From: a virus
Length of the DNA: 38,744 nt
Reading direction: 5' to 3' (one strand)
IMG/VR virus record: IMGVR_UViG_3300020183_000206
Span: 1-38,744 of that record
Both the position numbers and the translations under genes were made by a program. How positions within the stretch are numbered: position 1 is the stretch's first letter; each line of letters starts with the position of its first letter. Below are positions 1 through 38,744 of this stretch, piece by piece. The notes under the pieces are model-generated. The model was given only the letters and a program-made list of their open reading frames with translations, did not search any database and was not told the DNA's origin.

Positions 1-1
1 C

Positions 2-181
2 TACATTGAGTTTGATTTTGATGGTGAAGATGAGATGGATGCTTATGACAAAGATCGTCTCACTTCTGAAATGATAGGACAAATCTGGGAAGCTGATGAT
101 GAAGATGATCTCGTAGAAGAGATCACAACTGCCACTGGTTGGTGTATCAAATCCATTGACTATCGGCATGTGCTCGTATGA
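2..181 (+). CDS. Small acidic hypothetical protein, 5' partial
   Basis: The frame is open from the window edge to TGA at 179-181 and gives 59 residues. The 5' end lies outside the window. It is clearly paralogous to the gene at 407-604: both share YIEFDFDG near the N-terminus, an EADDEDDLVEEIT acidic block, and an ATGWCIKSIDYRH C-terminal block. The protein is very acidic, has no signal peptide or membrane segment, and matches no function I recognise. Two adjacent copies suggest a recent tandem duplication. I am confident that it is coding because protein conservation between the copies is strong while their middle segments differ. Confidence 0.8.
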   Translation, partial: YIEFDFDGEDEMDAYDKDRLTSEMIGQIWEADDEDDLVEEITTATGWCIKSIDYRHVLV

Positions 182-239
182 CAGCCAATCGGCTGCACAC
201 TGATCACGCCAAACCCCAGCCAGTTCAGGTATCTTAGCC

Positions 240-371
240 ATGTTGAGACAAACGACCGCAATGAATCACTACCTTGCTGCCGCTCTCCTGATGATCGTCG
301 CCATCGGTTTCCCCATGATGTGTGCCGCCTTGGGCATGAAGGTCAACACCCGCAACGGATGGTGGGACTGA
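240..371 (+). CDS. Small single-pass membrane protein
   Basis: This 43-aa reading frame begins with ATG at 240; a second ATG at 261 (MNHYLAAAL) is an equally good start. One hydrophobic helix (about residues 10-31, YLAAALLMIVAIGFPMMCAA) is followed by a polar tail ending NGWWD. The segment is visibly richer in G and C than its AT-rich neighbours, which suggests acquisition from a bacterial host. It lies between the two paralogous acidic genes. No function is recognised. Coding status rests on the clean frame and the membrane-helix pattern, so it is only moderately sure. Confidence 0.45.
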   Translation: MLRQTTAMNHYLAAALLMIVAIGFPMMCAALGMKVNTRNGWWD

Positions 372-381
372 CCCCCTGACC

Positions 382-390
382 TGCTACAAT
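382..390 (+). promoter_or_regulatory. Candidate extended -10 promoter
   Basis: TGCTACAAT matches an extended -10 (TGn plus TACAAT) 16 nt before the ATG at 407. No good -35 is seen at 17 nt. It would drive the coupled run of genes from 407 to 1297. Inference only. Confidence 0.35.
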
Positions 391-406
391 ACACTCACAA
401 CCACAA

Positions 407-604
407 ATGCAATTCCAAGTTACCTACATTGAGTTTGATTTTGATGGCGATGATGACATAACTCCGTATGACATGGATTACATCACCTCACTCTATGTTG
501 GTGAGATTTATGAAGCTGATGATGAAGATGATCTCGTAGAAGAGATCACATGTGCTACAGGTTGGTGCATTAAGTCCATTGATTATCGTCACATTCTCAA
601 ATGA
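407..604 (+). CDS. Small acidic hypothetical protein (paralogue)
   Basis: The gene encodes 65 aa starting MQFQVTYIEFDFDG, the complete version of the protein truncated at 2-181. Asp and Glu dominate (DDDITPYDMD, EADDEDDLVEEIT), and a C-terminal block with WCIKSIDYRH is conserved between the copies. It is probably a soluble cytoplasmic early protein; no domain is recognised. Its TGA (602-604) overlaps the ATG of the next gene at 601, so translation is probably coupled. An acidic protein of this size could be a DNA mimic or inhibitor, but nothing in the sequence shows that. Confidence 0.8.
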   Translation: MQFQVTYIEFDFDGDDDITPYDMDYITSLYVGEIYEADDEDDLVEEITCATGWCIKSIDYRHILK

Positions 605-777
605 CAATTCACTCCGTTCGTGTTACTCAAGAAATAGAATACGATTCAGAAAGTTATCTTGAATACTGCAAAGAGAATGAAGAAACACCAACACAAGATG
701 GGTTTCATGAGTATCTTCAAGATTGGATAAACGACGATTTCAACATTAACTACCAAACACACATTACGGTTCTTTGA
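601..777 (+). CDS. Small acidic hypothetical protein, 58 aa
   Basis: Starts MTIHSVRVTQEIEYDSE and ends NYQTHITVL. It overlaps the stop of the upstream gene as ATGA, and its own TGA lies 2 nt before the next ATG at 780, so it sits in a tightly packed translational unit. It is rich in Glu, Asp, Tyr and Gln, with no membrane segment. The alternating charged/hydrophobic N-terminus followed by a predicted helix (ESYLEYCKENEE) suggests a small folded domain. The function is not recognised. The context points to an accessory early protein. Confidence 0.65.
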   Translation: MTIHSVRVTQEIEYDSESYLEYCKENEETPTQDGFHEYLQDWINDDFNINYQTHITVL

Positions 778-779
778 TT

Positions 780-1193
780 ATGGCCACCAGAGCGAGAATT
801 GGTATTCAACTCAAGAACGATTCAATCGTTTCAATCTACTCTCATTGGGATGGCTATCCTGAATGGTTAGGAAGAATCCTGAAGACACATTATCCCACAA
901 GGCAACAAGTTACCGAACTGATTGATGGTGGTGATGTATCATCGGCATGGACAAATTGTGGTTTCAATAATGAAACCCTACCAGAATCTGGCCCATTATA
1001 CTACTCCACCAGAGGAGAAGATTGTCCCCCACGTCTAGACACCAACCTCATTGAATACCTGCTTCCTGATAACAGTGAAGAGTATGCTTATCTTTATAAG
1101 AATGGTGAATGGATTTGCTATGACATGAATCAATTCAATCCCAACAAACTTCCCGAAATTGTAGAGATTCCACACGGAGAACTTGTATGCTAA
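780..1193 (+). CDS. Conserved phage hypothetical protein, HWDGYPEWLG type
   Basis: 137 aa. I chose ATG at 780 over an upstream TTG at 774 because the family begins M(G/A)TRARIG. Seen motifs are TRARIGIQL, SIYSHWDGYPEWLGRIL, a TELIDGGDVSS segment, and a C-terminal LYKNGEWICYDM hairpin-like stretch. From memory, proteins with this start and the HWDGYP motif occur in many T4-like and other tailed phages with no established function. It overlaps the next gene by 7 nt. It is cytoplasmic by composition. Confident as a gene, not as to role. Confidence 0.85.
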   Translation: MATRARIGIQLKNDSIVSIYSHWDGYPEWLGRILKTHYPTRQQVTELIDGGDVSSAWTNCGFNNETLPESGPLYYSTRGEDCPPRLDTNLIEYLLPDNSEEYAYLYKNGEWICYDMNQFNPNKLPEIVEIPHGELVC

Positions 1194-1297
1194 TCACAAC
1201 TATGATGGCAGGCTTTGCCTTTGGGTATTGTGTCGTCGATCTTATGATGTCTGTTGGTTATAAGATCGAAAAACGTAAAAAAGGTGCTAAAATGTAA
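1187..1297 (+). CDS. Tiny membrane peptide, 36 aa
   Basis: Begins with ATG at 1187, inside the 3' end of the previous gene. The peptide is one hydrophobic helix (MLITTMMAGFAFGYCVVDLM) followed by a short basic tail (YKIEKRKKGAKM), which predicts a single-pass inner-membrane or thylakoid peptide with the positive tail in the cytoplasm. It closes the coupled cluster 407-1297. No family is recognised. The overlap with the upstream gene and the helix-plus-basic-tail design support translation, but the short length keeps confidence moderate. Confidence 0.55.
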   Translation: MLITTMMAGFAFGYCVVDLMMSVGYKIEKRKKGAKM

Positions 1298-1436
1298 TAA
1301 AATGAATCATAAATGTCTTTTTTAATGTAGCTGAGTGTTTTGAGTTCTTGATAATTATCGTGATTATTATGCGGTTGTGATACGAATTCGGATCAATTTG
1401 TGTCCTTTATGTACTCTCTGCGGTTGTGATCTTGTG

Positions 1437-1570
1437 CCTTATAAATGTGCTGAGACCTTGTGATCTTGTGCCTTATAAACCTTCGATCTTATGCTCTTTA
1501 TGTCCTTATAAATGTGCTGAGACCTTGTGATCTTTATGTCCTTATAAATGTGCTGAGACCTTGTGATCTT
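1437..1570 (+). repeat. 31-nt direct-repeat array, 3 perfect copies
   Basis: Perfect copies of a 31-nt unit lie at 1437-1467, 1504-1534 and 1540-1570. The unit starts CCTTATAAATGTGCTGAGAC and ends CTTGTGATCTT. A degenerate copy (CCTTATAAACCTTCGATCTT) sits at 1471-1490. The spacers are 36 nt (holding the degenerate copy) and 5 nt, so this is not CRISPR-like. Each unit carries TATAAATG, one base off the late-promoter box. Candidate roles are iterons, a protein-binding array or a recombination hot spot; none is demonstrated. Confidence 0.85.
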
Positions 1571-1588
1571 AGCCCGCAGGCTATCACA
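1562..1588 (+). other. Hairpin at the end of the repeat array
   Basis: TAGCC (1570-1574) pairs with GGCTA (1579-1583) around a CGCA loop. Below a 3-nt bulge, TGTGA (1562-1566) pairs with TCACA (1584-1588). The last 31-nt repeat supplies the 5' arm. No T-run follows, so a terminator is not favoured. Confidence 0.45.
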
Positions 1589-1661
1589 CAACCGCGAAAA
1601 TGTCAAGACCCCCGAGTATAACCGAATCCCCACAAAGTCCCTCAAAAACATAAGAACCGCT

Positions 1662-1669
1662 CATAAATA
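1662..1669 (+). promoter_or_regulatory. Late-promoter match CATAAATA
   Basis: CATAAATA fits the NATAAATA late consensus of T4-like cyanophages. It lies 12 nt upstream of a sigma70-type -35, which would allow both early and late expression of the gene at 1740. In AT-rich DNA such octamers also occur by chance. Confidence 0.4.
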
Positions 1670-1681
1670 CTCCCAACCCAC

Positions 1682-1710
1682 TTGACACAATCTCCCAGAG
1701 ATCTTATACT
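1682..1710 (+). promoter_or_regulatory. Strong sigma70-type promoter
   Basis: A perfect -35 TTGACA (1682-1687), a 17-nt spacer and -10 TATACT (1705-1710) lie 29 nt before the ATG at 1740. The -10 is followed by GGCCACA, shared almost exactly with the promoter at 1950-1978. Confidence 0.8.
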
Positions 1711-1739
1711 GGCCACAGTTACCCAATTCCCCCAGAGTT

Positions 1740-1907
1740 ATGTCAGTTTCTTATCTTCAAGCACAGAAAAAGAATGTGAGAGTAACACTGGATCTTTCAG
1801 TGTATAGTGATTTCGATGCCCGACAGATCGATTGGCGTAAGTTATTCGTACTTGATGGAGATGAGACCGTGGAGGCTTATGTGGAAGACCTAGATGTAGA
1901 CTGGTAA
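1740..1907 (+). CDS. Small early hypothetical protein, 55 aa
   Basis: Begins MSVSYLQAQKKNVRVTLDLS and ends YVEDLDVDW. The order is a basic N-terminus, a beta-like VRVTLDLSVY strand, a DFDARQIDWRKLF segment, and a strongly acidic tail. It starts about 20 nt after the expected start site of a near-consensus promoter, with no obvious Shine-Dalgarno, as is common in this cluster. From memory, similar short proteins with 'DFD.RQIDW.KLF' occur in other cyanophages without known function. Coding status is well supported; the role is unknown. Confidence 0.7.
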   Translation: MSVSYLQAQKKNVRVTLDLSVYSDFDARQIDWRKLFVLDGDETVEAYVEDLDVDW

Positions 1908-1949
1908 GAGTATAAGAATGTGACAGTCCGCAAAGTGTCACAAGCCCCC

Positions 1950-1978
1950 TTGTGCTCCCCCCTCAGATGTCTTATATT
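1950..1978 (+). promoter_or_regulatory. Sigma70-type promoter, second of a pair
   Basis: -35 TTGTGC (1950-1955), a 17-nt spacer and -10 TATATT (1973-1978). The block 1970-1985 (TCTTATATTGGCCACA) is 15/16 identical to 1702-1717 at the first promoter. Its position argues that the downstream gene starts at 2006 and not at the in-frame GTG at 1952. Confidence 0.65.
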
Positions 1979-2005
1979 GGCCACATAAGGAAAGACACCT
2001 CCCCA

Positions 2006-2293
2006 ATGAACAACGTTCTCGATCTTGTTGACAGCAAAAAACTCAGTGAGCAGCTTGCTCTTGATCATTATAACAAACTGAACGACGTTGTTGATTATCG
2101 TCTTCCTGGTGTTTGCAATCATTACTTTGCATCTTATGATCTGCAGGGTGATCGCAATGGTGAAATCTGCCTGACATGTAAAGTCTCTAAAACCGTTAAA
2201 GGTCAAGTCCGTTATACTTGGCAAATCAACGGTAAGCGTATTGCAGAGAAGCAAATCACCTCCGAATTTCTTAAACTTGGCGCCTTCCGCTGA
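2006..2293 (+). CDS. Hypothetical protein, 95 aa
   Basis: I start the protein at ATG 2006 (MNNVLDLVDSKKLSEQLALD) because an in-frame GTG at 1952 lies inside the promoter. An N-terminal helical region (about 1-35) is followed by an apparent beta sheet with a CxxC-like LTCK, a KTVKGQVRYTW strand and a basic KRIAEKQITSEF helix. C36 and C61 could be structural, but no zinc-site spacing is evident. It is probably a soluble early protein expressed from 1950-1978. No family is recognised. Confidence 0.7.
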   Translation: MNNVLDLVDSKKLSEQLALDHYNKLNDVVDYRLPGVCNHYFASYDLQGDRNGEICLTCKVSKTVKGQVRYTWQINGKRIAEKQITSEFLKLGAFR

Positions 2294-2327
2294 GTAACAC
2301 TTACTGAACACCTTCTACATTATCATC

Positions 2328-2495
2328 ATGCGTTACATTCCACAAAGCAAGTACACTTTCGAAGAGATCTGTGAGCAGTGCTATAATGCTATCAATCGTC
2401 CTACGGTTATTCGTGAGGCACTGAAGTATGACGAGCATCTTTATAATGAGATTCGTGAGTGTGATGAGTGGTGTAAAGAACTCGTAGCACAGTAG
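2328..2495 (+). CDS. Small hypothetical protein, 55 aa
   Basis: Starts MRYIPQSKYTFEEICEQCYN and ends CDEWCKELVAQ. It is mostly helical and acidic, with four cysteines (C15, C18, C45 and C49 by the visible order): one EICEQC pair and one ECDEWC pair. The CxxC plus CxxxC layout could hold a metal, though this is inference. It lies 34 nt after the previous gene, without its own clear promoter, and is followed by the structured RNA element at 2503-2544. No family is recognised. Confidence 0.65.
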   Translation: MRYIPQSKYTFEEICEQCYNAINRPTVIREALKYDEHLYNEIRECDEWCKELVAQ

Positions 2496-2502
2496 GTTAC
2501 AT

Positions 2503-2544
2503 TGTCCCAACGGGAATGAGGGGACATTAAATATACTCATTCCC
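2503..2544 (+). ncRNA. Candidate H-type pseudoknot
   Basis: Stem 1 pairs TGTCCC (2503-2508) with GGGACA (2521-2526). Stem 2 pairs GGGAATGAG (2512-2520) with CTCATTCCC (2536-2544). The stems interlock with loops of 3, 0 and 9 nt, which is the geometry of an H-type pseudoknot. It lies between two small genes, ending 34 nt before the ATG at 2579. It could be a riboswitch-like leader, a 3' mRNA stabiliser, or just stem 2 acting as a weak terminator. I recognise no known riboswitch consensus. Confidence 0.5.
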
Positions 2545-2578
2545 AGTCCACAGTTTCTAACACTTTTCTTTCTACATT

Positions 2579-2749
2579 ATGTCTAAGCAAGTTCTTTTCT
2601 CCCTGCTGGATCGTGCCAACAATGGCAATGAGATTCTTGCGGTGATTGATAGTTTCGCTGCTGATCTTGGCACTGCTGTCGATTATATCGAAGGGTATCA
2701 GATTGAGCAGGCACTTGGTATTCCTACTCTGGAGGCTGTGCAGTTCTGA
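2579..2749 (+). CDS. Small hypothetical protein, 56 aa
   Basis: Starts MSKQVLFSLLDRANNGNEIL and ends LGIPTLEAVQF. It is predicted to be almost all helical, with a pattern of leucine/isoleucine heptad-like positions, suggesting a small helical bundle or dimer. It begins just after a TTCTACATTAT motif that also precedes the gene at 2328. It follows the candidate pseudoknot, so that element could act in its leader. A hairpin at 2763-2790 follows its stop. No function is recognised. Confidence 0.65.
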   Translation: MSKQVLFSLLDRANNGNEILAVIDSFAADLGTAVDYIEGYQIEQALGIPTLEAVQF

Positions 2750-2762
2750 TATAACACTGTGG

Positions 2763-2790
2763 GGTGCTCTGCGGTTATTCGTAGAGCACC
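2763..2790 (+). terminator. Candidate hairpin terminator
   Basis: GGTGCTCT (2763-2770) pairs perfectly with AGAGCACC (2783-2790) around a 12-nt loop made of GCGGTTATTCGT. The downstream tail TTATATTCGT is only weakly T-rich. It sits 13 nt after a stop codon. It could be a terminator or an RNA-end stabiliser. Confidence 0.45.
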
Positions 2791-2956
2791 TTATATTCGT
2801 CTTAGCAGTTATTCGTGATCGGCAGTGTTTTGGCGGGTTTCGGTTATAACGTCGGGCGGCGTAGGGGCGGTTATAAAAAGCTATAAGTCCCTAACCTACA
2901 GAGGTGACAATTCGAGTGTGTTACATAATCCTTAAAAAAAATTTTCGCGGGAAAAA

Positions 2957-3097
2957 ATGGCGGCCAAGAAGAAATCTAATTGTTATGGATGGGGAATCTT
3001 CGGTGGCAAACACAAGAAGAACAAAAGTTGTGCCACAGGAATTTTTCGTACACCTGCTCAAAAGAAGGCATCTTCAAAGAGAAGAAAGAAGAAATGA
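2957..3097 (+). CDS. Small highly basic protein, 46 aa
   Basis: Starts MAAKKKSNCYGWGIFGGKHK, continues through a SCATGIFRTP segment and ends KASSKRRKKK. Lys and Arg make up over a third of the residues, and there are two cysteines. This suggests a nucleic-acid-binding or RNA-polymerase-associated peptide, by composition only. Its ATG lies 6 nt after a GGGA ribosome-binding motif. The stop TGA (3095-3097) overlaps the ATG of the next gene (3094), so the two are probably translationally coupled. No named family is recognised. Confidence 0.7.
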   Translation: MAAKKKSNCYGWGIFGGKHKKNKSCATGIFRTPAQKKASSKRRKKK

Positions 3098-3222
3098 GAA
3101 GACGGAGACCTTATTGGAACTTCTGGAAGGTTGTTCTTGCAGGATGGTTAATACGAAATCCACGACCGTTCTTTACGGCACTTGGATTTCTGATAGTGAT
3201 CCTATATAATGCGTTGAGTTAA
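3094..3222 (+). CDS. Small basic membrane protein, 42 aa
   Basis: I take the ATG at 3094, which overlaps the upstream stop as ATGA. Longer in-frame versions from 2980 would run through the upstream gene. The sequence starts MRRRRPYWNFWKVVLAGWLI, followed by RNPRPFFTALGFLIVILYN. An Arg-rich amino end precedes two short hydrophobic stretches separated by RNPRP, so it is a membrane hairpin or a single-pass peptide. Pairing with the basic peptide encoded just upstream suggests a joint function at the membrane, but this is inference. Confidence 0.7.
   Translation: MRRRRPYWNFWKVVLAGWLIRNPRPFFTALGFLIVILYNALS
3182..3210 (+). promoter_or_regulatory. Candidate promoter inside the upstream gene
   Basis: TTGGAT (3182-3187), 17 nt, then a perfect TATAAT (3205-3210). 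It would start transcription about 15 nt before the GTG at 3232. The -35 is weak. Confidence 0.45.
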
Positions 3223-3231
3223 AAAGACACA

Positions 3232-3417
3232 GTGGAAAAAATCTATCACATCTATGCAAAGAATACATGTCTAATGCACTCTCTTAAAGAAGAAGAATTT
3301 GATATTGCTTGGAGATCACTTACAAATATGGTTGGTATTATAAAAACCGATTATGATGTTGAGGATTTGTCTTATGAAGAACTCTTAATGAATAAAGAAT
3401 TGGAATCATCTTATTGA
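3232..3417 (+). CDS. Small conserved cyanophage-type protein, 61 aa
   Basis: Starts with GTG at 3232 (MEKIYHIYAKNTCLMHSLKE). I keep it because the YHIYAKN...SLKEEEFDIAW pattern resembles small cyanophage proteins of the 'YHLYFKNECL...LTEEEF' type that I recall, which begin at the same place. The body is acidic and the tail (EDLSYEELLMNKELESSY) is helical. A -10-like TATAAT lies 22 nt upstream, and its own stop overlaps the -35 of the next promoter. The function is unknown. Confidence 0.7.
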   Translation: MEKIYHIYAKNTCLMHSLKEEEFDIAWRSLTNMVGIIKTDYDVEDLSYEELLMNKELESSY

Positions 3418-3442
3418 CAAAGCATATATAGTCTGATAAAAT
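3414..3442 (+). promoter_or_regulatory. Near-consensus sigma70 promoter with extended -10
   Basis: TTGACA (3414-3419), 17 nt, TAAAAT (3437-3442) preceded by TGA, giving an extended -10. It overlaps the stop of the gene at 3232-3417 and lies 24 nt upstream of the glycosyltransferase ATG. It is one of the two best promoters in the window. Confidence 0.8.
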
Positions 3443-3465
3443 TGAACTGAAGCAAATTTCAACTT

Positions 3466-4230
3466 ATGGCAAAAGGATTTACGGTTAAAGCAAAAGCACC
3501 TACTCCCAAAGAAGAGTGGGATTACGATGCAATTAAAGAAAGAATGAGAGGAAAGTCAATTGTCTTCTGTCTTCCTGGAAGAGGTTGTTCTTTTACATTT
3601 CTCAAGGCATTTGTACAATTGTGTTTTGATATGGTTCAGAATGGTATGGCCATTCAGATCTCTCAAGATTACTCTTCGATGGTAAACTTTGCACGTTGCA
3701 AATGTCTTGGTGCAAATGTTCTTCGTGGACCAAAGCAGATTCCTTGGGATGGTAAACTCACTTATGATTACCAACTGTGGATTGATAGTGACATTGTATT
3801 CAACACAGAAAAGTTCTGGCAACTCTGTGATCTTGCTCTGAATGAAGAAGGCAAAGATAAGGAGATCGTTGCTGGATGGTATGCCACAGAAGATGGGCAC
3901 ACGACTTCAGTGGCTCACTGGTTAGAAGAAGATGATTTCCGCCGCAATGGTGGTGTGATGAACCACGAAACTGTGGAGAGCATCTCAAAGCGTCGCAAAC
4001 CTTTCACAGTGGATTACACGGGATTTGGTTGGGTTCTCATTAAAAAGGGAGTCTTTGAGAATCTTGAGTATCCTTGGTTTGCTCCAAAGATGCAAGTCTT
4101 TGAGTCCGGTGCGGTTCAGGATATGTGTGGAGAGGATGTCTCCTTCTGTCTGGATGCAAAGGAAGCAGGATTTGAGATCTGGTGCGATCCTCGGATTCGC
4201 GTGGGGCACGAAAAAACTCGCGTAATCTAA
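3466..4230 (+). CDS. Glycosyltransferase, GT-A fold (family 2-like)
   Basis: 254 aa. An N-terminal Rossmann-like strand (KSIVFCLPGRGCSFTFLKAF, about 30-49) leads to a YDYQLWIDSDIVF segment (about 100-112) whose DSD is the DxD-type metal/nucleotide-sugar motif. A C-terminal GEDVSFCLDAKEAGFEIWCD block (about 223-242) resembles the 'ED..f..ra...G' acceptor/base region. This predicts a nucleotide-sugar-dependent transferase in the cytoplasm. Similar orphan glycosyltransferases are common in cyanophages. The substrate could be phage DNA, a virion protein or host surface glycan. It has its own strong promoter and overlaps the next start (TAATG). Confidence 0.8.
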   Translation: MAKGFTVKAKAPTPKEEWDYDAIKERMRGKSIVFCLPGRGCSFTFLKAFVQLCFDMVQNGMAIQISQDYSSMVNFARCKCLGANVLRGPKQIPWDGKLTYDYQLWIDSDIVFNTEKFWQLCDLALNEEGKDKEIVAGWYATEDGHTTSVAHWLEEDDFRRNGGVMNHETVESISKRRKPFTVDYTGFGWVLIKKGVFENLEYPWFAPKMQVFESGAVQDMCGEDVSFCLDAKEAGFEIWCDPRIRVGHEKTRVI

Positions 4231-4382
4231 TGAACAAACTTTATAATATTCTTTATAAAGGACGTAAAATTTATATGAACCTCACTGCAGAAGAATGCTC
4301 TGAGGTTCTTGACGAACTCTCGATCTCTTATTATAATGAAGAGATCGTTGATCCAACTTTAATTGAAATGGAGGAAATCTAA
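4230..4382 (+). CDS. Small acidic protein, 50 aa
   Basis: ATG at 4230 overlaps the glycosyltransferase stop (TAATG); an upstream in-frame start would lie inside that gene. The sequence starts MNKLYNILYKGRKIYMNLTA and continues EECSEVLDELSISYYNEEIV. A short basic start is followed by a helical acidic region typical of small cyanophage proteins that begin with a Tyr-Lys strand and an 'LT.EEC.E.LDEL' helix. It ends directly against the next ATG at 4383 with no spacer. It belongs to the operon 3466-4523. The function is unknown. Confidence 0.7.
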   Translation: MNKLYNILYKGRKIYMNLTAEECSEVLDELSISYYNEEIVDPTLIEMEEI

Positions 4383-4523
4383 ATGGCAAAAGGTAGTATG
4401 AATAAAGTCTCCTGGTCTCCAGGGCCGCCGAAGAAGACTCGTCAGGGCCGATCTGCTCGCACGTTACTCTCGGCTACGTCTCGTAATGGTCGAAAGAAAA
4501 AATATCGCGGTCAAGGAAATTAA
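4383..4523 (+). CDS. Small basic conserved cyanophage protein, 46 aa
   Basis: Starts MAKGSMNKVSWSPGPPKKTR and ends NGRKKKYRGQGN. The peptide is strongly basic, Ser/Thr/Arg-rich and probably disordered. From memory, near-identical peptides with SWSPGPPKKTRQG...SATSRN recur in T4-like cyanophages, which supports a real gene although no function is established. Nucleic-acid binding is plausible from the charge. It is the last gene before a textbook terminator at 4533-4557, closing the glycosyltransferase operon. Confidence 0.8.
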   Translation: MAKGSMNKVSWSPGPPKKTRQGRSARTLLSATSRNGRKKKYRGQGN

Positions 4524-4532
4524 TATAGATAG

Positions 4533-4557
4533 AGCAGGGAGCAATCCCTGCTTTTTT
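4533..4557 (+). terminator. Rho-independent terminator
   Basis: AGCAGGGA (4533-4540) pairs with TCCCTGCT (4545-4552) around a GCAA tetraloop and runs into six Ts. It ends the operon 3466-4523. Confidence 0.92.
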
Positions 4558-4567
4558 ATTGAATATT

Positions 4568-5200
4568 ATGGCATATCTCAATCACAATCTTCCGACATTT
4601 ACTTGTTACATTCGTAATGAATTTCTCTACAATCATAAAAAAGGACATGAAGAGGTGACTTTATGCGATGTGCATTCTGTAGCATCCTTAGAGAAGCACG
4701 TACCCCTCTTTGAGACGTTTCTAGAGAATGGGGTCAATTGGACTCGAAGACCAATTCATGCGTTCTGTTGGAAGCCTGATGCACCTGTTCCTAAACTTGA
4801 AGAATGTATGTGGTGGGATTGCTTTTCTCCGTATGTTGATGTTCAAGTTCGTTCACGTCTTGCTGGATTACGTGCAGAACTGATCAATTATAAGGGAGAA
4901 AAGAATGAAGGAATCTATATGTTTACTCTTGATTGGTCATGGGAGTCAAAATCAACTTTGAATACTAATTTCAGTGAGACACCAGAACATAAATGTGCTC
5001 ATTTTTTCAAGATGGATAATGGAAACTTCTATGCATATCCAAATAATAAGATTTTATGGTATGATGATGCATGGATTCGTAATCGTATCACAAAAAATCC
5101 AGGTTATGAGATTGATTTAACTGAATATTCTGTTGAAAATCTTCGAAAAATAGAAACTTCCGACGATTTTATGTACGAAATCGGGATAGAAACCCCGTAA
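4568..5200 (+). CDS. Conserved cyanophage hypothetical protein, 210 aa
   Basis: I start at ATG 4568 (MAYLNHNLPTFTCYIRNEFL) rather than an in-frame TTG at 4559 that abuts the terminator. It contains an RRPIHAFCWKPDAPVPKLEE stretch (about 58-77), a MWWDCFSPYVDVQV segment and an aromatic region DWSWESK, with no signal or membrane segment. The mix of Trp, Tyr and Cys suggests a compact globular protein. From memory, proteins beginning MAYLNHNLPT precede the gp25 baseplate genes in related phages; this location hints at a virion or assembly role. The function is not recognised. Confidence 0.8.
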   Translation: MAYLNHNLPTFTCYIRNEFLYNHKKGHEEVTLCDVHSVASLEKHVPLFETFLENGVNWTRRPIHAFCWKPDAPVPKLEECMWWDCFSPYVDVQVRSRLAGLRAELINYKGEKNEGIYMFTLDWSWESKSTLNTNFSETPEHKCAHFFKMDNGNFYAYPNNKILWYDDAWIRNRITKNPGYEIDLTEYSVENLRKIETSDDFMYEIGIETP

Positions 5201-5204
5201 AAAG

Positions 5205-5227
5205 TTCTGATTTACCAAAATCAGGAG
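5205..5227 (+). promoter_or_regulatory. Hairpin masking a Shine-Dalgarno
   Basis: TTCTGATTT (5205-5213) can pair with AAATCAGGA (5218-5226, one G-U) around the loop ACCA. The 3' arm contains most of the AGGAG ribosome-binding site (5223-5227), which lies 5 nt before the ATG at 5233. This is one of the few strong Shine-Dalgarno sites here, so masking it could control translation. Confidence 0.5.
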
Positions 5228-5232
5228 AAAAA

Positions 5233-5478
5233 ATGGGAAAACCAGCAGATCGAGACCAAAATTACATGTATGAGCTGTGGGGAACAACAAATTTAATATC
5301 AGATTACGGTGCTCTAGATCAAATTTTAGAGAAAAAGATGCTTCGTGAGATCAATCATGATGATCTGACACCCAAGAAACATGATTTTCACTCTCAAAAA
5401 GAGATTCATGAGAAAATTCGTAATGATGAGGACTATGATGACTGGGAATATGGAACTGAACCCATCTATGGAATGTAA
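5233..5478 (+). CDS. Conserved cyanophage hypothetical protein, 81 aa
   Basis: Starts MGKPADRDQNYMYELWGTTN and ends DWEYGTEPIYGM. A short N-terminal segment is followed by helices rich in charged residues (QILEKKMLREINHDDLTPKK, EKIRNDEDYDDWE) and an acidic Tyr-rich tail. It has an AGGAG ribosome-binding site at good spacing, partly inside a hairpin. It directly precedes the gp25 baseplate operon and may be co-expressed with it. No family function is recognised. Confidence 0.75.
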   Translation: MGKPADRDQNYMYELWGTTNLISDYGALDQILEKKMLREINHDDLTPKKHDFHSQKEIHEKIRNDEDYDDWEYGTEPIYGM

Positions 5479-5486
5479 AAAACCCT

Positions 5487-5494
5487 GATAAATA
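5487..5494 (+). promoter_or_regulatory. Late promoter of the baseplate cluster
   Basis: GATAAATA, 21 nt before the gp25 start, fits the T4-like late box recognised by a gp55-type sigma factor. It overlaps the 5' arm of a weak AT-only hairpin that runs into a T-tract. Confidence 0.7.
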
Positions 5495-5515
5495 AGATAG
5501 ATTTATTATTTTTTT

Positions 5516-5917
5516 ATGCCTGTAGAACGGGTAAGTAAGGGTTTTAAGGATCTTAGCATGTCATTTCAGATTAGCCCTCTGAATTATGACTTACTTGCGA
5601 TTAAAAATGAAACTGCAATTGCTCGTTCTCTCAGAAATCTTGTTCTTACACTTCCCGGCGAACGTTTTTTTAACGAAAATCTTGGTTCAAAAGTTAATAA
5701 ACTTCTTTTTGAGAATATTAATGACTTTTCTGCATCAGCAATTCGTGATGAAGTTAGAAATGTAATCGAAACATATGAACCAAGAGTCAATTTAATAAAT
5801 GTTATTGTAGCGCCAAATTATGATCAACTTGAATTCAATGTTACAATTGAATATGAAATTGTAGGAATTGATGTATTACCGCAGCAGTTATCATTTGCAC
5901 TACAACAAGCCCGATAA
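5516..5917 (+). CDS. 25: Baseplate wedge subunit gp25 (lysozyme-like fold)
   Basis: 133 aa, matching the length of T4 gp25 (132 aa). The GPW/gp25 domain spans about residues 20-125: IARSLRNLVLTLPGERFFNE and LGSKVNKLLFE form the family's 'tppGer.f.p.fG..l..llFe' signature, and IETYEPRV matches T4's 'IRNYEPRV'. In T4, gp25 joins the wedge to the sheath and helps start sheath assembly. The start MPVERVSKGFKDLS suits cyanophage versions. It has no Shine-Dalgarno and abuts gp6 with no spacer. Confidence 0.95.
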   Translation: MPVERVSKGFKDLSMSFQISPLNYDLLAIKNETAIARSLRNLVLTLPGERFFNENLGSKVNKLLFENINDFSASAIRDEVRNVIETYEPRVNLINVIVAPNYDQLEFNVTIEYEIVGIDVLPQQLSFALQQAR

Positions 5918-7828
5918 ATGACATTAGTTAATTTCACAAATTTAGATTTCGATCAAATTAAAAGTTCGATTACAGAATACCTAAGATCGAACTCAGAATT
6001 TACTGACTACGATTTCGAAGGATCTAATCTTTCGATGTTAATTGATGTTTTAGCATACAATACGTATATTACCTCATACAATGCCAATATGGTAAGTAAT
6101 GAGGTTTTTATTGATAGTGCCACTCTTAGAGAAAATGTAGTCTCGTTGGCACGTCAAATAGGATACGTTCCTAGATCAAAAAGATCTTCAACATCCACAA
6201 TTTCTTTTTCTGTTGATACTACTGACTTTGGAACAAGTCCTCTTACATTAACACTTAGAAAAGGAATCGTTTGCACCACAACACAATCTTTCGGTGCAGA
6301 AAGTTATTCATTTGCAATTCCAGATGATATTACTGTGCCAGTTGTTGATGGAATTGCATATTTCAATAATATCATGGTTTATGAGGGAACATTTTTAACC
6401 CAAAACTTTACCGTGGATGCTAATGATCCAAATCAAAAATTTATTTTACCAAATACAAATATTGATACTGCAACAATTCGTGTTCTAGTAAAAAATACGC
6501 AAGCAAGTTCAGTTACAAGAAAATTTCTTCTTGCAAATAATTTAATTGACGTAAAATCAAATTCAAAAGTTTTCTTTATTCAAGAAATCGAAGATCAAAG
6601 ATATGAACTGATTTTTGGAGATGATGTTTTTGGAAAAAAACTTGATAATTTAAATTATCTTGCTGTTTCATACATTGTCACAAATGGAAAGGACGCAAAT
6701 GGCGTATTTGCATTTAGATATAGTGGAACTCTTGTTGATAACAACGGAGCTCCTGTTGTAACTGGAATATCAGATGTTACGACAGAATCTCCAGCACAAA
6801 ATGGTGCAGATATTGAATCTGTGAATTCAATTAAAAAATATGCAACAAGAATTTATTCTTCTCAAAATCGTGCAGTAACAGCATCCGATTTTGAGGCAAT
6901 TGTCCCAACAATTTATTCTGGCACCGAATCAGTTTCTGCATTTGGTGGAGAGGAGTTAAGTCCTCCTCAATATGGAAAAGTTTTTATTGCAATTAAACCA
7001 ATTAATGGACAACTTCTTTCCCAAAAAATGAAAGAAGATATTAAAGGTGCATTGAAAAAGTATACAGTGGGTGGGATCATAACGGAAATAATTGATCTAA
7101 AATACTTGTATATCGAGTATGATTCAAAAGTATATTACAATAGCAATCTGAGCCAAAGTCCAGATTCATTAAAAACAAAAATATTAAATCATATTTACAC
7201 ATATTCTATTTCTTCCGAATTAAATCAATATGGAGCCAGATTTAAATATAGCAAATTTTTAAAGTTAATTGATGATAGTGATGTTGCAGTTACATCAAAT
7301 ATTACTAAAGTTAATATGCGTAGAGATGTTCAAGTTGCATTGGGTCAGTTTGCAGAATATGAAATTTGTTTTGGAAATCAATTTCATGTAAAAACTTTAA
7401 ACGGATATAACATTAAATCTTCAGGATTTAATGTTATTGGGTTTGCAGACACACTTTATCTTGGAGATTTACCAAATTCGGATGGAAAAACTGGAACAGT
7501 TTTCTTTTTTAAATTGACATCACCAACCCAACCAACAATTATTGTTTCTAATGCGGGAGTAATTGATTATGTAAAGGGAGAAATTAAATTAAATCCCGTC
7601 AATATTGTATCTACGGAAAAATCCACCTCAGGTGTTGCAATTATAAAAGTTTCTGCAATTCCTTATTCAAATGATATTATTGGATTACAGGATTTATATT
7701 TGCAAATAGATAGTAGTAGTAGTTCTTTAGATATGGTTTCTGATGATATTTCATCAGGTGCAAACATATCTGGTTCAACTTATACAGTAACATCAAGTTA
7801 CTCAAATGGTGCACTTGTAATTCAATAA
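5918..7828 (+). CDS. 6: Baseplate wedge subunit gp6
   Basis: 636 aa against 660 in T4 gp6. The N-terminal region (MTLVNFTNLDFDQIKSSITE, then LRSNSEFTDYDFEGSNLSML) and the conserved SSQNRAVTASDFEAIV motif (about 312-327) are baseplate-J/gp6 hallmarks. Gp6 dimers form the ring that links wedges around the tube and controls the hexagon-to-star change at infection. The ATG follows the gp25 stop directly, so the two are translated together. The C-terminal end after about residue 590 is Ser-rich and looks variable. Confidence 0.93.
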   Translation: MTLVNFTNLDFDQIKSSITEYLRSNSEFTDYDFEGSNLSMLIDVLAYNTYITSYNANMVSNEVFIDSATLRENVVSLARQIGYVPRSKRSSTSTISFSVDTTDFGTSPLTLTLRKGIVCTTTQSFGAESYSFAIPDDITVPVVDGIAYFNNIMVYEGTFLTQNFTVDANDPNQKFILPNTNIDTATIRVLVKNTQASSVTRKFLLANNLIDVKSNSKVFFIQEIEDQRYELIFGDDVFGKKLDNLNYLAVSYIVTNGKDANGVFAFRYSGTLVDNNGAPVVTGISDVTTESPAQNGADIESVNSIKKYATRIYSSQNRAVTASDFEAIVPTIYSGTESVSAFGGEELSPPQYGKVFIAIKPINGQLLSQKMKEDIKGALKKYTVGGIITEIIDLKYLYIEYDSKVYYNSNLSQSPDSLKTKILNHIYTYSISSELNQYGARFKYSKFLKLIDDSDVAVTSNITKVNMRRDVQVALGQFAEYEICFGNQFHVKTLNGYNIKSSGFNVIGFADTLYLGDLPNSDGKTGTVFFFKLTSPTQPTIIVSNAGVIDYVKGEIKLNPVNIVSTEKSTSGVAIIKVSAIPYSNDIIGLQDLYLQIDSSSSSLDMVSDDISSGANISGSTYTVTSSYSNGALVIQ

Positions 7829-7832
7829 AAAA

Positions 7833-10800
7833 ATGTCAGAAACAAGAATCTCAGTTAATTCAATTATTCAAGGACAACTTCCTTCATTTGTTAGAGAAGA
7901 ATATCCATTAGTATCAGAGTTTTTATCTCAATATTATACTTCTATTGAAAGTCAAAGTGGACCATCTGATATTATTCAAAATATTGACAAATATGTCAAT
8001 ATTGATAATCTAACAAATTTAGTCGATTCTACAATTCTTTCTGTCGGAATTACAACTTCTGCTACCACTATTTCGGTTGAATCTACATTGGGTTTTCCAG
8101 AGTCGTATGGATTAATTCAAATAGATTCGGAAATTATTACATATACTGGAAAAACATTAACGTCTTTTACTGGTTGCGTAAGAGGATTTAGTGGAATCAC
8201 CTCTTATCAAGATTCAACTACTGCTGATAAATTAGTTTTTTCAAGTTCTCAATCTGCAGCACATAATCAAAACACTAAGGTAACAAATTTAAGTATTCTT
8301 TTCTTAAAGGAATTTTATAAAAAAATTAAAAAACAAATTACACCTGGTTTTGAAGATAAAGAATTTTATTCTGGATTAAATGAGGCACTTTTTATTAAAC
8401 AATCAAGAGACTTTTATTCTTCAAAAGGAACAGATTCTTCGATTAAAATTTTGTTCCAAGCCTTGTATGGCACTGATGTTCAAGTCATAAGACCTAGAGA
8501 TTATTTAATTCAGGCTTCAGAGGCTAAACATGAAATTAGTAGAAATTTAGTAGTTGAAAAAATATCAGGTAACGTTGAAGATTTAACAAATATTACAATT
8601 TATCAGGATCAAACTGATTATATTAATTCTGCCAGCGCAGTGATTTCAAGTGTAGAAAGAATTCTTAGAGGTGGAAAGGATTATTATGTTTTGAGTATTG
8701 ATGAAAGTAAAGGAATAACAACTCCTGGCGTTATAAAAGGAACATTTACAGTTCATCCAAAAACTCAATTAATTGAAGACGTAGAAATAGGCGCAAACGT
8801 AATTACTGTTGATTCTACAGTAGGATTTCCCAATTCTGGAGAACTGGTTGTTGGTGATGCTCAAATAGTATCATATGAAGAAAAATCATTAACCCAATTT
8901 TTTGGTTGCTCTGGTATCATTACCCAATTGGATGCTAATAGTGCAGTCAGAGCAAATACTTATGCATATGGCGTAACACCAAAAGAAAAAGTTACATTTA
9001 GAATTACTGGTGTTTTATCAAAACTTAGTATTTTAAATCAAGTAGGACCTTATGAAAAAGATGATAAAATTTATATAAAAAATTTAGGATATGAGTCTCG
9101 GAATTTTGAAGAAAATAATTGGTTTTTTAATATACCAGTTACGTATAACGTCAAATCTTTAGATTTGATTGATATTGCCGATTACACATATCTTGTCACA
9201 CTGCATGATTCTCACTCTTTGTCTTTAGGAGATTCTGTAACATTTACTGCGTCCACTGGGTTAAAAAGAACTGGATTTGTAATTTCTTATGATACAGATA
9301 AAAGTTTTAAAGTCAGAGGTCAGGGACAATTAAATACATATCAAACATACACATTAACAAAAAATTTATTAAAAGTAAATTCTACAAATTATCCAAATCT
9401 TTCTAATTATACATCAAATGTTCAAAATGTTTATTTGGATTTGAAGGATTCATTTTATGTTGCTTCGCCATCAATTCCAACTTACTTAAATTTGCCGTTA
9501 AATGTCTCTGATAAATCTATAACATTTTCTGGAAGTTTTAGCGGAACTGATTTAAACATAGGCAATCATAAATTTTTTACGGGCGATTCGATCGTTTATA
9601 ATCCAACAGAATCTACCAACAATTTGGGAATTACCACTGGAGTTTATTTTGTAAAAAAAGTAGATGATACTACAATTAAAATTGCTAATAGTTTAGCAAA
9701 TATTAATGTTGGTCGATTTGTAAGTATAGCCTCAACTGCAATAACAAACAATACATTTATTCCTACAGAGTACACCTATACTGACTTTCAAACTCGCACT
9801 CTAGAACCACAAAAAATTATAAGAAAAATTTCAAAACCAGAAAAAACATTAACAAAACAACAGACCAGAACTGGCAATATTGGACTTTTTATTAATGGCG
9901 TTGAACTTTTAAATTATAAATCAAAAGATGTTATTTATTATGGTCCAATAGAAAAAGTTAATGTTCTTGATGGAGGAACAAACTATGATATTATTAATCC
10001 ACCAATTTTAAATATAACAGATCCTATTGGTTCCGGAGCATCTGTATATTGTTCTGTAAAGGGTGGATTAGAAAGAATAGACATTTTAGATCCTGGATTT
10101 GATTTTTTAAATACCCCAACTATTAAAATAACTGGTGGTAATGGTGTAAATGCATCAGCAAAAGTAAATTTAATTGAATTTGATCACTTCGTAACAGTTT
10201 TACCTTCAGCTGGAAGTGGTAAAATTAATTTAACTAATAATACAATTGGATTTACAACTTACCATAAATTTAGAAATAATGAAAAAGTAATATATGATAC
10301 TCAAAACGGAACTAGTGTTGGTGGATTAACAACAAATGCACAATACTTTGTCTCTGTACAAGACGCAACTACGATTAAACTTCACAATAATTTTGATGAT
10401 GTTTCATCCGGAATCAATACAGTTAATTTAACATCATATGGAGTTGGAACACACTTACTCAAGTCTGTTCAGAAAAAAAAGAAAATAGGTTCGATAACAA
10501 TCGAAAATTCTGGACAAAATTATCAAAATAAAAAAACAACCACAACTTCTGCAGGAATCAATACTGCATCCGACACAATTAACATTAAAAATCATGGATA
10601 TCATACTGGAGAAATTATATCATACACAACAAATGGTTCCTCAATTGGCGGATTAAATCCAGGATCATATTATGTTACAAAAGTAAATGATGATAGTTTT
10701 AAGTTATCCATAATTTCTCCAGGAAATATTGGAATAAGCACTGGAAATAATGATTTTTATTTTAAAACTAAACAATATGTAAATTTAACATCAACTGGAA

Positions 10801-13800
10801 GTGGAACTCATATTTTTAACTATCCTCAAATTACAACAACTGTAGATGGAATAATTGGAGTCAGTACTTTTGCTGGACAAGATTTTACTGCAAAAATTCA
10901 ACCAATTTTTAGAGGAAAAATTGATTCAGTATTCATCGAAAATGGAGGAAATTCTTTTGGATCTGAAGGAATATTAAATTACAATGTCCAACCAAGATTT
11001 ACAATATTGGAAGGATCTGGGGCCCAAGTAACGCCAATAGTTTCAAATGGAAAAATTCAAAAAGTTGTTGTCAATAATTCGGGATCTGGGTATATTTCAG
11101 TTCCAGATTTAATAATCAATCAAACCGGTTATGGGTCTGGGTCTGGAGCTATTCTTGTTCCAGTAATTGTAAATGGATCTCTAACAGAAGTTCGTGTTAT
11201 TAATGGTGGAGTTGGATACGGAAACGATATAACACTAACAGTTGTTGCTGGAGGAATAAATTCCAAATTTGAAGCATCAATTAAAACGTGGCAAGTTAAT
11301 TTGGTTGAAAGAGAAATAATTGCAAATCAAATCACAAGTGATGATGGATTTTTATCTAAGTCTTTTTATGAAAATTTTGGTCTTGAATATAATCATGCTT
11401 ATGCCCCAAGAAAACTAAGAAATTCTGTCGTTTCTCAAAATAATAACGAAGATTTAAAAATATTTAATGGAATTGAATTTGTTTCTACAGACCATTCTCC
11501 CATTATTGGGTGGTCATATGATGGACATCCAATATATGGTCCATATGGGTATTCAAACCCCACAGGAGGATCCATTAAGGCACTTAAGAGTGGATATACT
11601 TTATTATTAAATCCTAATAGACCAAGTATTGCATTATATCCTTCAGGATTTTTTGTCGAAGATTATGTATATGATTCAAATGGGGATCTTGATGAGCATA
11701 ATGGAAGATTTTGCATTACGCCAGAATATCCAAATGGGGTTTATGCATATTTCTGCACCATAGATACTACATCCATTCAAAATCAGGGACCATTTAAAAA
11801 TTACTTTAAACCAAGTTTTCCTTATGCTATAGGAAATTTTTATAAATCAAACCCCATTAATTTTAATTTCTTAAAAACTTCAAATCAAGATGAAATTAAT
11901 ATTAATGAAACTGGATGGATGAGAAATGTTACTCCATATAACTTAACAAAAACGAATAGTTTTTATAATTATCTTTCTCTTCCAAATAAAATTAAAGAAA
12001 GTGTTTCAACTATAAATTTAACATCCGCTGGTAGTGTAGATTCTATTGGTATTAAAACTGGAGGTCAAAATTATAAAGTTGGAGATAAACTAGTTTTTGA
12101 TAATACTAATACCGGGGGGCAAGGATTATCTGCAGAAGTTTCTTTGGTTAAAGGTAAACCAATTTCTCAAATAAGCATAGCGAGTTCTTCAATTGATTAT
12201 GTTGAATTTTCAACCAGTAATGCTGCGTTCAATTTTGTTGGATTTTCAAGTTCTCCTCATAACTTTGTCAATAATGATGTAATTACAGTAACAGGAAAAT
12301 ATGACTATAAAAAAACAAATCCAATCGTAGTAACCACAAATACTCTTGTAACGATATCAAGCATTGCATCGACTACAAATACTGGATTAGTAACTTACTT
12401 TTCAGTTACTGGAAACTTAAACTTCCCAAATATAAGGGAAAACGACGTATACCAAATTAATAATGAACAGGTAAAAATTCTTAATATAGATCCACAGTCT
12501 TCAAGAATTAGAGTTCTTAGAAATATTAACAACGTTTCCGGATCAACTTCATATTCATCTGGAATTGCTCTCACAGAATCGACTAGAAAGTTTCAAATTT
12601 CATTTGGAATTTCTACTTCATATAACCTAAAAGTAAACAAAGAGTTATACTTTGACCCCAAAGAATCTGTTGGTATAGGAACCATTGCAGGAGTTGGAAT
12701 TAGTTCAGAACTATTCTTTAGTAATCCCGGTGTTGGTATAACTCAAATTGCAATTCCAACTAAAGCAATATATCTTCCTAACCACCAACTTGAAACCGGA
12801 ACTAGATTGATTTATAATGCAAATGGCGGAACTTCAATTTCAATATCAACAAATGGTATAAATTCATATCAATTATCTGATAATTCTGTTGTATATGCAG
12901 CTAAAATATCTGATGATTTAGTTGGTATTGCTACCGTTAAAGTTGGTCTTGGATCAACTGGGGTTTTTGTTGGTCTTGGTACAATTTCTGGCGATACTTT
13001 ATATTTCCATGCTTCTGGAATAGGAAATACCCATAGTTTTAAAACAGATTATGATAACATATTTGTTGGATCAGTAAATCAAAATATTGTAACAGTATCA
13101 ACTGCTGCAACTCATGGACTAGTGAGTGGCAACAGTATTACTTTAAACGCAAAACCAGGAATTACAACAACTGCCTTTGTTAAGTATAATGATTTTAACA
13201 GGAGAATGATCATTAATCCTGTTTCATTTGTTGCTGGAAATGTCAATATTGCTGATAATACTATTGAGTTGCAAAATCATGGGTTTTACGTTGGACAAAA
13301 AGTAATTCACAACTCTACTTCTCCTTGTGGTGGTTTAACTAATGAATCCATATATTATGTTGTTCCTATTAGTGAAAATTTATTTAAACTTTCAAATTCG
13401 TACTATGATGCTACATTAAATATTCCTGTTGAAATTGTAAATATAACTTCACAATCATTTGGAACAATTTCTCCAATAAATCCACCAATTCAAGCAATTA
13501 GAGATACTACTCTAAAATTCGATTTATCAGATTCTTCATTAGCTTTTGTCAAATTTGGAAATCCATATCCGGCTTTTGAATTAAATTTTTATGAAGATGC
13601 GGAATTTAAAAATAAATTCAATACTTCACAAAACACTACTACCTTTGAAGTTTCAAAATTTGGAAGACCTGGAGTAGACGCCGATGCATATGTTAGTGTA
13701 AAAATAAATGATTTTATTCCAAATGTCTTATACTATAAGTTAGTACCAATTGATCTTGAAAATAATTCTTTGGTTAAATCTACCATAATTAACGATAATG

Positions 13801-16800
13801 AAACTTTAAATAATAGCAAAATTACAAAAGTTGATAGTGCTTATAGTGGGATATACTTAGTTACAGTTGGAATAGACACATCAAGTTTTACTTTCAATGC
13901 AATCAATAATCCCGAAAAACTTTCATATTTTCCATCTGAAGGGACTTTTGAATATTATACATCCTCACCATCGGCGTTTGGTGAAATACATCAGATTAAC
14001 GTAACAACAAATGGTACAAATTATTTGTCTTATCCAAGAATATCTAATATTAATTCTGGATTGGGAACAAATGCAATTTTAGAAATAAACAGCCAATCGA
14101 TTGGTATTACTCAAAAAACTAAATTAGATGATATTGGATTTGATTACTATTCTGATTTGTCAATAAGACCATTAGCAAATCTTGCACAAATCTTTAGGGT
14201 TTCAAATTCATCTTCAATTAAATCTATTGGAATAACTTCAGCAGGAAGAAATTATACAATTGCTCCAAATTTAATTCTTTTTGATGAATTTACAAAGAAA
14301 CCAATCAAAGATGTTGAATTACGTTATAATCTAGGAGATTCTTTTGTTACAATTGTTAAAAATACAAAATCAATTAGCAATTCAATCGCATCAATTATAC
14401 CAATCAATAATGTAAATGGTTCTGGCATTACAACTATTTCTTTTAACAATTCTACTAAAGAAGTAACGGTTGGTCTTGCAAAAAGTTTTAGTGATATATC
14501 TGATTTCCCATTTGTTCCCGGAGCAAAGTTTTTAGTTGAAAATGTAAATGTTGGAATTGGTTCGACGGGATACGGATATAATTCTAAAAATTACGATTAT
14601 CAATTATTTACAGTAAAAGATTCAACACCAAACATTGGTGGAATTGGAGCTACAGTTGTTTATAGTTTAGAGGATTATTTGCCCTTCGGTAAAACTCCTG
14701 GAGTATGGCAAACTAATGATTCTTCATCGGCAAGGATCATTGCTCAGTCACATTTTCCAATTTTTGATATCAAATATGAAAAAAATAAGTACTTTAAGGA
14801 TGAAGAAGTTATTCCAGATGGAAAAGTTGAAAGTTGGGATCCTATCAATAATATTTTAAGAATATCATCAAATAGAGTTTATGAAATTGGAGAAAAAATT
14901 AAGACATTCTCTGATGCCGAAACTACAATTGTTGAAATTATTAATAATGAGGCAATTTATGACGTAAAAGAATCTGAAGTTGTTAAAAAAACTTGGCAAA
15001 ATAATGTTGGATTTTTAAATGAAAACTTACAAAAAATTACGGATAATGATTATTATCAATATTTTTCATATTCATTAAAATCAAATGTAACTTATGACAA
15101 GTGGGATGAAGTCACGGACAGCTTAATCCATACTGTTGGATTTAAGAAATTTGGTGACTTAGTTATTGAAAATTCTTCCAGTCAAATAGGAATATCAACA
15201 ACACAAAATGATACTGATGTAACATTAACGGTTGATTTGCAAAATGAAATAGATTTAGATTGTTACTATGATTTTGATTTAGTTTCGGAAAGTAGTTTTG
15301 AAATTGATGATGAGTTTAAATCTGATAAAATATCATTCTCAAGTAGAATACTTTCTGATTATACAGAATCAATCGGCAATAGGGTTGTTATTCTTGATGA
15401 TATCAGTGATTTGTTTAATAGCAATCCTAGACCCAATCCATTTACTGTGGTAGATAGATTTTTGTTGTCATCTACAAGATCCAAAAAATATTTTTATTCC
15501 ATACTAGACACATTTTATAATACAGAACGACAAGTTGGATTAATTGGATTTATCCATGATAATGAAATTGGTTATTTGAATCATTATGGTGTTGTTTATA
15601 CTTTAAATGATTTAGGAACATTTGATTTTAATATTTTTGGCACTGAAGGAAACCTAAGATTTTTCCCATACAAATTCAAAATTAATAACTATGATTTAAG
15701 TTTTGTTTCATTTGATATTGAAGACTCAATTTCATCAATTGGTTCTACAGCACTAGGAAGCTGTGTAAGTATTGCAGCTTCAACAGTAACATTAGGAGCA
15801 GGAACATCAACAGCAAGTACTATTGTTGGAATAGCATCAACATACAGAAGTTCTAAAGTTTTAGTTAAAATTGGAGCTGTAGATGATTCTTACTTTGAAT
15901 TTAATGAACTTACTGTTATTCACGATGGTTCTCAAGTAAGTCTTTTGGAGTATTTTCCATTAGCAACAGATTCTCAACTTGTATTTGGATCTGTTGGTCT
16001 TGGAACATATATTCCTTCATTTTCTGGATCTGACATTAACATTGATTTTAAACCTAATTCGGAGTTAGGTGTTGGACATACAGTAACCACAATGAGAATT
16101 TCTGTTGGAGACACATCTTCAACTGGAATTGGCACAATTATTTTAAAAGACACTCAACTGGATTCTACAATCGTTTCAATATCTTCTTCATCTACACCAA
16201 CTGCAAATGTAGTGTCTAGTTTCTCTAATAATGATTACGTTGGAGCTTATTATTTTGCAAGTGTAGAGGATACAACAAATAATCAATATGAAGTTTCGGA
16301 ATTAGTATGTGTAACTGATGGAGTAACTCCAGGTTTGTCTGAATTTGCCGTTGTTAGCACCGGTTCTTCTTTAGGTAAGTTCACTGTCTCAGGAGCAGGT
16401 TCCAATACAAATTTAAATTATACACCAGATGCAAATATTGATGTTCAAGTAAGAATTTATAGACAAACAATCAGTCATGCTCACGATGCTTCCTTGATCG
16501 ATGAATTAGATTTGGGCAATACTAATATCGTAAGTTCATTTGGATCTTATGAGGGAACTGAAAATGACATTAAGAAAAAATTTGATTTGACTCATAATGG
16601 ATCATTGGTTTTTGAAAAAGTTTTTGATGGATCAAATTTGGGTATAGTTAGTACTAGTGATAATACAATCAGAATTCCATCAAATTATTTTGTAACAGGT
16701 GAGGAAGTTACATACACTTATCCAAATTCTACAATAAACACGGCAAATGCTATTGGCATTGCAACAACATCTATTGCTGGAATAGGAACAACAGATAAAC

Positions 16801-19799
16801 TGCCAACTACAGTTTATATTGTGAAACTAAATGAATTGGATGTTAGAGTTTCTGCATCGGCTTCCGATGCGCTAAAATCAATTCCCATTGTGTTGGAACT
16901 TGAAAACGTTGGCATTGGAACTTTACATAAATTTATATCTAAAAATCAAAACTCAAAACTTCTCATAAGTGTTGATAATGAAATTTTATCTCCAGTTGTT
17001 GGAAATGGAGTCACTGAATCGTTAGTATCTTCCCTTGGATATTATGATAGCACAGTGAGTTTGTCCGGAATTACAAGCATAACAGCAGGTTCTTTAATAA
17101 AAATTAATGATGAAATTATGCTTATTAATTCATCATCTCTTCTTTCAAATTCAATTATGGTAAATAGGGGATGGGCTGGAACAGGAATATCATCACATAC
17201 ATCTGGATCTTTAGTAAGAAAATTAGTTGGCGATTATAACATAACTGATAGTGCCATTAATTTTATTACTCCACCATTTGGACAAATACCATTTACAAAT
17301 CCAAATGATAGGGGCGATGAGAAAGATTATATTGGATTAGAAGTTTCATCATCATTCAATGGCAGAATGTTTATGAAATCGGGAAATCCTGATGGGTCTT
17401 TAGAACCTTATCATAACAATTATATTTTTGATGAAATTGTTGCTACAGAATTTGACAGTGTAGAAAATGACTTTACTCTTACGCAAGACTTAACAAATAT
17501 TTCTGGATTCTCGACATCAAATGCAATTGTTTTAATCAATAACGTTTTTCAATTACCAGCAAGATCTGGAATTTTTGTCAATATAAATGGAAACTATAGT
17601 TTAAATGAATCTTTAGGAATTACAACAATTTCGTTTGTTGAAAATGGTGCAACTTTAAATGAAGATCCAAATTTATCATCTCTTCCTAGAGGTGGAATAA
17701 TTGTTTCTGTTGGATCAACAGAAGGATTTGGATATCAACCTTTAGTATCCGCTGGAGGAACGGCTGTTATTTCTGGATTAGGAACTATTCAATCAATTAG
17801 TATTGGAAATAGTGGATCTGGATATCGTTCTGGAATACAAACTGTCGTAAATGTTGGCGTAGCTACAACAAGTTTAGGGACACCAAATATAGAATTTATT
17901 GGAACTGCTGCAATTAGTGGAGGGCATATTGTAAGTGTAGCAATTACAAATCCTGGAGTGGGATACACGTCAACAAATCCACCATTGGTTATTTTTGATG
18001 ATCCACTATCATATAGCAATATTCCTTTGATTTATAGCTCAAGTTCTCCATCTGGAATCGGAACAAAAGCAACTGTCGATATTGTAGTTGGTCAAGGATC
18101 AAGTATTATATCATTTGAAATTAAAAATTATGGGTATTCATACAATAGAGGTGATATTTTAACAGTTGCCATTGGAGGAACTATTGGAATTCCAACGGAT
18201 ACTTCATTGACATTTGAAGAATTTAATCTTACAGTAAATGATACGTATTTTGATAGATTTTCTGGATGGTCAATTGGAGATTTACAAGTATTGGATCCTT
18301 TAGATTCTTTATTTGATGGAAATAAAAGGGTATTTCCATTAGAAATTGATAGTCAAAAATTTTCTATAAAAGCAAGATCAGGATCTTTAATTGATGTTAA
18401 AGCTAACTTACTTGTTTTTATAAATGATATATTACAAATTCCTGGTGAAGGATATATTTTTGATGGTGGAAGTTTAATTCAATTCCCCGAAGCACCCAAA
18501 CCAGGAGATACTTCAAAAATCTTATTCTATAAAGGAAATGGAGATGTTGATACTCAAATCATTGATATTTTAGAGACGGTAAAGGAAGGCGATACTTTAC
18601 AAATATACGAATCGTCATTTAAAGAATCTGAAGATGAAAGATTAGTTAAAGATATTCTTTCAGTTAATGAAGTACTTACAAATACTTATAATGGACCAGG
18701 ACTTACAACAGATTCAACTTTAACTAGACCAGTAATCTGGTGTAAGCAAAGAAATGACATGTTCATCGATGAAACATATGTTTCAAAAGATAGAATTCAT
18801 TATGAACCACTGATTTATCCAACTACAAATATTATTCAAAATGTTGGAACTTCAAGCACGGTTATTTGGGTACAAAATATAAAAACTTTCTTTGACAACA
18901 ATTCTGAATATTATCCAAACGAATCGCCACAAAGAAAAATTACCATTTTATCCCAAGATACATTATCTGGAGCTGCGGCCACTGCTATTGTTTCAGCTGC
19001 AGGAACAATTCAATCAATTATAGTTAATGATGGTGGAGTTGGTTATACAACAAATCCAATAGTGGTAATTTCAAATCCAATTGGATTGGGAATAACCTAC
19101 GCGGCAGAGGCAACATCTCTAATCAGTGGCAATACAGTTTCTTCAATTAGCATAACATCTCCTGGAAGTGGATATACAAATACAAATCCACCATCAGTTT
19201 TAATAGAAAATCCAAGACCAACTTATGAAACAATATCTAATGTAACTTATGATGGGGATTTTGGTGTTATAACAGGTATTGCCACAACTTCTATTGTTGG
19301 TGTTGCCACAACTGGACTTGTTTTTGATTTCTTTATACCTGAAGATTCATTCTTAAGAAATGCTGGAATTAATAGCGTAGGTGCGGCCGCGACAGGAATT
19401 AGTGGCATTCAAACTGGAGATTATTTTACGATAACAAATTCAAATGTTGGAAGTGGCGTAACATCACTCTCATCAAGCAATAGTGGTATTATTGGAATTG
19501 GCACATCCTTTATTGATAATGTTTATCGAGTTGCACAAGTTTCTATCGCACAAACAAGTGCTGCTGGAATTGCTTTAACTTATGTAACTAAGGTTGTTGT
19601 AAGTGTTGAAAGCACAGATGGTATAAGTGGATTTGGATTTAGTAGTTTCTATGGCGAATATAGTTGGGGCAAAATTTCTAATGGTACACGATTAAATCCA
19701 AAATCTTTTGTTGCATATACTGATGGTTCTGCTGGTATTTCTTCATCCCCAATTGTTCAAAGATATAACCCCCTTAAATATGAGAATTACTATACATAA
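7833..19799 (+). CDS. 7: Giant gp7-like baseplate wedge protein with YHYH domain
   Basis: 3988 aa against 1032 in T4 gp7. Residues 1-235 hold the T4 gp7 C-terminal core: QLPSFVREEYPLVSEFLSQY near the start and DFYSSKGTDSSIKILFQALY (193-212), which aligns with T4 'DFYSTKGIEASYKFLFKVLY'. The remainder is a beta-rich chain: two early ITV..GFP modules (about 78-127, 322-362) and one at about 3072-3128; at least six HG..TG..I.Y..GG..YYV modules; about 14 GSGY-type repeats (for example near 713, 753, 1082, 1123, 3326, 3373, 3732, 3776); and a YHYH domain (GWSYDGHPIYGPYGY at 1226-1240). A DSLFDG...VFINDILQIPGEGY region near 3490-3550 is typical of cyanophage wedge giants. Its place between gp6 and gp8 fits gp7. 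It probably forms a large peripheral baseplate arm on the virion. No frameshift or stop interrupts it. Confidence 0.85.
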   Translation: MSETRISVNSIIQGQLPSFVREEYPLVSEFLSQYYTSIESQSGPSDIIQNIDKYVNIDNLTNLVDSTILSVGITTSATTISVESTLGFPESYGLIQIDSEIITYTGKTLTSFTGCVRGFSGITSYQDSTTADKLVFSSSQSAAHNQNTKVTNLSILFLKEFYKKIKKQITPGFEDKEFYSGLNEALFIKQSRDFYSSKGTDSSIKILFQALYGTDVQVIRPRDYLIQASEAKHEISRNLVVEKISGNVEDLTNITIYQDQTDYINSASAVISSVERILRGGKDYYVLSIDESKGITTPGVIKGTFTVHPKTQLIEDVEIGANVITVDSTVGFPNSGELVVGDAQIVSYEEKSLTQFFGCSGIITQLDANSAVRANTYAYGVTPKEKVTFRITGVLSKLSILNQVGPYEKDDKIYIKNLGYESRNFEENNWFFNIPVTYNVKSLDLIDIADYTYLVTLHDSHSLSLGDSVTFTASTGLKRTGFVISYDTDKSFKVRGQGQLNTYQTYTLTKNLLKVNSTNYPNLSNYTSNVQNVYLDLKDSFYVASPSIPTYLNLPLNVSDKSITFSGSFSGTDLNIGNHKFFTGDSIVYNPTESTNNLGITTGVYFVKKVDDTTIKIANSLANINVGRFVSIASTAITNNTFIPTEYTYTDFQTRTLEPQKIIRKISKPEKTLTKQQTRTGNIGLFINGVELLNYKSKDVIYYGPIEKVNVLDGGTNYDIINPPILNITDPIGSGASVYCSVKGGLERIDILDPGFDFLNTPTIKITGGNGVNASAKVNLIEFDHFVTVLPSAGSGKINLTNNTIGFTTYHKFRNNEKVIYDTQNGTSVGGLTTNAQYFVSVQDATTIKLHNNFDDVSSGINTVNLTSYGVGTHLLKSVQKKKKIGSITIENSGQNYQNKKTTTTSAGINTASDTINIKNHGYHTGEIISYTTNGSSIGGLNPGSYYVTKVNDDSFKLSIISPGNIGISTGNNDFYFKTKQYVNLTSTGSGTHIFNYPQITTTVDGIIGVSTFAGQDFTAKIQPIFRGKIDSVFIENGGNSFGSEGILNYNVQPRFTILEGSGAQVTPIVSNGKIQKVVVNNSGSGYISVPDLIINQTGYGSGSGAILVPVIVNGSLTEVRVINGGVGYGNDITLTVVAGGINSKFEASIKTWQVNLVEREIIANQITSDDGFLSKSFYENFGLEYNHAYAPRKLRNSVVSQNNNEDLKIFNGIEFVSTDHSPIIGWSYDGHPIYGPYGYSNPTGGSIKALKSGYTLLLNPNRPSIALYPSGFFVEDYVYDSNGDLDEHNGRFCITPEYPNGVYAYFCTIDTTSIQNQGPFKNYFKPSFPYAIGNFYKSNPINFNFLKTSNQDEININETGWMRNVTPYNLTKTNSFYNYLSLPNKIKESVSTINLTSAGSVDSIGIKTGGQNYKVGDKLVFDNTNTGGQGLSAEVSLVKGKPISQISIASSSIDYVEFSTSNAAFNFVGFSSSPHNFVNNDVITVTGKYDYKKTNPIVVTTNTLVTISSIASTTNTGLVTYFSVTGNLNFPNIRENDVYQINNEQVKILNIDPQSSRIRVLRNINNVSGSTSYSSGIALTESTRKFQISFGISTSYNLKVNKELYFDPKESVGIGTIAGVGISSELFFSNPGVGITQIAIPTKAIYLPNHQLETGTRLIYNANGGTSISISTNGINSYQLSDNSVVYAAKISDDLVGIATVKVGLGSTGVFVGLGTISGDTLYFHASGIGNTHSFKTDYDNIFVGSVNQNIVTVSTAATHGLVSGNSITLNAKPGITTTAFVKYNDFNRRMIINPVSFVAGNVNIADNTIELQNHGFYVGQKVIHNSTSPCGGLTNESIYYVVPISENLFKLSNSYYDATLNIPVEIVNITSQSFGTISPINPPIQAIRDTTLKFDLSDSSLAFVKFGNPYPAFELNFYEDAEFKNKFNTSQNTTTFEVSKFGRPGVDADAYVSVKINDFIPNVLYYKLVPIDLENNSLVKSTIINDNETLNNSKITKVDSAYSGIYLVTVGIDTSSFTFNAINNPEKLSYFPSEGTFEYYTSSPSAFGEIHQINVTTNGTNYLSYPRISNINSGLGTNAILEINSQSIGITQKTKLDDIGFDYYSDLSIRPLANLAQIFRVSNSSSIKSIGITSAGRNYTIAPNLILFDEFTKKPIKDVELRYNLGDSFVTIVKNTKSISNSIASIIPINNVNGSGITTISFNNSTKEVTVGLAKSFSDISDFPFVPGAKFLVENVNVGIGSTGYGYNSKNYDYQLFTVKDSTPNIGGIGATVVYSLEDYLPFGKTPGVWQTNDSSSARIIAQSHFPIFDIKYEKNKYFKDEEVIPDGKVESWDPINNILRISSNRVYEIGEKIKTFSDAETTIVEIINNEAIYDVKESEVVKKTWQNNVGFLNENLQKITDNDYYQYFSYSLKSNVTYDKWDEVTDSLIHTVGFKKFGDLVIENSSSQIGISTTQNDTDVTLTVDLQNEIDLDCYYDFDLVSESSFEIDDEFKSDKISFSSRILSDYTESIGNRVVILDDISDLFNSNPRPNPFTVVDRFLLSSTRSKKYFYSILDTFYNTERQVGLIGFIHDNEIGYLNHYGVVYTLNDLGTFDFNIFGTEGNLRFFPYKFKINNYDLSFVSFDIEDSISSIGSTALGSCVSIAASTVTLGAGTSTASTIVGIASTYRSSKVLVKIGAVDDSYFEFNELTVIHDGSQVSLLEYFPLATDSQLVFGSVGLGTYIPSFSGSDINIDFKPNSELGVGHTVTTMRISVGDTSSTGIGTIILKDTQLDSTIVSISSSSTPTANVVSSFSNNDYVGAYYFASVEDTTNNQYEVSELVCVTDGVTPGLSEFAVVSTGSSLGKFTVSGAGSNTNLNYTPDANIDVQVRIYRQTISHAHDASLIDELDLGNTNIVSSFGSYEGTENDIKKKFDLTHNGSLVFEKVFDGSNLGIVSTSDNTIRIPSNYFVTGEEVTYTYPNSTINTANAIGIATTSIAGIGTTDKLPTTVYIVKLNELDVRVSASASDALKSIPIVLELENVGIGTLHKFISKNQNSKLLISVDNEILSPVVGNGVTESLVSSLGYYDSTVSLSGITSITAGSLIKINDEIMLINSSSLLSNSIMVNRGWAGTGISSHTSGSLVRKLVGDYNITDSAINFITPPFGQIPFTNPNDRGDEKDYIGLEVSSSFNGRMFMKSGNPDGSLEPYHNNYIFDEIVATEFDSVENDFTLTQDLTNISGFSTSNAIVLINNVFQLPARSGIFVNINGNYSLNESLGITTISFVENGATLNEDPNLSSLPRGGIIVSVGSTEGFGYQPLVSAGGTAVISGLGTIQSISIGNSGSGYRSGIQTVVNVGVATTSLGTPNIEFIGTAAISGGHIVSVAITNPGVGYTSTNPPLVIFDDPLSYSNIPLIYSSSSPSGIGTKATVDIVVGQGSSIISFEIKNYGYSYNRGDILTVAIGGTIGIPTDTSLTFEEFNLTVNDTYFDRFSGWSIGDLQVLDPLDSLFDGNKRVFPLEIDSQKFSIKARSGSLIDVKANLLVFINDILQIPGEGYIFDGGSLIQFPEAPKPGDTSKILFYKGNGDVDTQIIDILETVKEGDTLQIYESSFKESEDERLVKDILSVNEVLTNTYNGPGLTTDSTLTRPVIWCKQRNDMFIDETYVSKDRIHYEPLIYPTTNIIQNVGTSSTVIWVQNIKTFFDNNSEYYPNESPQRKITILSQDTLSGAAATAIVSAAGTIQSIIVNDGGVGYTTNPIVVISNPIGLGITYAAEATSLISGNTVSSISITSPGSGYTNTNPPSVLIENPRPTYETISNVTYDGDFGVITGIATTSIVGVATTGLVFDFFIPEDSFLRNAGINSVGAAATGISGIQTGDYFTITNSNVGSGVTSLSSSNSGIIGIGTSFIDNVYRVAQVSIAQTSAAGIALTYVTKVVVSVESTDGISGFGFSSFYGEYSWGKISNGTRLNPKSFVAYTDGSAGISSSPIVQRYNPLKYENYYT

Positions 19800-19802
19800 A
19801 TA
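19795..19802 (+). promoter_or_regulatory. Late promoter before gp8
   Basis: CATAAATA overlaps the stop codon of the giant gp7-like gene and lies 17 nt before the gp8 ATG. It would allow gp8 to be made independently of the 12-kb gene upstream. Confidence 0.65.
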
Positions 19803-19819
19803 GATAAAAAAACGACAAA

Positions 19820-21373
19820 ATGTCTGCAATTATAACTGATCAATTAAGAATTTTAAATGCTAAAAGTTTTGTCTCGGCAGCAACTTCAAGCGTAAATTCG
19901 TATTATGTGTTTGTTGGTTTGCCAAATGCTACAGATTACAGTTCAACTTGGAATACTACTCCCTTAGCTCCTAAAGATAATTTTAGTGAAGAGAATGATT
20001 ATTGGGACACAATGATTGCATTGAAAAAGATTCAACCACAAGACGTAAAAAGAGTAGTTAAAAAAAATACATGGTCATCCGGAACAACATATGACATGTA
20101 TCGCCATGATATTAGTAGAACTAATAGATCAAAACCATCTCAGGCAACCAGTTTATATTCCGCAAATTATTATATTGTAAATCAATATTATAAGGTTTAT
20201 ATTTGTCTTCACAATGGAATTGGTCCAGATTATCCTGATGGAAGACCATCACTAGATGAACCAAATTTTACAGATTTGGAACCAAGATCTGCTGGTACAA
20301 GTGGTGATGGTTATATTTGGAAGTATCTTTATACAATTAATCCTGCGGATATTGTAAAATTTGATTCGGTCAATTTTATACCAGTCCCATCTGCCTGGGA
20401 GACAAGTATAGATGATTCTGCTATTAGAAATAATGCAACATCTAGTGGGCAATTAAAAATTATAACTATTACAAATAGAGGAGTTGCATTAGGAACAGGA
20501 AATCAAACATATACAAATGTTCCTATTAAAGGTGACGGACAAGGAGCAGAAGCTACTATCGTAATCAATAATGATTCAAAAGTAGAATCAATTACAGTAT
20601 CTAATGGTGGATCTGGATACACTTATGGGACTGTTGATTTACTTGCAGGGGGAGTTCCGACGGGAACCACTGCACCAACTTTCGATGTAATTATTCCACC
20701 AAAAGGAGGTCATGGTGCAAATATATACAGAGAACTTGGTGCATCTAACGTTTTAATTTATTCTAGAATTGAAAATGATGATTTAAATCCAGATTTTATT
20801 ACCGGAAATCAAATTGCACGAGTTGGAATTGTAGAAAATCCCCAAGTTTATAATTCATCTTCTTTATTACAAGAACCAAAGGCAAGCGCAGTATATGCAT
20901 TAAAACTTGTTGGTTCTGGGTATAGTACAGCAACTTTTACTGCAGATAGTCGAGTTACTCAAACAATAAGCACTGGAACTACTGCTGTTGGAAGAGTAAT
21001 ATCATATGATCAAACAACAGGTATTTTAAAATACTGGCAAGACAAAAGTTTAGTTGGATTTAACACCAATGGGTCACAAAATTCATCTCCAACATACGGA
21101 TTTAATTTAAACAGATTTACATCAAGTCCTGGAACTGGAGGAAACTTAAGTATTATTGGAGGAAGTGTAACTTTATCAATAGATTCTACATATACAGGTA
21201 TTAGTACAGTACTAAATAGTAGGACATATTATTTTGGACAATCCGTGACTAATGGCGTTGGAAATCCAGAAGTTCAAAAGTACTCTGGAAATATCATTTA
21301 CGTCGATAACAGATCTTCAATTACGAGATCAGCAAATCAAAAAGAAGATATCAAAGTAATTTTGCAATTCTAA
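19820..21373 (+). CDS. 8: Baseplate wedge subunit gp8 with inserted repeats
   Basis: 517 aa against 334 in T4 gp8. The N-terminal half (ITDQLRILNAKSFVSAATSS) and GDGYIWKYLYTI (about 165-176) align with T4 'GDGYVWEYLFEI'. The C-terminus (IIYVDNRSSITRSANQKEDI, then KVILQF) matches T4 'MIYMENRPPIIMAMDQTEEI'. Between them, about residues 215-290, sit two GSGY-type repeats (ITNRGVALG...; SNGGSGYTYG) absent from T4. Gp8 dimers bind gp7 and gp10 in the wedge. The added repeats resemble those of the giant neighbour, so they may dock to it or decorate the baseplate. Confidence 0.93.
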   Translation: MSAIITDQLRILNAKSFVSAATSSVNSYYVFVGLPNATDYSSTWNTTPLAPKDNFSEENDYWDTMIALKKIQPQDVKRVVKKNTWSSGTTYDMYRHDISRTNRSKPSQATSLYSANYYIVNQYYKVYICLHNGIGPDYPDGRPSLDEPNFTDLEPRSAGTSGDGYIWKYLYTINPADIVKFDSVNFIPVPSAWETSIDDSAIRNNATSSGQLKIITITNRGVALGTGNQTYTNVPIKGDGQGAEATIVINNDSKVESITVSNGGSGYTYGTVDLLAGGVPTGTTAPTFDVIIPPKGGHGANIYRELGASNVLIYSRIENDDLNPDFITGNQIARVGIVENPQVYNSSSLLQEPKASAVYALKLVGSGYSTATFTADSRVTQTISTGTTAVGRVISYDQTTGILKYWQDKSLVGFNTNGSQNSSPTYGFNLNRFTSSPGTGGNLSIIGGSVTLSIDSTYTGISTVLNSRTYYFGQSVTNGVGNPEVQKYSGNIIYVDNRSSITRSANQKEDIKVILQF

Positions 21374-21379
21374 ACAATC

Positions 21380-24300
21380 ATGCCTCAACAAACTAACTTC
21401 AACGTTTCTCCATATTTTGATGATTTTGACGAGAACAAGAGTTATCACAAGGTTTTGTTTAAACCTGGTACTCCTTTGCAAGCCAGAGAATTAACTACAT
21501 TACAGTCAATTCTTCAAAATCAAATTGAGAAATTTGGAAGTCATGTTTTTAAAGAGGGATCTCCAGTATTAGATGGGCAACTTGGAAATGATATTGTTTT
21601 TCCGGCAATTCAAGTAGAATCCCAATATAATGGATTGCCAATTTCTTTATATTTTGACAATTTAATCGATAAAAAAATTAAAGGACAAACTAGCGGTGTT
21701 GTTGCAATTGTTAGGTATACATTATCAAATATACAATCAGAAAGAGGTGTTCATACATTATACCTACAATACATTTCAAATGGTGTAGGTGATTTTAATT
21801 CTCAAAATTTTTTTGATGGAGAAACTTTACTTGCAGAAGAAACAATAACATATGGTAATGGATTTACAATTCCTCAAGGACAAGGAATTTGTAATGCCAT
21901 TGCAACCAATGCATCTACTGCAGGTTCATCAATATCTATTAAAGAAGGAATTTTCTTTGTTAGAGGCATCTTTGCAAAAGCACAAGAACAAAGAATTATT
22001 TTAGATCAATATGGAATTACTCCAACTTTTAAAGTTGGATTTACTGTTATTGAAAGAATTGTTACTGCAGATGAAGACGAATCTTTATATGATAACGCTC
22101 AAGGATTTTCAAATTATGCAGCTCCAGGATCTGATAGATTTCAACTAGAGTTAAAGTTAGATAAAAGATCTATAAATGAATCCAATCTCGAAAACTTTAT
22201 TACATTATATTCTATTTTTGATGGTATTCCACAATTTAAGGTAACAAAAACTCAATACAATGTTATTCGTGACGAACTAGCAAGAAGAACTTCAGATCAA
22301 TCTGGAGATTTTTACGTAAAACCATTCGCAATTATTGCTAGAGATACTTTAAATGATAGATTGGTCAATACTACGGGTATTTACTATGATAATCAGATAA
22401 CAGTTGATGGAAATACTCCATCAGATGATTTAATGACGTTTGAAATAAGTTCTGGAAAAGCATACGTCGATGGATATGAAATAGAATCTGTAAATCAGCA
22501 ATATTTGGATGTAGAAAAACCAAGAACTACTCAAACTCTAGAAAATCAATCAATTTCATTTAATGCAGGAACTCAGTTTTTAATTAATAATATTCATGGT
22601 ATTCCATCTGTTGGAGTTGGAACTACTGCATTTGTAAGTTTGATGGATTCAAGATTGGGTTCTGATAAAGGTGTTGCAGCAGGAACAACTATTGGATATG
22701 CAAGAATTTATGATTTTATACCTTCAACCGGTTATGTTGATGATTCTAGTCAGTTAAATTTGAGATTATTTGACATACAAACTTTTACAAAGCTTACTTT
22801 AACAAATAATATTACGCAATCAACTCCAGCCTATATTCAAGGTAAAAAAAGTGGAGCAGCTGCATATTTAAAGGACGGTGTAACTGGAATACAAACATTA
22901 ACTTTGTATAATGTTTATGGTCAGTTTATACCGAATGAACCCATTATTATTAATGGAATTGATAATGGTAGATTGATCAAATCAATTGTCGATTATGACA
23001 TTTCAAATGTAAAATCAATTCATTCAACAAAAGTCGGTGTTTCGACTTTTAATGCAGACATGATTTTGGGCAATCAAATTAATATTGCTCCTTCTGGAAC
23101 AACTTTTAAAATTACAGCAGAATCAGCCGGTGTTAGTACAGTTTCTGCTGGATTGGGAACTAATTTTGTAAATGTCATTTCTAATGGTGATATTATTAGA
23201 TATGGAAATCCGGATCAAGGGCAACTTGCAATTTACAATAAAGTATCAAACGTAAGTACTGGTGGAACGAATTTTACACTGTCTGCAGTTCCAAGTGTAA
23301 CAAACGTTTGTGTTGGATCATTACCCACTTCCGAAATTTTAGTTACAGATTTAAAACTCATCAGAGGATCAATCGGATCTCCAGATTCTGCATTAATTAC
23401 AGAACTTAGTAGAAACAACGTCAAAACATTTAATATATCAAATACTTCTATTTCTCAAAGAAGAATTTTTCAAAATCAATCTTTTGCAGCAAATTCTATC
23501 ACTCTTACAGTAACTGAAGATGATATTATTTTTGAAGCATTTGATGAGGATAGATTTATAATTTCATATTCGGATGGTTTAATTGAACCATTAAATCCAT
23601 CACAATATAGTTTAGATGTTACTGGAAAAATTTTAACGTTTAATGGATTATTAAAGACTAGTGGAACAGCTGATGTAATTGTAACTGTCAAGAATACAAA
23701 ACCAAATTCTAAAATTAAAAACTTTAATAGTGTTGGTTCTTTAATTGTAAATCGTTCAAAATATGCATCATCAGGGATTGGAACTACAACATTAAATGAT
23801 GGTTTAACTTATAGTCAAATTTACGGACTTAGAGTTCAGGACGAAGAAATTTCTCTCAATGTTCCAGATGTTGTTAGAGTTGTTGGCGTTTTTGAATCGA
23901 AAACAACTGATGATCCACAATTGCCAAAAATAAAATTAAGTGGATTTACTGGGCCAACAATTAATAATCAGGATTTTATAGTAGGAGAACATATTCTTGG
24001 TTCAACATCAGGAGCCATAGCTCTTGTTGTTAATAGAGTTGATACTGATAGTTTAGAATACGTATATTTAAATTCATCAACTTTTGCAGTTGGAGAAACT
24101 ATTACTGGTAAAGAATCTGGAACAAATGCAACTATTTTATTAATTACGATATCTGATCAAAATGTATCCAATAAATTTGGTTTTGACGATGGACAAAGAG
24201 ATTCTTTCTACGATTATTCTAGACTTGTAAGAAATCAAAACGCAGAAGAACCAAAAGGAAAGTTGAAAATTGTCTATCAATATTATACAATAGATGCGCT

Positions 24301-27300
24301 TGATACTGGAGAATTTACAACTGCAACAAGTTATTCTGAAAACAACTTCAAATACAATATTCCAGAATATGATAATACAAGGCTAACAGATTTTATTGAT
24401 ATACGACCAAGAGTTCCCGTATATACACTATCCCCATATTCTCCATTTGAATTTGCTTCTAGAAACTTCACATCTCCTGGACAATATTCACAGTATACAT
24501 TAGCTCCTGGAGAAAATATTATCGCATCATTCTCATATTATTTGCCAAGAGTTGATAGAATTATTTTAAATCCAGATGGGGATTTTGAAATTATTAAAGG
24601 TGTTCCGAGTGATGAACCAGAGCCACCATTAAATAAAGTCGGCGCTTTAGATGTTGCTATTGTTGGACTACCAGGTTATTTGCATAACGTAGTAAATGCA
24701 AATATTGAAATGATTAAGCATAAGAGATATCGAATGCAAGATATCGCTTTACTTGAAGATAGGATTCAAAAAATAGAAGAATTCACAACTCTTTCTGCCC
24801 TTGAAAGTAGAATGGCATCAATGACAGTTAAAGATGCTGCTACCGGATTGGATCAATTTAAGTGTGGAATTTTTGCTGATGGATTTGAAAATATGAATTC
24901 GATTGATGAATCGAGCAAAATATCACACGATTCTGCCACGAGTACAATAAGACCTCCACAATTTACTACAAAAATTGATTTGCAACTTGGTTCAGAATTA
25001 ATTTCTGGATTTGCAGATACTTTTACTCCAAATGCAGATGCACAATATGTAACAAAAGTTGGTCCAGGAATGAAAAAAACTGGAAATATTATTACTCTTG
25101 ACTACGAAGAAGTTATATACAAAGAGCAACTGTTAGCATCAAGAACTGAAAATGTAACCGCATTTTTAATATCATTTTGGCAGGGTATTCTCAAATTACA
25201 ACCGACTGTTGATAAATCTGATGCCCCAATTATTAATGCAACGAAAGCAGTAACTGTTACTAACCCAGTTAAAACTCTACCAAAACCCGCAGATATTGAA
25301 GAAACAATTAGCACTGTTAAAGAGTATACACAAGATAAAGTTGTTTATGTTGATGATCCAGTAACTGTTAAGGCAGAATCCCCAGCCAATTATTTGCAAA
25401 ATATAGTTGGCGATTACAATAATAAAAAGAAGACTGCTTTTGCAAGTTATGGTAAGAAAGAAGTAAAGAATAAAAAAACAGGAAACTCAAAATTTGTCAA
25501 AAATGGTTCTTATATAACAGGATCTCAAAAAAATGGAAAAATTAAATTAACTATAAAAGATTTAAACAAATATGGAGCAGATAAAGCCAAAAAAGATCTT
25601 TCAAAATATTTGCCGCAGGATAAGGTAGAAGAATTTGTTGGATCTCTTCAAAAGAAAAAGAAACAAACTGGAACATTTTATTTCACTCCCGGTGAAGTTG
25701 AAAAATCTTATGATCAAACCGTTAAAGTAACTCAATCTGCCGGTGAACCCATTATGGGCACGGAAATTTTAAGCATTCAAGAATTTCCAGAAAAACTTGG
25801 GCAAGAAACGACAAGTACAACTGACGATGTAACTACACAAGATAATTACAAATACTTGGTAAGTAGAAACGTTGAATTTAATGCTACTGGAATGAAACCA
25901 GTAACACAACATTATCCTTTTCTTGCTACAGTTGAAATGAGTAAGTATATTATTCCAAAATTACTTGAAGTAACAATGACAGGAAATACGGCTTTCCAAG
26001 TTGGAGAAACTGTTGAGTCTGACGTATTTGGTAACGTTAACGTAAATATTAAATTTAGATTATGTACTCCGGGGCACAAGAGTGGTCCATACAATGACCC
26101 CACAGAGTTTTATAAACTGATTCCATATACGCAACAACCTCCAGAAACAACATATTCCACATCTTCAACTGTTTTATACGTCGATACTTTTTCATTACAG
26201 GATCAAAAAAATACACCGGAATTTAAAGGGTATGTTGCAAAAGGAATGACATTGACCGGAAAAACATCCGGTGCTAAAGCAACTATTACAGATGTTAGAT
26301 TAATTTCGGATAGTGTTGGAACTGTACAAGGTTGTATATTTATCCCCAATCCAGAAAAACCAGAAAATCCAGCATTCTCTGCAGGTGAAAATAAATTTAC
26401 TTTAAGTGATGTTCCATTACTAAGCATTCCTCCCGGTACATTAAATGCTGGCGGAACGTTTTTAAATCAAAGTACAGCAGATGCTACTTATACTGGCGCT
26501 GCGATTCAGAAAACAATTACTAAAGTTACGACAACAACAATTACGCCAACAATTACTCCATCATTCAAAAAGACTATTTTCCAACCAACCAAAACAAATG
26601 TTAATATAACAACCGTACAAAAGCAACTTTTAGAAAAATATACCCAAACTTATCAATTTCAACTCAAAGGACAACTTCCAAAAATAGGTTTGACTTCATC
26701 GGACAACATTAAAAAATGTCCATATGACCCACTTGCACAAACATTCTTTGTTTCTGAGAAAAATGGAATATTCTTAACTTCAGTCGATGTATTTTTCCAA
26801 ACAAAACCGGAATTTACAACTCAAACCGCAGATACCGTTACATTACAAATTCGTACAGTTGAAATTGGAACACCAACAAGTACAACATTACCTTATTCTG
26901 AGGTAACTCTTTCCCCAGATCAAATTAATATATCTGGTAATGGAACAATTCCAACTAAATTTACCTTTGCATCTCCAGTATATCTTGAGGGACCCAAAGA
27001 AAAAGTTGTGGCTGGTGCTGAGAAGGGAAGCGAATCTTATGCAGAATATTCTATTGTACTTCTTTCAAACAGTAAGGAATATACTTGTTTTATCGCAAGA
27101 CTTGGTGAAAATGATTTATTAACCGGCACAAAAATTTCTGTTAAGGCTGGTGATGAAAACATGCTAGGAAGTTTGTTTAAATCGCAGAATGGATACACTT
27201 GGACGCCTTCACAATTTGATGATCTTAAGTTTGTTCTTCATAAAGCACAATTTGTATCGGAAGGAACATGTACTTTCTTTAATCCAGAATTGAGTGTTGG

Positions 27301-29254
27301 TAGCAAAACCAAACCAATTCTACCAGCAAACTCATTGATTCCATTATCTAAGAGAATTACTGTTGGACTTGGATCAACTGGTTATAATACAACGACAACT
27401 GTTCCTGGAGTTTCTTTAGTTCAAGGAAATGCTACAGGTGTTCTTGCTGGAATTGCTGGATCAATAACAGTTGGCACTGGAGTTACTGTAAATAATGTTG
27501 GATTTGGTTATACCAACGGAACATTTACTAATATAAATTTAACAACTGAAACTGGTGTTGGGCAAGGGGCACAAGCAACAGTTATTGTTTCTGCAAACAA
27601 AATAAGTACTGTCACTATTACTAGTGGAGGTACTGGATATGCAGTTGGAGATTCTCTACTAATACCTGATATCGGACAAAATGTTGGATTTGGTGGTCAA
27701 GTAACAGTTACTTCTATAGCATCAAATAATACATTTATTATTAATGATGTCCAAGGACAATTTGCCGTAGGTGTTACCACATTAGCATATCTGGATTCAT
27801 CAGGAACAGCTGTTCCTATTGGACCTGGAGTTACAGTTTCTTCAATTACAGAAGACACATTTTATGATGGTCTGCATATGAAGATTATTCAACAAAATCA
27901 TGGAATGCATTCACCCTCAAACTTCGTTGAAATTAAGGGTATGCGTCCTTTGGATAGTGATCTCAATAGTCCTCTTACGGCCGAATTAGTATCTACAGAG
28001 ACAACAACGATAGATCTTGTTTCTGCTGCAGGATTTGGAACATTTGAAGGTCTTGCCGTAAATGCATCAAATCCTGGACATGTAATAATCGGCAATGAAG
28101 TTATTCGATACACAACTGTTGCTGGAAATTCATTAACAGGACTTACAAGAGCTATTGATGGAACTCAAGCAAATACTTATCCAATAGGCACTCCAGTCTA
28201 TAGATATGAATTTAATGGAGTTTCATTGAGAAGACTAAACAAAACACACAGTTTTGGTGAAGTTGATACCACAAATCATCCAATTGATCTTAATAGTTAT
28301 TACATTAAAATTGATCAGGATGGAGTTGATTTTGACAATGTTGGTATCGGATCTGATAGAACAAATAACTTATATTTTGCTAAGACTGGACAAACAGGAT
28401 CTGGTGGAGTAGAAGTTTCAAATAATATACAATTTGAAAGTATTAAACCAAATATAAATGGATTTGTAGTACCCAAAACTAATTTATCGGCAAAAATTAG
28501 AACCTTTAGTGCCACCAGTATTGGTGGAAATGAAGTTTCTTTTGAAGATCAAGGATTTGAAGATTTTAGTTTAAGTGAAACTACTTACTTTGAAACTCCA
28601 AGAATAATTGCATCAACTGCAAATGCAAATAGATACTTAACAACTGTTCCAGGAAATAGATCATTAGCGATACAAATCTTATTATCATCTAGTGATCCTG
28701 ATGTGTCTCCATTTATGGACACTGAAAATATTACATTCGTTCAATTGGCATCCAATTTAATTAATAATCCAATTGGATTTAATACTCCCATAAATTATGC
28801 TTTAGATGAAAGTGTAAGAAGTTTGACCAAAGATAAACACTCAACTGTTTTGGTAACAAAACCTGTAAAAATGAAACTTCCCGCAAATGCACTTTCTGTA
28901 ACACTAACAGCAAGTAAATCTACAAAGAGTGATTTTAGGGTCTTGTATAGATTGTTTAGAGTTGATGCCCCAGAACTTTCTCAAAACTTTGAATTGTTCC
29001 CTGGATACTCAAATGTAACTATAGATGGTATTGGCAACAAAGTTGTTCTTGATCCATCTTTAAATGATGGAACTCCAGATGCAAAATCAATAAGTTCTGA
29101 CGATTTGGCAGCAAAATCATACAGTTATAGTGTAGAAAATCTTCCAGATTTTGATGCATTTTCAATTAAAGTTGTTATGGCTTCTACAAATCAAGCCTCT
29201 CCACCTATACTTGGATCTCTAAGTGCTCTTGCTACTGCTAAACCTAAGGTATAA
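21380..29254 (+). CDS. DUF4815-type giant virion structural protein
   Basis: 2624 aa. The N-terminus (FNVSPYFDDFDENKSYHKVL, then FKPGTPLQARELTTLQSILQ) is the DUF4815 signature. A KHKRYRMQDIALLEDRIQKI coiled segment lies at about 1112-1131. A Lys-rich insert spans about 1340-1440. RNVEFNATGMKPVTQHYPFL (about 1495) and YDPLAQTFFVSEKNGIFLTS (about 1780) are recurring cyanophage structural blocks. Two GSGY repeats (about 2039, 2081) and an ITV..E.I.Y module (about 2199-2278) follow. It fills the T4 gp9/gp10 position, so it is probably a peripheral baseplate or fibre-attachment protein. The role is inferred; the DUF assignment is from memory of the motif. It starts 7 nt after the gp8 stop. Confidence 0.8.
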   Translation: MPQQTNFNVSPYFDDFDENKSYHKVLFKPGTPLQARELTTLQSILQNQIEKFGSHVFKEGSPVLDGQLGNDIVFPAIQVESQYNGLPISLYFDNLIDKKIKGQTSGVVAIVRYTLSNIQSERGVHTLYLQYISNGVGDFNSQNFFDGETLLAEETITYGNGFTIPQGQGICNAIATNASTAGSSISIKEGIFFVRGIFAKAQEQRIILDQYGITPTFKVGFTVIERIVTADEDESLYDNAQGFSNYAAPGSDRFQLELKLDKRSINESNLENFITLYSIFDGIPQFKVTKTQYNVIRDELARRTSDQSGDFYVKPFAIIARDTLNDRLVNTTGIYYDNQITVDGNTPSDDLMTFEISSGKAYVDGYEIESVNQQYLDVEKPRTTQTLENQSISFNAGTQFLINNIHGIPSVGVGTTAFVSLMDSRLGSDKGVAAGTTIGYARIYDFIPSTGYVDDSSQLNLRLFDIQTFTKLTLTNNITQSTPAYIQGKKSGAAAYLKDGVTGIQTLTLYNVYGQFIPNEPIIINGIDNGRLIKSIVDYDISNVKSIHSTKVGVSTFNADMILGNQINIAPSGTTFKITAESAGVSTVSAGLGTNFVNVISNGDIIRYGNPDQGQLAIYNKVSNVSTGGTNFTLSAVPSVTNVCVGSLPTSEILVTDLKLIRGSIGSPDSALITELSRNNVKTFNISNTSISQRRIFQNQSFAANSITLTVTEDDIIFEAFDEDRFIISYSDGLIEPLNPSQYSLDVTGKILTFNGLLKTSGTADVIVTVKNTKPNSKIKNFNSVGSLIVNRSKYASSGIGTTTLNDGLTYSQIYGLRVQDEEISLNVPDVVRVVGVFESKTTDDPQLPKIKLSGFTGPTINNQDFIVGEHILGSTSGAIALVVNRVDTDSLEYVYLNSSTFAVGETITGKESGTNATILLITISDQNVSNKFGFDDGQRDSFYDYSRLVRNQNAEEPKGKLKIVYQYYTIDALDTGEFTTATSYSENNFKYNIPEYDNTRLTDFIDIRPRVPVYTLSPYSPFEFASRNFTSPGQYSQYTLAPGENIIASFSYYLPRVDRIILNPDGDFEIIKGVPSDEPEPPLNKVGALDVAIVGLPGYLHNVVNANIEMIKHKRYRMQDIALLEDRIQKIEEFTTLSALESRMASMTVKDAATGLDQFKCGIFADGFENMNSIDESSKISHDSATSTIRPPQFTTKIDLQLGSELISGFADTFTPNADAQYVTKVGPGMKKTGNIITLDYEEVIYKEQLLASRTENVTAFLISFWQGILKLQPTVDKSDAPIINATKAVTVTNPVKTLPKPADIEETISTVKEYTQDKVVYVDDPVTVKAESPANYLQNIVGDYNNKKKTAFASYGKKEVKNKKTGNSKFVKNGSYITGSQKNGKIKLTIKDLNKYGADKAKKDLSKYLPQDKVEEFVGSLQKKKKQTGTFYFTPGEVEKSYDQTVKVTQSAGEPIMGTEILSIQEFPEKLGQETTSTTDDVTTQDNYKYLVSRNVEFNATGMKPVTQHYPFLATVEMSKYIIPKLLEVTMTGNTAFQVGETVESDVFGNVNVNIKFRLCTPGHKSGPYNDPTEFYKLIPYTQQPPETTYSTSSTVLYVDTFSLQDQKNTPEFKGYVAKGMTLTGKTSGAKATITDVRLISDSVGTVQGCIFIPNPEKPENPAFSAGENKFTLSDVPLLSIPPGTLNAGGTFLNQSTADATYTGAAIQKTITKVTTTTITPTITPSFKKTIFQPTKTNVNITTVQKQLLEKYTQTYQFQLKGQLPKIGLTSSDNIKKCPYDPLAQTFFVSEKNGIFLTSVDVFFQTKPEFTTQTADTVTLQIRTVEIGTPTSTTLPYSEVTLSPDQINISGNGTIPTKFTFASPVYLEGPKEKVVAGAEKGSESYAEYSIVLLSNSKEYTCFIARLGENDLLTGTKISVKAGDENMLGSLFKSQNGYTWTPSQFDDLKFVLHKAQFVSEGTCTFFNPELSVGSKTKPILPANSLIPLSKRITVGLGSTGYNTTTTVPGVSLVQGNATGVLAGIAGSITVGTGVTVNNVGFGYTNGTFTNINLTTETGVGQGAQATVIVSANKISTVTITSGGTGYAVGDSLLIPDIGQNVGFGGQVTVTSIASNNTFIINDVQGQFAVGVTTLAYLDSSGTAVPIGPGVTVSSITEDTFYDGLHMKIIQQNHGMHSPSNFVEIKGMRPLDSDLNSPLTAELVSTETTTIDLVSAAGFGTFEGLAVNASNPGHVIIGNEVIRYTTVAGNSLTGLTRAIDGTQANTYPIGTPVYRYEFNGVSLRRLNKTHSFGEVDTTNHPIDLNSYYIKIDQDGVDFDNVGIGSDRTNNLYFAKTGQTGSGGVEVSNNIQFESIKPNINGFVVPKTNLSAKIRTFSATSIGGNEVSFEDQGFEDFSLSETTYFETPRIIASTANANRYLTTVPGNRSLAIQILLSSSDPDVSPFMDTENITFVQLASNLINNPIGFNTPINYALDESVRSLTKDKHSTVLVTKPVKMKLPANALSVTLTASKSTKSDFRVLYRLFRVDAPELSQNFELFPGYSNVTIDGIGNKVVLDPSLNDGTPDAKSISSDDLAAKSYSYSVENLPDFDAFSIKVVMASTNQASPPILGSLSALATAKPKV

Positions 29255-29257
29255 ACT

Positions 29258-29482
29258 ATGACTTACATTAAAGTAAAAGATAAAGATGACTTGGTGAGAG
29301 ATACAACCTCAAATGGAATTGTCAATATTGATGAAAGTGGTTATAACTCATACATGGACAATTACAAAAGAATTTATAATCAAAACAGTAAAATTAAAAA
29401 TTTAGAAAATGATGTGAATGAAATTAAAAGCAATCTGAATGAAATTAAAGATTTATTAAGGAGTTTTATCAATGGATCCTGA
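29258..29482 (+). CDS. Small coiled-coil protein, 74 aa
   Basis: Starts MTYIKVKDKDDLVRDTTSNG. A short beta-like head (about 1-30) precedes a helical tail with heptad-spaced hydrophobics and the repeat NEIKSNLNEIKDLLRS, which predicts a coiled coil and oligomerisation. It starts 3 nt after the giant DUF4815 gene and its 3' end overlaps the next gene by 11 nt, placing it within the baseplate-neck operon. Such mini proteins are frequent here in cyanophages. It may be a small virion or assembly factor; the function is unproven. Confidence 0.8.
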   Translation: MTYIKVKDKDDLVRDTTSNGIVNIDESGYNSYMDNYKRIYNQNSKIKNLENDVNEIKSNLNEIKDLLRSFINGS

Positions 29483-29636
29483 GTCTATCACTTTAAACAA
29501 TATGAGTAAAATGTTTGAATATGAAAAATTTTCACGAGACATAGATAATATAAATGATATTGAAGTTATTAAAAAAATTACAAAATGTTACATTAAATTA
29601 TATCTAAAACAACAAGAAGTATTGGTTAATCTCTAA
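29472..29636 (+). CDS. Small helical protein, 54 aa
   Basis: ATG at 29472 overlaps the end of the previous gene, and its stop TAA (29634-29636) overlaps the gp13 ATG as TAATG. The sequence starts MDPESITLNNMSKMFEYEKF and ends KCYIKLYLKQQEVLVNL. It is almost entirely helical. From memory, cyanophages carry a very similar peptide (DPESI.LNN...MFEYEK.SR.ID and CY.KLYLKQQEVL) directly before gp13, supporting a real, conserved gene. A role in neck or tail assembly is only suggested by position. Confidence 0.82.
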   Translation: MDPESITLNNMSKMFEYEKFSRDIDNINDIEVIKKITKCYIKLYLKQQEVLVNL

Positions 29637-30472
29637 TGGCACAACCATCTACTAGGCAAGAATTAATTGATTATTGTAAAAGAAAACTGGGACATCCAGT
29701 TTTGGAAATTAACGTTGCAGACGAACAAATTGAAGATCTTGTAGATGATGCAGTTCAATTTTTTCAAGAAAGACACTTTGATGGTGTTTATCAAACATAT
29801 TTAAAATATAAAATCACCCAAGATGATATTGATAGGGGCAGAGCTGTTACTGGAGGTGTTGGAATTACCACCACAACAGTAAATGAAACTGTAGGTTTAA
29901 CTACATCATTTTCATATAATGAAACCGGAAATTATTTACCAGTTCCACCGTCAGTTATTGGTGTAAATAAGATTTTTCACTTTGATGGTGTAAATAGCAT
30001 CACCAATAACATGTTTAGCGTAAAATATCAGTTATTTTTGAACGATGTTTATTATTGGGGTTCCACTGAACTTTTGACATATGCAATGGTAAAAACTTAC
30101 TTGGAGGATATTGAGTTTTTACTTACGACACAAAAACAAATTAGATTTAATAAGAGGCAAGATCGTTTATATATTGATATTGATTGGGCAAGTGTTACAA
30201 AAGATACCTATCTTGTTATTGATTGTTTTAGAACTCTTGATCCTAACGACTATTCAAGAGTTTGGAACGACTCCTTCTTAAAACCATACTTAACTGCATT
30301 GATTAAAAGACAATGGGGACAAAATTTAATTAAGTTCCAAGGAGTAAAACTTCCAGGTGGAGTGGAACTCAATGGCAGACAGTTTTATGAAGATGCACAA
30401 AGAGAAATAGATATTATTATGGAAAAGATGTCAAATACTTACGAATTACCTCCATTAGACATGATCGGATAA
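29636..30472 (+). CDS. 13: Neck / head-completion protein gp13
   Basis: 278 aa (T4 gp13 has 309). The N-terminal STRQELIDYCKRKLGHPVLE plus EINVADEQIEDLVDDAVQFF (about 23-42) is the family hallmark. A Thr-rich insert (GVGITTTTVNETVGLTTS) separates it from the aromatic core (VKYQLFLNDVYYWGSTELLT), and the C-terminus has FLKPYLTALIKRQWGQNLIK. In T4, gp13 with gp14 completes the portal vertex and forms the head-tail neck. It starts in an overlap with the preceding mini gene and is 1 nt from gp14. Confidence 0.94.
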   Translation: MAQPSTRQELIDYCKRKLGHPVLEINVADEQIEDLVDDAVQFFQERHFDGVYQTYLKYKITQDDIDRGRAVTGGVGITTTTVNETVGLTTSFSYNETGNYLPVPPSVIGVNKIFHFDGVNSITNNMFSVKYQLFLNDVYYWGSTELLTYAMVKTYLEDIEFLLTTQKQIRFNKRQDRLYIDIDWASVTKDTYLVIDCFRTLDPNDYSRVWNDSFLKPYLTALIKRQWGQNLIKFQGVKLPGGVELNGRQFYEDAQREIDIIMEKMSNTYELPPLDMIG

Positions 30473-30473
30473 C

Positions 30474-31853
30474 ATGCTCAATCCATTTTTCCTCCAAGGT
30501 TCAAAATCTGAGCAATCATTGGTTCAGGACTTGATCAATGAACAACTTCGTATGTATGGCGTGGAAGTTTACTATATTCCAAGACAATATTTGACTACTA
30601 ATACTGTCATAAAAGAAGTTATTGAATCTGAGTTTAACCACGCATATCCAATTGAAGCTTATGTTGAAACATACGATGGGTACGAGGGTCAAGGAACTCT
30701 TTTATCAAAATTTGGAGTTCAACCTTTGAATGATTTGACTCTCATAATTTCTAAAGAAAGATATGAAAATTATATTACTCCATTAATTAAAAACATTCCT
30801 GATATACAACTTTCAACAAGACCAAAAGAAGGGGACTTAATTTATTTTCCTCTTGGAGATAGATTATTTGAAATTAAATTTGTAGAGCACGAACAACCTT
30901 TTTATCAACTTCAAAAAACTTATGTCTATCAACTTAAGTGTGAACTCTTTAGATATGAGGATGAAGTTATTGATACTGACATAGAAGAAATTGATGATAA
31001 TATTGAAAAAGAAGGATATATTCAAACTTTCACAATGGTTGGTGCTGGAGTTACTGCTACAGCAATTACCGGAATTGTAAATGGCGGTATTAGATACGTT
31101 ACAGTAACAAAAAGGGGGAATGGATATACTTCTACACCAACAGTAGCAATTTCTTCAGCACCTTCTGGAGGACTAACTGCAGTTGGAATTGCTACAATGA
31201 TTGAAGGTATTATTGATTGTAACGGAACAACTTCTAAAAAAGTTCAAGGAGTGGAAGTTGTAAATCCGGGATATGGATATACAATTTCTCCAGGAATTTC
31301 CTTTATTGGTGGAGGAGGATCTGGTGTAGCAGCAACAACTGCAATTGGAGATGGAGTTATTGGCATTATTACGGTCACAAATAGTGGATCTGGTTATGCA
31401 ACTGCACCATCTATTACATTTTCATCTCCACCTGGAGTTGGAACAACGGCTATTGGAAGAGCAATTATCAGTCCATCTGGATCAATAACTCAAATTAGAA
31501 TTATAAATGCAGGTCTTGGATATACTGTTGCGCCAACAATTACGATTGATTCTCCTTACATGGTTGGAATTGGAACTTACGCTTATAATGAAAATGTTAC
31601 GGGAAGTGTAAGTGGAGCAACAGCAAAAGTTAGATCTTGGAATGTCACAACAGGTGAATTAAAACTTTCTCATATTCATGGAGTATTTGCAAATAATGAA
31701 AATATTGTTGGTTCAGGATCTTCAGCAACATATAGAATTAGAATGATTGATACTTACAATCAGGATGATAAATTTGCACAAAATGAATCAATTGAAGACG
31801 AAGCAAGTTTAATTTTAGACTTTAGCGAAAGCAATCCATTTGGAAACCCATAA
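30474..31853 (+). CDS. 14: Neck protein gp14 with inserted GSGY repeats
   Basis: 459 aa against 256 in T4. Residues 1-185 carry the gp14 core: RMYGVEVYYIPRQYL, ETYDGYEGQGTLLSKFGVQP (T4 'NSFEGYEGQNSFFSNFGMQV') and PKEGDLIYFPLGDRLFEIKF. Residues about 195-365 are four GSGY-type repeats (KRGNGYTSTPTV 212, NPGYGYTISPG 263, NSGSGYATAPSI 302, NAGLGYTVAPTI 344), absent from T4. A short module and an acidic ending (DEASLILDFSESNPFGNP) complete it. Gp14 joins head to tail; the inserted repeats likely project from the neck, where they could decorate or contact fibres. Confidence 0.93.
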   Translation: MLNPFFLQGSKSEQSLVQDLINEQLRMYGVEVYYIPRQYLTTNTVIKEVIESEFNHAYPIEAYVETYDGYEGQGTLLSKFGVQPLNDLTLIISKERYENYITPLIKNIPDIQLSTRPKEGDLIYFPLGDRLFEIKFVEHEQPFYQLQKTYVYQLKCELFRYEDEVIDTDIEEIDDNIEKEGYIQTFTMVGAGVTATAITGIVNGGIRYVTVTKRGNGYTSTPTVAISSAPSGGLTAVGIATMIEGIIDCNGTTSKKVQGVEVVNPGYGYTISPGISFIGGGGSGVAATTAIGDGVIGIITVTNSGSGYATAPSITFSSPPGVGTTAIGRAIISPSGSITQIRIINAGLGYTVAPTITIDSPYMVGIGTYAYNENVTGSVSGATAKVRSWNVTTGELKLSHIHGVFANNENIVGSGSSATYRIRMIDTYNQDDKFAQNESIEDEASLILDFSESNPFGNP

Positions 31854-31856
31854 ATA
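31849..31856 (+). promoter_or_regulatory. Late promoter before gp15
   Basis: CATAAATA overlaps the gp14 stop codon and lies 35 nt before the gp15 ATG. Confidence 0.65.
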
Positions 31857-31891
31857 GTCAATTAAAAGGTTCAGTTATAAGGCTTTAAAAT

Positions 31892-32878
31892 ATGTTTGAA
31901 TATTTTTATAACGAAATTCTAAGAAAAACAATTGTTGGATTTGGATCATTATTCAATGAGATTGAAATCAAACATAGTCATGATGCTGGTACAGAAAGTT
32001 TAATTAAAGTTCCCTTAGCTTATGGACCAACTCAAAAGTTCTTGGCGCGATTAGAGCAAGTTCCAAATCTCAATAAACCAGTTCAAATTACATTACCCAG
32101 AATGTCATTTGAATTTACTGGACTGAATTACGACCCTTCAAGAAAAGTTACAACAACTCAAACATTTTTAGCAGGATTAAATTCTGATGGCAAACAAATA
32201 AGAAAAGTTTATATGCCGGTTCCTTATAATATGCAATTTGAACTAGCAATTTTTACAAAATTAAATGATGATATGCTTCAGATCATTGAACAAATTTTAC
32301 CATATTTTCAACCAAATTATACATTGTCAATTGATTTAGTAGAAAGTATTGGAGAAAAAAGAGATGTTCCGATTATTCTTGAAGGAATATCGATGCAAGA
32401 TGATTATGAGGGAAGTTATGATACAAGAAGAGCTTTAATTTATACCTTAAGATTCACTGCAAAAACATATCTTTTTGGTCCAATTGCAGATGTTTCAAAA
32501 GATATTATCAAAAAAGTTTCAATTGGATTTGTTGCAGGTGGAGAAGGTGGAAGAGATATTACGTATTCTGTTGAACCAAGGGCAACAAAAAATTATTCTG
32601 GAGATGTTGCTGCCAACTTAACTGCCGATATTACTGCCACTACAAAGAATATAACCGTTAATGATGCGTCGTCTATTCCAGCAAAATCTTACATTGTCTT
32701 AAATTCGGAAGAAATGTATGTCGAGAGTAAATCTGGAAATACATTGACTGTTACAAGAGGTGCAGACAATACAATTGCAACTCCTCATGTAGCTGGCACT
32801 AATGTTGGTCTGATAACCGCAGCCGATAATGCTCTTATTGTTGCTGGAGATGATTTTGGATTTGATGGTAACTTATGA
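31892..32878 (+). CDS. 15: Tail terminator / sheath stabiliser gp15 with extra C-terminal module
   Basis: 328 aa against 272 in T4 gp15. MFEYFYNEILRKTIVGFGSL matches T4 'MFGYFYNSSFRRYATLMGDL', and DDMLQIIEQILPYFQPNYTL (about 128-147) is nearly identical to T4 'DDMFQIVEQILPYFQPHFNT'. Gp15 forms the hexamer capping the completed tail tube and sheath before head joining. Residues about 242-305 form an extra module (ADITATTKNITVNDASSIPA, then YIVLNSEEMYVES...LTVTRG) like that in the giant proteins. The stop overlaps the gp16 start (ATGA). Confidence 0.94.
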   Translation: MFEYFYNEILRKTIVGFGSLFNEIEIKHSHDAGTESLIKVPLAYGPTQKFLARLEQVPNLNKPVQITLPRMSFEFTGLNYDPSRKVTTTQTFLAGLNSDGKQIRKVYMPVPYNMQFELAIFTKLNDDMLQIIEQILPYFQPNYTLSIDLVESIGEKRDVPIILEGISMQDDYEGSYDTRRALIYTLRFTAKTYLFGPIADVSKDIIKKVSIGFVAGGEGGRDITYSVEPRATKNYSGDVAANLTADITATTKNITVNDASSIPAKSYIVLNSEEMYVESKSGNTLTVTRGADNTIATPHVAGTNVGLITAADNALIVAGDDFGFDGNL

Positions 32879-33309
32879 AAATGACCAAAAAATTTGACAA
32901 GTTAAATGAAACCTTTAATGTCTCTGGAGAAATTGTTTCTTCAGAGGTAGAATCTGTTGATGATAAAATTGAAAAAATTTCTCAAATTTCAGATGATATA
33001 AAAAAAGATTATGATTACACAAGAGGTAATTTATATTCAATTATAGAAAAAGGTCAAGAAGCAATCAATGGAATTCTTGAACTTGCACAAGAAAGTGAAA
33101 TGCCAAGAGCTTATGAAGTTGCAGGTCAATTAATTAAAAACGTAGCAGATGCCACTGATAAGTTAATGGATCTTCAAAAGAAATTGAAGGACATTGATGA
33201 AACAAAAAGTTCCAAAGGACCTACAAATGTTACCAATGCATTATTCGTCGGGTCAACAGCAGAATTATCAAAATTATTAAAAAACGGACTTACCTCAGAA
33301 GATAAATAA
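32875..33309 (+). CDS. 16: Terminase small subunit gp16
   Basis: 144 aa (T4 gp16 has 164). Aligned landmarks are KKDYDYTRGNLYSIIEKGQE (T4 '[20 protein letters not shown]'), AQESEMPRAYEVAGQLIKNV (T4 '[20 protein letters not shown]') and NALFVGSTAELSKLLKNG (T4 'NATVFMGSPTELMDEIGD'). The central part is a helical hairpin/coiled coil that oligomerises. Gp16 recognises concatemeric phage DNA and regulates the large terminase gp17, whose gene is not in the window. Translation is coupled to gp15. Confidence 0.93.
   Translation: MKMTKKFDKLNETFNVSGEIVSSEVESVDDKIEKISQISDDIKKDYDYTRGNLYSIIEKGQEAINGILELAQESEMPRAYEVAGQLIKNVADATDKLMDLQKKLKDIDETKSSKGPTNVTNALFVGSTAELSKLLKNGLTSEDK
33301..33308 (+). promoter_or_regulatory. 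Late promoter of the fibre cassette
   Basis: GATAAATA overlaps the gp16 stop and lies 13 nt before the ATG at 33322. It marks the switch from neck/packaging genes to the fibre cassette. Confidence 0.6.
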
Positions 33310-33321
33310 TTAAAAAAAGTC

Positions 33322-33657
33322 ATGGCAGTTCCTGCTATTAATTTAACACTAGATAAAGGCACAAGTTTTGAAGCGACTTTTACTGTCAAAAATTCTGATG
33401 GCAGCACTTTTAATTTGGCAAACTACACTGCAACTGCAAAGATTAAAAAACACCCTACAGCAACTACATCAAAATCATTTTCCACTACGATTACGGCAGG
33501 AATAGGTGAAATTAAAGTTTCTATGGGAGCAACGGTCACCTCAGATTTGACTTCGGGTAGAAATTATTATGATGTGATTATTACAAATAATAGTACCAGC
33601 AAAGTCATAAAAGTTTTTGAAGGATCAATTATCGTTTCGGACACGGTTTCATTATGA
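33322..33657 (+). CDS. Small beta-sandwich virion protein, 111 aa
   Basis: Starts MAVPAINLTLDKGTSFEATF. Alternating strands (FTVKNSDGSTFNLANYTATA and YYDVIITNNSTSKVIKVFEG) resemble the small Ig-like baseplate-upper/tail-associated domains of tailed phages: 'G.sf...f.v...dG...dLtgyt..a.ir', 'l..G.Y.Ydv'. It is probably a structural or fibre-attachment protein. It is coupled to the next gene by an ATGA overlap and preceded by a late promoter. The assignment rests on fold pattern only. Confidence 0.7.
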   Translation: MAVPAINLTLDKGTSFEATFTVKNSDGSTFNLANYTATAKIKKHPTATTSKSFSTTITAGIGEIKVSMGATVTSDLTSGRNYYDVIITNNSTSKVIKVFEGSIIVSDTVSL

Positions 33658-33977
33658 CATATAAAGTTACTTTAGGTTCAGGAAATGAATTTTCAGTTAA
33701 ACTTAAAACTACAAAATTAAAAGTTCAATCTAATACAGAGGTTATGGTGCCGGCACAATTTTCAGACTTAACAGATTTTGATACTACCAATAAACACGAT
33801 CAATATGTGATCATGTACAATTCTACAACACAAAAATATGAGTTGGTAAATCCTGATAAAGTTCTTTCGTCTGCTGCTGTTACTGAACCAATTCAACCAG
33901 GTCTTCCTGCAGATTTTGAAGATGTTTTAGATGTTGATTTAGACGATAGAATTGATTTGGATGCCGGAGGGTTTTAA
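33654..33977 (+). CDS. Putative virion structural protein, 107 aa
   Basis: Starts MTYKVTLGSGNEFSVKLKTT. A basic beta N-terminus is followed by QFSDLTDFDTTNKHDQYVIM and YNSTTQKYELVNPDKVL, the 'l.Dvd.s.l.dg..L.yd..t.kw..v..d' motif typical of fibre-neck connectors in cyanophages. It then has a very acidic tail (DFEDVLDVDLDDRIDLDAGGF region). ATGA overlap with the preceding gene suggests the two work as a pair, perhaps as an adaptor for the fibres encoded downstream. The function is inferred. Confidence 0.7.
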   Translation: MTYKVTLGSGNEFSVKLKTTKLKVQSNTEVMVPAQFSDLTDFDTTNKHDQYVIMYNSTTQKYELVNPDKVLSSAAVTEPIQPGLPADFEDVLDVDLDDRIDLDAGGF

Positions 33978-33980
33978 ATT

Positions 33981-33988
33981 AATAAATA
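33981..33988 (+). promoter_or_regulatory. Late promoter before the 446-aa fibre
   Basis: AATAAATA lies 21 nt before the ATG at 34010, directly after the preceding stop. Confidence 0.6.
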
Positions 33989-34009
33989 ATAGAAAAATAG
34001 TGTAAAAAA

Positions 34010-35350
34010 ATGCCCGCACCAGTACTTCAGATAAAAAGAGGTTTAGCCTCTAATGTTGGACTTGCATCATTTAAAGCAGGTGAACCGGGATTCACCACTG
34101 ATAAGTATGACTTTTATATTGGTCTTGATGGAACTGCAGCAAATCAAAAATTCTTTGGAAGTTCTCGTTATTGGAACCGTGAAAATGGTTCAACATCTGC
34201 GGTTTTAAATTTAGTAGATAAAGACGGAACAAATGGTATTAAGTTAAAGGCAGCAAATACGCTTGCGGGAATTGTTACTTTTACACTTCCTAGTGCAGAC
34301 GGAACTTCAAACCAAGCAATTGTAACTGACGGTCTTGGTGGTTTAAGTTTTGCCACTGTTACAACAAGTGCTGCAACCTTAACTGGTGCTGGTGCTGGTG
34401 TTACAACTTTCTTAGTTACTCCTTCATCGGCTAACTTAGCTGCTGCAGTTACTGATGAAACTGGATCTGGTGCTCTCGTATTTGCAACTTCACCAACTCT
34501 TGTTTCGCCAAATATTGGCGATGCAACTGCTACCAATTTAAATGTATCTGGTATTGCAACAATTGGAAGTGGTGTTGGAGTTACTCAGTTCTCAGGATCA
34601 GTATCCACAGGAACTTCAACTTCCTCCGTTCCAACTTCATCTGCAGTTATTGACTATGTTGGTTCTCAGATTGGAAACGTTGATTTAACTCTTGGTATTA
34701 ATGCTGATACTGGTGGCCCAAGCACAGTTACAACATCTCAGACTTTAACGATTGCTGGAACTGCAAACGAAGTTGAAACCTCCGTTGCGTCACAAACAAT
34801 TACTGTTGGTCTTCCAAATGACGTAGTTGTTGGTACATCTTTAAGTGCTCCAACTATTAAAACCGCAACTTTACAAGCATCTGATGGAACAACCGGTCTT
34901 ACGATTGCCAACTCAACGGGGGCTTTAGTTGCTTCAAACAATTTGACAGTTAATGGCGATCTTTATATTAATGGCAATACAACTCAAATTAATACTACAG
35001 AATTAACAGTTAATGATAGAACTGTCACATTAGGTATTCAAACTGGTGCCACTCCATCCACAACAACGTGGGATCTTGGAGTCATGATGAATTATGGTGA
35101 TGCTGGTGTTGCAAAAACTGCTGGCGTTGTCTGGCAATATTCAACTGAGAGATTTATATTCTCTGCTAACTCAGACAATCCAGTTTCTGGCAATAATACA
35201 ACGACACCAGTTATCACTGTTGCAACGTATGCTCCAATCGAAATTGGATCCCTTTGGGTCAATGACTGTGCTGGACAATCTCAAGTTATCTCTTGCACAG
35301 GAGCAGAAAGATTCCTTGAGAACATTACGGTTGATGCAGGAACATTCTGA
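34010..35350 (+). CDS. Tail-fibre / adhesin-like protein, 446 aa
   Basis: The N-terminus (MPAPVLQIKRGLASNVGLAS, then FKAGEPGFTTDKYDFYIGLD) is a virion-anchoring head found on phage fibres ('lKRG....lp.l..GEpgf.tDt..lyiG.dg'). A long Thr/Ser/Ala/Gly beta stalk follows. The C-terminus has NGNTTQINTTELTVNDRTVT and VWQYSTERFIFSANSDNPV, a recurring cyanophage fibre tip, ending SCTGAERFLENITVDAGTF. It probably binds the host surface. It has its own late promoter and a terminator (35372-35397). Confidence 0.82.
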   Translation: MPAPVLQIKRGLASNVGLASFKAGEPGFTTDKYDFYIGLDGTAANQKFFGSSRYWNRENGSTSAVLNLVDKDGTNGIKLKAANTLAGIVTFTLPSADGTSNQAIVTDGLGGLSFATVTTSAATLTGAGAGVTTFLVTPSSANLAAAVTDETGSGALVFATSPTLVSPNIGDATATNLNVSGIATIGSGVGVTQFSGSVSTGTSTSSVPTSSAVIDYVGSQIGNVDLTLGINADTGGPSTVTTSQTLTIAGTANEVETSVASQTITVGLPNDVVVGTSLSAPTIKTATLQASDGTTGLTIANSTGALVASNNLTVNGDLYINGNTTQINTTELTVNDRTVTLGIQTGATPSTTTWDLGVMMNYGDAGVAKTAGVVWQYSTERFIFSANSDNPVSGNNTTTPVITVATYAPIEIGSLWVNDCAGQSQVISCTGAERFLENITVDAGTF

Positions 35351-35364
35351 TTTTATTTACATAC

Positions 35365-35372
35365 TCTAAATA
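35365..35372 (+). promoter_or_regulatory. Late-promoter-like box at a terminator
   Basis: TCTAAATA is a variant late box (CTAAATA) 25 nt before the ATG at 35398. It touches the 5' arm of the terminator. Confidence 0.45.
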
Positions 35373-35397
35373 GAGGGAGTTATCTCCCTCTTTTTTT
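35372..35397 (+). terminator. Rho-independent terminator
   Basis: AGAGGGAG (35372-35379) pairs with CTCCCTCT (35384-35391) around TTAT, followed by six more Ts to 35397. It ends the 446-aa fibre unit. The next ATG begins at the base directly after the T-run. Confidence 0.9.
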
Positions 35398-35583
35398 ATG
35401 TCTGAAGAAGATTTGAAATTGGTACTGGCTAAATATCAACAAAGAGCATTTGAGTTATTCAATCAAAATATTGTTCTTGAGACTCAGGTAGAACAACTAA
35501 CTAAAAAAGTTTCAACACTTCAAAGTGAAGTTGAAAAATTGTCACAAAAGACTAAAAGAACTCAAAAGTTAGATGACTTTTAA
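35398..35583 (+). CDS. Small coiled-coil protein, 61 aa
   Basis: Starts MSEEDLKLVLAKYQQRAFEL and continues FNQNIVLETQVEQLTKKVST. Heptad-spaced Leu, Val and Ile (VLETQVEQLTKKVSTLQSEV) from about residue 25 to 50 predict a parallel coiled coil, with a basic KTKRTQKLDDF tail. It starts immediately after a terminator T-run with no Shine-Dalgarno. Its position among fibre genes suggests a trimerisation or assembly helper, but it could equally be a regulatory protein. No function is established. Confidence 0.75.
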   Translation: MSEEDLKLVLAKYQQRAFELFNQNIVLETQVEQLTKKVSTLQSEVEKLSQKTKRTQKLDDF

Positions 35584-35584
35584 T

Positions 35585-35592
35585 TATAAATA
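35585..35592 (+). promoter_or_regulatory. Late promoter, consensus TATAAATA
   Basis: An exact T4-type late box lies right after the preceding stop and 53 nt before the ATG at 35646, the longest leader among these units. That leader contains an 18-nt palindrome. Confidence 0.65.
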
Positions 35593-35600
35593 AATTTAAT

Positions 35601-35618
35601 ACTCAGTATATACTGAGT
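35601..35618 (+). promoter_or_regulatory. Perfect 18-nt palindrome in the leader
   Basis: ACTCAGTATATACTGAGT is its own reverse complement. It lies 8 nt after the late box, around the expected transcription start, so it could be an operator for a dimeric protein or a hairpin at the 5' end of the mRNA. Confidence 0.5.
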
Positions 35619-35645
35619 TTACGGTACATACCACACATGAGTTAG

Positions 35646-36236
35646 ATGGCTGATCCTAAGATTAGAATTAAACGATCTTCGGTTGCGGGTAAGATACCAA
35701 CCCCAGATCAAGTTCCATTAGGCGAATTAGCTCTTAATACTTACGATGGTAAGTTATTCGCTTCTAAAAATGTAGGTATTGGAACAACCGTAATTGCTGT
35801 CAACCCTTGGAGCGTTGGGGTTGGTACAGATTCTTATAATACATATTTTACGGAAGGAAGTGTCGGTATAGGAACCACACTTCCCACATCTAAACTTGAT
35901 GTTGTTGGAGATGCAAAAGTTTCTGGAGTTGTCACAGCAACATCATTTTCTGGAGATGGTGGTGGATTAACGGGAATTCCCAAGGATTTTACAGCATATA
36001 CTGCAGGAATTGCAACATCAAAATCAGTAGGAATCAATACAACAAACCTTGATGACCCAGATTTAACTGGAATTGGAAATTCTTTTCAAGGTCTTTATGT
36101 TGGAAATGGAATGATTATTGTGGATAATGTCTTAAATGGAAATCATTATATTGGAACTAATTTTAATGGTTTGATGGCAGGCCCAGTAACAATCAATGGG
36201 TCTTTGACGATTGATGGCAATTATGTGGTTGTATAA
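35646..36236 (+). CDS. VGIGTT-repeat tail-fibre protein, 196 aa
   Basis: The anchor head MADPKIRIKRSSVAGKIPTP, then LGELALNTYDGKLFASKN, is the '.iRIKRSsv.gk.P....l..GElalNt.Dgklf' fibre N-terminus. It is followed by SVGIGTTLPTSKLDVVGDAK, the recurrent 'VGIGTt.PtskLdV.Gd' stalk repeat, and a GDGGGLTGIP turn. The C-terminus is a Gly/Asn-rich beta region ending GNYVVV. It is probably a trimeric fibre segment. The next gene follows after a strong Shine-Dalgarno, so the two are co-translated. Confidence 0.82.
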   Translation: MADPKIRIKRSSVAGKIPTPDQVPLGELALNTYDGKLFASKNVGIGTTVIAVNPWSVGVGTDSYNTYFTEGSVGIGTTLPTSKLDVVGDAKVSGVVTATSFSGDGGGLTGIPKDFTAYTAGIATSKSVGINTTNLDDPDLTGIGNSFQGLYVGNGMIIVDNVLNGNHYIGTNFNGLMAGPVTINGSLTIDGNYVVV

Positions 36237-36241
36237 GGGAG
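36235..36241 (+). promoter_or_regulatory. Strong ribosome-binding site
   Basis: AAGGGAG overlaps the stop of the 196-aa fibre gene and lies 7 nt before the ATG at 36249. It is one of few good Shine-Dalgarno sites in the window and supports that start. Confidence 0.75.
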
Positions 36242-36248
36242 CAGTAAA

Positions 36249-37151
36249 ATGACAATCATCAATCCAAATAGTATTTCTGGTATTACAAGTATTACCGCTT
36301 TAACTAATAAAATTAGTTTTTTTAATTCTAGCGGAACTCTATCTGGTCTAGAACTTGATGGAGTTAATTTTTATTCAACTTCTGGTGTAAGTACATTTTC
36401 ATCAATTCACATTGGCAATGATGTTACGATTGGATCTGGAATCGTAACAGCTCTTGGTGGATTTAATATTGGAATCAATTCAGCTGGAACTACAATTACA
36501 TCTGGACCACTCAAAACCCTAAATTTTATTGGTGCTGGCAATACCTTTGCAGTCAATGGAACTACAATAGATATTAGTATTGCTGGTGGTGGAGGCAACC
36601 CCACTCAATGGGTAACGACGGCAACCGGAATTCATACTCTTTCTAATGTTGGTGTTGGAACTACCAGTCCTCAATATACTCTAGATGTTAGTGGTGATAT
36701 TAATTTTACTGGAACATTTTATGAAAATGGAAGTCAATTTGTAGCATCGCGGTGGACTGCTGGTGCCGGAACTACAATTTATAGGGATTCATTTGTTGGT
36801 ATTGGAAGCACTCAACCAGAATATACATTAGACGTTGGTGGAGATATTAATTTTAGTGGTAACTTTTATCAGAATAAATCATTATTCGTAGCATCACGTT
36901 GGTCTGCCGGAACTGGAACTACAATTTATAGGGATTCATTTGTTGGTATTGGAACCACAAACCCATCAGAAAAAGTAGAAATTTCTCAAGGTAATATTCT
37001 TGTAACTGATGGTGCAGTATTAACGGATCAAAATATTAATGCCAATGTTACAATTGGAACTGGAAAGAATGGACTCTTAATTGGACCCGTCACTGTTGGT
37101 GTTGGAATTACAATTGATGTTGCTTCAGGTTCCACGCTTGTTATCGTCTAA
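36249..37151 (+). CDS. VGIGTT-repeat tail-fibre protein, 300 aa
   Basis: Starts MTIINPNSISGITSITALTN and ends GSTLVIV. The middle holds repeated units: VGVGTTSPQYTLDVSGDINF, then SRWTAGAGTTIYRDSFVGIG, and again with near-identical sequence 49 residues later. This gives tandem beta-helical or triple-stranded stalk elements. It lacks the IKRSS anchor of the upstream fibre, so it may extend or pair with it. The shared operon and SD coupling support a heteromeric fibre. The function is inferred from repeat type. Confidence 0.8.
   Translation: MTIINPNSISGITSITALTNKISFFNSSGTLSGLELDGVNFYSTSGVSTFSSIHIGNDVTIGSGIVTALGGFNIGINSAGTTITSGPLKTLNFIGAGNTFAVNGTTIDISIAGGGGNPTQWVTTATGIHTLSNVGVGTTSPQYTLDVSGDINFTGTFYENGSQFVASRWTAGAGTTIYRDSFVGIGSTQPEYTLDVGGDINFSGNFYQNKSLFVASRWSAGTGTTIYRDSFVGIGTTNPSEKVEISQGNILVTDGAVLTDQNINANVTIGTGKNGLLIGPVTVGVGITIDVASGSTLVIV
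36768..36954 (+). repeat. 40-nt direct repeat within the fibre gene
   Basis: Identical 40-nt copies occupy 36768-36807 and 36915-36954, beginning GGAACTACAATTTATAGGGA. The 147-nt period equals 49 codons, so the protein repeat (GTTIYRDSFVGIG) stays in frame. This suggests recent duplication or gene conversion. Confidence 0.9.
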
Positions 37152-37154
37152 ATA
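37147..37154 (+). promoter_or_regulatory. Late-promoter-like box before the S74 fibre
   Basis: TCTAAATA overlaps the preceding stop and lies 20 nt before the ATG at 37175. An AAGGA site follows at 37159-37163. Confidence 0.5.
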
Positions 37155-37174
37155 CGTCAAGGAATTAAAAGTAA

Positions 37175-38398
37175 ATGAGCACTCTTCGAATTAGTAATAT
37201 AGAAGCAAAGGCAGATATTTCAAGCCCTACTATTGATGAGAAGGTAAAGATTACCAACTCTCAAGGTGCAGTTTTAATGCAACTTGATGGAAAAAATTCT
37301 GGTATCACAACCGTTGGAATCAATACAACCGCAGCAACACTTACAGTTAGTGGAAACAATGTAACTTTTGCTGGGAGTGTTACTTCAAGTGGAGTTTCTA
37401 CGTTTTCTAGTGGGATTGTAGTTTCTGCCGGATCAACAGCAGCACCTTCTATCAGTCCAACTGGGGATTCTAATACTGGTATCTTCTTCCCATCTGCTGA
37501 TACTATTGCGTTTGGTGAAGGTGGTGCTGAGGCAGCCCGCATCGACTCCTCAGGGCGTGTAGGGATTGGCACTACGAGCCCTAGCGACTTGTTGCATATC
37601 AAAGCAACAAACCCTGTTTGTATTGTTGAAGGAACAGGAGCTTATTCTGGTTTTAGTTTGCAAAATAGCGGAGGCTCAACAAAAGGTTTTGTTTTTGTTT
37701 CGCAAAGTGGTGGTGTTGGTCAGATAAGAGGAGAAAGTATTGCGTTTACAAATGCTGACGCAAGCACCGAACGCGCCCGCATCGACTCCAGCGGAAGCCT
37801 GTTAGTTGGCACGTTTTCGACTATTGCGGCTGCTGGTGGCGCTCGTTTCCAACTTACACAAAATAATGCGAACTGGATTCACTATATCGCTAACACCGGT
37901 TCGTCGGGAAATATCTTTGGACAATACATTCAGTTTTCTGGGCAAACTCCTAACAACGCAACTAGCAAATTTTTAGCTTGCGAGGATAGTACTGCAGAAA
38001 GACTTACAGTCCGTTCCAACGGTGGCATTGCCAACTATAGCGCCAACAACGTCAACCTCTCTGACCGCAACGTCAAAAAGGACATCGCACCTGCCGTTGG
38101 CACTTGGGACTGCTTGAAAGAGTGGGAGATTGTCAACTTTCGCTATAAAGATCAGCCTGACGATGCCGATCTAAACATGGGCGTAATTGCCCAACAAGTT
38201 GCTGAAAGCTGCCCAGAAGTAATTCAGGTGTTCCAAGAAGCCAAGGAAGCCACAGAGACAAAGCCCGCTCAGGAGGAACGTCTTGGCATCAAAGAACAAC
38301 AGATGTACTGGATGGCAATCAAAGCCCTTCAGGAAGCTCAAGTTCGCATCGAACAACTGGAAGCCGAAATGGCTGAAGTCAAAGCCCAACTGGCTTAG
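37175..38398 (+). CDS. Tail fibre with C-terminal S74 intramolecular chaperone
   Basis: 407 aa. An N-terminal beta stalk (MSTLRISNIEAKADISSPTI; SPTGDSNTGIFFPSADTIAF) is followed by RIDSSGRVGIGTTSPSDLLH and RIDSSGSLLVG repeats. Residues 296-407 are a peptidase S74/endosialidase chaperone domain: NLSDRNVKKDI gives the Ser296/Lys301 pair at the spacing of the endosialidase dyad. NMGVIAQQVAESCPEV and a C-terminal coiled coil (EEQ-type QLEAEMAEVKAQLA) complete it. Such domains trimerise the fibre, then cut themselves off before the Ser. The 3' two-thirds (from about 37510) is visibly richer in G and C than its neighbours, consistent with horizontal acquisition. Confidence 0.9.
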   Translation: MSTLRISNIEAKADISSPTIDEKVKITNSQGAVLMQLDGKNSGITTVGINTTAATLTVSGNNVTFAGSVTSSGVSTFSSGIVVSAGSTAAPSISPTGDSNTGIFFPSADTIAFGEGGAEAARIDSSGRVGIGTTSPSDLLHIKATNPVCIVEGTGAYSGFSLQNSGGSTKGFVFVSQSGGVGQIRGESIAFTNADASTERARIDSSGSLLVGTFSTIAAAGGARFQLTQNNANWIHYIANTGSSGNIFGQYIQFSGQTPNNATSKFLACEDSTAERLTVRSNGGIANYSANNVNLSDRNVKKDIAPAVGTWDCLKEWEIVNFRYKDQPDDADLNMGVIAQQVAESCPEVIQVFQEAKEATETKPAQEERLGIKEQQMYWMAIKALQEAQVRIEQLEAEMAEVKAQLA

Positions 38399-38431
38399 TC
38401 CCCTTCACTAATAAACTCATAAGAAATAAAA

Positions 38432-38621
38432 ATGGCATCATCAGAAATTAGAGTTAATACTATAAAAAGTAGAAGTCGGCAGAACTTATCACAGACATTG
38501 CCGCACACCAGGAGAGGATGTTTCTAATGACTGTGCAGAACTTCAAGCAGTCGCAGCAGCATTATGGACACCAGAGGTCATTGCTGCTTATCAAGCATCC
38601 ATTCAGACCACTGGTCTATAA
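38432..38621 (+). pseudogene. Degenerate tail-fibre gene remnant
   Basis: ATG at 38432 begins a fibre anchor, MASSEIRVNTIKSRS, of the kind that starts long cyanophage fibres, but the frame stops at 38525 after 31 residues. From 38466 another frame (+1) runs to TAA at 38619-38621 and ends TPGEDVSNDCAELQAVAAAL, then WTPEVIAAYQASIQTTGL. A third frame contributes AELITDIAAH just upstream. Joined, these read as the C-terminus of one protein, broken by small deletions. It most likely lost its fibre body by deletion. A short functional 31-aa peptide is possible but less likely. Confidence 0.7.
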
Positions 38622-38624
38622 ATA
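38617..38624 (+). promoter_or_regulatory. Late promoter, consensus TATAAATA
   Basis: An exact late box overlaps the end of the fibre remnant and lies 17 nt before the ATG at 38642. Confidence 0.65.
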
Positions 38625-38641
38625 CCTAAAAATGATAAAAA

Positions 38642-38744
38642 ATGGGAATATTAATAAACGGACAAACTGATACCATTTCTGCTAGTGATGGCAGTTTAAA
38701 CATAAGTGACTATGAGTTGTCCGTATCCTCTAGTATTAATATTA
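38642..38744 (+). CDS. Fibre-like protein, 3' partial
   Basis: The frame opens at ATG 38642 and is still open at the window end. The visible N-terminus is MGILINGQTDTISASDGSLN, then ISDYELSVSSSINI. The 'I.NGqtDtIsAsDGsl.i' start resembles N-termini of cyanophage fibre or adhesin proteins, so this is probably the next member of the cassette. It has a consensus late promoter 17 nt upstream. An out-of-frame ATG at 38633 is ignored because its frame stops soon. Only 34 residues can be seen. Confidence 0.65.
   Translation, partial: MGILINGQTDTISASDGSLNISDYELSVSSSINI

Follow-up and report, generated by a model that had tools for sequence, protein, structure and literature searches.

Gene content and layout of the locus

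The window, by which we mean the whole stretch of 38,744 nucleotides that was analysed, is a 38.7 kb fragment of a T4-like cyanophage (Kyanoviridae) taken from an IMG/VR virus record, and its closest nucleotide matches are myoviruses of Synechococcus and Prochlorococcus. The window carries genes of the baseplate and neck (gp25, gp6, gp8, head closure and sheath stabilizer), every one of them on the plus strand. Two very large open frames occupy the baseplate/tail region, at 7833-19799 (3988 aa) and 21380-29254 (2624 aa). At the other end of the window, a gene fragment (1-180) has a diverged duplicate in the gene at 407-604 (stretch 421-604), and both start with CTACATTGAGTTTGATTTTGATGG.

The subject of this report is a repeat array in the gene-free stretch at 1298-1739, with gp25 located 3.9 kb to its right. 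That the array lies outside genes, as the initial annotation had it, is borne out, since between 1300 and 1739 the open frames are short, built from the repeats, and include no credible gene. The array should be considered together with its flanks, from about 1300 to 1740, as one unit, which we call the module. The features of the module and its landmarks are as follows (cassette types are described below).

1301-1344, no strand: AT-rich, easily melted element, a candidate DNA unwinding element; family consensus approximately AATNAATTAAAAATGTATTTAAAAAATATATGAGTGTTTT
1348-1369, no strand: first dyad of a type c cassette (TTGATAATTATCGTGATTATTA); unique in the window, at the place of the type a or b cassette of relatives
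1370-1381, plus strand: first GCGGTTGTGA element; not conserved, present in the window alone among 76 loci compared
1378-1395, no strand: second dyad of the type c cassette (TGATACGAATTCGGATCA, palindromic); the only such site in the window at 3 or fewer mismatches
1419-1430, plus strand: second GCGGTTGTGA element; likewise not conserved and confined to the window among the 76 loci
1437-1467, plus strand: iteron copy 1, 31 nt, exact CCTTATAAATGTGCTGAGACCTTGTGATCTT
1471-1501, plus strand: degenerate iteron copy, sharing its first 9 bases with the 31-mer and lying in the 34-bp register
1504-1534, plus strand: iteron copy 2, 31 nt, exact CCTTATAAATGTGCTGAGACCTTGTGATCTT
1540-1570, plus strand: iteron copy 3, 31 nt, exact CCTTATAAATGTGCTGAGACCTTGTGATCTT; abuts the core and is the sole copy in the nearest relatives
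1536-1622, minus strand: conserved core, once per genome (nhmmer profile and sequence model)
1578-1606, minus strand: predicted extended -10 sigma70-like leftward promoter; TTGACA at 1606-1601, 17 bp spacing, TGATAGCCT, -10 at 1583-1578
1663-1669, plus strand: ATAAATA, late-promoter-like by its likeness to NATAAATA, of the rightward gene
1682-1710, plus strand: sigma70-like rightward promoter TTGACA-17-TATACT, 11 of 12 consensus matches
1740-1907, plus strand: small conserved gene to the right of the module, 55 aa, MSVSYLQAQKK..., with 41 related loci in viral contigs
5516-7828, plus strand: gp25 and gp6, baseplate wedge genes by PHROGs matches; the positional landmark in common with T4 oriE

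NATAAATA is the late promoter of cyanophages (PMC2984593). Late promoters within the repeats themselves (TTATAAATG) were also considered and rejected, because the match is incomplete and other lineages carry CTTAGAAA or TTTAAATC at that place. Further to the right, at 2815-2960, there is a second noncoding element, CCCTAACCTACAGAGGTGACAAWTCGA, with an invariant part at 2889-2916. It recurs nearly letter for letter in about 90 relatives, 0.4-1.3 kb to the right of the core, and is present in a single copy in the complete genomes that have it (S-SM2, SynMITS9220M01, Bellamy, S-SCSM1 and P-TIM68). A search of Rfam with this element gave no match.

The repeat array and its counterparts in relatives

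The three perfect copies and one degenerate copy described in the initial annotation were found where it had placed them (starts at 1437, 1504, 1540 and 1471). Compared with itself without gaps, the region gives a best match of 41 nt at an offset of 36, as opposed to about 8 nt in dinucleotide shuffles. At 3 or fewer mismatches, the core 19-mer of the repeat occurs 3 times in the window, against 0.01 occurrences expected from shuffles, and it is found nowhere else in the 38.7 kb record. An exact 22-mer searched in viral contigs gave no match, and a scan with a 12-bp motif was too unspecific for genome-wide iteron counts. In the nearest relatives (loci L108, L112 and L113), the flanks are as in the window and the 31-mer is present once. 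Hence, the array of the window arose by recent expansion of one conserved unit.

Repeats spaced at 31-36 bp occupy the same place in S-CAM9 and in loci L025, L032, L033, L046, L056, L061, L069, L088 and L118. Their unit sequences differ between lineages, and most of them keep the frame TTTAAAT...CTTGTGATCTT. Direct repetition reached p ≤ 0.05 in 25 of 67 regions, as opposed to 8 of 65 control stretches. Such a constant spacing of units whose sequence changes points to function rather than chance duplication. Going leftward from the core, the general layout is a series of 1-6 iterons with a spacing of 31-36 bp, then a dyad cassette that can be swapped and finally the AT-rich element. The array is the variable part of this conserved module.

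Three GCGGTTGTG-type elements, two direct and one inverted, had been reported to frame the array. They are indeed present at the positions given (TGCGGTTGTGAT at 1370-1381 and 1419-1430, CACAACCGC at 1587-1595). The suggestion that these arms bring the whole array into one stem fared less well, as the left arms were found in none of the 75 relatives compared. Being unique to the window, they cannot make a conserved stem, and the right arm is the spacer sequence of the leftward promoter. Folding of 1365-1605 gives z = -2.6, but this value rests on the non-conserved arms. The alignment of the core contains no consensus base pairs or RNA structure, and the Rfam search returned no match. A small regulatory RNA, in the sense of a structured RNA, was rejected on these grounds.

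A conserved core with a predicted leftward promoter

The loci of relatives were gathered by two separate protein queries, with the gene at 3466 and with the small gene at 1740. An nhmmer profile of the core detected it in the window and in 86 other loci, with a single hit in each and in one orientation; the IMG/VR loci are fragments, and some of the 86 are near-identical to one another. A sequence model of the core matched 11 of 19 complete genomes once each, the exception being one record, which has a further, partial match at its far end. The module occurs in viruses of both marine and freshwater cyanobacteria, with one copy per genome. In a blastn search, the region matched unannotated intergenic cyanomyovirus DNA weakly, the matches falling at the array's right end.

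When 36 sequences were aligned on the minus strand, the core displayed the pattern TTGAC(A)-N14-TGnTAnnnT, in which TTGAC and TGnTAnnnT are invariant or nearly so and the spacing is 17 bp (about 18 bp in a few sequences). On this comparative evidence, the core is predicted to be a leftward extended -10 sigma70-like promoter. Its -10 hexamer is TATAAT in loci L124 and L008, TAGAAT in S-SM2 and TAGCCT in the window, where it is too poor for the promoter to be listed by a plain consensus scan. About 8 bases past the -10 hexamer, at the predicted transcription start, there is an invariant AGAT block, mostly within AAGATCAC or AAGATCGC. In the window, the leftward transcript would be expected to start near 1570 (AAGATCAC), and the 31-nt repeats copy the initial portion of this predicted transcript.

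The sequence next to the core exists in two alleles. Loci L119 (221-305) and L120 (401-483) are nearly identical, and their leaders beside the core read CCTTGTGATCT and CTTATAGCGATCT, respectively. The tree shows at least 8 switches between these two alleles, a pattern suggesting that alleles are exchanged exactly where the transcript is predicted to begin. A separate peculiarity is seen to the right of the core in S-BM3 (L014), where positions 3065-3300 are dense in CTAGTCTAGAT-type palindromes found in none of the other genomes examined.

Among the 19 complete genomes, the core was not recognised in S-PM2, Syn9, P-SSM2, S-CRM01, S-RSM4, P-SSM4, S-SM1 and S-ShM2. Four of them (S-PM2, Syn9, S-SM1 and S-ShM2) have clusters of DnaA boxes together with a core shortened by about 12 bp and devoid of a good -10 hexamer, so in these genomes the promoter may be dispensable or may have been replaced.

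Exchangeable dyad cassettes, DnaA boxes and the AT-rich element

To the left of the iterons lies one of three alternative cassettes, whose classes we defined by simple patterns. Type a consists of DnaA boxes, TTTTCCACA or TGTGGAAAA; type b is TTCTCAATAA...TTATTGAGAA; and type c, which the window carries, is TGATAATTAT... with TGATACGAATTCGTATCA. The TGATACGAATTCGGATCA dyad of the window is also found in loci L008, L025, L088, L108 and others. Types a and b never occur together in one locus, and the cassette type switches at least 5 times on the right-flank tree. A Fur-like reading of the dyads of types b and c was not adopted, as we found no support for it in the open-licence literature that was searched.

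The established DnaA box of cyanobacteria is TTTTCCACA (PMC4674748). Two exact copies of it within 100 bp of each other were found in 6 of the 17 complete genomes that contain the box, and all six pairs lie at the element or at its syntenic counterpart, whereas random placement gives 0.12 genomes on average and 3 at most (20,000 trials). All six clusters are 2-8 kb upstream of gp25-gp6, which is also the position of the module in relatives; in the window it is 4.3 kb upstream of gp6. Overall, about a third of the distinct relatives have a DnaA-box cluster at the module. The array region of the window contains no DnaA box.

In many relatives, the AT-rich element is the weakest 40 bp of the locus in terms of predicted duplex stability, and in S-BM3, P-TIM68, SynMITS9220M01 and S-SM2 only 5-15 places per genome are equally weak or weaker. 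The property is strong in most relatives and less extreme in S-CAM9, S-ShM2 and the window, whose element is moderately weak (0.7% of windows are weaker).

Interpretation of the module

With moderate confidence, we read the module with its array as a probable replication origin that in cyanomyoviruses corresponds to T4 oriE. This reading is the simplest one because it covers the promoter, the phased repeats, the DnaA boxes, the weak duplex and the position upstream of gp6 together. Of the four candidates named in the initial annotation, origin iterons are favoured, as the phased arrays lie between an AT-rich element and a promoter and often near DnaA boxes. The placement of the array beside a variable gene block also stands, since relatives vary strongly in what they have upstream of gp25; the single stem and the structured small RNA are the parts of that interpretation that fell away. 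A change of GC skew had been proposed as a further sign of an origin, but in six complete genomes the skew does not reverse at the element. T4 oriA and oriC are likewise situated outside skew shifts (PMC3016281). Also weighing against an origin are the absence of DnaA boxes and of genes resembling repEA or repEB in the window, the moderate weakness of its AT-rich element, its poor -10 hexamer, and the complete genomes without a recognised core.

We infer that the module is transcribed, bound by protein, melted and primed, and that it thereby acts as an origin. The conserved leftward promoter would be used by the RNA polymerase of the host at an early stage of infection, and transcription would cross the iterons toward the AT-rich element, opposite in direction to the late genes. 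Opening of the AT-rich element would be assisted by a protein that occupies the dyad cassette and the phased repeats; in the lineages with DnaA boxes, this protein would be the host DnaA. The fork would then be started either by the nascent RNA or by a primosome loaded on the opened DNA.

The main alternative, which we consider unlikely, is that the module serves gene control, providing the promoter and leader for a transcript made early in the leftward direction. The promoter would drive leftward genes where such genes exist; elsewhere the transcript would be an antisense or leader RNA directed at the small left-hand genes. The repeats would be duplicated leader or operator sequence. The promoter is indeed the best-conserved part of the module, the repeats do copy the predicted transcript start, and in the Kanaloavirus genomes and S-BM3 a minus-strand gene is found directly downstream of the promoter. 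However, the left neighbours in the window and in most relatives are plus-strand genes that differ between lineages, which leaves the transcript with no common target and makes a purely gene-driving role of the promoter unlikely. Furthermore, neither a consensus structure nor an Rfam match was found for it, and gene control leaves the DnaA-box clusters and the weak AT-rich element unexplained.

It is quite unlikely that the module merely binds or titrates host regulators (DnaA in some lineages and other dyad-binding proteins elsewhere) and thereby regulates genes of the phage or the host without initiating replication. The cassettes do resemble binding sites and are interchangeable, as the mutual exclusion of types a and b and the repeated type changes on the tree attest. 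Nevertheless, the few boxes per genome are too few for strong titration, which in addition needs no fixed position, AT-rich element or conserved promoter. A recombination hot spot, where slippage and gene exchange within a variable region would yield functionless repeats as a by-product, appears very unlikely. The single repeat copy of the nearest relatives fits such an origin of the array, and exchange is evidently frequent, given the repeated changes of cassettes and leader alleles (5 and 8, respectively). Yet the 31-36 bp spacing recurs in many lineages with different units, and the core is conserved while its surroundings vary.

Returning to the replication origin, we suggest tentatively, as a possibility on which we would not insist, that cyanomyoviruses possess an origin of modular design, in which the promoter and the AT-rich element are fixed, the number of iterons varies, and the initiator cassette is exchangeable, consisting of host DnaA boxes or of one of two unrelated dyads depending on the lineage and being swapped by recombination. 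If so, some T4-like phages would depend directly on the replication initiator of their host. The module is conserved, occupies the position of oriE and has phased iterons, frequently accompanied by host DnaA boxes; it provides exact sequences to test and, as an origin, would tie replication of the phage to the host initiator. Its surroundings are the variable region that precedes gp25, so an origin there could also bear on local gene exchange.

Comparison with known replication origins

T4 oriE maps to position 79355, has minus-strand direction and lies 1.7 kb upstream of gene 6, and its primer RNA is the complement of the gene 5 transcript (T4 record). Like the module, it is upstream of gene 6 in the baseplate cluster, has an early-type promoter on the minus strand, antisense to the late genes (that of the module being predicted by comparison), and contains evenly spaced direct repeats (T4 record; PMC3016281), although the repeat unit is about 34 bp in the module and 12 nt in T4 oriE. 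What the iterons of T4 oriE do is still undefined (PMC3016281). The two also differ in that the module is intergenic, whereas T4 oriE is inside gene 5, and in that many relatives have DnaA boxes at the module; we claim no sequence similarity between them. No genes resembling repEA or repEB were found in the window on the minus strand downstream of the promoter, and for this reason we refer to the module as a counterpart of T4 oriE and not as a member of the same type.

T4 oriF and oriG, which are R-loop origins, resemble the module in having a promoter that reads toward an AT-rich, easily melted element (PMC3016281). Unlike them, the module has no MotA middle promoter, and its AT-rich element is 50-250 bp away, with the repeats in between. 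Cyanomyoviruses lack motA (PMC2984593).

The cyanobacterial oriC shares with the modules of many relatives the clusters of TTTTCCACA DnaA boxes beside AT-rich DNA (PMC4674748). The modules, however, usually have 1-4 boxes, with none in the window, and they have no dnaN or dnaA neighbour. For T4-like cyanophages, the portions of the open-licence literature consulted mention no mapped replication origin and only one prediction, that of a single theta origin for cyanophage Syn9 (cited in PMC2984593). In Syn9, paired DnaA boxes are located at the site of the module.
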